This document shows positions 1-64,000 of a DNA stretch of 64,000 nt, piece after piece. Source of the DNA: Lycium barbarum. Taxonomy: Eukaryota; Streptophyta; Magnoliopsida; Solanales; Solanaceae. The stretch's first letter is position 1; every line of letters begins with the position of its first letter. The position numbers were made by a program, and so were the translations under genes. The notes beneath the pieces are model-generated. The model had not been told where the DNA came from. It ran no database searches and saw only the letters and a list, made by a program, of their open reading frames with translations. The DNA lies in NCBI RefSeq assembly GCF_019175385.1, contig NC_083338.1, forward strand, positions 63,458,884 through 63,522,883, in the 5' to 3' direction.

Positions 1-1308
1 TCTCTTATTGTACTATTGCCTTATTTTCAAACAATATAAAAATGAAACGTTTTAACTATCCTTTTAACTACTAAGGAAAATTGTTTTAATGATTCCCTCG
101 AGCCTGGTAGACTATTTTGGAATATGAAAATGATTGCAGAAGGAATATTCTTCCGTAACTCATTATGACATACGACATACACCTACTATGATTCTGTCCG
201 ACTTCATTGATTCGATTTGTCATTCGATATGCCTCATTGAGTCTCTGGAAATTTGTGATATTTTGTTGCATTTAGTCTCTCACTACTCCATTCGTGGATG
301 CCCCAATGTTTCCCACACTGAGCCCGGGCCAGGATATGTTGTCAAGCGTATTCCATTGCATTGTTCGCCGTGCTTCGATGTGAGGGGGCAGGTATATATG
401 TACATGAGTTTTGGTGTATGTTGTGCCATGTACACACATTCTGATATGATATGATCTGATATGGCCATCTGATATGATATGATATGTTATGTTACGGGGT
501 TATCCCCTACTCTGTTCCTTATGTATGGTGGCACCAGCGTCGGGGGGTGGCCACGTCCTGTTTCGCCGAGCCCTTGGCAAGCGCCGGACATGAAATGGTA
601 TATGTTTCTGAACACACTCCTCATGTTTTGAAAATATGCATTGATACTTCGGAGGTCACACTCACTTCTCTGTAAGTCCTGTTTCAGTTATGATCTTGTT
701 CCGTATTGGGACCAGGTACGACATATGTTTTCATCAAATACTATTTATGCTTTATGATCAATATTTTGCTAATCTGGATATTCTGTCCATTTTCTGTACC
801 TTTTGTTCTGATTATGACTTTGTTTACTACGTTCTGTGCTTTACATACTCAGTACATGTTTCGTACTGACCCCCTTTCTTCGGGGGCTGCGTTTTCATGC
901 CGCGCAGGTACAGAAGACAGATATGCTGACCGCCTGCCTAGGACATCTATTCTGCTATGTTGGGAGCGCTCTTTTTTCCAGAGCCTATATGTTGGTACAG
1001 TCCGTCGCTATTATATATATGTACGCTATTCAGGGGTATGACGGGGCCCTGTCCCGTCTTATGATTTTGTTATGATTTGTAGAGGTCTGTAGACATACTT
1101 GTGTGGGTTCTGTATATGTTTGGGTATGATATGATCTGTGACAGCCTCATCGGCTTCCATGTACAGTGTCGGTTCATTTATGGTTATTATTAACGCCAAG
1201 CTACTTCTATATTTGAAAATATTCTATCGTTTGCTAATTTGGGTTATTGGGTACGTTTGAGTGTCCAGCACGGACACTAGTCGCGGCCTACGGAGTTAAG
1301 TCGTGACA
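1..1308 (+). repeat. 3' portion of an LTR (family epsilon)
   Basis: This is the 3' part of a forward LTR ending in GTCGTGACA at 1308. It aligns by eye with the LTR ending at 30342 and with the reverse LTR at 15179: all share the blocks around 271-420 (ACTGAGCCCGGGCCAGG, then a GAGGGGGCAGGTATA block) and the three-hairpin module. It cuts directly into the integrase of element A after codons reading H-V-S, so it inserted there. The 5' end lies outside the window, so it could be a solo LTR or the end of a complete element. Confidence 0.85.
849..907 (+). promoter_or_regulatory. three-hairpin LTR module, copy 1
   Basis: Three consecutive stems are visible: TCAGTAC/GTACTGA, CCCCC/GGGGG and CTGCG/CGCAG. 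The same order and spacing recur in every LTR in the window long enough to contain the module. Confidence 0.75.
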
Positions 1309-2419
1309 GAAACATGGAAGACTGGATGGACTAATTCAAGCACTGAAGGTAAATCTAATTCATAGGCTACATGACCCACTTTGCGGGTAATTCTATAAGG
1401 TCCAATGTATCGTGGAATTAACTTCCCTTTCTTGCCAAATCTCATCACCCCTTTCATTGGCGACACTTTCAAGAACACCCAATCATCAACTTGAAATTTC
1501 AAGTCTCGTCGGCGATTGTCCGCATAAGACTTTGGGCTGTCAACAATCGATCTCGGATCACCTTGACTTTTTCTACCGCTTGCTGAACCAATTCAGGGCC
1601 TATTAACTGTGCTTCTCCTATTTAAAACCATCAAATTGGAGACCTGCACTTTCTTCCATATAAAGCTTCATACAGAGCCATTTGAATACTGGAATGATAA
1701 CTATTGTTGTATGCAAATTCAATAAGGGGTAAGTGATCATCCCAACTACCACCGAAATCCAGCACACATGCTCGTAGCATATTTTCGAAGGTCTGAATAG
1801 TACGCTCGGCTTGTCCATCGATCTGCGGATGAAATGCCGTGCTAAGCTTCACTTGAGTACCTAGACCTTCTTGAAACGACTTCCAGAACTTGGCTGTAAA
1901 CTGTGCTCCTCTATCTGTGATAATGGACAGTAGAATACCATGGAGTCGCACAATTTCCTTGATATACAACCTTGCATAATCTTCAGCCGAGTATGTGGTT
2001 CTGACTGGAAGAAAATGGGCTGATTTCGTGAGTCTGTCCACTATCACCCATATGTTATCATACTTGCCTCGGCAACGAGGTAATCCCACGATAAAATCCA
2101 TATTGATCACCTCCCATTTTCAAGTAGGGATTTCAATTGCTTGCAATAGCCCTCCTGGCTTTTGATGTTCGACTTTCACTTGTTGACAATTTGGACATTG
2201 GGCTACAAATTCTGCTATGTCTCTTTTCATGCCATCCCACCAATATATTAATTTAAGATCATGATACATCTTGGTTGCGCCTGGGTGAATAGAATACCGA
2301 GAATAATGGGCTTCTTCTAGAATTCGTCGGCGCAATTCTGCGACGTTCGACACACATAGCTTGCCTCGGTATCTTAGAATCCCGTCCGTGAAAACATCAA
2401 ATAGAGACTTCTCTTTTTC
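1309..2419 (-). pseudogene. integrase domain of element A, broken
   Basis: Reading leftwards, the zinc-binding region contains H-Y-S-R-Y-S-I-H-P-G and C-P-N-C-Q-Q. The catalytic core shows N-M-D-F, I-T-D-R-G-A-Q-F and H-P-Q-I-D-G-Q-A-E-R, which supply the D, D and E of the DDE triad. The C-terminal part has G-D-W-V-like (V-D-D-W-V-F) and G-P-Y motifs. A stop replaces tryptophan near 2111-2119, stops follow at about 1629, and a deletion near 1540 shifts the frame relative to the related copy. An LTR insertion at 1308/1309 removes the chromodomain end. The enzyme would have inserted element cDNA into chromatin; this copy cannot. Confidence 0.88.
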
Positions 2420-4180
2420 CTAAAATATGTCTCTGTAATGGCTCAACTGAGGATCTTCATATTGTCGCTCTCTCACTTCTGTATCCAAGGACGAAACTGT
2501 GGGATCATTGATACTAATCCCTGCATTACCCGCATCAATTACACGTACTCTAAGATTAGCTAGCTGGTGGAGCTCATGAACCATCTCTTTCTTTTCCGGT
2601 GGAACTTCACATAGACTACCCATGGATCGGCGGCTAAGCGCATCGGCTACTACATTCGCTCTTCCGGGGTGGTATAAAATATTCACATCATAATCTTTCA
2701 ATAGTTCTAACCACCGCCTCTGCCGCAGATTTAACTCCTTTTGCCTGAAAAAGTACTGAAGACTCTTGTGATCTGTATAGATATCAACGTGCACACCATA
2801 CAAGTAATGTCTCCACATTTTCAATGCATGAATAACCGCAGCTAATTCGAGATCATGAGTTGGGTAGTTCCTTTCATGTTTCCGCAGCTGTCTTGAAGCA
2901 TATGCAATAACTCTACCGTGATGCATTAACACGCATCCTAACCCAACACCGGAGGCATCACAGTACACCACGTAACCATCTGACCCTTTTGGAAGTGTTA
3001 AGACTGGAGCTGAGGTTAATCTATCTTTCAACTCTTGGAAGCTGCGTTCACAAGCATCATCCCACTGAAATTTAGCCGACTTCTGGGTTAGCTTCGTCAA
3101 TGGCGCTGAAATAGAGGAAAATCCCTCTACGAACCTTCTGTAGTAGCCTGCCAATCCCAGAAAACTACGGACTTCCATAGGCATTGTAGGCCTTGGCCAC
3201 TTCACAGCTTCAATTTTCTGAGTGTCGACTTGAATACCATAATTTGAAATAACATGGCCCAGAAATGTTACAGAATTCAGCCAGAACTCGCACTTTGAAA
3301 ATTTTGCATATAATTCTCGGGCGCGAAGAATTCGAAGAACAATACGTAAATGATCTGTGTGTTCTGATTCTGTGCGAGAATACACCAGAATATCATCAAT
3401 AAATACTATCACAAATAGATCCAAGAGCGGCCTGAACACATTATTCATCAAATTCATAAACACGACCGGAGCATTAGTCAATCCGAACGACATCACCCGG
3501 AATTCATAATGGCCATATCTCGTTCTGAAAGCTGTCTTGGGAATATCTTCTTCTCTAACTCTCACTTCATGATAACCCGACCTCAAGTCTATTTTTGAGA
3601 ACCACTTGGCACCCTGTAGCTGATCAAATAAGTCATCGATCCTCAGGAGAGAATATTTGTTCTTTATCGTCACCTTGTTCAATTGCCTATAATCGATGCA
3701 CATTCATAGAGAACTATATTTCTTTCTCATGAATAAGACTGGTGCTCCCCACGGCGATGAACTGGGTCTAATAAACCCATTTTCAAGAAAATCATTCAAC
3801 TGCACCTTTAGCTCTTTCAATTCTGCCGGAGTAATTCGATACGGAGGAATAGAAATAGGCTTGGTGTCCGGCAACATATCAATGGCGAAGTCAATCTCTC
3901 TTTCTGGAGGAAGACCTGGAAGATCATCTGGAAATACATGTGGGAATTCATTCACTACCGGAACTGATTGGAAAGTTGGCGACTTTGCCTCGGTGTCATG
4001 AACTCGGACTAAGTGATAAATATAACCCTTGGCTATCATCTTTCTTTCCTTGAGGTAGGAAATAAACCTACCTTTCGGAGATGCTGTATTACCCTTCCAT
4101 CCAAGCACGGGCTCTCCCGAAAATTGGAATCGAACTACTTTTGTTTGGCAATCGACATTAGCATAACATGATCCAACCAA
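2420..4180 (-). pseudogene. reverse transcriptase and RNase H domains of element A, one stop
   Basis: The frame stays open from 4180 to 2420 except for one TGA at about 3704, where the related copy has an arginine codon just before M-C-I-D-Y-R-Q. Visible RT motifs are [18 protein letters not shown] and F-I-D-D-I-L-V-Y, which holds the catalytic aspartate pair. RNase H follows with Y-C-D-A-S-G, D-L-E-L-A-A-V and Y-T-D-H-K-S-L. The segment ends at a stop after H-Y-R-D-I-F. This is the best preserved pol segment in the window. Confidence 0.9.
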
Positions 4181-5036
4181 TCCATACCTATAATCACATC
4201 AAAATCTAGCATTTCGAGCTCAATTAAATCATCTTTGGTCTGGTGATCACATATCATAATTACACAATCTTTGTACACTTGTCTTGCTATCACGGAGTCA
4301 CCACCCGGAGTAGATACCTAAAAAGGTTTGATTGGCTCAAGTTTCACCCCAATACAACTAGCAACATATGGAGTAATATAAGAGAAAGTAGAACCCGAAT
4401 CTATCAATGCATATACATCATGGGAAAATACGGATAATGTACCTGTAACCACATCAGGGGAGGACTCAAGATCCTGTCGTCCGGCTAAAGCATATACACG
4501 GGGCTGAGTGGCACCTGAAGTCGATGCTACCCCTCTGCCTCTACCTCGACCTGCTGACATCTGGGGAGTCTGCCCTACCGGGCGCACTGAAGAAGAACCA
4601 GCTGCTGAACCTGTGGGATGAACCCCACCTCTACTATACCGCGAGGGACAATCTCGCATCAAATGCCCAGTCTGTCCACAAACGTAACAAGCATCAGTGT
4701 CCTGGCGACATGGCCCCGAGTGTAATTTCCTGAACCGGCTACATCGTGGAACTGGTGGTCTCCTCTGAATATAATCACCCCCAAACTGAGACCCCGAAGC
4801 TCTCGAACTCTGACCCTGTCCTGAAGGAAAAGAGCGATCAAATCTCCTATTCGCGAATCGTGGAGGTGCACTAGTCACTCACTGGCCTGAATGTCGGGAA
4901 TAAGTCTGCCTCGATCCCCCTCTATAATCACTGCCTGCCCCCATAGATTTTGCCCTCTTCCTTTGCCTTCTATCGATATCACGATCACTCCTTTGTGGTT
5001 ACTGTCGTCCCTCTAAGTTCTGGGCATGGGCTTGTA
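4181..5036 (-). pseudogene. gag C-terminus and protease of element A, truncated
   Basis: The open stretch 4878-4318 encodes the gag zinc knuckle C-Y-V-C-G-Q-T-G-H-L-M-R-D-C (CX2CX4HX4C), a Gly/Arg-rich linker and the aspartic protease with Y-A-L-I-D-S-G-S-T-F. The D-S-G active-site triplet is intact here, unlike in the alpha copy. A frameshift lies between 4318 and 4180, within or just after protease. The gag N-terminal half is missing: upstream of about 5036 the sequence changes to the LTR of element B. Confidence 0.85.
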
Positions 5037-5240
5037 TGATATGAACCCAACAAGCACAAGGACTTTCACAAAAAGTCAAGAAAGAGAACTTCAAGAGTTG
5101 CAAGCCTTGTTCATGAAAAAGGATGCCTTGGGGGAGATGGGAGAGAAGACTTCGCGGATTTACACCGTTTGGGAGTTGGCATTGGAAGAGTCGCAAAGTG
5201 GCTAGAAGCGCAAAAAGGCTAAAAGTGAAACTATAGGGCT

Positions 5241-5320
5241 AAGATTGCAATTGGAGGTCATACTTGCAAGTTATGGGGTTAGAATGTCAATTGGAGGTCA
5301 TAATTGCAAGTTATGAGGCT
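5241..5320 (+). repeat. 40-bp tandem duplication in LTR B (U3)
   Basis: Two adjacent 40-bp units share TTGGAGGTCATA and TTGCAAGTTATG at the same offsets. They lie about 80 bp upstream of the TATA box, a typical position for duplicated LTR enhancers. Confidence 0.75.
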
Positions 5321-5397
5321 TTGGATGCAATTGAAGACCCATGTGGGTAATTTTGCAAAAGAGCCACTTTAGGGCCTTTTGGTGTAATAGACATTAG

Positions 5398-5406
5398 TAT
5401 AAATAG
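5398..5406 (+). promoter_or_regulatory. TATA box of LTR B
   Basis: TATAAATAG lies mid-LTR at the expected U3 position, downstream of the 40-bp duplication. The transcript would start about 25-35 bp downstream. Confidence 0.65.
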
Positions 5407-5797
5407 TTTTTGTCATCTATTTGGAAGACTTAGCTTTGATATTGTGTGAACTCAAATATTGAGAGATTTTAGTTATTAGATAGATTGTTAGGTTACTACA
5501 CTAAGTGTGATTTCATTGTTGCAAAGTGAATTTTCTTATCCATTGAATTCATCTAGATTGCTCATTTGTGGTTTCCAATTGAGTCTTCTACTTGATTCAA
5601 ATTACTTTGGTTCTTTTGGTTGAATTCACAATAGGAGGGCTTAAGTTTGATATACTTTGATTTGCCTATAGGATTCATTATTAATTGGGTCAAGTATCTA
5701 TCCTTTATTCTCCTTAATCTTCAATTCTTCATCTATCTTTTGTTTTTCTTTATATTTGTTTAATTCTTAGAGTTTCCTTAGGCTGAATCTTATCATT

Positions 5798-5809
5798 TGG
5801 TATCATAGC
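5798..5809 (+). promoter_or_regulatory. primer-binding site of element B
   Basis: TGGTATCATAGC lies two bases after the LTR. It is a one-base variant of the methionyl-type site TGGTATCAGAGC used by the other elements here. Confidence 0.75.
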
Positions 5810-6075
5810 ATAGGCGAAGAGATTGTTCCTACAATTTCTAATCCTAGGCTCAAAATCCGAAAATCCCAAAAAAAATCAAAAATTCGAAAATCGTTTTGTG
5901 ATTTGATTTTGTTGTTTTTGAAGTTAGATTTGAGTTTGTTGTGGTGGGAAACATCTAGAAACCAAAATTTGAAGCCATTTGGATAAGGATTGAAGTTTCC
6001 ACCATTAGAGGTTTATCAAAGCTTGAAGAACTCAAAGTGGGTTTAGTTGATTTTGGTGAAATTGAGCTTTGGTTC
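5810..6075 (+). other. leader of element B, left part
   Basis: This is an untranslated leader, A/T-rich with an A-run near 5870. I see no coding content. It ends with GGTTC (6071-6075), the target duplication of the solo LTR, and continues at 9003. Confidence 0.65.
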
Positions 6076-6589
6076 TGTCACGACCCAGCCCCGTGGGCCG
6101 CGACTGGCACCCTGCCTGGGTGCCCAGACCAAATCACACATTAATTATAAGGTCCAAACGTATTTCCGAATTTTACGAAATCGTATCAAATGCAATTTAT
6201 ATCAAAATATGTCTTAAGCGGTCGCACCAAATCAAAATGCCATATCAAATACAAACTGAGCGGCATAATAGACATCGCCGGTCAAAAGTGTAAACGTAAG
6301 CATAAGGACCATTTGGGGCCATCATAATGAACAGACCGCTTTAAGACCAGAAAACGAAATCAAACCAACACATACAGGACCCTCACCCCACATATATGAC
6401 TACAGGCCTCTACGAATTCAAAACAAAGACATATGGCGAGACAGGGCCCCGCCGTACCAAAATAGTCAAACATACCGAATATATACAAAGTAAAAGGAGT
6501 CTGTACCAAAAGTGGACTCCGGATCAAAGAGGAGTACTCCGGAATAGCAAAGGGGGAAGCCTACTGTGGAGGATCGCCAATATCTGCAC

Positions 6590-6646
6590 CTGCGGGCATG
6601 AAACGCAGCCCCCGAAGAAAGGGGGTCAGTACGAAATATGTACTGA
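6590..6646 (-). promoter_or_regulatory. three-hairpin LTR module, copy 2 (delta)
   Basis: In reverse orientation, all three stems are perfect: TCAGTAC/GTACTGA, CCCCC/GGGGG and CTGCG/CGCAG. Confidence 0.75.
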
Positions 6647-7734
6647 GTATGTAAAGCATGGAGTACAGAAATATGGATCAAAACTGAAAGCAAATCAGGC
6701 AACAATGTGGAATACAAATCGGTATGTCAAAATCCGTATCAAAATCATATACGTATATATAATGCAAATGAAATCATGCAAACGCTTAGGAACGTGGTCG
6801 CCACTCCGACGCTGGCGCCACACACAGCATAACACCAGAAGGTTTCAAATCTCCGTACATCCCCGAACACAAACATAATCATAGGTGAGCGTATCGCATC
6901 ACGAGCCATATCACAGCATAACTCCAGACGGAACCCGGCCCTATGGCGAAGCCTCAGGAACCGTAACACAGCATACGGCCGAATTATTATAAGGCGCACG
7001 AATCATAACCGGCCTGGGAACCGGTGAACGAAGTCATAATAATGCACGAGCGGAGTCGTGAGCAAGCAAATGCAAATCATACTTCAAAATAGTCTTTCAA
7101 AACATAATAGTTTTACAAATCGTTCCATAGCACAAGATAAGCGAATACTTAGTCGATACAAAGATCCGTTTCACAAAAGTTTCCAAAGTGGTACGTATGG
7201 TTCAAAACGTAACTTATCATATCATAATATTCCAAATATATCTCATAAGAGGGAATTCCAAAATCGAAAGTATCATATCAAACTTTATTCACAAAGATAG
7301 CCCAATAAGGCAAATAGGGCGTATCGGGGTTAGCGGGCCCACCTCGAGTCAAATTGAGGTGGCGAACATATTTTCTGAACATTTATAGGCCAAAGGGTCA
7401 TACATAATCATTTCTAAGTTACCCGACCACATTTAGATAGGTTTCGGACGAGTGGTGGCATTCTAGCCAAAATAGAGCCCGTAGGCTTCAATTGAAGTGA
7501 ATGAATAGTAACTTTTCTGTGGATCGGGTTTCGAGGAGCAGGAATGCTCTAGAAGTTCTCATATTCACCTACCATACTAAGATATGCCAAACGAAGGAGT
7601 GGGAAGCTTTACATACCTTACAGACGTCGTATGCTCTCCCAAAAGTCAAGTCCCGTTCCGTCTAAAATCTGCAAATGGTCAAAGTTACCAATTGAGATTC
7701 TTAGGCTTAAAAATGCCTTTAACTTCATTTTTGC

Positions 7735-7752
7735 CTACCGAAATTTCGGCAG
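7735..7752 (-). promoter_or_regulatory. core-promoter palindrome of LTR delta
   Basis: CTGCCGAAATTTCGGTAG on the reverse strand is a near-perfect palindrome. It sits directly after TTTATAGGGGAAATG, which looks like a TATA box. Confidence 0.6.
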
Positions 7753-9002
7753 CATTTCCCCTATAAATCTAACATCCCCGAGGCTTAGCCCGGCTCAAAA
7801 TACATCAATAACAACAGCCCACACATCACCAAACAACACAAGCAATAATCAAACCACTCTAGCTTCAAAGTTCTACTTTATTATCTAAGTTGGCAACTTT
7901 CATTCAAACTTCCAAAACTCCAATTCTATATCTACATAATTGCATTCATTTCCTCATTCAAACTTATACAATCACATCCTAACTACAATCCAAGCCATAC
8001 ACGAAATTACCCCAAAATCCATTACTTTCCATAATTCTTCAAAACATCGAAAATTCACGACGAACATTCTAACTTACGTCGTTTCATTCCGAATTCATTA
8101 ATATCAACTACAAATCATATTTAAAGTCTTTAGCACCCTAAATATACAATGATATACACAATTATACCAAAGGTATACACTTTCCGATAACGTCCAAAAT
8201 CATTTTCCAACGCCAATTTAATTCATCAATCAATCATTTACGACATAAATGTTATAACGACGCCACAAACCAACTAAACAAGATAAAATTCCCATACCTT
8301 TGCACTACATATAACTCACGGCCAACACACCATATACACACACACCCACGGCTTTCTATATACATCAAAGTTACGGGATTCCCGTCTATTCTCAATCCTT
8401 AACACATTCATAACAATTCTATAACATTAAAGGGGCAAAATTCTTATCTTTTCTTGAAAACCCGACTTGTCGCAAACGAGGTTCTTGTGCCAAACTAATT
8501 ATACCCCGTTGAAGAGGGCCTTGAGTACTTCACAACTATGTAGAAATTAGGATTTTTGGATCACAAACAAGACTTGGAGAAATTTCTTTCTCTCCTTTTC
8601 TCACTCGGTCGAATGCCCCTTTTTAGGTGTTCTTTGATTTTGATTTTTGATCTTGGAAAATACTAAGTGTTGTTGATATATATCCTTTTAAGAGTCATGT
8701 GCTATGCACATGACATTAACATAATGGGTTTGGGCCTAGCTAAGGCCGGCCACCCTAATCCCTTGGGCCTAAACTTTGTGTCATATTTTCCTTGGCCCAA
8801 TTCTCGAAAAGTCCCGTTTTGTAATTCCCGAAACTAATTTTCGAAATTCCAAATTTACCCTCGGCCTTCCCCGATGTCTTAACATTTAAGATTCCATAAC
8901 CAACATAGTCATATTCACCAAAATAAAAAAAATATTTCCTTATAACACATAAATCGTAATTATTTCTCGCTTTCCAGTTATACGAAAACACGGGACATAA
9001 CA

Positions 9003-10334
9003 GGTTCCTATTGGGCTTTGTTGTCTAAGTGGTAAGGAGCTTAGATCTAAAAATTAGGGCAAAAAAGAGTTGATTTGGACCACATTGGGTTTTTGAATGT
9101 TCTTCATTGTTCATCATTGTTCTTGGTGAAGAAGAAGATAAAAAGGAAAGTTAGATCCAAGGAATCCAAGTCAAAAGTTAAAAAGTTGTTTTTCTAGACA
9201 AAAAGGGTAAATACAAGGTTGAGGGGGTCCCAAGAGGTCAGCCAAAGTCAGAAAATCTTACGCTAATCCCGAGGCAAACGAGGTACAATGATATTCACTG
9301 AAGCACCTAACGAGTTCACTGTGTAGGAAATATATCTTTAAATATGGCCTGTATTTCATTATACGGACCGTAAAGTAGATCGTAAAGTGGAACGTGAAAA
9401 TTTATCCTCAAGTCGAGCTCACTGTCTCGAAATAAGATACTTAAATACGGCCCGTATTTCACTTTACGGACCGTATATCAGCTCATAAAAAGTAGGGTCC
9501 AAAGTTGAGTATTCTGCCTCTCGGACTAATCCTTAAAAACGGTTGAAGTTTACGAACCGTATTTCACTTTACGGCCCGTAAACTTCAAGGGATCAGTCGT
9601 ATAACTGTTGGGGTCCAAAGTGGAGCATTCTGCCTAGGAAAGACATCATTAAATATGGACTGTAAACCACAATATGGCCCGTATCTTGTGGGTCGTAGAG
9701 GGCCAGGAACATTCTGTTTTGGGCATCACTAAATACAGACCGTATTTTGTCAAGCTCAAACCGTACACTCAAGGTACCTTTTCAAGTCCAAATTTCATTT
9801 CATCCCACTTCCATTTCTCAAAATTTCTTGATCCTTAGTTGATAGTCTTGTGTCCCTAGTCCTTTTTTAAGGGAAAAAAAAACGAGTATAGAAATTTTAA
9901 AATTTTCATTATTTGAAATTGATACCTTGGATCATTTGGGACTTCAAGACCACGTTTTCAAGTTATCACCTACCCGGGCCCGAAATTTTATTTATTTTTC
10001 GTTTTTAGCATTCCATTTTCTTGTGTCTCCCAACTAGTAGCCATTTGGTAGTTGTTCCTACTTGTGTCTACTAGTTCTTGCGCCCACATTTCTTTCGTGC
10101 TAATTTCTTTCATGCTTTTTCTTCGTTTTATCTCGTTGAAACTTTATTGACTCCCGTCCGATTTGCTTTGAGTCGTCCGTCATTCATCTAAACAAAAATC
10201 CATTCTACCATAAAGGATAAGCATCGTGTGAATTTGATTGGGCGAGCGATTCATCAACAACTTCGAAAGAGCACGGAGTGTGGTAAGGTTGAGGCTTTTA
10301 TTGCTAATCTTGTTTGCTAGTTTTGCAGGTCATC
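9003..10334 (+). other. leader of element B, right part
   Basis: This is an untranslated region between the solo LTR and the gag start. It begins with the second GGTTC copy. It holds a series of TACGG-CCGTA inverted motifs (separate entry) and is then A/T-rich up to the gag ATG at 10335. I see no gene in it. Confidence 0.65.
9340..9780 (+). repeat. degenerate repeats with TACGGNCCGTA palindromes in the leader of B
   Basis: Motifs such as TACGGCCCGTA and TACGGACCGTA recur about every 100-120 bp, alternating with the block GGTCCAAAG...ATTCTGCCT (9495 and 9611). One pair forms a 12-bp perfect inverted repeat, TTGAAGTTTACG at 9543 and its complement at 9587-9598. The same kind of module occurs in the U3 of the alpha-family LTRs. 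Confidence 0.7.
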
Positions 10335-12067
10335 ATGTCTAACCAAGGTGATAGGGCGCAAGAAGTAGTAGATATGTTATCCATAGCAAGTTCATTGGCT
10401 ATGATCATGAATCAAATCTCGGGCATGCAAGCGGGTATGGAAGAGATGAGATGAGAGATGAATGGTGTGAGTGGGAAGTTGAAGGGTATGGATGAACGGA
10501 TGGTGAGTATTGAGAAAGTTCAAATGGAGAGTTCGAGTAGAATGGGCACTCCCCGTTCTCGGAATGAAGGTGATGGGGATAAAACACAAGACACTACACC
10601 AACCATTACCCCGGGACAAGCCCATGCCTTGTGCAATCCCAACACCACAACTACCTCCACCTAAAGAGCTCCACTACCCCAAACAACCAACCTTCCATTC
10701 CAAAACCCCACTTTCCAAAACACCAATCGACAAACCTATCCCCACGTTTACCAACACAACCCGAATGAAGCAATCCCTCAAGTAACCTTACAACAAACAC
10801 CCCAAGTCCAAAAACGAGATCCCTTTCCTAACCAAAACCAATACCAACGCCACTACCAATACCCCATGAATGAAGAGGAGTATGATGACTATCCACAAGG
10901 TCGGTGGTGGGATGATAACCGGCAAGGAGAGAGGCGTGGAGGAATGAATAACAGGGGGAGGGGAGGAAGAAGAGGTTTTGAGAGGTTTCCGGGCCATGAC
11001 CCTAGATTCCAAGGTCATGTAGACCTAGGGAGGGCCCAAGGTTATGAAGACCCGGGAAGATGGCAAGATAATGAGCAGAATTTGAACACCATCAAGGTGA
11101 ACCTTCCTATGTTCCAAGGGGGTAGCAATCCGGAAGAGTTCCTTGAATGGAAATTGCAAAGTGAGCGTATCTTCCTCACGAACAATGTGTCCGAGGCCTT
11201 AAAAGCAAAGTATGCCCTCACTCAATTTGAGGGGTACGCTTCTACTTGGTGGGAATCCAAGAAGTTACAAAGAGCTCAACAACACATCTATGATTTCCCA
11301 ACTTGGAATGATTTGATTGAGCTCATGGAGACAAGGTGGCTTCCACCCATATACCACCAAGATGCACTCAAAAGGTTGTACATGTTGAAACAAGGGTTGA
11401 AAAGTGTGGAAGCGTACTTTGATGAGTTTGAGGATTTGAGGATGAAGTCCAAGATAGAAGAGCATGAAGAGTACACTATTATAAGGTTTGTATCCAACTT
11501 GAATTGAGACATCTCTAAACCGATGAGGCTCAAAACCTATAACAGTCTTGAAGAGGCATTCCATGATGCATCCAAGGTTGAGGCAGATCTAAAAGAAGAG
11601 AGGTCGTACAAAGACAAAAGCAAATCATCGTCAACTTGTAACAAAGGCAAAGAGAAGTGGAAAACTTCCACTTAGGATAAGCCCAAGAGCAACACTCAAG
11701 CACCTCAAGCCAAATTTGATTACAAAGCCAAAGGTGATGACAAGGATAGAGGAGGTAACAATTATAACACCAACTATAACCGACCTTCTACCATCCAATG
11801 CTTTAAGTGCCAAGGGAGAGGGAACATTGCGAGTGAGTGTCCCAACCGAAGGACTATCACAATGGTGAGGGATGGGTATCGAACCGATGATGAACATGAG
11901 GGTGGGGATGGTCATGAAGAGGAGGGAGAAAGAAGTGAGTGTGAGGGTGATTCTGATGAAGAGGTTGAGATAAGGTATGAAGAAGCCTTGAATCATGCTA
12001 TTGTGGCTAGAAGAGCCATGGGGGCTATAGCTAGGGAAGAGAGAGACCAAAGGGAGAACTTGTTTCA
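10335..12067 (+). pseudogene. gag of element B, several stops
   Basis: The start is set at the ATG at 10335 (M-S-N-Q-G-D-R). The same frame continues through stops at about 10452, 10662, 11505 and 11673. The recognisable gag core is at 10866-11507 (P-M-F-Q-G-G-S-N-P-E-E-F-L-E-W, then Y-A-S-T-W-W). A zinc knuckle follows, C-F-K-C-Q-G-R-G-N-I-A-S-E-C at about 11799-11840. Its histidine position is asparagine, so the CCHC finger is damaged. Gag would form the virus-like particle; this copy cannot be translated whole. Some stops fit TGG or CGA mutated by C-to-T or G-to-A change. Confidence 0.85.
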
Positions 12068-12518
12068 TGCACGTTGCAAAATTGTGTATAAGGTGTGGTC
12101 CTTAATCATTGATGGTGGAAGTTGTACGAATGCCGTTAGCCAATTTCTAGTTGAAAGTATGAAATTCCCCACCCGCAAGCACACTAATCCCTACAAACTC
12201 CAATGGTTTAATGAATGTGGCGAAATAAGGGTCAACAAACAAGCCATTATCAAATTTAGCATTGGCAAGTACCAAGATGAGATTTTGTGTGATGTGGTAC
12301 CCATGTAAGCTTGCCATCTATTGCTTGGAAGACCTTGGCAATTTGATGTTGATGCCCAACATAGTGGGATAACTAACAAGTACTCATTTGTGGTCAAGGG
12401 GACGAAGTACATTCTTAACCCACTAACCCCTTACCAAGTGAGTGAGGATTATAGAGTGATGAGGGAGCTTCGGGAGAAGTAACAAAGGGAAGAAAAGGAG
12501 AAGGGTGAGGAAGAGACT
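12068..12518 (+). pseudogene. protease region of element B, broken
   Basis: This follows gag in frame. L-I-I-D-G-G-S-C-T-N is the likely aspartic protease active site, and L-L-L-G-R-P-W-Q-F-D is the conserved C-terminal protease block. A TAA interrupts between them at about 12306 and another stop lies near 12480. Confidence 0.75.
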
Positions 12519-14030
12519 TTGTTGGTCATGAGTGGAGAGGGGACATCTCAAGATGGTTCCAAGAAATGTTTGTTGGCCAAACCAAGTAATTGCTTAAAAG
12601 GGGTTGACGAGAGACACTTCATGGTGTGTCTTGTCAACAAAGATCTTCTCCTAAATGCTAACCAAGCTACTAGCACTTTGCCTAGTAGTATGTCTTCTCT
12701 TTTACAGGAATATGAATCCTTGTTTCCGAAGGAAATGCCCGATGGCTTACCTCCCTTAAGAGGTATCGAGCACCAAATCGACTTTGTACCGGGTTCCCAA
12801 ATTCCCAACAAACCGGCTTATAGGAGCAATCCGGAAGAAACAAAAGAATTGCAAAGGCAAGTGGATGAGCTTCTTAAAAAGGGGCTAGTGAAGGAGAGTC
12901 TTAGCCCGTGTGCCGTTCCGGTGATTCTTGTTCCAATGAAAGATGGCACTTAGAGGATGTGCATTGATTGTAGAGCCGTCAACAAAATCACGATAAAGTA
13001 TCGCCATCCCATTCCAAGGCTTGATGATATGTTGGATGAGCTTTGCGGCTCAAGTGTATTTTCGAAGATTGATCTTAGAAGTGGCTATCACCAAATTCGA
13101 ATGAGACCCGGTGATGAGTGGAAAACGGCCTTCAAAACCAATTTTGGACTCTATGAGTGGCTTGTCATGCCATTCGGACTAACCAATGCACCTAGCACAT
13201 TTATGAGGTTGATGAACCATGTCTTGAAACACTTTATCAACAAGTTTGTGGTTGTTTATTTTGATGATATCCTTGTGTATAGCAAATCAATCGAGGAGCA
13301 TGTAGGCCATTAGAGGCAAGTATTTGATGTCTCGTTGCGTGAGAGGTTGTTTGCTAACGTCAAGAAATGTGCTTTTTGTGTTGATAAAGTGGTGTTCTTG
13401 GATTTTGTGGTGAGTGCAAATGGTGTGGAGGTTGACGAAAAAAAGGTGGAGTCTATTAGAACTTGGCCAACTCCTAAAAGTGCAACTGATGTGAGGAGTT
13501 TCCATGGGTTGGCAAGTTTCTATAGAAGGTTTGTAAAGGGGTTTAGTACAATTGCCTCTCCCTTAACCGAATTTATCAAGAAAGATGTTCCTTTTGTTTG
13601 GGGAGATGAGCAAGAGAAGGCGATTCAAGAATTGAAATCCATGTTGAGTTCGTCACCATTGTTGCAATTACCCAATTTTGAGAAAACTTTTGAAGTTGAG
13701 TGTGATGCTTTCGGGATTGGCATAGGTGGAGTATTGATGCAAGAAGGCAAGCCATTGGATTACTTTAGTGAAAAGCTAAATGGGGCGTCATTGAACTACT
13801 CTACTTATGACAAGGAGTTGTATGCACTTGTGAGGGTCTTGACCCATTGGCAACATTATTTGTGGCATAAGGAGTGTGTGATACGATCGGATCACGAATC
13901 CTTGAAACATTTGAAGAGCCAATAGAAGCTCAACAAGAGACATGCGAAATGGGTAGAATTGATTGAAGCTTTCCCTTATGTGATCCATTACAAAAAGGGG
14001 GAAGGACAATGTGGTGGCGGATGCATTATC
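12519..14030 (+). pseudogene. reverse transcriptase and RNase H of element B, broken
   Basis: RT motifs in order are [39 protein letters not shown] and [10 protein letters not shown] (catalytic DD). RNase H shows [11 protein letters not shown] and I-R-S-D-H-E-S-L-K. Stops lie at about 12951 (where related elements have tryptophan), 13311 and 13923, with a frameshift near 14000 in the stretch Y-K-K-G before V-V-A-D-A-L-S-R-R. It belongs to a different gypsy lineage from elements A and alpha. Confidence 0.87.
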
Positions 14031-15178
14031 TAGAAGGTATGTCTTGCTAAACACTATGACTTCTAGAATGATGGGATTTGAAAGCCTTAAGGGATTCTAT
14101 TCTCAAGATCCCGACTTTAGAGCGATTTGTGAGGAGTTGACCCAAGGGAGGAGGGTTGATAGGTTCCAACTTGTTGATGGGTTCCTATTCAAGGATGGTA
14201 GAGTTTGTGTTCCAATGAGCTCATGGAGAGAATTGTTCGTCAAGGAAGCACATAGTGGTGGAATAATGGGCCATTTTGGAGTGGCCAAGACACTTGACAT
14301 TTTGGGTGAGAAATTCTATGAGCCCAAGATGTGACATGATGTTGAAAAGCTATGCGGTCAATGTTTTGAATGCAAGCAACCCAAGTCCAAGACTCGGCCC
14401 CAAGGTATGTATACCCCCCTTCCTACCCCTATTGGTCCTTGGATAGACATTTCTATGGATTTTGTGTAAGGTCTTCCAAGAACCAAAAGGGGTCATGATA
14501 GCATTTTTGTTGTGATAGATAGGTTCTCAAAAATGTCCCATTTTATACTATGTCATAAATGTGATGATGCATCTCATGTAGCATCTTTGTTTGTGAATCA
14601 TGTTCTTAAGTTGCATGGAGTTCCCCACACTATTGTTAGTGATAGGGATTCCAAGTTTCTTAGTCACTTGTGGAAAAGCCTTTGGGGTACACTTGGTACC
14701 AAGCTCATGTTCTCCACTTCTTGCCACCCTCAAACGGATGGTCAAACGGAAGTAGTGAATAGGACTCTAGGGAGTATTCTTAGGTGTATGATTAGAGGAA
14801 AGCCCACTTCTTGGGAGGACCGTTTACCTTTGATTGAGTTTGCTTACAATCGGTCCCTCCATTCCTCTATTGACATGACTCCATTTGAAGTATGTTATGG
14901 CTTTAATCCTTTGATTCCTTTAACCTTAACCCCTTTGGCTAGTGATGTTGTTGTGAGTTTAGGTGCAAAGCAAAGGGCGACCGAAATGATGAAAATCCAT
15001 GCCAAGGTAAAGGAGAGCATTGACAAGGTCAACACCAAGATAGCCAAGAGACAAAATCGTGGGAGAAGAAAGGTGGACTTCCAACCCGATGATTGGGTTT
15101 GGGTTCACTTTCGAAAAGAAAGGTTTCCGCAAATGCGAAAAGCAAAATTGAGCCCAAGGGTAGATGGGCCATTCAAAG
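14011..15178 (+). pseudogene. integrase of element B, cut at C-terminus
   Basis: The H-H-C-C zinc region spans about 14240-14390 (E-A-H-S-G-G-I-M-G-H-F-G and C-F-E-C-K). The core has S-M-D-F-V, V-S-D-R-D-S-K-F and H-P-Q-T-D-G-Q-T-E, consistent with the DDE triad. Stops occur at about 14332 and 14467. The protein ends at D-G-P-F-K-V, the start of the GPY/F module, where LTR C inserted at 15179. Any chromodomain is therefore not visible and the clade stays open. Confidence 0.87.
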
Positions 15179-15580
15179 TGTCACGACCCAACCCCGTAGG
15201 CCGCGACTCGTGTCCGAGCAGGACACCTTACGTACCCAATAACCCCAAACCAACATATAAATTAGATACACATTTATAAAAGCCAAACGGAGTCACAAGC
15301 TATCGTACATAAGAAGATGTAGCGCACGAAAGCCGATAAGGCCGTCACTAAATACATATTCTCAGAACATATATACACAACCCACGTATGTGTCTACAGA
15401 CCTCTACAAACAATACTAACAGAAACATAAAACGGGACAGGGCCCCATCATACCCCTGAATAAACATATACATCTGTGATAGAAAAGTCTATACCAAAAT
15501 ATGGCTCCGGACAAAGGAGCACTCCAAGACAGCAGAGCAGATATCCTAAGCGGGCGGATCTCTGAAGTGGGTATCTGTAC

Positions 15581-15639
15581 CTGCGCGGCATGAAAACGCA
15601 GCCCCCGAAGAAAGGGGGTCAGTACGGAATATGTACTGA
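15581..15639 (-). promoter_or_regulatory. three-hairpin LTR module, copy 3 (C)
   Basis: In reverse orientation, all three stems are intact (TCAGTAC/GTACTGA with loop change, CCCCC/GGGGG, CTGCG/CGCAG). Confidence 0.75.
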
Positions 15640-16791
15640 GTATGTAAATCATGAAGTACAGTAAATAAAATCATAACCGGAACAGAAAGTACAGAAAATG
15701 AGTGCAAAGTCCAGAATATCAAAATTCATACTTACAAAACATAAATAGTGTATGCAGAAACATATGCCAAATCCGGCCCCAGTACGGGACTCGGTGAACA
15801 GAACTTGGCGCCACCCCGTCACTGGCGCCACAACACGTCATACTTCAGAGTAGGGAATAGCTCCGTAACATATCATAACATATTAGATGGCCATATCATA
15901 TAATATCATATCATCTTACCAACATCAGAACATAGATGTACATGGCACATCATACTCCGGACCCATGTACATGTCATACCTGCCCCCTCACATCGAGGCA
16001 TGGCGAACAATGCAGTGGAATACGCTTGATAACAAATCCTGGCCCGGGCTCAGTGAAAGAAGCATTGAGGTATCCACGAGCAGAGTAGTGAGAAACAAAA
16101 TGCAGGGTAAAGTATAAAAACATGTAAATAGACTTAATCGAAGAACCCAAACAACACATCATTAGAAAGACGTCGGACGATAATCGTAGTACATACCTTT
16201 CGGATGTCACGGTGGATTATATCAGAACAGAACTTCCGGATTCGTGGTACATATCAAAACATTTCATAGGTCTTAATGGAATATTTCAAACAGTTGTCGT
16301 TTAGGAATTAGAAGAGCAGCCAAGTGTTTGCTTTAGATATCGTTCGGAAACAATTCAATAGCACAATAGAAGTGGATTCGGAAATAGTGGGCCCACCTCG
16401 GGTCAACCGAGGTGGCGGGCACAAATTATGTGTAATAAACTTTATGGAGTCGCTTATGAGGGTTTTAAGGTAATCAGATTTTATTTACACAAGTTCTAGG
16501 TATTTAGACAACTTTTCTAACCATTTGCAACAGAATTAGTTCAATTCCACTGAATGGAACAAGGGCAAGTTTAGACGCAGGTTCCGAAGAGTAGAGTAGT
16601 CCCCGAGGTCCAAATTCAAACCTAATACATCTAGGACATGCCAAGAGGAGGAAAGGTGGAGCTTTACATACCTTTCTTGCCTTTTACGCTCGCCAAACCT
16701 CAAATCCCGTTTCGTCCGAAACCTACAAATGGTCACATCTACCAAATGTTACTATAAGGCTTTTGGCATCCAATCTTGAATTAGTACTTGT

Positions 16792-16809
16792 CTACCGAAA
16801 TTTCGGCAG
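16792..16809 (-). promoter_or_regulatory. core-promoter palindrome of LTR C
   Basis: CTGCCGAAATTTCGGTAG lies on the reverse strand right after TATTTATAGGGGAGG. Confidence 0.6.
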
Positions 16810-19287
16810 CACCTCCCCTATAAATACGACACCCCGAGAATTCAACTCGGCCAAAATAATTCAACAACAACCCAACAACAACAACAATCACTACAAATCA
16901 CAATATGTCACAACTAGTCTTCTTTCCAACATAATGCAATAGCTTTCATTCCGACTTCACATTTTAAAATCAATACCAACATGCTCATATTCATTACTAA
17001 TCAAGATCATTACAATATGATTCGGAAGCATTTCATATCATTTCTACAATATATTCACAAGATATACAAAATATACAAACTTTCCACCAAAGGCATAATT
17101 CATCCAAAACTTCTAATCTTTAACATACTAATTCATAACATGTTTCCATCTTCTAATTTCATCAACAATCGTCACAATTGCACCTTAACAACCTCAATTA
17201 CATAATTTATAATAGAATCACATACTTTCCGAAAACAACTCAACAACAAATTTTTCATGCTACTTGAACTAGAACTCTTCCATTTGCATCACAAGGTCAC
17301 AACAACACAACTAACATACCAAATAAAATCAACTCATCTCCCCTTCACCATATAGCACCCCACGGCCTCAACACACACGGCTTGCACACCACACACAACA
17401 CTTCTATAATTTTCATTAAATTCTAATCATCATAACAATATAAGTTTTCCATAAAAAGAATGCAATTCTTACCTTCCTCCAATTTCTTCACTTGGCTAAA
17501 ACTTCCAACTTGCAAGAATATGAATTTTTATTGTTCCAATGAGAACTCCAACTTGCTAAGGACCATTAAATTGGTAGAAAATGATTTTTGAAGGGATATG
17601 TTTTCCTTGGTCTTGAGCTTGGCCGAAAATGGCCTAGAGCTTTCTCCTTTTTTTTTTCCAAGTCTTGAAATGTCTAGAATGTTATGTGGACAATTAGAAG
17701 ACTTGGTCTTCTTTTAATATTGTTCATTAACCTTTTATGTGGGCTTAAGCCCACACCAATTTGGATGGCCAACTTGGCCCAAACTCAAATCCACCCATTT
17801 CTTTTTTTTTCAATTCATGAACAAAATTATTTTTCCAATTTCCAAATTTGCCCTTCGTCTTCCCCCATATTTTTGCGTCCATAATTCGTACAAACATCTT
17901 GTGTACTAATCAAGGTTGAAGTGTATGTGTTAAATCCGACATTTTTGCATATTCGAAAAATTCGAGATAACTTGACTTGTAATGAATGAGGTCATATTTG
18001 GACCTTACTTGGTATGAATGTGTCGGCTATGAATACCTTGGTGTGGAATTACGAAAGGAGGCCAAGGGAAAAATTGAAATTTTGAAAATTAGTTTCGGAA
18101 ATTACAAAATAAGAATTTTTGATGAATTGAGCTCAAAAAAAAATAATAAAATGAGGCCCAACAAAGGGAGCCCAACCGGCCACACTTCATGGCCCAAGTC
18201 CATGGAATATTATTCCATGTGACAAATTAATAAAAAGGGATAAGTATATACATGGATCAATGTTCACCTTTTGGAACATTCAAGAAAAACCAAGAAGAGA
18301 GAAAAAGAAGAAGAGGTCACGACCTAAGAGAAAGAGAAAGAGAAAAAGAAAAGAAAAATTCTTGGAGCGCAAATCCTTGATTCAAAAATCCATCTCTTTT
18401 GGAATTATTACTAAGTTCAAGATTCTCTACAAAGTGGTACAATTATTTTGGCAAGAAACTATCTTTGGTAGCAAGGAGAATTTGTTGGGAAAAAGGTAAG
18501 AATCTTATGTTCTTTTCATGTTGTGACGCCTTGTTTATGTTGTGGAGTGTAGGAATGAGTAGCAACTATGGAAATATGGAAGTTTGTATGGCATTGGTAT
18601 GTATGCATATGTAGCCGTGTGGGAGGTTTTGACCGTGTGTGTGTGTGTGTTGTATATTTATGATGAGTCGAATTTATGTTATAATCTAGTTGTGGTGATG
18701 ATGGAATTTGTATTGGAAATGAAAGTTGGAAATTTTAGTGCATGGCCGTGTGGATGTATAAATATGTGTGTGTGGCCGTGTAGTGCTATATGTTGGAGAG
18801 AACATAGATTTGTTATAATTAGTATGTTAATTGTGTGGTAATCTTGTGATGAAAATGAGAAAAAGTGTTGTTAATTGGTTGTCGGAAAGTAGATGATTTT
18901 AGTATAGTTTATGTGATTATGGGAATGAAATTGTAAGAATATGCTATGGATGTTTATGCTAAAGATTGGAGGTTGCGGGTGAAATATGCCCTTAGTAGGA
19001 AACTTGTATATTGCGTATATCTTATGTATATTTGGTGAAAACGATATGATATGCCTCCGATTCATGTTGTAATGATCTTGATGAGTGATGAATATGAAAA
19101 TGGTAAGATTGGGTTGGAAGTGTAAGGTCGGAATGAAAGATATTGTGCTATGTCGGAAAGATGGCTAGTAATGTCATATTATGTGTTTTGTGATTCTTGT
19201 TGTTGTTATTGATGTTGTTGTTGGGTTGCTGTGTTGATATATTAAGCTGAGCTAAGTCTCGGGGATGTTATATATATAGGGGAAATG

Positions 19288-19305
19288 CTGCCGAAATTTC
19301 GGTAG
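19288..19305 (+). promoter_or_regulatory. core-promoter palindrome, beta 5' LTR
   Basis: CTGCCGAAATTTCGGTAG lies immediately after TTATATATATAGGGGAAATG. A consensus-like 5' splice site AG|GTATGT lies about 120 bp downstream (GT at 19427). Confidence 0.65.
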
Positions 19306-20620
19306 GCAAGTATGCAATGAAATTTCGAATCTTAAAGACTCGAATTTGACAATTGGTAAACATGACCATTTGTAGATTCTGGACGAAATTGGGATTAAAG
19401 CTAAGCGAGCATAAGGCGCAACTGAGGTATGTAAAGCCTACCCCTTCATTCTTAGGCATGTTCTGAACATAATAGGCTCGGCCGCGAGCCTTAAATACGA
19501 CTCCGTTCCTCAGAATTCGAGATGGAAATCCGCTCCAATTCCTTCAGTAAGATTGAATCCATTTCCTTATAACTTGTCTTCAAAGTGAACCTTAAGTATG
19601 CAACCTTCCTAAACGGAGTCGGCATACTTCCAAATCATTATGGACGACCTCATAAGGTCTACTATCTGTAATTTACGTACGCCTCCTCGGGTTGGTCCGA
19701 GGGGGGCCCACAAGGCCCGATACTTTCTTTATAACTTTAACTACTTTGTTTCTGTCCGCCTTTCTCAGACAACATGTGGATTAACATTCTAATCATGATA
19801 TGACGATATTTTTATATAAATCTTACAAAATGATTTTGACATCTGAAAGTCTTACTCTGGTAATAATCTGTCGTGCCTTCCCAAGTAGGATATAGGCGCG
19901 TATTATGAACACTATCTGATTACTCTAATTTGACTCGCCGTTTGGCATACTTCAGTCTGATTGAGTCTGTATGATGATCTGTATGTATGTGGTTTCTCAT
20001 TAATCTGTTCGTGGATGCCTCAACGCTTCCTTCACTGCGCCCGGGCCAGGTTCTGTTATCGTGCATACTCCTCTGCATTGTTCACCGCGTCACTCGGTGT
20101 GCGCGCCGGGATCTGTTTATATCTGTAAGATATTATGATTTGTGTATGGGGATGGCGGCCAGGATGGCATATGATCTGATTCTGTCTGTCCACCGTGTCC
20201 CGTACTAAGAGGGCCGGGATCTGTATGTATGTATGTATGTATATGCTATCTGTATCTGTATAAGCATATGACTCTGTATGACTCTGTATGACTCTGCATG
20301 CATGATTCTGTCCGTCCGTTTGGATCATACTTCTGTCTATCCGTATGAATTATGATTCTGTCTGTTCGCCTGGACTATGATTCTATCCGTCCGTCTGGAC
20401 TATGATTCTGTCTGTCCGTCTGGGTTGTGATTATGTCCGGTACATTTCTGTCTGTCCGTTCGGATTATGATTCTGTCCGGTATTCTTCCGCCTGTTTGTC
20501 TGAATTACGACTCTGTCCGGTATACCTCTGTCTGTTCGTTGGATTATGATTCCGTTGGCTATACTTCCGTGCTTCTGATTCAGACTATGATTATGTTTGT
20601 TATATTTCTGCTTTACATAC

Positions 20621-20678
20621 TCGGTACATTTTTCGTACTGACTCCCGGTTCTTCGGGGGCTGCGTTACATGCCCGCAG
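20621..20678 (+). promoter_or_regulatory. three-hairpin LTR module, copy 4 (beta 5')
   Basis: The stems are TCGGTAC/GTACTGA (one wobble), a shortened C/G stem around loop GGTTCTTC, and CTGCG/CGCAG. Confidence 0.7.
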
Positions 20679-21149
20679 GTACAGACGCACCCGGTGATAC
20701 GCCGCCAGTCTAGGGCACAGATTCTGCTATTTTGGAGAGCTCCTTTGATCCGGAGCGTGTTCTTTTGGTATATATATCTTCTGACATCTTTATATTTTGT
20801 ACGTATGGTAACTCTGGGTACGGCGGGGCCCTGTCCCGTCATATGACTCTGTATGTCTGTTAGAGGCCTGTAGATATGTATGTGGGTTACGAGTTACATC
20901 TGTTCAGGTAGGTGCGTACGATTTTGCGACTCTGTTTGTTATGTTAGCCTCATCGGCTTATGCAAAAGTTTCAGTATGCATATATATATATATATATATA
21001 TTTTCGCGCGCGTCGTATCTGTATTGGCTTGAATCTGTAAACACCTATTTGAAATGTTCTGTCTGGTACGCCGATTCTGTCAGGTAGGTACGTATGGGTA
21101 TCCAGTTAGGATACTAGTCGCAGCCCACGGGGTTGGGTCGTGACAGAAG

Positions 21150-21161
21150 TGGTATCAGAGC
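21150..21161 (+). promoter_or_regulatory. primer-binding site of beta
   Basis: TGGTATCAGAGC lies four bases after the LTR and is complementary to the 3' end of a methionyl-type tRNA. Confidence 0.9.
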
Positions 21162-21169
21162 GGTTTGTC

Positions 21170-21262
21170 CTCGGAATGTCTACAGGCCGTGTCTAGTAGA
21201 GTCTTGTTTATCGGTGTGTTGTGCACCACATCTATAAACAGGTGGCTACAGGGCATCTAGGA
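21170..21262 (+). promoter_or_regulatory. post-primer leader block of beta, shared with coding elements
   Basis: The block GTCTAGTAGAGTCTTG, then GGTGTGTTGTGCACCACAT, then AAACAGG and GGGCATCTAGG, is also present after the primer sites of LARD, alpha and D. Conservation at this position suggests an RNA packaging or dimer signal. Confidence 0.6.
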
Positions 21263-21429
21263 TGTTACCCTTCTTTGGATATTAGATCGTGCGATAAAGC
21301 TGTATGGTTAGGATGTTGCTTCCCTACGAATTGTTGTATCTACAGCGGGGCTCCAAAAGAGCATCAGTGTCAGTATTTGGGGAAAATATTTCTGACCCTC
21401 TTCCTGCAGGTGATTGTAGATTGACAAGA

Positions 21430-21954
21430 ATGAAGAGGACTGCTTCTGATGATGGGGGTGCTATGAAGGCCCCTAGGATATCACCAGGACCGAGTAGGCA
21501 GATCCCCAGCTACTCGATTGAGACAGACCCTTCGGAGGATCCAGAGACAATTCCTCCGGAGTTTCTGATTCCCTGAGCAGAGGATCCCAGAGAAGATAGT
21601 TATGATACTGACCCTTCGGAGGATCCGGCGACAATACCTCCAGAGCTTCTTACTCCTAGGGAGGAGGATGGCCACGATGCATATCCCCCCGAGCATTCCT
21701 CTGGGACGCCGGAGGAGGAGGTTTCCGGGGATGTGCCAGCAGCTCCTGTGATAGAGCACTATGTTAGACAGGCTTCCCCGGAGAGTGTTACGCCCTATTC
21801 CAGTCCATTGTCCTGGCCATCAGTGAATCAGGAATTGCCGGGCTACCTATACTTCTCTGATTCGGACGCAGGTAATAGCGGGGGCCAGGCGAGTGGGGGA
21901 CAGACAGATGATGATGATGATGGACACAGTTCCCACGGCAGCTCCCCAGGTTAG
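21430..21954 (+). pseudogene. acidic, proline-rich ORF of beta, one in-frame stop
   Basis: The frame runs 175 codons from ATG at 21430 to TAG at 21952, interrupted once by TGA at 21574. I do not recognise it and see no gag, protease or RT motif. It contains an in-frame duplicated unit, D-P-S-E-D-P-E/A-T-I-P-P-E (about 21527 and 21611), and ends in a run of aspartates followed by Ser/Gly. No signal peptide or membrane segment is evident. It sits about 280 bp after the primer site, where gag would start. It may be the remnant of an accessory protein or a highly diverged gag N-terminus. The frame is also open upstream to 21304. Confidence 0.5.
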
Positions 21955-22282
21955 ACCCGAGATTGATCATTACGAGTACATAAGTTTCCTAGAATTTCCG
22001 ATGTGTGTATGATATCTGTACAATAGTATTCGATGACGACGACAGAAAGTTTAAAAGGATTAAAGACCTAGTGGTTAAAAGCAAGGGTGACTGAGATGTC
22101 TCCACTATTAGTGTGAATCTAGAAACCCCAGATGAAGGTGAATATTGAAGATTCAGAAAGACAACATGGTAATTGTATGGTATAGCCCGGGGTGGGACCC
22201 ACTACGAGAATTTTTCAAAAATTTACTAAGATCCCGATCTGCCCTAAATTACGTGGCAAAGGTCGTGCGGGGCAGTCAACGA

Positions 22283-22379
22283 AATTACACTAGCCTTAAC
22301 GCGTCAGAACGCGTGAAAGTTTCGAGGTTAAGCGTGCTAAGGCTAGAGCAATTCTGGGATGGGTGACCCCCTGGGAAGT
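22283..22379 (+). promoter_or_regulatory. 5S rRNA-derived segment in the beta internal domain
   Basis: This 97-nt stretch aligns without gaps to plant 5S rRNA as I recall it, at roughly 70 percent identity by eye, covering about 5S positions 7-102. The strongest part is 22327-22379. It holds GTTAAGCGTGCT (box A position) and GGATGGGTGACC then CTGGGAAGT (box C position) at the exact 5S spacing of 53 nt. A TTTT run at 22389-22392 lies where an RNA polymerase III terminator would be expected. The segment is in sense orientation relative to the element. Whether it is transcribed is unknown. Confidence 0.8.
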
Positions 22380-22648
22380 ATGCAAGAATTTTATATATTC
22401 CGATATAAGAGACGAATGGAAAGTTAAGATAGCCCGAGTGGGGTTAGAATATGCGAGATGGTTGAAGATCATAAAAGGCCACACAGCACGCGATCAGATA
22501 GATTAGAGAAGTAACAGAAAGAACGCTACGACTTGGGAATTAGAATAGGTTTGAACGATGTTTGGGGATAATGTGTGGCCTAGTTGAAAATAAATATGTA
22601 TGCACATATGAATGTGTATGATGCTTTATCTGTGATCGTACTAGTGAA

Positions 22649-22674
22649 TACGTGTGTCCCCGCGACCGGTGCTA
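22649..22674 (+). other. conserved internal block of beta, shared with LARD
   Basis: TACGTGTGTCCC-n-GCGACCGGTGCTA differs by one base from the LARD internal domains, where it also lies about 360 bp after the 5S-derived segment. Confidence 0.6.
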
Positions 22675-23505
22675 GAATGCGAAAGACACCAATTGAATAA
22701 GGGTACCGAGCTCCAAGTAACCACAACAAAGGTAAATGGTACAAATGTTATCAGGTAGGCTGTTGTCATCCCCTCTATCTGTTAAGTTTGGAAAGTTCCA
22801 GTATAATGATATTGGAAAGGAAAGAGACTAAGGGAAGCAAAAGCAAAAAGGTCAAACATTAGGAGGAGACGAAGGGTAGGAAATATGACCGAGTTGAACC
22901 TCCGGAAAAGGATGGAGTATGGTTATATGAAACGAGGGAAAAGTGTGTGGGGTCTGAGAAACTGACTTAAACAAGCAAGACCAAAGGGTGCAATACCGCT
23001 CAGAAATTGAGCGAATTTGAATAATGGTCGGAGACGTTCGCAAGTAAGATATTAGTAAATGTATATGTATGTGTGTGATTTTCGTCTGATACCCATATGG
23101 ATCAAGAGCCGAGTCTCGGCGACTAACGTTGTGATAAACGAAAGGTCTTACTAAACCGAATACACGAAACGAAGCGGAGGTGAGGACACGAATGTTGTCA
23201 AAGAATAGAAAAACCCCGATTACCTTACAACTCGGTTTAGTGCGACGATATCTGAAAAGAAAATGAGTATGGATAGTAGGAAAGATGAAGGATAAGAGAT
23301 GTGATTAAGCAAAACTTTTGAAAGGGTCGATAAGCGACACGTAAGACGATTTATATGACAATTTGACGAACAAGTTTATGAATGAGTGAACAGGTTTCGA
23401 TGAGATAACCTGTGATACAATGGTCGGGGAGAATAACGAAATGTCGACAAAGGGAAATTTTCGTAAATCACTGGAGCCTTAATAGGAGTGGTCTGGTCCT
23501 AATCA

Positions 23506-23915
23506 AAACTCTGTTTGCTGTATTTCTGCACCTCTGATTCTGATGAGGCTCTGTCTATTACGCCTTTGTACTTCTGAATCTGATTACGTTTCCGTCTGAT
23601 ATGCCTCTGTTCGACTGACTCTGGATATGAATCTGTCTGATATATCTCTGTATGTCTAACCTTGATTACGAGTCTGTCTAACACATCTCTGTATGTCCGA
23701 CTCTGATAACGAATCTGTCTGATATATCTCTGTACGTCTGACTTTGATCACGAATCTGTCTGATACATTTCTGTCCGTCTGACTCTGAACACGGATCTGT
23801 CTGACATACTCCCATACGTCTGATTCTGACTACGAATCTGTTCGCCATAGTTTAGTATGTCTGCCTCCGATTGCGAATCCGTCCGATATGCTTCTATGAG
23901 CCCGATCCCAGTTGT
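23506..23915 (+). repeat. 41-bp tandem repeat (about 10 units) in beta
   Basis: Units begin with GAATCTGTCTGATA-like sequence at 23588, 23629, 23670, 23711, 23752, 23793, 23834 and 23875, an exact 41-bp period, with weaker units upstream. The CTGTCTG/CCGTCTG wording resembles the imperfect repeats inside the same element's LTR. Confidence 0.88.
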
Positions 23916-24253
23916 GAATCTGATTGGTATAACATAGGGATACTATGATGTGGTAAGGAACCGAGAAGTGTAACAAGAAGGGATATGGATTATGATGTCT
24001 GAAAAGCTTCGTCGGAAAGGAAGAAGGGACACAATGTCTGTGAAAGAGCGAAAAGCATTCATCTGTTAGTAGAATACAATTCATGGCCCAGCGATTATAT
24101 GGGATATAAGAAAACACGTTATGAGAGCATATGAGTCAGTAATGTGAAGAATTACTCCGCCATATTGGTAAAGAGTCCGTATCGAAAAGTCGACAAAGGA
24201 CGATTATAAAAAGGACCCTCCCGAAATAGTATGACGCCCCATGAGGTCAATTT

Positions 24254-24273
24254 AACATTCGAGGATGAATGTT
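24254..24273 (+). promoter_or_regulatory. pre-polypurine hairpin of beta
   Basis: AACATTCG-AGGA-TGAATGTT forms an 8-bp stem with one wobble pair. The same hairpin precedes the polypurine tract of C, LARD and alpha. Confidence 0.7.
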
Positions 24274-24275
24274 TT

Positions 24276-24289
24276 AAAGGGGGGGAGGA
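24276..24289 (+). promoter_or_regulatory. polypurine tract of beta
   Basis: AAAGGGGGGGAGGA directly abuts the 3' LTR and would prime plus-strand DNA synthesis. Confidence 0.85.
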
Positions 24290-25643
24290 TGTTACATCCG
24301 ACATTTTTGCATATTCGAAAAATTCGAGATAACTTGACTTGTAATGAATGAGGCCATATTTGGACCTTACTTGGTATGAATGTGTCGGCTATGAATACCT
24401 TGGTATGGAATTACGAAAGGAGGCCAAGGGCAAAATTGGAATTTTGGAAATTAGTTTCGGAAATTACAAAATAAGAATTTTTGATGAATTGGGCTCAAAA
24501 AAAAAAATGAGGCCCAACAAAAGGAGCCCAACCGGCCACACTTCATGGCCCAAGTCCATGGAATATTATTCCATGTGACAAATTAATAAAAAGGGATAAG
24601 TATATACATGGATCAATGTTCACCTTTTGGAACATTCAAGAAAAACCAAGAAGAGAGAAAAAGAAGAAGAGGTCACGACCTAAGAGAAAGAGAAAGAGAA
24701 AAAGAAAAGAAAAATTCTTGGAGCACAAATCCTTGATTCAAAAATCCATCTCTTTTGGAATTATTACTAAGTTCAAGATTCTCTACAAAGTGGTACAATT
24801 ATTTTGGCAAGAAACTATCTTTTGTAGCAAGGAGAATTTGTTGGGAAAAAGGTAAGAATATTATGTTCTTTTCATGTTGTGACGCCTTGTTTATGTTGTG
24901 GAGTGTAGGAATGGGTAGCAACTATGGAAATATGGAAGTTTGTATGGTATTGGTATGTATGCATATGTAGCCGTGTGGGAGGTTTTGACCGTGTGTGTGT
25001 GTGTGTTGTATACTCTTGATGAGTCGAATTTATGTTATAATCTAGTTGTGGTGATGATGGAATTTGTATTGGAAATGAAAGTTGGAAATTTTAGTGCATG
25101 GCCGTGTGGATGTATAAATATGTGTGTGTGGCCGTGTAGTGCTATATGTTGGAGAGAACATAGATTTGTTATAATTAGTATGTTAATTGTGTGGTAATCT
25201 TGTGATGAAAATGAGAAAAAGTGTTGTTAATTGGTTGTCGGAAAGTAGATGATTTTAGTATAGTTTATGTGATTATGGGAATGAAATTGTAAGAATATGC
25301 TATGGATGTTTATGCTAAAGATTGGAGATTGCGGGTGAAATATGCCCTTAGTAGAAAACTTGTATATTGCGTATATCTTATGTATATTTGGTGAAAACGA
25401 TATGATATGCCTCCGATTCATGTTGTAATGATCTTGATGAGTGATGAATATGAAAATGGTAAGATTGGGTTGGAAGTGTAAGGTCGGAATGAAAGATATT
25501 GTGCTATGTCGGAAAGATGGCTAGTAATGTCATATTATGTGTTTTGTGATTCTTGTTGTTGTTATTGATGTTGTTGTTGGGTTGCTGTGTTGATATATTA
25601 AGCCGAGCTAAGTCTCGGTGATGTTATATATATAGGGGAAATG

Positions 25644-25661
25644 CTGCCGAACTTTCGGTAG
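25644..25661 (+). promoter_or_regulatory. core-promoter palindrome, beta 3' LTR
   Basis: CTGCCGAACTTTCGGTAG has one mismatch relative to the 5' LTR copy and sits after TATATATAGGGG. Confidence 0.6.
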
Positions 25662-26984
25662 GCAAGTATGCAATGAAATTTGGAATCTTAAAGGCTCGAA
25701 TTTGACAATTGGTAAACATGACCATTTGTAGATTCTGGACGAAATTGGGATTGAAGATAAGCGAGCATAAGGCGCAACTGAGGTATGTAAAGCCTACCCC
25801 TTCATTCTTAGGCATGTTCTGAACATAATAGGCTCGGCCGCGAGCCTTAAATACGACTCCGTTCCTCTGAATTCGAGATGGAAATCCGCTCCAATTCCTT
25901 CAGTAAGATTGAATCCATTTCCTTATAACTTGTCTTCAAAGTGAACCTTAAGTATGCAACCTTCCTAAACGGAGTCGGAATACTTCCAAATCATTATGGA
26001 CGACCTCATAAGGTCTACTATCTGTAATTTACGTACGCCTCCTCGGGTTGGTCCGAGGGGGGCCCACAAGGCCCGATACTTTCTGTATAACTTTAACTAC
26101 TTTGTTTCTGTCCGCCTTTCTCAAACAACATCTGGATTAACATTCTAATCATGATATGATGATATTTTTCTATAAATCTTACAAAATGATTTTGACATCT
26201 GAAAGTCTTACTCTGGTAATAATCTGTCGTGCCTTCCCAAGTAGGATATAGGCGCGTATTATGAACACTATCCGATTACTCTGATTTGACTCGCCGTTTG
26301 GCATACTTCAGTCTGATTGAGTCTGTATGATGATCTGTATGTATGTGGATTCTCATTAATCTGTTCGTGGATGCCTCAACGCTTCCTTCACTGCGCCCGG
26401 GCCAGGTTCTGTTATCGTGCATACTCCTCTGCATTGTTCACCGCGTCCCTCGGTGTGCGGGCCGGGATCTGTTTATATCTGTATGATATTATGATTTGTG
26501 TATAGGGATGGCGGCCAGGATGGCAAATGATCTGATTCTATCTGTCCACCGTGTCCCGTACTAAGAGGGCCGGGTTCTGTTACCGCGTCCCTCATGAGAG
26601 GGCCGGGATCTGTATGTATGTATGTATGTATATGCTATCTGTATATGTATAAGCATATGACTCTGTATGACTCTGTATGACTCTGCATGCATGATTCTGT
26701 CCGTCCGTTTGGATCATGATTCTGTCTGTTCGCCTGGACTATAATTCTATCCGTCCGTCTGGACTATGATTCTGTCTGTCCGTCTGGGTTGTGATTATGT
26801 CCGGTACATTTCTGTCTGTCCGTTCGGATTATGATTTTGTCCGGTATTCTTCCGCCTGTCTGTCTGAATTACGACTCTGTCCGGTATACCTATGTCTGTT
26901 CGTTGGATTATGATTCCGTTGGCTATACTTCCGTGCTTCTGATTCAGACTATGATTATGTTTGTTATATTTCCGCTTTACATAC

Positions 26985-27042
26985 TCGGTACATTTTTCGT
27001 ACTGACCCCCGGTTCTTCGGGGGCTGCGTTACATGCCCGCAG
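26985..27042 (+). promoter_or_regulatory. three-hairpin LTR module, copy 5 (beta 3')
   Basis: The stems are TCGGTAC/GTACTGA, CCCCC/GGGGG with loop GGTTCTTC, and CTGCG/CGCAG. Confidence 0.7.
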
Positions 27043-27506
27043 GTACAGACGCACCCGGTGATACGCCGCCAGTCTAGGGCACAGATTCTGCTATTTTGGA
27101 GAGCTCCTTTGATCCGGAGCGTGTTCTTTTGGTATATATATCTTCTGACATCTGTATATTCTGTACGTACGGTAACTCTGGGTATGGCGGGGCCCTGTCT
27201 CGTCATATGACTCTGTATGTCTGTTAGAGGCCTGTAGATATGTATGTGGGTTACGGGTTACATCTGTTCAGGTAGGTGCATACGATTTTGCGACTCTGTC
27301 TGTTATGTTAGCCTCATCAGCTTATGCAAAAGTTTCAGTATGCATATATAAATATATTTTCGCGCGCGCCGTATCTGTATTGGCTTGAATCTGTAAACAC
27401 CTATTTGAAATGTTCTGTCTGGTACGCCGATTCTGTCTGGTAGGTACGTATGGGTATCCAGTTAGGATACCATTCGCGGCCCACGGGGTTGGGTCGTGAC
27501 AGTATG

Positions 27507-27571
27507 CTGGCACTTAACCTCACGCAATTTGTCTTGAATTATCCGAATGCACAAAAATACGGGATATAACA
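27507..27571 (-). repeat. element C: 3' LTR, small remaining piece
   Basis: Reverse-strand start of the C LTR (TGTTATATCCCG, ending at 27571), separated from the rest by the beta insertion. The junction is confirmed by the GTATG duplication. Confidence 0.85.
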
Positions 27572-27590
27572 TCCTCCCCCCCCCCCCTTT
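27572..27590 (-). promoter_or_regulatory. polypurine tract of element C
   Basis: On the reverse strand AAAGG followed by a long G run and AGGA abuts the LTR. The hairpin AACATTCG-TCCT-CGAATGTT is next to it at 27593-27612, as in the other elements. Confidence 0.8.
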
Positions 27591-28040
27591 AGAACATTCG
27601 TCCTCGAATGTTGAATCGGCCTCATGGTGTAATATAGTACTTCGGGGGGGGCTCCCAAATCATCTTTCCTTTATTACTTTTTTTTTTGTTCTAGACTGTC
27701 ACACCCTAATTCTTCTGCCTTCAAATTTTTCTACGCCAATAATCGGTTCCTTAGATGCTTTGCCTGATCTTATTCCTCACTTTTCACTCCTTCCGACACT
27801 TTGGATCTCCTTGCCTTTCGTTCACTTACCCGCTCACTTTCTTTCCCAAATACCGTCGTGCTGGAATTTTCCCGCCTTAACTTGTAGTGAACTCAGTGTT
27901 TGTTTACCTCATAATGTCTATACCCTATCTTTCGATCAATACGGTCGCCAATGGAAGGTCGTACGTATGTATACACACATTTACTACTACTTCGCTTACA
28001 AACATCTTTAATCACTATTCAAATTTACCCTAATTCCCGA
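27591..28040 (-). other. internal-domain remnant of element C
   Basis: This is the 3' end of the C internal domain in reverse orientation. It begins with the pre-polypurine hairpin and a GAGGCCGATTCAACATTCG-like context shared with beta and LARD. No coding sequence is recognised; the 154-codon open frame across it has no motif and lies on the strand opposite to C. The right boundary with the next LTR is uncertain by about 30 bp. Confidence 0.5.
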
Positions 28041-28636
28041 CCTTGAATTTGATAGAAGTTGGAAAATGGTGATGTAGCCGTGGGGTGTCTTAGGTAGAAT
28101 GAGAATGAATCAATTTTTGTTTAACAAGTTAGTAGTGTTGTTGTGATGTTTGCAAGGTATATGAAAGTAAAATGATATAAGTTTGTTATGAAATGGAATG
28201 TAGAAGTTTATGTCATTTTAGAATGATCTTACGACATTATGAAAACGAAGTTGTTAAGTTGCAAATTATGATGAGTATTGATGAAGTTGGAAGCTAGAAC
28301 CATATCATGAATATGTTTGTTGAAGATTAGAAGTTTCGAGTGAACTATGACTTTGGCGGAAAGTTGTATATTATGTATATCGTGTGTATAATTTGAGGAA
28401 ACGATATGAAACGCTTCTAAACTATGTTGTGATGATTTAGTTTGATAATGAATGTGAAATCATTGAAATTGGTTTGGAAATTGAAGTTGAAATGAAGGTT
28501 ATGTCGGCAAGTAGAACTAGTTGTGCCATATTGTGTTTCTAATGTTTGTTGTTGGTGTTGATGTGTTGTTTGGGTTGTTGTTGATGATCTTGAGCCGAGT
28601 TGACTTCTCGGGAGTGCTATATGTATAGGGGAGGTG

Positions 28637-28654
28637 CTGCCGAAATTTCGGTAG
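28637..28654 (+). promoter_or_regulatory. core-promoter palindrome, epsilon LTR
   Basis: CTGCCGAAATTTCGGTAG follows TATGTATAGGGGAGGTG. AG|GTATGT lies about 120 bp downstream (GT at 28773). Confidence 0.6.
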
Positions 28655-29756
28655 ACATATATGAGTTAAGTTTTATTCGAAGAATCTATAACTCACAATT
28701 GGTAAACTTGACCATTTGCAGATTTTTGACGAAACGGGAAGTGAGCTTGGATAGGCGTGCAAAGCTCAAAAGGTATGTAAAGCTACCCCGATTCTTCTTT
28801 TGGCATGCCCTAAGTATGTTAGGATCGGATTCGGGCATTGAAAGACTTTCTGCCCCTCGGAATCCGCAAGTGAAAATATCAATTTTCTTTCAGTAAGATT
28901 GAACTCCCTTTGTACTCTTTCTTGAAAACTTAGCAAACTTTTCCCGAATTACTTTGGAAGTTATAGAATGTCCGTATAACCTTCGTATATGACCCCACGA
29001 GCTTAAAAATACGTAATTCAAGCCCACCGCCTTGTTTGTCCCGAGGTGGGCCCGCTATTCCCGGTTTTGCCCTTAATGTATTTAAGTCCTCTTTTCGAGC
29101 GATTTTGAAAGAAACGTTTTGACTACCCTTCTAATCACCTAGTAAACATTGTTTTAAATATTCCATTGCGTCTGATTAATTATTTTGACATTCGGAACGA
29201 TTTCAGTCAGGTTATATCTCTGTAATTTATTATGATTCCGTCCGACTTCATTGGATCGGTTTGCCGTTGATATGGCTCATCGAGTCTACTAAAATGTTTA
29301 TGGTATTTTAACTGCATTAGTCTCTCACTACTCCATTCGTGGATGCCCCAATGTTTCCTACACTGAGCCCGGGCCAGGATATGTTGTCAAGCGTGATCCT
29401 TTGCATTGTTCGCCGTGCCTCGATGTGAGGGGGCAGGTATACGCGTACATGAGTTTGTGGAGTATGCTGTGCCATGTACGCTTGTTCTGATATGATTTAC
29501 TATGGCCATTTGATATGAAATATTATGTTACGGGGTTATGCCCCTATTCTGATTCTTCTGTGTTGTGGCACCAGCGTCGGGAGGGTGGCCACGTTCTGTC
29601 TGCCGAGTCCCTTGGCAGGGGCCGGATTTGATATGACATATGTTTCTGTACACGCATGTTTTAAAAATGTATAGCTGATACTTTGTATTTTCTGTTTACT
29701 TTCTGCACGTTCTATACCAGTTATGATTTTGTTTCTGCAACTCAGGCTTTACATAT

Positions 29757-29815
29757 TCAGTACATATTTCGTACTAACCCCCTTTTCTCGGGGGCTGCGT
29801 TTTCATGCCACGCAG
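29757..29815 (+). promoter_or_regulatory. three-hairpin LTR module, copy 6 (epsilon)
   Basis: The stems are TCAGTAC/GTACTAA (outer pair lost), CCCCC/GGGGG and CTGCG/CGCAG. Confidence 0.7.
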
Positions 29816-30342
29816 GTACCGACGACAGGTTTGCTGATCCGTCCGCTTAGGATCTCATTCTGCTATTTTTGGAGCGCTCTTTTATTCAGAGCCATCTTTT
29901 GGTATAGTCTTTCACCTCTATATATGTATATTTTCGTTCATGGGTATGGCGGGGCCCTGTCCCGTCATATGATTCTGTCGGTCTGTTAGAGGTCTGTGGA
30001 CATGTTTGTGGGTTGGGATCTTTTTGTACAGCTGTGTGTATATGTTGTGTTTGGGCGATCCCCTTTGCCGCGGCGGCCGGTCCACATATATTTAAATGTT
30101 ACTCTGTTGGCCCTGTGTGGCCTTTGTTGGTATTTTCTGCGTGCAGGGTATATGGGATAGTCCGTAAAACAAAGGAAACTCTGTCGAAATTTTTCTGGAA
30201 ATTATCTAAATTGGAAATAAAGCCTTGTCGGCTTCTGCTATATACTAGAATGTGTTTGATACAATTTGAGATAACATTTGGTAGATGCGTTCGGGTGCCC
30301 AGATCGGGCACTAGTCACGGCCTACGGGGTTGGGTCGTGACA

Positions 30343-31482
30343 TTTATGTCCAGCATGTAAGCTTCTCTGAATAACTAAACAAGCACCTTCATCGGCTTCA
30401 ATTTCGGCATCCTCACGTTCCTCATCAACTTGATCAGATTCTTGGTTGTCTTCATGATCAGCCCCATCTTCTTCCTCAACTATCATAATAGGCTTTCGAT
30501 TGAGACAATCAACTAGTAGATGGCCAAAACCGTGGCACTTAAAACACTTTCTCCTAGTTGAATCCCCTTGAGGTTTCTTCTCATCACTCATAGCATTAGT
30601 TGAATTAGAAGAATTACCTCTATGAATTGCCTTGGAATTCCCAGCACCAATACTATTACTCCCCTGGTTAGAATAGTCCTTCTTGGGGTAAGATCTTTTC
30701 GGTTCCTTTTGTTGCTGTTCAACATTGATAGCAAGTTTTCGGACATCATTGAATGTCCAATAAGGTTGCAGTCGAATAGCATCTGTGATGGAATGCCGCA
30801 ACCCACCAATGTACCTTGCTATAGCTTACTCCTCATGTTCTCAAGTATCACACTTAATCATGATATATTCAAACTCCCGAGTATAGTTTTCCACGGTCAG
30901 GTCTCCTTGACGAAGATTATGAAACTTCAGATAGTTTTCTTGCTTGTATGTATCAGGAATAAAATGTCTACGTAGTTCTCTTTTCATTTTCTCCCATGTT
31001 CGAATCTTTCCACGACCTTCTCTTTCTCTTTCTCGTTTAAGATTCTCCCACCAAAGTGATGCATATCCTTTAAGCTTGATGGCAGCAATCTTAACCTTTT
31101 TCTCCTCAGAATAGTCCTTGAACTCAAAGATTCGTTCAACAGTGAGTAACCAATCCATAAATGCATCCCCTTGGGCTTTTCCATCAAAATCAGGAACATC
31201 AACCTTCACATCATCTCTTTTCTCCCTTATATGATTCCTCCTTCTTCTTGGATGATCAAATTCATCATTTTGTCGCCTCCTAGTAAAATCAGAATTATCG
31301 CTAGAGTCATCTTCATCAACATCATGAAAGGGATTAATATCAGACCCTTTGTCATCATCCTTAGGAATCCTTCGCCGTTCTTGCCTTTGGTAACGTCGAA
31401 GTTGTGTTTGTAATTGTTGTATGGTCCTTCTCATCTTCTTGAACCCAACGTCCTCTTCTTGCTTGTACATTATTAGCCATGG
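30343..31482 (-). pseudogene. gag of element F, truncated, with stops and a frameshift
   Basis: Reading leftwards from ATG at about 31482 (M-A-N-N-V-Q-A), the frame shifts early. It then continues from about 31470 through a basic coiled region (T-I-Q-Q-L-Q-T-Q-L) and the gag core (W-L-L-T-V-E-R-I-F, then Y-A-S-L-W-W-E-N). The zinc knuckle is C-F-K-C-H-G-F-G-H-L-L-V-D-C (CX2CX4HX4C, intact). Two in-frame stops lie near 30841 and 30826, both explicable as C-to-T changes. An acidic tail follows, and the gene is cut at 30343 by the epsilon LTR. The gag resembles that of element B more than that of alpha. Confidence 0.82.
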
Positions 31483-31496
31483 TACTCCTCAACTAA

Positions 31497-31508
31497 GCTC
31501 TGATACCA
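31497..31508 (-). promoter_or_regulatory. primer-binding site of element F
   Basis: TGGTATCAGAGC lies on the reverse strand three bases from the LTR end. Confidence 0.85.
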
Positions 31509-31511
31509 AAT

Positions 31512-32312
31512 TGATGTGATTCTTCGAGTTAACAAAGAGCCAATCGACCAGGATCTTGTTCTTGAAGCGGTTTGATGGGCAGATTCAAGAAACGGATGTA
31601 TCTCAAGTTGTAGGCGTAGGATTAAAGTGATTCAAAAACTATGTGAAAGATGACGATTTGAACTATAAAAATAACTATTGAATGGTTTAAATCAAGTAAG
31701 TATTGAGGGCACAACGATGGAAAGAAAATTAAGGTTCTGGGTATGAACTAGAACGAATTTTAATCAAGAAACGCGTTCTTGAATGATCAAGAACAAATAA
31801 AGTTCCTAAGTCACCACTTGAAATCAATTAACGTGATAAAGAAACACCACACGCAACTGAAAACAAGGTAAAGACTATCACCACCTTGCTTGGAACCAAA
31901 AACAAGGATAAAGAACAAGAAATAGAGAGAATAACTCTATTGCAAAATTTAGGTTTATGCTAAAAACGTGAATAGTATTTAACAAAGAATAAGAACCCTT
32001 TATATAGGCCTAGGGTCTCTTATTTGATGACTACAACTCCCTATTCTACTCTAGAAAGGAAATAACTAAAAACAAGAAAAATAAAATCCCTATTCTACAA
32101 AGAAAGGGGAAAGTAAAACCTACTAGAACAAGGAAAAACAACTAATCCTAATTTAATAAGGAAATAATTTTAACTTGTCTTCTTGGGCTTGAAATCATCC
32201 TTGGGCTTCTTGAATTTGAAGACAAGTCCACATACCAATTCTTGGGTTCACATGAGCTTGTTGTTGACGCCCTAAATAACAAAATCCCAATATAGCTTCT
32301 TGATTTTCATCA
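31512..32312 (-). repeat. 5' LTR of element F
   Basis: It is bounded on the reverse strand by TGATG and CATCA, a 5-bp inverted terminal repeat, and is 801 bp long. It directly precedes the primer site and gag leader. The size and end type resemble LTR B, supporting a shared lineage. The far boundary was placed by the terminal symmetry only. Confidence 0.7.
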
Positions 32313-32441
32313 ATTTACTTTCCCTTTAACTCTTCAGCTTTACATTTCAATCATACCCAATATTCTTACCTTATCCGACATACATCTTTCGTACCGTTGC
32401 TTGCCTTTATACTGATTCATTCAATTTGTTTAGTTCACATA
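32313..32441 (-). other. leader fragment of element D
   Basis: This short T/C-rich stretch lies between LTR F and the solo alpha LTR. It continues after the solo LTR at 34890, as shown by the ACATA duplication. It has no coding content. Confidence 0.5.
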
Positions 32442-32523
32442 TGTTACACCTCCGAAATTTCCCCGTGAACGTACAGTGAAAAGTTACAGATTTGCATTTC
32501 GACCCAGTGGTCGTAAAACAAAA

Positions 32524-32553
32524 TACGGCCCGTAAAGTGATTTACGGACCGTA
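32524..32553 (+). repeat. U3 inverted repeat, solo alpha LTR
   Basis: TACGGCCCGTAAA-GTGA-TTTACGGACCGTA forms a 13-bp stem with one mismatch. It is the shorter counterpart of the 18-bp arms in the complete alpha element. Confidence 0.75.
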
Positions 32554-34447
32554 AAGTTCCATTATCTTCCAACTATCAAAACTTCAACTTTCTGTCAAAT
32601 GTTGAAATGGTAAAATACGACCCAGAATGCGGACCGCAAATTGAAATACGGCCCGTAAACTGTGACCGTAAACCACCATGACTTACAACAACCTTTCTGT
32701 TCCTGATATGCTTAAATACGGCCATGAAGGACGGACCGTAATCCAGAATACAGCCTGTAAACTGGGTTTACTGCCACTGTACACCCCGACCACTGCTCAC
32801 AAAAATCAGCTTTTAAGTTTAAGTGTAAGGGACCTTTTTCACTCATTTTTCATTTCATATCCCCTCTCCTCTCTTCAAGAAAGCTCTAGAATATTCCTTA
32901 TCACTCATACACTAAGATTCAAAGAGAATCCATGATCAACAACACATAGTTGATGAAAACAAGAGTGTGAAACCCAAGTAAAATTCATCTTCATCAAAGA
33001 AAACCAAAGGACGTGAGATAGGGTTTTGGTGCTAGGGGAGAAACTCCACTCAAGACTTGTAAAACCATTATTCAAGGTAAGTTTCATGACCATTTCATGC
33101 TGTTTAAGGTATTGGAAGGTTAAGATACCCGAATGGTAGAAAAGCATAGCAAATGGGTCATTCATGAGTGAATAGTGCCATGAGTGAATGGTAGTTGAAT
33201 TGAATCATAAATGTTAGTGTGTTGTGAGTATGAATACGTTATAAATGGCATGTAGACCATGAGATAAGTGTGATACATGAGTAAATATGATAGTGAACCC
33301 AAAACCATAAATGTGGGGAAACGAAGAGAAATGGTGGATCCTGGTCATTGTATATGAATGATGATTGTTAATTGCTACATTGTGATTGTTGTTGCGAGTG
33401 TTGGGAGTTGATATGGAATATGGGAAGAGTAGTATAAACAAGGGAAGTGCTGCCCAATTTTCTCTAGAAATAGTAGTGCGTTCATATAGTTGATTGACTA
33501 ATGTTAGTACCAATCCTCTTTTGAAGGTAGAAGCGTGACGTTGAAGGAGAATAAGTGAACGCTAGATTTCTTAAACGATAAACGTATGTGAGGCTTAACT
33601 CTTCTTTCAAAGGAATGAATCTCTCAATTTTTCCACAATCCCTCTATCAGATGAAGCTTATGAGTCCTTCCATATATTAAATCACCTATGAGCATGATAA
33701 TGATGACAATGAGCTAGAGTATAGAGATTCAAGAAATTGTGGTACGATACTCTTACAATGCCAATGATGTTATTATTGTTAACGCTCGCCTTATGTTTTA
33801 TTCCCTTCAAAGCGAGGCATGATACTCATGAATGTCCATAATACAATTGGGGGTTCACGACCTTACGTCACCCCGATATAGCGTGGTTGCCTTAGAGCCT
33901 AATGTATGCTCTTATTGCTAATATATGCTATGACAATAAGATGATGAATAATGCTAACCTGTAATACGACTATGGGATACATGGAATACTAAGAAATGAT
34001 AACATGATGCTATGGCATGAGATGTAAAATAGTGATGTGTTATGATTGATGTTGTGATGATATGATTCCACCGCGCCTATATGGCCGGGCATGTCACCGC
34101 TAATGCGGGTTGCGTATGATTCCACCGCGCCTATATGGCTGGGCATGTCACCGCTAATGCGGGCTGCTATGTTTCCACCGACCCTAGAGGGACGGGCATG
34201 ATCACCACTAGTGGGCGGCATATGAGGGTTACCCGGACGCGGGGAACGATACAGACTATGATGTGAGGATGTATATAATGACGTACGCGATGATGTATGA
34301 GATGTGATGACGTGTATATTATGGTTACGTAAAATGTGATATATGTAAGTAATATGATTGTCTATGACGCTTGTAAAGGTTATATCTTTGTCTCATGATT
34401 CCTGACCTTTCTATTATGTGTATCTATTTCCTTCCTGCCTTACATAC

Positions 34448-34505
34448 TCAATACAATATTCGTACTGACGTCCGTTTTCTTTGGACGCTGTGTTTATGCC
34501 CACAG
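34448..34505 (+). promoter_or_regulatory. three-hairpin LTR module, copy 7 (solo alpha)
   Basis: Stem 2 is CGTCC/GGACG instead of CCCCC/GGGGG, and stem 3 is CTGTG/CACAG instead of CTGCG/CGCAG. Both sides of each stem changed together. Confidence 0.8.
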
Positions 34506-34889
34506 GTAGACAGGGAGGAGATCTTGCTCCGGATTCTTAGAGGTTGTTAGCTGACTGAGAGCCCTCCATTGTCCCGGAGGTGCCTATGATGATTCTTTTG
34601 TGTACAATTGTAGATGTCATCTCATAGAGGCTCATAGATACTCAATGTGGGTCATGTGGTTTCACGGAGTGGTCATTGTGTAAATATATGCATATATATA
34701 TTATTTCGCTAGCCTAAGGGCTCATGTGTATAAAATCATTATGTTTTAAAGGAAAACGGGTTTTCTTATAAATCGACCATGAATTGGATATTTGGTTGTT
34801 AAATAAGCCTAAGAAGTAATAGTACGAGCAGTGCTCGGCGGTTAGCCCCGGGTACCCGTCACGGCCCCTAGCCGGGTCGTGACAACATA

Positions 34890-35283
34890 CTTATAACTGA
34901 ACTTATCATCAAGAGATACATTTAATCAATTCTTATGTTGTATTTAAACTGACTTACCTCTATGACAACCACTCCATTATCATATAAATACATATTCTAA
35001 TAACATAGCCTCAACGAAGTGACTTACCTCTGTAACTTTCAATATCATCAATCATTTTCTTCTATCAATACCGTTCTTCTGCTGAAATCAAGGGTTAGTA
35101 TAAGGAATCTCATTTCCTATGTCTTGGTTCTATCGCACGATCTTAGATATGAAAGAAGTGTAACCATCCTAAATGTCCTGTAGCTTCCTGTTTATAGATG
35201 TGATGCACAACACACCGATAAACAAGACTCTACTAGACACGATCTGTCGACATTCCGAGGATGAACTGCTCTGATACCACTTT
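34890..35283 (-). other. leader of element D (5' internal region)
   Basis: On the reverse strand this runs from the primer site into a leader with the conserved post-primer block (about 35155-35262). Two copies of GAGGTAAGTCA, perfect 5' splice-site consensus, lie near 35025 and 34958. No gag start is reached before the truncation at LTR F. Confidence 0.7.
35268..35279 (-). promoter_or_regulatory. primer-binding site of element D
   Basis: TGGTATCAGAGC lies on the reverse strand four bases from the LTR end. Confidence 0.88.
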
Positions 35284-35669
35284 TGTCACGACCCAACCCC
35301 ATGGGCTTGTAAAAGCAACCGAAAGATTCATAACGCAATATATCATAATAACCTGTCTCCTGAGGAGTCAAAGCTAACCAAAGCATGACATAATATGCAA
35401 GCCGACAAGGCTGCCACTACATACGAGAATATCCAGAACAAAGCATATCGACACAGCTGACCATAACCCATGCACAACCCACATATGTCTACAGATCTCT
35501 AAGAGTATCATAGTAAAATATGACGGGATAGGGCCCCGTCGTACCCCTGGATATGTATAAGTCTACATCAAAGATCTGTACCAAAATAATCTAGGCTCCG
35601 GAACAATGGAGCTGTCCAAACAGCTGAGCAGGTCCTAGGCTGGAGGATCACCAAACCGACTGTCTGTAC

Positions 35670-35727
35670 CTGCGGGCATGAAACACAGCCCCTCAAAGAA
35701 AGGGGGTCAGTACGAGATATGTACTGA
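35670..35727 (-). promoter_or_regulatory. three-hairpin LTR module, copy 8 (D)
   Basis: Stem 1 is perfect. Stems 2 and 3 carry single mismatches (CACAG opposite CTGCG). Confidence 0.65.
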
Positions 35728-36627
35728 GTATATAAAGCATGAAATACAATAAAGAGGATTATGACTGAAATAGAGATTACAAGAGACAAGTATGACAATC
35801 AAGAAATCACTGTACTTGTGCTTTATGAAATGAAAATGATGCATAGCTATATCATATACCATATCCGGCCCATTATGGACTCGGTGAATAAAGTCGTATA
35901 CATGTATACCATGCCCGGCCCATCAGGGGTCTCGGTGTCATCATCACATCATCATATCATCACATATATATATATATATATATATATACCGTACCTGGCC
36001 CTCTAGTGAGGGACCCGGTGAACAATACAATGAAACTGTGCACGAAAACATACCCGGCCCGGGACTCGATGAAAGATATATTACGGTATGCACGAGCAGA
36101 GTAGTGAGCAACCATATGCAAACTAAATCCTCATCTGAGACTCAATAGAATAAGTAGAATGAACCAACACTTGAGTATTATGAAAACAGTCATGACAAGT
36201 ACCCCTCGAATGTCACTATGGATTATATCAAATAGAATTTCAGGAATCATAGACACGTATCAAGACATAATAAAATAGCTTCTGGAAATCAAGAACATTA
36301 GCCATCCTAGTGTCTCTAATAGTAGGAGTTTCTTTGGAGTTTATACATTCGTCGTCTGTTTTCTCACATAGATCATGCCAAAAAGAAAGAAGGGTTAGCT
36401 TTACATACCTTGAAGCGCGTCTATTCGTCTAAAATCTATTGTCCAAGTTTGTAATCTATAACAAGGAAATAATTACGCCACAATTAGATGAAAGTCATTC
36501 TCTACTACTCATTGTAAGCTAACAAACAATCTAACAAAAATCCGGCAACATTTCCCTTATTTTTCTTACTCCGTTCCAACTCACCAACAACCCAAAATAA
36601 TCACAATAATATCAACAACACACACAA

Positions 36628-36765
36628 CCACGAAAATCATACCAAACATCCCCAAAATATCATCACAAAACAGCCACAAAAATCATACCAAACAGCCCCA
36701 AAATATCATCACGAAACAGCCACGAAAATCATACAAAACATCCCCAAAATATCATCAACAACAGC
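36628..36765 (-). repeat. 46-bp tandem repeat (3 units) in LTR D
   Basis: Units start CCACGAAAATCAT or CCACAAAAATCAT at 36628, 36674 and 36720 and share CCCCAAAATATCATCA. Confidence 0.85.
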
Positions 36766-38715
36766 ACCAACCATTAATATACATCATAACTCAGCTGATC
36801 CCATCCATTTAATTCAACTAAAACAACCCCCGATCCATAAATCTCAACAAAGCAACAAACGAGTTTATAATGCTATTTTCTCCGTTCTAATCCATTAAAA
36901 CCCTAATTAAACTTATTAACAATGAAAAAGGGACCTTAATCTTACCTTAAGTATGCAGCAACCACGTCAACACTCCTCGTTTTGGCTGATTTTTAGCTCA
37001 AACGGAAGGCAACGCGACGCACAACACTTTTCTCTTCATGAGCTTCGGGATTCAGGACTCTGATTTTGATCAAAATGGCTCTCTTAGCCTAGAAGCTCTC
37101 TCCCTCTCTCTCTAATATTCTTGGACGCTCCTAGTTGCAAATGACCAGCCCTCAAATGAATTTTCCATATATATTAACGTTAATGGGCCTCATGGGCCGA
37201 AATGTAATTGCTTGGGTCGGGTCTCAACTTGCTGCCCCGCCAGCCCAACTTGCATCGTCCATATCTCCATATCCCGTTATCATTTTGTCGAGCGGTTGTT
37301 GCGTTGGAAACTAGACTCGATGAACTCCATTTTAGGTGTTATGTCCCGTATTTTGCACATTCGAAAAATTTGAAATAATTGTGACTCGTAAGAGATAAGG
37401 CCATATTTTGATTTTTATTTAACATGTAAGTTGTTCATGAGAAATATTGATGCGAAAAATATCGAGGGAGGCTAAGGGCAAAATTGGAATTTTGAAAATT
37501 TGTTTCATGAAATTACAAATGTTAGCCAACTAATTGGGCTCAAAAAACAAAAAAGAGAAAGTGAGGCCCAAACATAGGGGTGTGGCCGGCCATGGTGTAA
37601 ATGGCCCAATCCCATGTGGCAATTAAATTCATGAATAAATAAGACAAGGGACCATTTGTTCATTCTAGATTTTTCAAGAAAACACAAAAAAAATTGAGAG
37701 CAACAACAAGGGGGCCATTCGGCCAACCCCCTAGAAAATCAAGTCATGGAAATGTTGTTCCAAAAATTTGTTTCTTCATGTATTTCCACTAATTTGAAGG
37801 TCCTCTTTAACGTGGTGTAGTCGTTGAAGCAAGAATCTCCCTCTTTGTTGCAAGTTGACAAGTCTAGTTAAGTGAGGAAGTTGAAGGAAAAGATAAGAAT
37901 TCATTCCTTTTATATGTTATGAATGGTTGGGTATGTTGTGGCATGTGGGCAAGAATGAAATTCATAAGAAATATGGGTGTATGTTGTAGTCGTGCATGGT
38001 GTGTGTGTAGCCGTGCATAGTGTGTGTATGTGTGGCCGTGTATGTGTTGTTGTATGTAAGGGATGATGAACTAATTTTACGTAGTGTGTTGGTTGTTGTT
38101 GTAATGCATGGAAAAGGATGAGAATTCATGAAAATATGTGGTGTGTGTGTGTGGCCGAATATAGTGGCTTTGTGTAAGAAAGATGAAATAATTTTATTTA
38201 GTAGTTTGATTGTTGTGTTGTGGATCTCGTGGTGTAAAACGAATATTTAATGGCATGAAATGAAGTTGTAGTCGTTGAAGTATTGTTATGGAAGGTAATG
38301 CGACGCTAACATAAATTCTTATAATCGTATGAATGAAATCGTTAATGTAGATTGTTGATGGAATTAATGAATTTGGAGAAGAAAGAATGTCTTGTTGTGA
38401 TTCTTATGGAGTTGGAAGATCCCGGGTGTGTGTGTTGGTTATGGCCGAATGGAGGCTATGTTGGTAAGATGTAGTGAATTGATTTTACTTAGTATTTTGA
38501 GAGTTGTTGTGGTTGATTGGAATGTAAATGAAATGCCGTTGAATCGTGTGAAACGAGTTATTAATGTTAGAATACGTTTTGAATAAATTGTTGAAGTTAG
38601 AAGAATAAATTGTTGGTATTTTTGTTGATATTGTGGCCGAGTTAAATTATCGGATTTGTTGTTGTGTTTTTGGCCGAGTTGAATTCTCGGGGATTGGGCA
38701 TTTACAGGGGAAATG

Positions 38716-38733
38716 CTGCCGAAATTTCTGTAG
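38716..38733 (+). promoter_or_regulatory. core-promoter palindrome, LARD LTR1
   Basis: CTGCCGAAATTTCTGTAG (one mismatch) follows TTACAGGGGAAATG. AG|GTATGT lies about 120 bp downstream (GT at 38855). Confidence 0.55.
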
Positions 38734-40059
38734 ACAAATGTTAATTCAATATGCAATTTCTAAAGGCTTCTAATTAATGTTTGGTAAATGTGACCATTTG
38801 TAGATTTTGGAGAGTTTGGAACTTGAATTTGGAGTAGCGTAAGAAGCGGAAAAGGTATGTAAAGCTTTATCATTCTTTCTTTGGCATGTCCTAGATATAA
38901 TAGGTTATGACATGAGCCTCGGGGATGATTCTACTCCTAGAAATCCGAGCTTAGATTTGGCCCTTTTTCATTCAATGGAATTGAATTAGAAACTCTATGT
39001 TTTGTTGGGAAATAACATAACCATTTATAACTTCCACAAATGGGACCGAATTACCCTAAGAATTTCATAAGTGACCCCGTAAATCTTAATGTACGTAATT
39101 TGTGTCCGCTACCTCGGCTGACCCGAGGTGGGCCCACTATTTCCGAATCCGCCCCTATTGTATTATTGACATGTTTTCGAGCAATAAGTAAAGAAAACTT
39201 TTAGCTACTCCCTCAACTATTAAACGATAGTTGTTTTAACTGTTCCATTGATTTCTATGATATATTTTGATATGTACAAACGATCTCAAACAAAAGCTTT
39301 GCTATGACATAATCCGTCGGAGCATCCGAAAGGTATTTAATATGATAATACGTCCGGTTGTCTTATCGAACCTTTGATATGTTTGATATGTGTATAAGAT
39401 TCCAAGTTATATTTGATTTGATTCATAATGATATCCCAAAAAGGATTTTGACATGATGATGGCTTCTGGAATGCTTATTGGACGGTCTATACTTCAAAGG
39501 TTCGTAACTTTTGCAAACTAATCCCGATTGACCCGAAACTTATTTCTGAGCCTTCGGGTAACGATAAGTGTGTTTTTATATAAGTATGTCTTTTGTACCA
39601 CTCTTTTGGACTTACTTTCGCACGATATTCAAAGGGATCTTTTGATCATTGTTCCGCTTACCATACGATAAGTGTTGTAAATATTCCAATGAGTCTTATA
39701 ATGTATTTAAATATGTAAAACGATTCTAACGGCCTTATTCTGATACCATCCTTCGTGCCATCCAAAAGGTATCTATATATATACATTATGACTATCATCC
39801 GATTCCTTCGAACTAATCTGTCGTTTGGATTTGCTTTGGAATGTCCGTAAAAGTTCTGTGGTAAAAATGTCCGTAACTTTCACATATTAACTCCGATCGA
39901 ATCGGAACATGTTTATGATCTTCGAATGTCGGTAAGTGTCCGTATCTGTTGAGTCTAGATATGTGTGCATATGGTTTCTCACTGCTCTGTTTGTGCAAAC
40001 CTCAGTATGTTATTCACTGCGCCCGGGCCAGGTTCTGTTATGTTATCGTGCCTCTTCCT

Positions 40060-40460
40060 TTGCATTGTTCACCGCGTCCGTCTCCCCTGCGGGTCGGGTT
40101 CTGTTATATGTATGTTTATGATGATACGGGGCGGTGGCCAGGATGGCATATGATATGTGATTCACCGTGTCCCGCAGCAGAGGGCCGGGTTCTGTTACAT
40201 GCATATATGACATATGACTTACCGCGTCCCTTAGTAAAGGGCCGGGATCTGTTATCTGCATACATGTTATATGATTCTGACATGCATCGATAATTCTGTT
40301 CACCGCATCCCTTCCTAAAGGGCCGGGATCTGTTACTTGCATATAAGATATCTGACTTTGGCATCTGATGATTCTGTCCACCGTGTCCCTTACTAAGGGC
40401 CGGGATCTGCTATCTGATTCTGTTCACCGCGTCCCTCACGAAAGGGTCGGGATCTGTTCT
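40060..40460 (+). repeat. hairpin array in LARD LTR1
   Basis: Repeated units read CACCGCGTCCCTT-n-AAGGGCCGGGATCTG with spacers of about 25-55 bp. Each can form a CCCTT/AAGGG stem. LTR3 has the same array (about 51540-51925); LTR2 has lost most of it. Confidence 0.75.
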
Positions 40461-40898
40461 ATGCATATATACGATATACGATTCTGATCTGTTTGATTTG
40501 TGTTTGGAAAGCAAGCGTTTTGGCATTCTGTACCTTCTGCATTTCTTCTGACATACGATATCGGGATACACGATCTGTGTCTGGAAAACAACCGCTCTGA
40601 CATTCGGGATCCGTACATCTCCTGACTTATGACTTCGGCATATATGCTCTGCATTTGGAAATAAACCTTCTGGTACCCTTGATCTGTACCTTTTTCTGGC
40701 ATATGACCTGCGTTTGGGAAATAAGTATTTCGGTATTCTGTATGATTTGCTTACTTCTGTACTCCTTCTGACATGTGACATAGGTATGTATGATCTGCGT
40801 CCAGAAAATAAGCTTTGGTACTTTGGGTAGAGTATTTACTGTTTGTACTGTCTATTTCGATTATAGATCAGTTTTTCAGTATTCCATGCTTTACATAC

Positions 40899-40956
40899 TC
40901 AGTACATATTCCGTACTGACCCCTCTTCTTCGGGGGCTGAGTTTCATGCCATGCAG
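40899..40956 (+). promoter_or_regulatory. three-hairpin LTR module, copy 9 (LARD LTR1)
   Basis: Stem 1 is perfect and stem 2 is CCCC/GGGG. Stem 3 is damaged (CTGAG versus TGCAG), unlike in LTR2 and LTR3. Confidence 0.65.
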
Positions 40957-41360
40957 GTACACCCAGATGATGTGCAGTTTTATAGAAGATGTTCCAGCAG
41001 AGATGGCAAGCTCCAGTTGTTCCCGGAGGGTTGCCGAGTCAGAGTTTGTATGTTCTGATTTCTGGATGTATGTTAGAGACTTTGCAGACAGCGTCGTGGG
41101 TAATGATTGTCAGTCTGTAAGCGGCTCCATCAGCCGATATGTCATTCTGTGTTATGTAATAAATTTTATATAATTACAGATTTTGTTTAATTTTGAGAAC
41201 TATAAAAGAAAGATTTCGAAAGCTTAATATGTGCTTTACTTTTATCTGATCTTCAGAGTCCGAAGAAATTACGTGTATAATAAGAATCTGTGGGTTCGCT
41301 CGGCTCCGGATATGGGGTCGGGTGCCCATCACACCCTAGGGATATTAGGGTGTGACAAAG

Positions 41361-41373
41361 TGGTATCAGAGCC
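41361..41373 (+). promoter_or_regulatory. primer-binding site, LARD internal 1
   Basis: TGGTATCAGAGCC lies three bases after LTR1. Confidence 0.9.
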
Positions 41374-41379
41374 GGTCTG

Positions 41380-41480
41380 TCCTAGGGATTGTCTGCAAAG
41401 TCGTGTCCAGTAGAGTCCTTTTTATGGTGTGAAGCACGCCACATTTATAAACAGGAGGCTACGGGGCATCTAGGGATTGT
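41380..41480 (+). promoter_or_regulatory. post-primer leader block, LARD internal 1
   Basis: It shares GTCCAGTAGAGTCCTT, GGTGTGAAGCACGCCACAT, AAACAGGAGGCTAC and GGGCATCTAGGG with beta, alpha and D. Confidence 0.6.
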
Positions 41481-41565
41481 TGACCTTGTTTCTGTCATAG
41501 ATCGTGTGATAGAGCGAAGCCATAGGAAATAAGATTCTTTACGTAAGCTTTACATACGGCGAAAA

Positions 41566-41628
41566 ATGGCAAGTGGTGACATGGGAGGTCGTAAAGGTAA
41601 GTCTGGATATATTTGTCCTGTGACCTGA
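41566..41628 (+). other. short ORF with splice-donor consensus, LARD internal 1
   Basis: This 20-codon frame (M-A-S-G-D-M-G-G-R-K-G-K-S-G-Y) holds AAAG|GTAAGT at 41593-41602, a perfect plant 5' splice site. It sits where gag begins in alpha, whose gag also starts with a basic K-G-K-S stretch. It may be a relic of a gag N-terminus. Function is not established. Confidence 0.35.
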
Positions 41629-42009
41629 AACAGAAAGTTGTGGATGGTTGTAATGTGGTATATAATTGTATGTTATGTGAGATATTGTTGATATTTGGCA
41701 TGTGTAGATTCTGAATAGCAGGAATGGTAAAGGAGATTGTTATGTAATAATAGTGAGTAAAAGCCCGGATGGTCCGATACTCGAAGTATTAGTAAGTAAC
41801 GGCGATGAAGGTATGTTCGCCACCATCGGGAATCTGGAAGCCCAGAACAAGCAATAATCATATACATAAGTGAAGAGTGAATATAGGGAATCAAAAAGGG
41901 TAAAATAGTAATTGTACGAAGGAGGACGTGTCTCGAGAATGTCTTAGGATCTGTAAGACCTCGACTAGCCCCAAATCATGTAGTGAAAGTCATACGGAAA
42001 AGCGGACAT

Positions 42010-42098
42010 GATTATATCGGCATGAAGGCGCCGAATTCCGTCAACGTTTCGGTGTTAAGCGTGCTAAGGTGGGAGGATGGGTGACCCCCCTGGGAAGT
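42010..42098 (+). promoter_or_regulatory. 5S rRNA-derived segment, LARD internal 1
   Basis: 42010-42065 aligns without gaps to plant 5S rRNA, at about 70 percent by eye, ending in the identical GTTAAGCGTGCT. After a deletion of about 9 nt relative to 5S, GGATGGGTGACC and CTGGGAAGT follow. The altered box A to box C spacing and the lack of a nearby T-run make transcription by polymerase III less likely than in beta. Confidence 0.75.
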
Positions 42099-42370
42099 AT
42101 GCAAGATACTCTAAAGATTTAGCCGTCAGAGACAAATGAAAAGATAGAGTAACCTAAAGGGAAATTAGCGTATATGGAATGGTTAGAGACCCTAAACGGC
42201 CATATAGCACGCGACAGGTTCGACTAGAGGGGAGACGGAAAGTACGTCACGGCTTTGGAACTTAGATAGGCTTGAATAGCGTTTGGAAGTATTTTGTGGG
42301 CTAGTTAATAATAATTATATGTATATATATATGAATGCATATGATAGGTCCTTGAGATTGTATCAGTGGA

Positions 42371-42396
42371 TACGTGTGTCCCAGCGACCGGTGCTA
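42371..42396 (+). other. conserved GCGACCGGTGCTA block, LARD internal 1
   Basis: The block is shared with beta at the same distance from the 5S-derived segment. Confidence 0.55.
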
Positions 42397-42709
42397 CAAT
42401 ATGGAAGGCACCAACTTGGTAAGGATACCGAAGTTCAAGTAACAGCAAAAAATAAATGGTGCGAGTGTTATAAAATAAGTTGATGTTATTCCCGCTACAA
42501 GTTAAGAATAGAGAAGTCCTAATACAAGGATATTTGAAAAAGAAAGAGTATGAAGATGTGGACAAATGAGGATATAAACATAAAGTGAGAGAAAGACTTA
42601 TGGTAAGAAGTTTTCGATATGTTATGCGTAGAGTTGGAAAGGAAGGTGAGGAATGAAGTATAATCGAAGAGGAGAGTACTCGAAGATTGAGACCTACAAG
42701 GAACCCCTT

Positions 42710-42732
42710 AAAAAGGGGGGGGGGGGGGGAGA
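42710..42732 (+). other. internal A5G15 polypurine run, LARD internal 1
   Basis: AAAAA is followed by fifteen G and then AGAG. It resembles the terminal polypurine tract but lies about 570 bp upstream of it. Internal 2 has the equivalent run at 48240-48271 with twenty consecutive G. Confidence 0.6.
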
Positions 42733-43260
42733 GCATATAATGTCAGACTCAAAAAGGGAATCGCGACAATTGGTAGTTTGGGAATTTTTGGAAGAAGGAA
42801 AGAACGCAGCGCCTGTGGATGAAATAAGAGAAGCCACCGGATATTAGAAAATAGTTCACGGACCATTAATTGTATGGAATATGAGAATATATGTTATGAA
42901 ATTATATGAATCATCGACGTGAAGCGACGCTCGGTCATATTTGTAATGATTCTACACCGGAGAGTCAACAAGGAATAACGATGGACGAAACGAGCGTCAA
43001 CACAAGAAATCAAAGACAAGTATACTTTGTCGGGAAATATGACAGAAGGAAATAAAGAAAAGCCGTAGTGAGAATTCAAAGATGTTGCGAACTAACAAGT
43101 TGAGTAAACTCGAATCACGAGTTCCCATAGGGGTAACTGGATCGTGAAGGATAATAAGCGATAAAGACACATTGTGTACATACATTTTTAGGTAAGTATT
43201 TGGAATGAAAGATTAAAGAGGGACCCTCCCGGAGTATTATAACACCCCATGAGGTCAGTT

Positions 43261-43297
43261 GAACATTCAAGGACGAATGTTCTAAAGGGGGAGAGGA
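43261..43297 (+). promoter_or_regulatory. pre-polypurine hairpin and polypurine tract, LARD internal 1
   Basis: GAACATTC-AAGGAC-GAATGTTC (43261-43282) is followed by AAAGGGGGAGAGGA (43284-43297), which abuts LTR2. Confidence 0.85.
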
Positions 43298-44674
43298 TGT
43301 TATGTCCCGTATTTTGCACATTCGAAGAATTTGAAATAATTGTGACTCGTAAGAGATAAGGCCATATTTTGATTTTTATTTAACATGTAAGTTGTTCATG
43401 AGAAATATTGATGCGAAAAATATCGAGGGAGGCTAAGGGCAAAATTGGAATTTTGAAAATTGGTTTCATGAAATTACAAATGTTAGCCAACTAATTGGGC
43501 TCAAAAAAAAAAGAGAAAGTGAGGCCCAAACATAGGGGTGTGGCCGGCCATGGTGTAAATGGCCCAAGCCCATGTGGAAATTAAATACATGAACAAATAA
43601 GACAAGGGACCATTTGTTCATTCTAGATTTTTCAAGAAAACACAAAGAAATTTGAGAGCAAGAACAAGGGGGCCATTCGGCCAACCCCCTAGAAAATCAA
43701 GTCATGGAAATGTTGTTCCAAAAATTTGTTTCTTCATGTATTTCCACTAATTTGAAGGTCCTCTTTAACGTGGTGTAGTTGTTGAAGCAAGAATCTCCCT
43801 CTTTGTTGCAAGTTGACAAGTCTAGTTAAGTGAGGAAGTTGAAGGAAAAGATAAGAATTCATTCCTTTTATATGTTATGAATGGTTGGGTATGTTGTGGC
43901 ATGTGGGCAAGAATGAAATTCATAAGAAATATGGGTGTATGTTGTAGTCGTGCATGGTGTGTGTGTAGCCGTGCATAGTGTGTGTATGTGTGGCCGTGTA
44001 TGTGTTGTTGTATGTAAGGGATGATGAACTAATTTTACGTAGTGTGTTGGTTGTTGTTGTAATGCATGGAAAAGGATGAGAATTCATGAAAATATGTGGT
44101 GTGTGTGTGTGGCCGAATATAGTGGCTTTGTGTAAGAAAGATGAAATAATTTTATTTAGTAGTTTGATTGTTGTGTTGTGGATCTCGTGGTGTAAAATGA
44201 ATATTTAATGGCATGAAATGAAGTTGTAGTCGTTGAAGTATTGTTATGGAAGGTAATGCGACGCTAACATAAATTCTTATAATCGTATGAATGAAATCGT
44301 TAATGTAGATTGTTGATGGAATTCATGAATTTGGAGAAGAAAAGAATGTGTTGTTGTGATTCTTATGGAATTGGAAGATCCCGGGTGTGTGTGTTGGTTA
44401 TGGCCGAATGGAGGCTATGTTGGTAAGATGTAGTGAATTGATTTTGCTTAGTATTTTGAGAGTTGTTGAGGTTGATTGGAATGTAAATGAAATGCCGTTG
44501 AATCGTGTGAAACGAGTTATTAATGTTAGAATACGTTTTGAATAAATTGTTGAAGTTAGAAGAATAAATTATTGGTATTGTTGTTGATATTGTGGCCGAG
44601 TTAAATTCTCGGATTTGTTGTTGTATTTTTGGCCGAGTTGAATTCTTGGGGATGGCACATTTATAGGGGAAATG

Positions 44675-44692
44675 CTGCCGAAATTTCTGTTG
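44675..44692 (+). promoter_or_regulatory. core-promoter palindrome, LARD LTR2
   Basis: CTGCCGAAATTTCTGTTG lies after TTTATAGGGGAAATG. The downstream splice-like site is altered to GTATAT (44815). Confidence 0.5.
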
Positions 44693-46180
44693 ACAAATGT
44701 TAATTCAAGATGCAATTTCTAAAGGCTTCTAATTAATGTTTGGTAAATGTGACCATTTGTAGATTTTGGAGAGTTCGGAACTTGAATTTGAAGTAGCGTA
44801 AGAAGCGGAAAAGGTATATAAAGCTTTACCATTCTTTCTTTGGCATGTCCTAGATATAATAGGTTATGACATGAGCCTCGGGGATGATTCTACTCCTAGA
44901 AATCCGAGCTTAGATTTGGCCCTTTTTCATTCAATGTAATTGAATTAGAAACTCTATGTTTTGTTGGGAAATAACATAACCATTTATAACTTCCACAAAC
45001 GGGACCGAATTACCCTAAGAATTTCATAAGTGACCACGTAAAGCTTAATGTAGGTAATTTGTGTCCGCCACCTCGGCTGACCCGAGGTGGGCCCACTATT
45101 TCCGAATCCACCCCTATTGTATTATTGACTTGTTTTCGAGCAATAAGTAAAGGAAACTTTTAGCTACTCCCTCAACTATTAAACGATAGTTGTTTTAACT
45201 GTTCCATTGAGTTCTATGATATATTGTGATATGTACAAACGATCTCAAACAAAAGCTTTGCTATGACATAATCCGTCGGAGCATCCGAAAGGTATTTAAT
45301 ATGATAATACGTCCGGTTGTCTTATCGAACCTTTAATATGTTTGATATGTGTATAAGATTCCAAGTTCTATTTGATTTGATTCATAATGATATCCCAAAA
45401 AGGATTTTTACATGATGATGGCTTCTGGAATGCTTATTGGACGTTCTGTACTTCAAAGGTTCGTAACTTTTGCATACTAATCCCAATTGACCCGAAACAT
45501 ATTTCTGAGCCTTCGGGTGACGATAAGTGTGTTTGTATATAAGTATGCCTTTTGTACCACTCTTTTGGACTTAATTTCGCACGGTATTCAAAGGGAGCTT
45601 TTGATCATTGTTCCGCTTACCATACGATAAGTGTTGTAACTATTCCAATGAGTCTTATAATGTATTTAAATATGTAAAACGATTCTAAAGGCCTTATTCT
45701 GATACCATCCTTCGTGCCATCCAAAAGGTATATATATATATACATTATGACTATCGTCCGATTCCTTCGAACTAATCTGTCGTTTGGATTTGCTTTGGAA
45801 TGTCCGTAAAAGTTCTGTGGTAAAAATGTCCGTAACTTTAACATATTAACTCCGATCGATTCGGAACATGTTTATGATCTTCGAATGTCAGTAAGTGTCC
45901 GTATCTGTCGAGTCTGGATATGTGTGCATATGGTTTCGCACTGCTCTGTTCGTGCAAACCTCAGTATGTTATTCACTACGCCCGGGCCAGGTTCTTTTAT
46001 GTTATTGTGCCTCTTCCTCTGCATTGTTCACCGCGTCCCTCTCCCATGCGGGCCGGGTTCTGTTATATGAATGTTTATGATGATACGGGGCGGTTGCCAG
46101 GATGGCATATGATATGTGATTCGCCGTGTCCCGCAGCAGAGGGTCGGGTTCTGTTACATGCATATATGACATATGTATGT

Positions 46181-46430
46181 ATGATCTGCGTCCGGAAAAT
46201 AAGCTTTGGTACTTTGGGTAGAGTATTTACTGTTTGTACTGTCTGTTTCGATTATAGATCAGTTTTTTTGTATTCCATGCTTTACATCCTTCTGACATGT
46301 GACATAGGTATGTATGATCTGCGTCCGGAAAATAAGCTTTGGTACTTTGGGTAGAGTATTTACTGTTTGTACTGTCTGTTTCGATTATAGATCAGTTTTT
46401 TTGTATTCCATGCTTTACATACTCAGTACA
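46181..46430 (+). repeat. 133-bp tandem duplication in LARD LTR2
   Basis: The unit starting ATGATCTGCGTCCGG occurs at 46181 and again at 46314. The second copy continues into the three-hairpin module. It is absent from LTR1 and LTR3. Confidence 0.85.
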
Positions 46431-46480
46431 TATTCCGTACTGACCCCTGTTCTTTGGGGGCTGCGTTTCATGCCACGCAG
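46423..46480 (+). promoter_or_regulatory. three-hairpin LTR module, copy 10 (LARD LTR2)
   Basis: The stems are TCAGTAC/GTACTGA, CCCC/GGGG and CTGCG/CGCAG. Confidence 0.7.
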
Positions 46481-46884
46481 GTACACCCAGAGGATGTGCA
46501 GTTTTATAGAAGATGTTCCAGCGGAGATGGCAAGCTCTACTTCCTCCCGGAGTGTTGCTGAGTCAGAGTTTGTATGTTCTGATTTCTGGATGTATGTTAG
46601 AGACTTTGCAGACAGCGTCGTGGGTATTGATTGTCAATCTGTAAGCGGCTCCATCAGCCGATATATCATTCTGTGTTATGTAATAAATTTTATATAATTA
46701 CAGATTTTGTTTAATTTTGAGAACAATAAAAGAATGATTTCGAAAGCTTAATATGTGCTTTACTTTTATCTGATCTTCAGAGTCCGAAGAAATTACCTGT
46801 ATAATAAGAATCTGTGGGTTCGCTCGGCTCCGGATACGGGGTCGGGTGCCCATCACACCCTAGGGATATTAGGGTGTGACAAAG

Positions 46885-46897
46885 TGGTATCAGAGCC
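46885..46897 (+). promoter_or_regulatory. primer-binding site, LARD internal 2
   Basis: TGGTATCAGAGCC lies three bases after LTR2. Confidence 0.9.
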
Positions 46898-47577
46898 GGT
46901 CTGTCCTAGGGATTGTCTGCAAAGTCGTGTCCAGTAGAGTCCTTTTTATGGTGTGAAGCGCGCCACATGTATAAACAGGAGGCTATGGGGCATCTAGGGA
47001 TTGTTGACCTTCTTTCTGTCATAGATCGTGCGATAGAGCCAAGCCATAGGAAATAAGATTCCTTACGTAAGCTTTACATACGGCGAAAAATGGCAAGTGG
47101 TGACATGGGAGGTCGTAAAGGTAAGTCTGGATATATTTGTCCTGTTACCTGAAATAGAAAGTTGTGGATGGTTGGAATGTGGTATATAATTGTATGTTAT
47201 GTGAGATATTGTTGATATTTGGCATGTGTAGATTCTGAATAGCAGGAATGGTAAAGGAGATTGTTATGTAAGAATAGTGAGTAAAAGCCCGGACGGGCCG
47301 ATACTCGAAGTATTCGTAAGTAACGGCGATGAAGGTATGTTCGCCACCATCGGGAATCTGGAAGCCCAGAACAGGCAATAATCATATACATAAGTGAAGA
47401 GTGAATATAGGGAATCAAAAAGGGTAAAATAGTAACTGTACGAAAGAGGACGTGTCACGAGAATGTCTCAGGATCTGTAAGACCTCGACTAGCCCCAAAT
47501 CATGTAGTAAAAGTCATACGAAGAAGCGGACATGATTATATCGGCATTAAGGCGCCGAATTCCGTCAACGTTTCGGT

Positions 47578-47622
47578 GTTATGCGTGCTAAGGTTCGAGG
47601 ATGGGTGACCCCCCTGGGAAGT
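47578..47622 (+). promoter_or_regulatory. 5S rRNA-derived segment (core), LARD internal 2
   Basis: GTTATGCGTGCT (one change in the box A position), a shortened spacer, then GGATGGGTGACC and CTGGGAAGT. It extends upstream as in internal 1, from about 47534. Confidence 0.7.
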
Positions 47623-48799
47623 ATGCAAGATACTCTAAAGATTTAGCCGTCAGAGACAAATGAAAAGATAGAGTAACCTAAAGGGAAATTAGCGTATATG
47701 GAATGGTTAGAGACCCTAAACGGCCATATAGCACGCGACAGGTTAGACTAGAGGGGAGACGGAAAGTACGTCACGACTTTGGAACTTAGATAGGCTTGAA
47801 TAGCGTTTGGAAGTATTTTGTGGGCTAGTTAATAATAATTATATGTATATATATATATATATGAATGCATATGATATCTCCTTGAGATTGTATCAGTGGA
47901 TACGTGTGTCCCAGCGACCGGTGCTACGATATGGAAGGCACCAACTGAGTAAGGATACCGAAGTTCAGGTAATAGCAAAAAATAAATGGTGCGAGTGTTA
48001 TAAAATAAGTTGATGTTATTCCCGCAACAAGTTAAGAATAGAGAAGTCTTAATACAAGGATATTTGAAAAAGAAAGAGTATGAAGATGTGGACAAATGAG
48101 GATATAGACATAAAGTGAGAGAAAGGCTTATGGTAAGAAGTTTTCGATATGTTATGCGTAGAGTTGGAAAGGAAGGTGAGGAATGAAGTATAATCAAAGA
48201 CGAGAGTACTCGAAGATTGCGACATACAAGGAACCCCTTAAAAAGGGCGGGGGGGGGGGGGGGGGGGGAAAGCATATAATGTCAGACTCAAAAAGGAAAT
48301 CGCGACAATTGGTAGTTTGGGAATTTTTGGAAGAAGGAAAGAACGCAGCGCCTGTGGATGAAATAAGAGAAGCCACCGGATATTAGAAAATAGTTCACGG
48401 ACCATTAATTGTATGGAATATGAGAATATATGTTATGAAATTATATGAATCATCGACGTGAAGCGACGCTCGGTCATATTTGTAATGATTCTACACCGGA
48501 GAGTCAACAAGGAATAACGATGGACGAAACGAGCGTCAACACAAGAAATCAAAGACAAGTATACTTTGTCGGGAAATATGACAGAAGGAAATAAAGAAAA
48601 GCCGTAGTGAGAATTCAAAGATGTTGCGAACTAACAAGTTGAGTAAACTCGAATCACGAGTTCCCATAGGGGTAACTGGATCGTGAAGGATAATAAGCGA
48701 TAAAGACACATTGTGTACATACATTTTTAGGTAAGTATTTGGAATGAAAGATTAAAGAGGGACCCACCCGGAGTATTATAACACCCCATGAGGTCAGTT

Positions 48800-48836
48800 G
48801 AACATTCAAGGACGAATGTTCTAAAGGGGGGGAGGA
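48800..48836 (+). promoter_or_regulatory. pre-polypurine hairpin and polypurine tract, LARD internal 2
   Basis: GAACATTC-AAGGAC-GAATGTTC (48800-48821) is followed by AAAGGGGGGGAGGA, which abuts LTR3. Confidence 0.85.
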
Positions 48837-50209
48837 TGTTATGTCCCGTATTTTGCACATTCGAAAAATTTGAAATAATTGTGACTCGTAAGAGATAAGG
48901 CAATATTTTGATTTTTATTTAACATGTAAGTTGTTCATGAGAAATATTGATGCGAAAAAATATCGAGGGAGGCTAAGGGCAAAATTGGAATTTTGAAAAT
49001 TTGTTTCATGAAATTACAAATGTTAGCCAACTAATTGGGCTCAAAAAAAAAAGTGAGGCCCAAACATAGGGGTGTGGCCGGCCATGGTGTAAATGGCCCA
49101 AGCCCATGTGGCAATTAAATTAATGAATAAATAAGACAAGGGACCATTTGTTCATTCTAGGTTTTTCAAGAAAACATAAAAAAAAATTGAGAGCAAGAAC
49201 AAGGGGGCCATTCGGCCAACCCCCTAGAAAATCAAGTCATGGAAATTTTGTTCCAAAATTTTGTTTCTTCATGTATTTCCACTAATTTGAAGGTCCTCTT
49301 TAACGTGGTATAGTTGTTGAAGCAAGAATCTCCCTCTTTGTTGCAAGTTGACAAGTCTAGTTAAGTGAGGAAGTTGAAGGAAAAGGTAAGAATTCATTCC
49401 TTTTATATGTTATGAATGGTTTGGTATGTTGTGTCATGTGGGCAAGAATGAAATTCATAAGAAATATGGGTGTATGTTGTAGCCGTGCATAGTGTGTGTG
49501 TAGCCGTGCATAGTGTGTGTATGTGTGGCCGTGTATGTGTTGTTGTATGTAAGGGATGATGAACTAATTTTACGTAGTGTGTTGGTTGTTGTTGTAATGC
49601 ATGGAAAAGGATGAGAATTCATGAAAATATGTGGTGTGTGTGTGTGGCCGAATATAGTGGCGTTGTGTAAGAAAGATGAAATAATTTTATTTAGTAGTTT
49701 GATTGTTGTGTTGTGGATCTCGTGGTGTAAAACTAATATTTAATGGCTTGAAATGAAGTTGTAGTCGTTGAAGTATTGTTATGGAAGGTAATGCGACGCT
49801 AACATAAATTCTTATAATCGTATGAATGAAATCGTTAATTTAGATTGTTGATGGAATTAATGAATTCGGAGAAGAAAAGAATGTGTTGTTGTGATTCTTA
49901 TGGAGTTGGAAGATCCCGGGTGTGTGTGTTGGTTATGGCCGAATGGAGGCTATGTTGGTAAGATGTAGTGAATTGATCTTACTTAGTATTTTGAGTGTTA
50001 TTGTGGTTGATTGGAATGTAAATGAAATGCCGTTGAATCATGTGAAACGAGTTATTAATGTTAGAATACGTTTTGAATAAATTGTTGAAGTTAGAAGAAT
50101 AAATTGTTGGTATTTTTGTTGATATTGTGGCCGAGTTAAATTATCGGACTTGTTGTTGTGTTTTTGGCCGAGTTGAATTCTCGGGGATTGGGCATTTACA
50201 GGGGAAATG

Positions 50210-50227
50210 CTGCCGAAATTTCTGTAG
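50210..50227 (+). promoter_or_regulatory. core-promoter palindrome, LARD LTR3
   Basis: CTGCCGAAATTTCTGTAG follows TTACAGGGGAAATG. AG|GTATGT lies downstream (GT at 50349). Confidence 0.55.
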
Positions 50228-52369
50228 ACAAATGTTAATTCAAGATGCAATTTCTAAAGGCTTCTAATTAATGTTTGGTAAATGTGACCATTTGTAGATT
50301 TTGGAGAGTTTGGAACTTGAATTTGGAGTAGCGCAAGAAGCGGAAAAGGTATGTAAAGCTTTACCATTCTTTCTTTGGCATGAGCCTCGGGGATGATTCT
50401 ACTCCTAGAAATCCGAGCTTAGATTTGACCCTTTTTCATTCAATGGAATTGAATTAGAAACTCTATGTTTTGTTGGGAAATAACATAACCATTTATAACT
50501 TCCACAAATGGGACCGAATTACCCTAAGAATTTCATAAGTGACCCCCGTAAAGCTTAATGTACGTAATTTGTGTCCGCCACCTCGGCTGACCCGAGGTGG
50601 GCCCACTATTTCCGAATCCGCCCCTATTGTATTATTGACTTGTTTTCGAGCAATAAGTAAAGGAAACTTTTAGCTACACCCTCAACTATTAAACGATAGT
50701 TGTTTTAACTATTCCATTGAGTTCTATGACATATTTTGATATGTACAAACTATCTCAAACAAAAGCTTTGCTATGACATAATCCGTCGGAGCATCCGAAA
50801 GGTATTTAATATGATAATACGTCCGGTTGTCTTATCGAACCTTTGATATGTTTGATATGTGTATAAGATTCCAAGTTCTATTTGATTTGATTCATAATGA
50901 TATCCCAAAAAGGATTTTGACATGATGATGGCTTCTGGAATGCTTATTGGACGTTCTGTACTTCAAAGGTTCGTAACTTTTGCATACTAATCCCAATTGA
51001 CCCGAAACATATTTCTGAGCCTTCGGGTGACGATAAGTGTGTTTGTATATAAGTATGTCTTTTGTACCACTCTTTTGGACTTACTTTCACACGGTATTCA
51101 AAGGGAGCTTTTGATCATTGTTCCGCTTAACATACGATAAGTGTTGTAACTATTCCAATGAGTCTTATAATGTATTTAAATATGTAAAACGATTCTAAAA
51201 GCCTTATTCTGATACCATCCTTCGTGCCATCCAAAAGGTATATATATATGTATACATTATGACTATCGTCCGATTTCTTCGAACTAATCTGTCGTTTGGA
51301 TTTGCTTTGGAATGTCCGTAAAAGTTCTGTGGTAAAAATGTCCGTAACTTTCACATATTAACTCCGATCGATTCGGAACATGTTTATGATCTTCGAATGT
51401 TGGTAAGTGTCCGTATCTGTCGAGTCTGGATATGTGTGCATATGGTTTCTCACTGCTCTGTTCGTGCAAACCTCAGTATGTTATTCACTGCGCCCGAGCC
51501 AGGTTCTGTTATGTTATCGTGCCTCTTCCTCTGCATTATTCACCGCGTCCCTCTCCCCTGCGGGCCGGGTTCTTTTATATGTATGTTTATGATGATACGG
51601 GGCGCTGGCCAGGATGGCATATGATATGTGATTCACCGCGTCCCGCAGCAGAGGGCCTGGTTCTGTTACATGCATATATGACATATGACTTATCGCGTCC
51701 CTCAATAAAGGGCCGGGATCTGTTATCTGCATACATGTTATATGATTCTGACATGCATCGATAATTCTGTTCACCGCGTCCCTTCCTAAAGGGTCGGGAT
51801 CTGTTACATGCATATATGATATCTGACTTTGGCATCTGATGATTCTGTCCACCGCGTCCCTTACTAAGGGCCGGGATCTTCTATATGATTCTGTTCACCG
51901 CGTCCCTCACGAAAGGGCCGGGATCTGTTCTATGCATATATACGATATACGATTCTGATCTGTTTGATTTGTGTTTGGAAAGCAAGCGTTTTGGCATTCT
52001 GTACCTTCTGCATTTCTTCTGACATACGATATCGGCATACACGATCTGTGTCTAGAAAACAACCGCTCTGACATTCGGGATCCGTACATCTCCTGACTTA
52101 TGACTTCGGCATACATGCTCTTCATTTGGAAATAAACCTTCTAGTACCCTTGATCTGTACCTTTTTCTGGCATATGACCTGCGTTTGGGAAATAAGTATT
52201 TTGGTATTCTGTATGATTTTCTTACTTCTGTACTCCTTCTGACATGTGACATAGGTATGTATGATCTGCGTCCGGAAAATAAGCTTTCGTACTTTGGGTA
52301 GAGTATTTACTGTTTGTACTGTCTGTTTCGATTATAGATCAGTTTTTCTGTATTCCATGCTTTACATAC

Positions 52370-52427
52370 TCAGTACATATTCCGTACTGACCCCTCTTCT
52401 TCGGGGGCTGCGTTTCATGCCACGCAG
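52370..52427 (+). promoter_or_regulatory. three-hairpin LTR module, copy 11 (LARD LTR3)
   Basis: The stems are TCAGTAC/GTACTGA, CCCC/GGGG and CTGCG/CGCAG. Confidence 0.7.
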
Positions 52428-52833
52428 GTACACCCAGATGATGTGTAGTTTTATAGAAGATGTTCCAGCGGAGATGGCAAGCTCCACTTGCTCCCGGAAT
52501 GTTGCCGAGTCAGAGTTTGTATGTTATGATTTCTGGATGTATGTTAGAGACTTTGCAGACAGCGTCGTGGGTATTGGTTGTCAGTCTGTAAGTGGCTCGA
52601 TCAGCCGATATGTCATTCTATGTAATGTAATAAATTTTATATAATTACAGATTTTGTTTAATTTTGAGAACGATAAAAGAAAGATTTCGAAAGCTTAATA
52701 TGTGCTTTACTTTTATCTGATCTTCAGAGTCCGAAGAAATTACGTGTATAATAAGACTCTGTGGGTTCGCTCGGCTCCGGATATGGGGTCGGGTTCCCAT
52801 CACACCCTAGGGATATTAGGGTGTGACATTAGG

Positions 52834-53271
52834 CCATTGAAACACCTTAAAAATCCTCTTATACTAGGAGATATGCCTCCAACAATATGGGTTAAAAATC
52901 TGGTCCGAGATTTTACTGAAGTTGTTCCGATTCATTTTGTTTAGATTCGTTTAACTTCTAATCCTCTTCCAACCCTCATATAACCTCTTATACATACATA
53001 TACATACTTATATACATACATAACAATCCATACATGTCTCGACGGGTCCGGAGAATCACAATAACCTTAAACATAACTAGAGAACTTACGAAGCTTCGAC
53101 GAAACTCCAATCGCAAAAGTATATTCATATCTTTTGTCCATCTTCTATATCATTACTAATAATCTCAAATACTTTAAAAGGGCACTCACATTACCTCATA
53201 TACGTACTCATAACGCGATTTCAAATCCTTTAGGTTACCATGTCTCCTCGGGATACTTAAGGCAACCATAT
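52834..53271 (-). repeat. element D: 5' LTR, second piece
   Basis: A/T-rich sequence continues LTR D after the LARD array (joined through TTAGG) and stops at the alpha insertion, whose target copy CATAT is 53267-53271. There is no gene here. Confidence 0.7.
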
Positions 53272-53406
53272 TGTTACACCCCGGAAAAGTCCCCATGCAT
53301 GTACAATGAATGAGTGGGTGGCGTTTTATTAAGTAAGGGGTGGTGATTCATGAATTGTTGGAAGTGGGAAAGTTGTAGAAATTCAGGCAGCCCAGTGGTC
53401 GTAAAT

Positions 53407-53446
53407 CAGTATACGGCCCGTAAAGTGATTTACGGACCGTATACTG
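53407..53446 (+). repeat. long inverted repeat in alpha 5' LTR U3
   Basis: Arms of 18 bp starting CAGTATACGG and ending CCGTATACTG enclose loop GTGA, with 17 of 18 pairs matched. The 3' LTR copy at 60785-60824 has one more mismatch. Confidence 0.85.
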
Positions 53447-54976
53447 CCATCGTCCTCCAGCTTGCCAAAAATCTCAACTTTCTGTAAATTGTGGAAATGG
53501 TTAAATACGACTTGGAATACGGCCCGTAAACTGGTTTATGGACCGTAAACCTCGATCGTAAACTGCAATATTATTCAGCCAACTTCTCTGTTTTGGACAT
53601 TCTTAAATACGACCAGGGAGGACGGCTCGTAAACTGTGGTTTATGACCACTGTTCACCCCGACTGAATTTCATCAAAGACCAAACTTTGAGTTATTAAAA
53701 GGAACCAAAGCCTCATTTAATTTCATTTTTATCCATATCATTCAAGAAGTCCCTAGAACCCTCCAAACATTCCATCCTTAAGAATTCAAGGAAAATTAAA
53801 GGAAAACCAAGATCATCAACACCAATCTAAGCAACAAGTGTATAAAACCTAGTTGGAAGTCATCTTCTTCAAGAAAACACAAGAAGGGTGAAGTGGGGTT
53901 TTGGTGCAATGGAGGTATTACTACTCAAGACTTATTCAACCATCATCTAAGGTATGTTTCATGACTATACCATGTGATTCAAAGCATTGGAAGGCTTAGA
54001 TACTTAAAGTGTACAAGAACATAGAAAATGAGTCTTGCATGGGTGAATAGTGTCTCAATTGAATAGTAATTGAATGGGATCATGAATGTTGATGTGTTAT
54101 GATATGAATACGTTCTAAATGATGTATAAACCATGGGATAGGTGTGAAGTAAGCAAAACTAGGATGATGAGCTGAAACCATTAAATGTGGAAAAAAATTA
54201 GTAGAAAATGGTGGATTTCGCTTAAGGCGTGTAAACGATGATTGTTGCTTGTAATATTATGAGTATTGTTGTAAACGTTTGGGAGTTGACAAATTTCTAT
54301 GGCATGAGTCCCATGACATGATTTCCCATGACATGATTTCCTCTCTTTCCATGATTCTCCTATACCCGGAAAGCCAAGAGCTTAAGATCATAAATAGTTA
54401 CATGAGTCAAGAGGTATGATATGACGCTCCTATGATGTAAATGATATTGTTCCTCGTACACACTCACCTTATACATTGATCCCTTCAAGGTGAGGAAGAA
54501 TGTTCACGTATGTCCATAATAAAATCGAGGGTACACGACCTTACGTCACCTCGATGAGATACAGCTGATCTAGAATCTTTATGCATGTATAATAACAAGT
54601 ATATTTTGATAAGCATATTGTATCAGTATTTTTATAATGAGCATGTCATGATTGCATTCACACCGGGCCTAATTGGCCGGGCAGACACCGCTTCGGCGGG
54701 CGGCGATACGGACACACCATGACTCTTTTGGGCATGGGCAGACACCACTAGTGGGCGGCATGAGATGGTACCCCGGACGCGGGCTCAGATTATTGATGAT
54801 CACACCATTCCGACACGGACGGGCAGCTTGCATGCCATGCATTTATGATATTATGATAAGTATGAGCAAGATAGCATGCATTACTTCTCTCATGACTATT
54901 ATTCAGATTCAGATGTTCTTATTGATGCTCTCACTATATGATTGTTGTCCTTCTTCATTGATTATGCCTCTCATAC

Positions 54977-55033
54977 TCAGTACAATGTTCGTACTGACGT
55001 CCTTTTCTTTGGACGCTGTGTTCATGCCCACAG
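54977..55033 (+). promoter_or_regulatory. three-hairpin LTR module, copy 12 (alpha 5')
   Basis: The stems are TCAGTAC/GTACTGA, CGTCC/GGACG and CTGTG/CACAG. They show paired changes relative to the other families. Confidence 0.8.
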
Positions 55034-55449
55034 GTAGACAAGGAGGTGTGCTTGATCAAGATACTTAGGAGCTGTCAGCTATTGAGAGCACTCCATTGTC
55101 CGGAGGTGCTGACGATTTCTCTGTTGGTATATATATATATATATTTTTTGGGCAGGACGGAGTCTTGTTCCGTCCAGTGTATAGCATGTCAGTAGAGGCT
55201 CGTAGATGCGTAGTGTGGGTAGCATGGTCTCACATCTTTCATGTATATGTGCACTCATTATTTTGATGTAATAAACCTTTCTATATACAAAAGTATTTAT
55301 GTTTTCATACAAATTATGATCTTTTCCATGTTTTGAGTATAAATGGGATAATAAGGCATTAATCGAGTAAGGAGAGTAACAGAACGAGCGGTGCTCGGTG
55401 GTTAGCCCCGGGTACCCGTCGCGGCCCCTAGCTGGGTTGTGACAAAAAG

Positions 55450-55461
55450 TGGTATCAGAGC
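55450..55461 (+). promoter_or_regulatory. primer-binding site of alpha
   Basis: TGGTATCAGAGC lies five bases after the LTR. The conserved leader block follows at about 55468-55562. Confidence 0.9.
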
Positions 55462-55649
55462 AGTTCGTCCTAGGAAGTGTGTATGAGCTGTGTCTAGTAG
55501 AGTCTTGTTTATGGTGTGTTGCGCGCCACATCAATAAATAAGAGGCTACAGGACATTTAGGAAAATGACCATTTTTATTTTCACTAGATCGTGCGATTGA
55601 GCCGTGCATAGGATATTATCCTTCCCTAAAAGTGCGTTGTGATTTCAGA

Positions 55650-57000
55650 ATGCCTCCGAAAGGAAAATCTGTAGCTACCCAGAAGGGCAAAGCTACGACG
55701 AAGAAGCGGGCAGAAAGAGAGCCTCCGGCGAATGTAGAGTAAAGTGAATCACAAACTGAGGCCGCGCCCAATGTAGAAGAGCGAGGAGGAGCCTCAGCTC
55801 CGGTCCCTCCTCCAGGTGCTTCGGGTCAACAAGTGACCGAAGTTGTACACTTACTAACGCAGTTGGTTGCCGCTCAGGCACAACGGCAGAATGCGGGTCC
55901 CGAGTGATCGTTCTGCCAGCACGAGAGCCCGTGATTTCCTGACTTTAAATCCTCCGGAATTTTTCAAGTCGAAGCCGGATGAGGACCCCCAAGGCTTTGT
56001 TGATGAGATGTTGAGGACGCTGAAACTTATGCATGCTTCTGAGACCGAATTGGCGGAGTTGGCCTCTTATAGGCTCCGCGATGTAGCGGTATTGTGGTAT
56101 AACAACTGGGTAGCGTCGAGACCAGAGAATGCGCCTCCTGCTGTTTGGCAAGAGTTTGTTGACGATTTTATTCGTCATTATTTGCCACCCGAGGTCCGTC
56201 GAGCTAGAGCGTACAGGTTCCTAAATCTAAAACAAGGAGGCATGAGTGCCCGAGAGTATAGTATGCAGTTTAATTCCCTGGCCAGGTATGCTCCGACTAT
56301 GGTGGATGACATGGGAGACCGAGTCCACAGTTTTGTGAGTGGTTTTGGCCACACTTATTTAGAGATTGTCTGACAACCTCTTTGTAAGACGGGATGGATA
56401 TTTCCTGAATACAGGCACATGCTCAGAATCTAGAGGAGCGGCAACATCGGCAAAGAGGTGATCGTGATTATGAAAGAAGGCAGGGTAAGAGAACTAGATC
56501 TTTGGGGGCGAGCAGTGAACATAGAGGAGGATTGAGACAGATGTACTCTAGGCACTCAGGTCAGTCAGCGACCAGTGTACCTCCTAGATTCCCAGATAAG
56601 AGGTTTGACTGTTCTTTTCAGTCCGGATAGGGCCAGAGTTCGAGGGCCTCAGATTCTCAGTCTAGGGGAGATTTTGGTCAGCGTAGACCCTTGGTACCGT
56701 GGTGCAGCCAGTGCGGTAGATTGCATTCCGGGCAGTGCCGTCAGGGTTCCGATGCTTGCTATGCCTGTGGACAGGTTGGTCATATAATAAGAGATTGCCC
56801 TTCAGCGAGAGGTAGAGCTGGGACTCAGCCTACAGGGTCAGTAGCTGGGTCTTCCTCAGTACGCCCGACAGCACAGACATCTCAGGCTACAACAGGTAGG
56901 GGCAGAGGCAGAGGGAGTGTATCTACTCCAGGTGCTGTACTGCCCCGCGTGTATGCTTTGGCAGGGCGCTAGGATCTTGAGTCCTCCCCGGACATTGTCA
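55650..57000 (+). pseudogene. gag of alpha, broken
   Basis: The start is taken at ATG 55650 (M-P-P-K-G-K-S, a basic N-terminus). A TAA follows at about 55740 and a frameshift near 55900. The gag core is open at 55867-56373 (D-P-Q-G-F-V-D-E-M-L, then V-L-W-Y-N-N-W and F-L-N-L-K-Q-G). A second break follows at 56372. Two zinc knuckles are visible: C-S-Q-C-G-R-L-H-S-G-Q-C (about 56703) and C-Y-A-C-G-Q-V-G-H-I-I-R-D-C (56757-56798). A Gly/Arg-rich linker leads into protease. Gag would build the particle and bind element RNA. Confidence 0.87.
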
Positions 57001-57409
57001 CAGGTATTCTGACTATATTTTCCCGCGACGTATATGCTTTGATTGATCCAGGCTCTACTTTTTCTAATGTTACCCCATATGTTGCTGATTGTATTGGGGT
57101 GAAACCTGAGCCAATTAAACCTTTCGAGGTGTTCACCCCGGTTGGTGACCCCGTGATAGCGAGGAGAGTATATAAAAATTGTGTCGTTGCGATATGTGAT
57201 CGCCAGACTAAAGCCGATCTAATCGAGCTGGAAAAAGGATAGACTTTGACGTGATTATGGGAATGGATTGTTTGTCCTCGTGCTATGCTAATGTTTATCG
57301 CAGGATAAAAATGGTTCGATTTCAATTCCCGGGAGAGCCCGTACTTTAATGGAAGGGTAATACTGCATCCCCAAAGGGTAGGTTTATTTCCTACCTTAAG
57401 GAAATAAAG
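57001..57409 (+). pseudogene. protease of alpha, active site altered and frameshifted
   Basis: The active-site region reads Y-A-L-I-D-P-G-S-T-F, so the usual D-S-G is D-P-G; element A still has D-S-G. A frameshift occurs near 57235 after I-E-L-E-K, and the next frame resumes with D-F-D-V-I-M-G-M-D. A stop replaces a likely glycine or tryptophan codon at about 57348. It follows gag and would have cleaved the polyprotein. Confidence 0.8.
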
Positions 57410-58412
57410 ATGACAGCCAAGGGATACATTTACCATCTAGTTCGAGTTCATGATATCGAGGCAAGGCCACCGACTTTCCAATCTGTTCCGGTGGTGAATC
57501 AATTCCCAGATGTATTTCCAGATGAACTACCAGGTTTTCCTCCAGAAAGGGAAATTGATTTTGCTATCGATGTATTACCAGACACCGAGCCCATTTCTAT
57601 TCCTCCGTACCGAATGGCTCCAGCAGAATTGAAGGAGTTAAAGGAACAGCTAAAAGATTTGCTTGAGAAGGGGTTTATAAGGCCTAGTTCATCACCGTGG
57701 GGAGCACCGGTCTTGTTCGTGAAAAAGAAAGACGGATCCCTACGAATGTGTATCGACTACAGGCAATTGAACAAGGTGACAATAAAGAACAAGTATCCCC
57801 TCCCCAGAATCGATGATCTATTTGATCAGTTACAAGGCGCTAAGTGGTTCTCCAAGATAGATTTGAGATCTGGTTATCATCAAGTGAGAATTAAGGAAGA
57901 AGATATTCCCAAGACTGCTTTCAGGACGAGATATGGCCACTATGAATTTCGAGTAATGTCATTCGGGTTGACAAATGCCCCAGTAGTGTTCATGAATTTA
58001 ATGAATAATGTGTTCAGGACATTCTTGGATCTCTTTGTGATAGTATTTATCGACGACATTCTGGTATATTGTCGCACATAATCAGAACATGCGGATCATC
58101 TACGAATTGTTCTTGGCGTTCTCCGAGCCCGAGAATTATATGCGAAGTTCTCAAAGTGCGAGTTTTGGCTAAATTCTATGGCTTTCCTAGGTCGTATTAT
58201 TTCAGATGATGGCATCCGAGTCGATACTCAGAAATAGAAGCTTTGAAGACTTGACCAAGGCCTACGACGCCTACAGAAGTTTGTAGTTTTCTGGGTTTGG
58301 CCGGTTATTACCGAAGATTCGTAGAGGGCTTTTCTTCTGTTTCAGCCCCATTAACGAAGCTAACCTAGAAGTCGGTGAAATTTTAGTGGAACGATGCATG
58401 TGAGTGTAGTTT
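57410..58412 (+). pseudogene. reverse transcriptase of alpha, broken at the 3' part
   Basis: It is open at 57410-58081 with [34 protein letters not shown] and F-G-L-T-N-A-P. The catalytic block is F-I-D-D-I-L-V-Y. A stop follows at 58079. The homology continues with F-S-K-C-E-F-W-L-N, then a stop and a small indel around 58235-58260, and [10 protein letters not shown] in the next frame. All catalytic aspartates are present but the frame is not. Confidence 0.88.
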
Positions 58413-59275
58413 TCAAGAATTGAAAGATAGATTGACCTCAGCTCCAGTGTTAACACTTCCAGAAGGGCCGGATGGTTATGTCGTGTACTGTGATGCTTCC
58501 GGTGTGGGACTAGGATGTGTATTGATGCAACATGGTAAAGTTATCGCATACACTTCGAGACAATTGCGGAAACATGAACAAAATTACCCAACTCATGACC
58601 TCGAATTGGCTGCGGTTATTCATGCGTTGAAGATATGGAGGCATTATTTGTACGGTGTGCAGGTCGATATCTATACAGATCACAAGAGTCTTCAACATAT
58701 TTTTAAGCAGAAGGAGTTCAAACCTATGGCAGAGGCGCTGGTTAGAATTGTTGAATGATTATGACGTGGATATCTTGTACCATCATGGAAAAGCGAATGT
58801 GGTAGCCGACACGCTTAGCCGTCGATCAATGGGTAGTTTATGTGGAGTTCCTTCGGAGAAGAAAGAAATGATTCGTGAGCTTCATCAATTAGCAAACCTT
58901 GGGGTACGTGTGAGTGAGTCGGGTAAGGTAGGAATTAACGTTAATAATCATACGATCTCACCCTTGAATGCGGAGATAAAAGAACGCCAGTATGAAGATC
59001 CACAAATGTTTCATCACAGGGATGTATCCCATGGGAAAGAGAAGTCTCCATTTGATGTTTTCATAGATGGGGTTCTTAGATACCGAGACAGACTGTGTGT
59101 ACCGGATGTGGCAGAATTACGTCAGCGGATCCTAGAGGAAGCACACCATTCTCGATATTCCATTCATCCAGGTACGACCAAAATGTATCATGATCTCAAA
59201 TTGTTGTATTGGTGGGATGGCATGAAACGAGACATAGCAAAATTTGTGGCGCAGTGCTCAAATACCAACAAGTAA
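58413..59275 (+). pseudogene. RNase H and integrase N-terminus of alpha, frameshifted
   Basis: RNase H shows [16 protein letters not shown] and Y-T-D-H-K-S-L-Q. A frameshift near 58720 moves to the frame of 58655-59275, which carries V-V-A-D-T-L-S-R-R. The integrase zinc region follows with H-H-S-R-Y-S-I-H-P-G-T and W-W-D-G-M-K-R-D. A second frameshift near 59260 lies inside the zinc-binding cysteine pair. Confidence 0.86.
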
Positions 59276-60427
59276 AAGCCGAACATCAAAAGCCGGGAGG
59301 TTTATTGCAAGCAATGGAAATCCCTACATGGAAATGGGAAGAAATTAATATGGATTTCGTTATAGGATTACCTCGCTCGCGAGGCAAATACAATTTTATA
59401 TGTGTGATCGTGGACAGACTCACGAAAGCAGCTCATTTTCTCCCAGTTAGAACCACGTATTCAGCAGAAGATTATGCGAAGTTGTTTTTGAAAGAAATTG
59501 TACGACTTCATGGAATTCCGTTAGTTATCATTACAGACAGAGGGGCACAGTTTACGGCTAAGTTTAGGAAATCTTTTCAAGAAGGGTTAGGTACTCAAGT
59601 CAAGTTCAGCACGGCATTTCATCCACAAACTGACGGGCAAGCCGAGCGCACTATCCAGACCTTGGAGGATATGCCACGAGCATGTGTGATGAATTTTGGT
59701 GGTAGTTGGGATGAGCATTTACCCCTTATCGAATTTGCCTACAACAACAGTTATCATTCCGGTATCCAAATGGCCCCGTATGAAGCATTATATGGGAGAA
59801 AATGTAGATCTCCAATTGGATGGTTTGAAACTGGAGAAGTGCAATTGATAGGCCCCGACTTGATCCAACAAGCAGTTGAAAAAAGTTAAAGTGATCCGAA
59901 ACCGACTGTTAACAGCCCAGAGTCGCCAAAAGTCTTATGCGGACAACCGCCGACGAGACATGGAATTCCAAGTTGGTGATTGGGTGTTTCTGAAAGTATC
60001 ACCGATGAAAGGGGTGATGAGATTTGGCAAGAAAGGGAAACTAAGCCCTAGATATATCGGACCCTATGAAATCATCAACAAGGTGGGTCAGGTGGCCTAT
60101 GAGCTGAAATTACCTTCGGAGCTTGAAGCAGTTCATCCAGTATTTCATGTGTCGATGCTCCGCAAATGTATTGGAGACCCAACAAGGATAGTTCCGGTAG
60201 AGGATGTGCAAGTGACAGAGAAGCTGACATATGAAGAAGTACCTGTTGCTATTTTAGACCGACAAGTGCGAAGACTTCGGAACAAAGAAGTAGCTTCAGT
60301 GAAAGTCCTATGGCGAAATAGCAATCGGGAAGAAATAACTTGGGAAGCGGAAGAGAAAATGGAAACAAAGAACCCGCATTTATTCCAATCTCCAGAAGAG
60401 GTTCATGATCAGACGCCGAGGTTATAA
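59209..60427 (+). pseudogene. integrase core and chromodomain of alpha, one frameshift
   Basis: The catalytic core has N-M-D-F-V-I-G-L, I-I-T-D-R-G-A-Q-F and H-P-Q-T-D-G-Q-A-E-R, so D, D and E are present. A frameshift near 59885 leads to the C-terminal frame 59876-60427 with V-G-D-W-V-F-L-K-V and G-P-Y-E-I. A chromodomain follows at about 60227-60385 (Y-E-E-V-P-V-A-I-L-D-R, V-K-V-L-W-R, I-T-W-E-A-E). The chromodomain marks a chromovirus, which targets insertion through histone marks. Termination is at TAA 60425. Confidence 0.9.
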
Positions 60428-60595
60428 GGTATGCATACTTTATTTTTATGTTTTGGTCGTGTGCGGCCATAGAAAAATTGCTATTATGATGTAGCCTTGT
60501 GAGGCAAAGATATTGTGGGTTGTTGTGGCAGGTAGGTAGTGCCCAATGTATAAAGGAAACTCTGGCGAAATTTTTCTAGGATTCCCGAGTATTTT

Positions 60596-60632
60596 AACAT
60601 TCGAGGACGAATGTTCCAAAAGGGGGGAAGAA
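60596..60632 (+). promoter_or_regulatory. pre-polypurine hairpin and polypurine tract of alpha
   Basis: AACATTCG-AGGA-CGAATGTT (perfect 8-bp stem) is followed by AAAAGGGGGGAAGAA, which abuts the 3' LTR. The 60428-60595 stretch before it is 3' untranslated. Confidence 0.85.
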
Positions 60633-60784
60633 TGTTACACCCCGGAAAAGTCCCCATGCATGTACAATGAATATAACAACAAAGGGGATGAGTGGGTGGT
60701 GTTTTATTAAGTAAGGGGTGGTGATTCATGAATTGTTGGAAGTGGGAAAGTTGAAGAAATTCAGGCAGCCCAGTGGTCGTAAAT

Positions 60785-60824
60785 CAGTATACGGCCCGCA
60801 AAGTGATTTACGGACCGTATACTG
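60785..60824 (+). repeat. long inverted repeat in alpha 3' LTR U3
   Basis: Same inverted repeat as at 53407, with loop GTGA and 16 of 18 pairs matched. Confidence 0.82.
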
Positions 60825-62491
60825 CCATCGTCCCCCAGCTTGCCAAAAATCTCAACTTTCTGTAAATTGTGGAAATGGTTAAATACGGCCCGTAAACTGG
60901 TTTACGGACCGTAAACCTCGATCGTAAACTGCAATATTCTTCAGCTAACATCTCTGTTTTAGAAAAGCTTAAATACAACCAGGGAGGACGGCTCGTAAAC
61001 AAGTTTACGGCTAGTAAACTGTGGTTTACGACCACTGTTCACCACTACTGAATTTCATTAAAGACCAAACTTTGAGTTATTAAAAGGGACCAAAGCCTCA
61101 TTTCATTTCATTTTTATCCATATCATTCAAGAAGTCTCTAGAATCCTCCAAACATTCCATCCTTAAGAATTCAAGGAAAATTAAAGGAAAACCAAGATCA
61201 TCAACACCAATCTAAGCAACAAGTGTATAAAACCTAGTTGGAAGTCATCTTCTTCAAGAAAACACAAGAAGGGTGAAGTAGGGTTTTGGTACAAAGGAGG
61301 TATTACTACTCAAGACTTATTCCACCATCATCTAAGGTATGTTTCATGACTATACCATGTGATTCAAAGCATTGGAAGGCTTAGATACTTAAAGTGTACA
61401 AGAACATAGAAAATGAGTCTTGCATGGGTGAATAGTGTCTCAATTGAATAGTAATTAAATGGGATCATGAATGTTGATGTGTTATGATATGAATACGTTC
61501 TAAATGACGTATAAACCATGGAATAGGTGTGAAGTAAGCAAAACTAGGATGATGAGCTGAAACCATTAAATGTGGAAAAAAATTGGTAGAAAATGGTGGA
61601 TTTTGCTTAAGGCGTGTAAACGATGATTGTTGCTTGTAATATTATGAGTATTGTTGTAAATGTTTGGGAGTTGAAATAGAACGGGGGAAAAGTAGAAGAA
61701 ACAAGGGAAGTGCCGCCTAGTTTTCTTTAGGAATAATAATGACATCGAAGGGAGACAAGTGAGCGACGACTGAGCTAAACGATCAAGGTATGTGAGGATA
61801 GCCCTTTCTTTCTATGGAATGAGTCCCATGACATGATTTCCTCTCTTTCCATGATTCTCCTATATCCGGAAAGCCAAGAGCTTAAGATCATAAATAGTTA
61901 CATGAGTCAAGAGGTATGATATGACGCTCCTATGATGTAAATGATATTTTTCCTCATACACACTCACCTTATACATTGATCCCTTCAAGGTGAGGAAGAA
62001 TGTTCAGGTTTGTCCATAATAAAATCGAGGGTACACGACCTTACGTCACCTCGATGGGATACAGCTAATCTAGAATATTTATGCATGTATAATAACATGT
62101 AGATTTTGATAAGCATATTGTATTAGTATTTTTATAATGAGCATGTCATGATTGCATTCACACCGGGCCTAGTTGGCCGGGCAGACACCGCTTTGGTGGG
62201 CGGCGATACGGACACACCATGACCCTTTTGGGCATGGGCAGACACCACTAGTGGGCAGCATGAGATGGTACCCCGGACGCGGGAGGCCTGGACGCGGGCT
62301 CAGATTATTGATGATCACACCGTTCCGACACGGACGGGCAGCTTGCATGTCATGCATTTATGATATTATGATAAGTATGAGCAAGATAGCATGCATTACT
62401 TCTCTCATGACTATTATTCAGATTCAGATGTTCTTATTGATGCTCTCACTATATGATTGTTGTCCTTCTTCATTGATTATGCCTCTCATAC

Positions 62492-62548
62492 TCAGTACAA
62501 TGTTCGTACTGACGTCCTTTTCTTTGGACGTTGTGTTCATGCCCACAG
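62492..62548 (+). promoter_or_regulatory. three-hairpin LTR module, copy 13 (alpha 3')
   Basis: The stems are TCAGTAC/GTACTGA, CGTCC/GGACG and TTGTG/CACAG (one wobble). Confidence 0.75.
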
Positions 62549-62958
62549 GTAGACAGGGAGGCGAGCTTGATCCAGATACTTAGGAGCTGTCAGCTATTGA
62601 GAGCACTCCATTGTCCGGAGGTGCTGACGATTTCTCTGTTGGTATATATATATATTTTGGGCAAGACGGAGTCTTGTTCCGTCCATTGTATAGCATGTCA
62701 GTAGAGGCTCGTAGATGCGTAGTGTGGGTAGCATGGTCTCACATCTTTCATGTATATGTGCACTCATTATTTTGATGTACTAAACCTTTCTATATACAAA
62801 AGTATTTATGTTTTCATACAAATTATGATCTTTTCCATGTTTTGAGTATAAATGGGATAATAAGGCATTAATCGAGTAAGGAGAGTAATAGAACGAGCGG
62901 TGCTCGGTGGTTAGCCCCGGGTACCCGTCGTAGCCCCTAGCTGGGTCGTGACACATAT

Positions 62959-63061
62959 ATATAACGATATTCTTACTAACTCAATTAAATTTCCTTGAAC
63001 TTTCTTAACTCATTCATTCTTGTCTTAATTCAAATAGTACGGACTCTTATGGGGCGTAACA
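62959..63061 (-). repeat. element D: 5' LTR, last piece
   Basis: The reverse-strand LTR start TGTTACGCCCC ends at 63061. With the two earlier pieces it rebuilds an LTR of about 2.6 kb with TG...CA ends. The following ATAAC would be the target duplication, but the partner is not in the window. Confidence 0.65.
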
Positions 63062-64000
63062 ATAACAATGCCCGATAATCTCATGAACATCTAAGAATAT
63101 ACCTAGCAGACCACATACGCTTCACATACGATATTTTATACGCTTCTTTCTTCCAAGTTTGGCGATTCATATCCAACAACACAACAACGACATCAACTAC
63201 TATATACAAGGGAACTATCCTAATATCACAACAAGTTCTAAAACAGCCCATGCAATCAATACAAATCTTGGCATGATTTAAGCTTTCCTTTCGCTTTTAA
63301 CACATAATCCATAACATTAATAACAACAACAACAATCAAACCCAATCTAATTGGAACAACTCCAATTCTGCCCACTTGCACGCCAACATTAATCATACAA
63401 TTTTCTTACTTCCAATTTCACTTAATACAAATTAATCTCTCCATTACAACATCATTAACTCCAATTTCATGACAAAAGAAGAAATCTTACCTCAAATTTA
63501 ATTAGGACAGACCTACAATAACTTACACAATTCGCACCACTTCATCTTCTTCAACTTAAACTCTAACCTTGCTGCTCCTCTAAATGCTTAGAACACCTTA
63601 GGAATTAAATTTTCCTTGCAACACTTGAGGTTGATCAAGGGCTGCCATGGCCGTGAGCTTGGCAGCCACGACTGTTCATACTTCCTTCTTCAATTCAAGA
63701 TGAGATTTAGCAATTTATTGGTGTTAAAAAGAGCTGGCCGTGAGCTTCAATGAGCTGCTGCCATAGCCATGGCCGTGTGGTTCTCTCTCTAGTTCAACTA
63801 GTGAAGATGAATATGACTTGTATGACTAATGAATTAGTCATCAAACATGGTTTTATATGCTGCCCATAAGGTGGACACATGCCACACTATGACATGGACC
63901 AATCATATTTGGCCATGTGGTAGTGGGGTCCATTTAGCACTACTTAATCTTAATTAGGCTAATTAATCACTAATCCCTAATTAATAATCTAATCATGGTT
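63062..64000 (-). other. unclassified repeat-like flank
   Basis: A/T-rich DNA without open frames of note. On the reverse strand it has a GCATATAAAA TATA-like site near 63853 and CACGGCCATGG wording like that of the LTRs here. It is probably part of another reverse LTR, but no terminus, primer site or protein is visible. Confidence 0.4.

What the first reader, a model, noticed from the sequence alone, without database searches (positions are those of the whole stretch)
22283..22392. 5S rRNA-derived segment with box A/box C spacing and a T-run inside a non-coding LTR element
Seen: a 97-nt gapless match to plant 5S rRNA (as I recall it), about 70 percent by eye overall and much higher over the last 53 nt. 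GTTAAGCGTGCT and GGATGGGTGACC lie at 5S spacing, with TTTT ten bases downstream. Known: Cassandra TRIM elements carry 5S sequence in their LTRs. Here it lies in the internal domain of a 9.6-kb element, about 1.1 kb after the primer site. Inference: it may drive an internal polymerase III transcript or fold like 5S in the packaged RNA. I know of no description of this arrangement.
Basis: partly seen in the sequence, partly recalled or inferred. Interest (0 to 1): 0.9.

Follow-up and report, generated by a model that had tools for sequence, protein, structure and literature searches.

The report
5S gene promoter inside retrotransposon body
A piece of a plant's 5S ribosomal RNA gene, cut off just after its promoter, sits in the body (not the ends) of many defective retrotransposons, and its two promoter boxes have mostly been kept while the DNA around them drifted, so it probably does a job for the element.

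Summary
Window 22277-22379 matches 5S rDNA nt 1-103 (73/103 identical to a host 5S copy; 46/53 over nt 51-103), in the internal domain of a 9.6-kb LTR element without pol (TSD GTATG, PBS, PPT). Homology stops at nt 103-105 in 93 of 93 hits, so the 3' strands of helices I and V are absent. Two more blocks lie in the window (42006-42100, 47530-47624); the genome holds 4,729 exact A-box/C-box pairs, reversed control 0 (context read for about 100). All 40 scored hits of a flank query without the block carry it. On a tree of 89 copies, lineage changes in A-box core and C box are about 10-fold rarer than in 5S nt 1-50 or the flanks, terminal changes much less so. L109 has gag upstream; L095 a pol-end relic. 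Most likely: a DNA-level 5S internal control region (TFIIIA site) captured by a chromovirus-derived non-autonomous clade. Against a short Pol III RNA or a 5S mimic: TTTT is not shared between families, one family lacks 9 nt between the boxes, no RNA-fold signal. One family alone shows no box effect. New variant of a known kind (Cassandra-like capture, other location).

The parts
22277..22379 (+). 5S rDNA-derived block, 5S nt 1-103, in the internal domain of element F1
22327..22338 (+). A-box core GTTAAGCGTGCT (5S nt 51-62), under lineage-level constraint
22343..22348 (+). position of the intermediate element (5S nt 67-72), partly kept (5 of 6 letters of the host copy here)
22356..22379 (+). 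C box and 3' extension (5S nt 80-103), strongest constraint in the stretch examined
22389..22392 (+). TTTT run; present in 28 of 28 F1 copies (27 at the same distance, one 1 nt nearer), not at this place in F2 or F3
17923..17927 (.). target site duplication GTATG, left
17928..21145 (+). 5' LTR of element F1 (98.0% identical to the 3' LTR, 3116/3179)
21150..21161 (+). primer binding site TGGTATCAGAGC (iMet type: recalled)
24276..24289 (+). polypurine tract
24290..27501 (+). 3' LTR of element F1
27502..27506 (.). target site duplication GTATG, right
37337..52828 (+). element F2: three LTRs (37337-41357, 43298-46881, 48837-52828) and two internal domains, TSD TTAGG on both sides
42006..42100 (+). 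second 5S-derived block, with 9 nt missing between A and C boxes
47530..47624 (+). third 5S-derived block, with the same 9 nt missing

Best explanation
The block is the front part of a 5S rRNA gene (nt 1-103, ending just after the C box), captured by an ancestor of a clade of pol-less LTR elements derived from a chromodomain-bearing Ty3 (Tekay-like) retrotransposon; it lies where pol was lost, between gag and the pol end, and some subfamilies lost gag as well. It works most likely at the DNA level as a 5S-type internal control region: the A-box core and the C box form a binding site for TFIIIA (and so perhaps TFIIIC/TFIIIB/Pol III) inside the provirus, which helps the element stay open or transcribed, as in Cassandra but from the body instead of the LTR. 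Shown: 5S homology and its end at nt 103; internal position in the copies read; thousands of box pairs in the genome; box-specific purifying selection in the pooled copies. Inferred: a single capture, replacement of pol, TFIIIA binding, and any gain from it.
For: Homology to the host 5S ends at nt 103-105 in 93 of 93 hits (89 distinct places): promoter kept, 3' part absent. Identity to host 5S in F1/F2/F3: nt 80-98 0.94/0.99/0.99, nt 10-49 0.56/0.57/0.72, nt 105-119 0.20/0.20/0.16. Tree of 89 copies built from flanks: terminal/internal changes 11/2 (A core, 12 sites) and 19/2 (nt 80-103, 24 sites) against 73/65 (5S nt 1-50, 50 sites), 94/111 (upstream, 83), 98/78 (+30..+110, 81), 401/239 (+111..+300, 190) and 400/244 (+301..+440, 137); Fisher p 3.6e-6 to 1.7e-3. 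The 25 lowest of 582 overlapping 24-nt windows by lineage changes all lie within 22327-22388. A flank query without the block: 40 scored hits of 1039 candidates, 28 with a block hit within 600 nt and 12 read directly, all with the block; boxes against 5S nt 1-50 p 9.4e-4. The 5' strand of helix II drifts while nt 58-62 opposite do not, and no RNA-fold signal is seen. Spacing: of 4,729 exact box pairs 21 are longer and 311 shorter, leaving 4,397 by subtraction at exact 5S spacing; 49 different strings fill the gap in the 92 exact-spacing places among the first 100 listed. Gag frame upstream of the block in L109; relic 69% identical to a chromodomain-region protein (E 1.6e-23) near the 3' LTR in F3.
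Against: F2 lacks 9 nt between the boxes (31 of 31 copies) and F3 has TTTT between them in 29 of 30: both should hurt a working 5S-type gene, yet both families spread. Upstream 5S promoter letters are not recognisable (by eye). No transcript, ChIP or binding data. F3 alone shows no box effect (p = 1). In the flank sample the boxes do not differ significantly from the downstream flank (p 0.13 and 0.056), and not from the 39 nt downstream (p 0.07). nt 63-79 is not distinguishable from the boxes (p 0.17). Of the 12 F4 copies read, the C-box core GATGGGTGACC is exact in 7 and changed in 5 (three of these lie within 20 kb of each other), and the A core is exact in 10. The 5' half of the block also has no indels, so constant spacing is weak evidence. 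Copies for searches were chosen with block-containing queries; recombination between copies was not tested.
Confidence: 0.55

Rival explanations
1. RNA-level 5S mimic: in the element's genomic RNA the block is bound by 5S-binding proteins (RPL5 or TFIIIA), which helps export or packaging, as the 5S-like intron of TFIIIA pre-mRNA and some viroids bind them.
For: Helix III pairs are kept in F3 (0.98; best slid control 0.74) and F2 (0.84; 0.73), helix IV in all (0.97-0.99; 0.83-0.86), helix II 0.70-0.74 (0.56-0.70); F1 shows two two-sided changes in a small hairpin. RPL5 and TFIIIA binding to such RNAs in plants is described in PMC6164485 (passages).
Against: 3' strands of helices I and V missing; helix III falls to 0.64 in F1; RNAalifold not better than shuffled columns (22, 72 and 179 of 200 shuffles as good); the F1 two-sided changes sit at CG dinucleotides and may be deamination; the half that carries most of helix III (nt 1-50) is not the constrained one.
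Confidence: 0.15
2. The constrained letters serve a different element function (packaging or dimer signal, control of gag or of splicing, small-RNA avoidance or mimicry) and no longer have to do with 5S factors.
For: The block lies in the 5' part of the internal domain where packaging signals are usual (recalled); F2 tolerates altered spacing; ATGCAAGA beyond the 5S end is alike in most representatives; a second conserved patch at 22650-22674 has no 5S relation.
Against: The constraint falls on the two outer promoter boxes of 5S and leaves nt 1-50 free; nt 104-111 behaves differently from the boxes (p 0.039; not so in the flank sample, p 0.29).
Confidence: 0.17
3. Passive relic: an old 5S insertion carried along, with box conservation from chance, a low mutation rate, or gene conversion with 5S genes.
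For: Hitch-hiking is expected for any insert; F3 alone shows no effect; 5 of 12 F4 copies have a changed C-box core.
Against: Terminal changes in the boxes (0.79-0.92 per site) are only mildly below those of nt 1-50 and upstream (1.46, 1.13) while internal ones are about 10-fold lower, so a mutational cold spot does not explain it; conversion would not spare only the boxes.
Confidence: 0.08
4. A working short Pol III gene that ends at TTTT and makes a 5S-length RNA from F1 copies.
For: F1 has exact box spacing and TTTT just after the block in 28 of 28 copies, at about 5S length.
Against: No terminator at that place in F2 and F3; TTTT inside the block in F3; no 5S-like upstream letters seen.
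Confidence: 0.05

Closest known systems
Cassandra TRIM retrotransposons
   Same: Non-autonomous plant LTR elements with 5S-derived A box, intermediate element and C box, variable letters between boxes (PMC10853983: abstract, three sections and passages seen); tandem arrays occur (PMC7215508, passages).
   Different: [quoted passage not shown] here it is internal, in an element of 9.6 kb with 3.2-kb LTRs (F1) and one with 3.6-4.0-kb LTRs (F2), with chromovirus relics in relatives.
Ajax and Helenus (TRIMp3; PMC10886601, abstract and discussion read)
   Same: Small-RNA gene promoter captured by a non-autonomous LTR element; Ajax has only the promoter part of 5S.
   Different: There the captured part is in the LTR and the elements are 311-1263 bp; Ajax is from nemerteans, Helenus is tRNA-derived.
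LARDs (large retrotransposon derivatives; passage in PMC7215508)
   Same: Internal domain without protein-coding capacity, assumed to be mobilised in trans; large LTRs (recalled).
   Different: No 5S-derived segment in LARDs is mentioned in the passages seen.
SINE3 (5S-derived SINEs; named in PMC10886601, otherwise recalled)
   Same: 5S-derived Pol III promoter in a mobile element.
   Different: Non-LTR elements; here the block is embedded in an LTR element.
Plant 5S rRNA mimic in TFIIIA pre-mRNA (PMC6164485, passages)
   Same: 5S-derived stretch reused outside rDNA.
   Different: Acts as RNA bound by RPL5; here most of the 5S fold is not kept.

Membership tests
Cassandra | 5S-derived sequence located in the LTR | tested here: not met
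   Block between PBS and 3' LTR; in 55 of 60 loci L001-L008 and L013-L064 a PBS (up to 2 mismatches) lies 575-1216 nt upstream of the C box; the only three 5S hits of the window are internal, none in an LTR
Cassandra | A box and C box of 5S present | tested here: met
   nt 51-62 0.87-1.00 and nt 80-98 0.94-0.99 identity to host 5S in the three families
Cassandra | intermediate element present | tested here: inconclusive
   identity 0.80/0.32/0.66 in F1/F2/F3; letters of nt 70-72 kept in 87-90 of 92 listed places
Cassandra | TRIM size (short LTRs, small internal domain) | tested here: not met
   LTRs 3.2 kb (F1) and 3.6-4.0 kb (F2), internal 3.1 and 1.9 kb
Cassandra | Pol III transcription | not testable with these tools
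   no RNA data
LARD | large LTRs, non-coding internal domain, PBS and PPT, TSD | tested here: met
   F1; longest sense frame in its internal domain 125 aa
5S rRNA gene | full 119-nt sequence with helices I and V | tested here: not met
   no homology beyond nt 105; helix I and V pairs no better than slid controls
Chromovirus (Tekay-like) derivative | gag and integrase-end/chromodomain homology in relatives | tested here: met
   Retrotrans_gag and zf-CCHC in L109; 69% relic in L095 of a window protein whose Chromo match is 23.9 bits, just under Pfam's 25.1. No such relic was found in F1 or F2 of the window. The name Tekay is recalled; no tree was built
SINE3 | non-LTR element headed by 5S, own TSD and tail | not tested
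   no search for a SINE tail or TSD of the block

The most novel reading that the evidence does not exclude
A clade of LTR retrotransposons carries a working 5S-type internal control region in its body, downstream of gag, so that a proviral copy is at once a Pol II unit (LTR) and a TFIIIA/Pol III-bound unit; the second machinery keeps copies open or makes a second RNA, and this helped pol-less elements to spread to thousands of copies. The 9-nt-shortened family suggests that binding, not exact 5S transcription, is what is selected.
Probability: 0.35. Interest if true: 0.85.

Novelty: new variant of a known kind. Interest (0 to 1): 0.66.

Why it matters
It would be a 5S-promoter capture by LTR retrotransposons in a place (internal domain) not described in the papers seen here, in elements far larger than Cassandra and with probable helpers (chromoviruses). 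Thousands of box pairs give a natural mutagenesis set: letters that replicating lineages cannot lose define what a host factor needs. It also warns annotators: a copy such as L062 passes Rfam's 5S threshold and can be counted as a 5S gene.

Tried and rejected
Coding explanation: a frame ends at the TGA inside the C box and is open 74 codons in 16 of 26 F1 copies examined, but a stop lies 2 codons before the boundary in 29 of 29 F3 copies examined and 4-5 codons before it in L108 and L109. Internal changes by phase upstream are uneven (75/38/61 over 45/45/44 sites) but lack the third-position excess expected for that frame; the unevenness is unexplained. Coding rejected.

Constant spacing as proof of promoter function: weakened, because the freely drifting 5' half also lacks indels.

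RNA fold: no signal. The first MAFFT with the host 5S held an empty host row because of a bad cut-out; redone with L009.

The RF00001 search of the whole genome did not complete. A viral-contig scan for the C-box pattern found 0. No plant genome other than G000 was searched, so distribution in other species is untested.

Literature: ten searches; no title or abstract start that I saw in their listings describes a 5S stretch in the internal domain of an LTR element. Only open-licence PMC papers are held; I read parts of five papers and passages of a sixth (PMC10886601, PMC10853983, PMC7215508, PMC6164485, PMC7076952, PMC9043955).

Full report
1. What is there. The finding lies in a structurally complete LTR element (F1) at 17928-27501: LTRs 17928-21145 and 24290-27501, 98.0% identical (3116 of 3179), 5-bp duplication GTATG on both sides, PBS TGGTATCAGAGC at 21150, PPT before 24290. 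The longest sense reading frame in its internal domain is 125 aa, and none of seven gag/pol protein pieces matched the internal domains of F1 or F2 at better than E 0.6. The 5S match is at 22277-22379.

2. Is it 5S? Rfam's covariance model gives 27.2 bits over the whole model, E 0.0033 in a 1-kb search, below the curated 38 bits. Of 13 loci scanned at E up to 1, six gave a 5S hit; L006, L028 and the five F2 loci did not; L062 passed the curated score with 40.1 bits. The host's own 5S was found with a typed 5S: of 40 scored hits 38 lie on contig C6, mostly in a tandem array of about 390 nt, one on C3 and one, L009, on C11. With L009 as query nhmmer gives the window block 44.6 bits against a best of 10.2 in 30 shuffled windows; L062 has 84 of 103 identical letters. 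Homology ends at 5S nt 103-105 in 93 of 93 hits (four of these are the same place twice, so 89 distinct places). The 5S origin is settled; the 3' end of the gene is missing.

3. Not one element but a clade. The window holds two further blocks in a three-LTR element (F2, 37337-52828, duplication TTAGG). Genome searches gave 40 scored copies each for the F1 block, the F2 block and the L062 block (F3), of 3715, 3156 and 4486 first-look candidates. Exact patterns: C-box core followed by GGGAAGTATG, 1,181 places, reversed control 0; A-box core plus NAGG and C-box core 5-34 nt apart, 4,729 places, control 0. The NAGG letters exclude the host 5S copies read here, which have TGGG there. The element context was read for about 100 copies only. 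A PBS lies 575-1216 nt upstream of the C box in 55 of 60 loci and 688-907 nt upstream of the block in 27 of 30 F3 loci; it was not found in the 1.2-1.4 kb upstream in L108 and L109.

4. Origin of the elements. A neighbouring element (about 53.3-62.95 kb) has gag, RT and integrase matches and a Chromo match just under Pfam's cut-off (23.9 against 25.1 bits). In F3 a stretch 69% identical to its pol-end protein (E 1.6e-23) lies just before the 3' LTR (L095). In L109 a gag frame of 301 aa (open at the locus edge; Retrotrans_gag, zinc knuckle) ends about 230 nt before the block; F1-like non-coding sequence and an F1-like LTR follow in L110, with no pol match better than E 0.1. L108 has a gag/protease-end relic upstream (E 4e-6). 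I infer that the block sits where pol was lost.

5. Selection. In three family alignments private changes in the boxes are about as common as in the 90 nt upstream, shared ones are rare (boxes 25 private/5 shared, upstream 57/76, Fisher p 7.7e-5; 39 nt downstream 29/17, p 0.07). On a tree of 89 copies (28 F1, 31 F2, 30 F3; L065 dropped as the same place as L062) built from 513 flank columns, internal-branch changes per site are 0.17 (A core) and 0.08 (nt 80-103), against 0.35 (nt 63-79), 0.62 (nt 104-111), 1.30 (nt 1-50), 1.34 (upstream) and 0.96-1.78 (downstream); terminal changes are 0.92 and 0.79 against 1.13-1.46 nearby and up to 2.92 further downstream. The 25 lowest of 582 overlapping windows lie in or at the block. 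By family: F1 p 0.047, F2 p 0.013, F3 p 1. These copies were picked with block-containing queries, so I sampled again with 22460-22680, outside the block: 40 scored hits of 1039 candidates, all with the block (28 have a block hit within 600 nt; 12 read directly, a fourth lineage F4). In the 38 of these with letters in hand, boxes 12 terminal/4 internal against 14/38 for nt 1-50 (p 9.4e-4) and 38/53 upstream (p 0.016); against the downstream flank p 0.13 and 0.056. Of the 12 F4 copies the C-box core is exact in 7, and changed in L096, L097 and L099-L101, the last three from within 20 kb. So the effect is clear against the 5' side and pooled, weaker against the 3' side, and not seen in F3 alone.

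6. DNA or RNA? Identity to host 5S: nt 80-98 0.94/0.99/0.99, nt 10-49 0.56/0.57/0.72, nt 105-119 about 0.2 (F1/F2/F3). Helix I pairs 0.35-0.53 and helix V 0.17-0.59, no better than slid controls; helix II 0.70-0.74, III 0.64/0.84/0.98 and IV 0.97-0.99, above their slid controls, as letters inherited from 5S would give. RNAalifold on 24, 26 and 29 distinct rows is not better than shuffled columns. In helix II nt 58-62 are kept while the partner strand drifts. This fits a DNA-binding site better than an RNA fold.

7. Does it work as a Pol III gene? For: box spacing is that of 5S in 4,397 of 4,729 places by subtraction (21 longer; 311 shorter, of which 95 of the 100 listed are the 9-nt-shorter type); 49 different strings fill the gap in the 92 exact-spacing places among the first 100 listed, and nt 70-72 of the intermediate element are each kept in 87-90 of 92. 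Against: 9 nt missing in F2 (31 of 31), TTTT between the boxes in 29 of 30 F3 copies and 15 of 92 listed places, no terminator shared by the families, no clear 5S-like upstream letters. The free 5' half also lacks indels, so spacing alone proves little. That the first three fingers of TFIIIA bind the internal control region on their own is a Xenopus result, recalled, whose title I saw in the reference list of PMC6164485. I therefore prefer 'TFIIIA-bound internal control region' over 'short Pol III RNA gene'.

8. Known or new. [quoted passage not shown] Ajax and Helenus also have their small-RNA part in the LTR (PMC10886601). LARDs match the build of F1 (PMC7215508 passages). No listing of ten searches showed a 5S stretch in the internal domain of an LTR element; most subscription papers are not held. 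I call it a new variant of a known kind.

Noticed in passing
window 22650-22674: Second conserved non-5S patch (about GTGTCCCNGCGACCGGTGCTA) shared by one copy each of F1, F2 and F3, 92-96% identical in pairs; function unknown.
   Followed up: no
window 37337-52828: Three-LTR, two-internal-domain tandem element with one TSD (TTAGG) around all of it; regular spacings of the block elsewhere (about 4.4 kb, five in a row at C1:47245103-47262866) suggest more tandem arrays.
   Followed up: partly
window 21577-21954: 125-aa acidic open frame in the F1 internal domain upstream of the block; not checked for homologs.
   Followed up: no
L109 1-906: Gag-bearing relative without pol between the block and the 3' LTR-like sequence; such gag-only elements may be an intermediate stage.
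   Followed up: partly
window 838-901 and nine further places: A 64-nt motif (GCTTTACATACTCAGTACAT...) is kept in ten places of the window, several in LTRs of different families.
   Followed up: no
L062 1045-1161: Element-borne block passes Rfam's 5S gathering score (40.1 against 38), so automatic annotation may count such copies as 5S genes.
   Followed up: no
G000 C2, C3, C6, C10, C11: A G-run expansion just after the A box (GCTCAGGGGGGGAGCAATTTC and longer) recurs in most of the 21 places with longer spacing.
   Followed up: no
window 22190-22326 and homologs: Internal changes are uneven by phase of three (75/38/61) although no reading frame is kept.
   Followed up: partly
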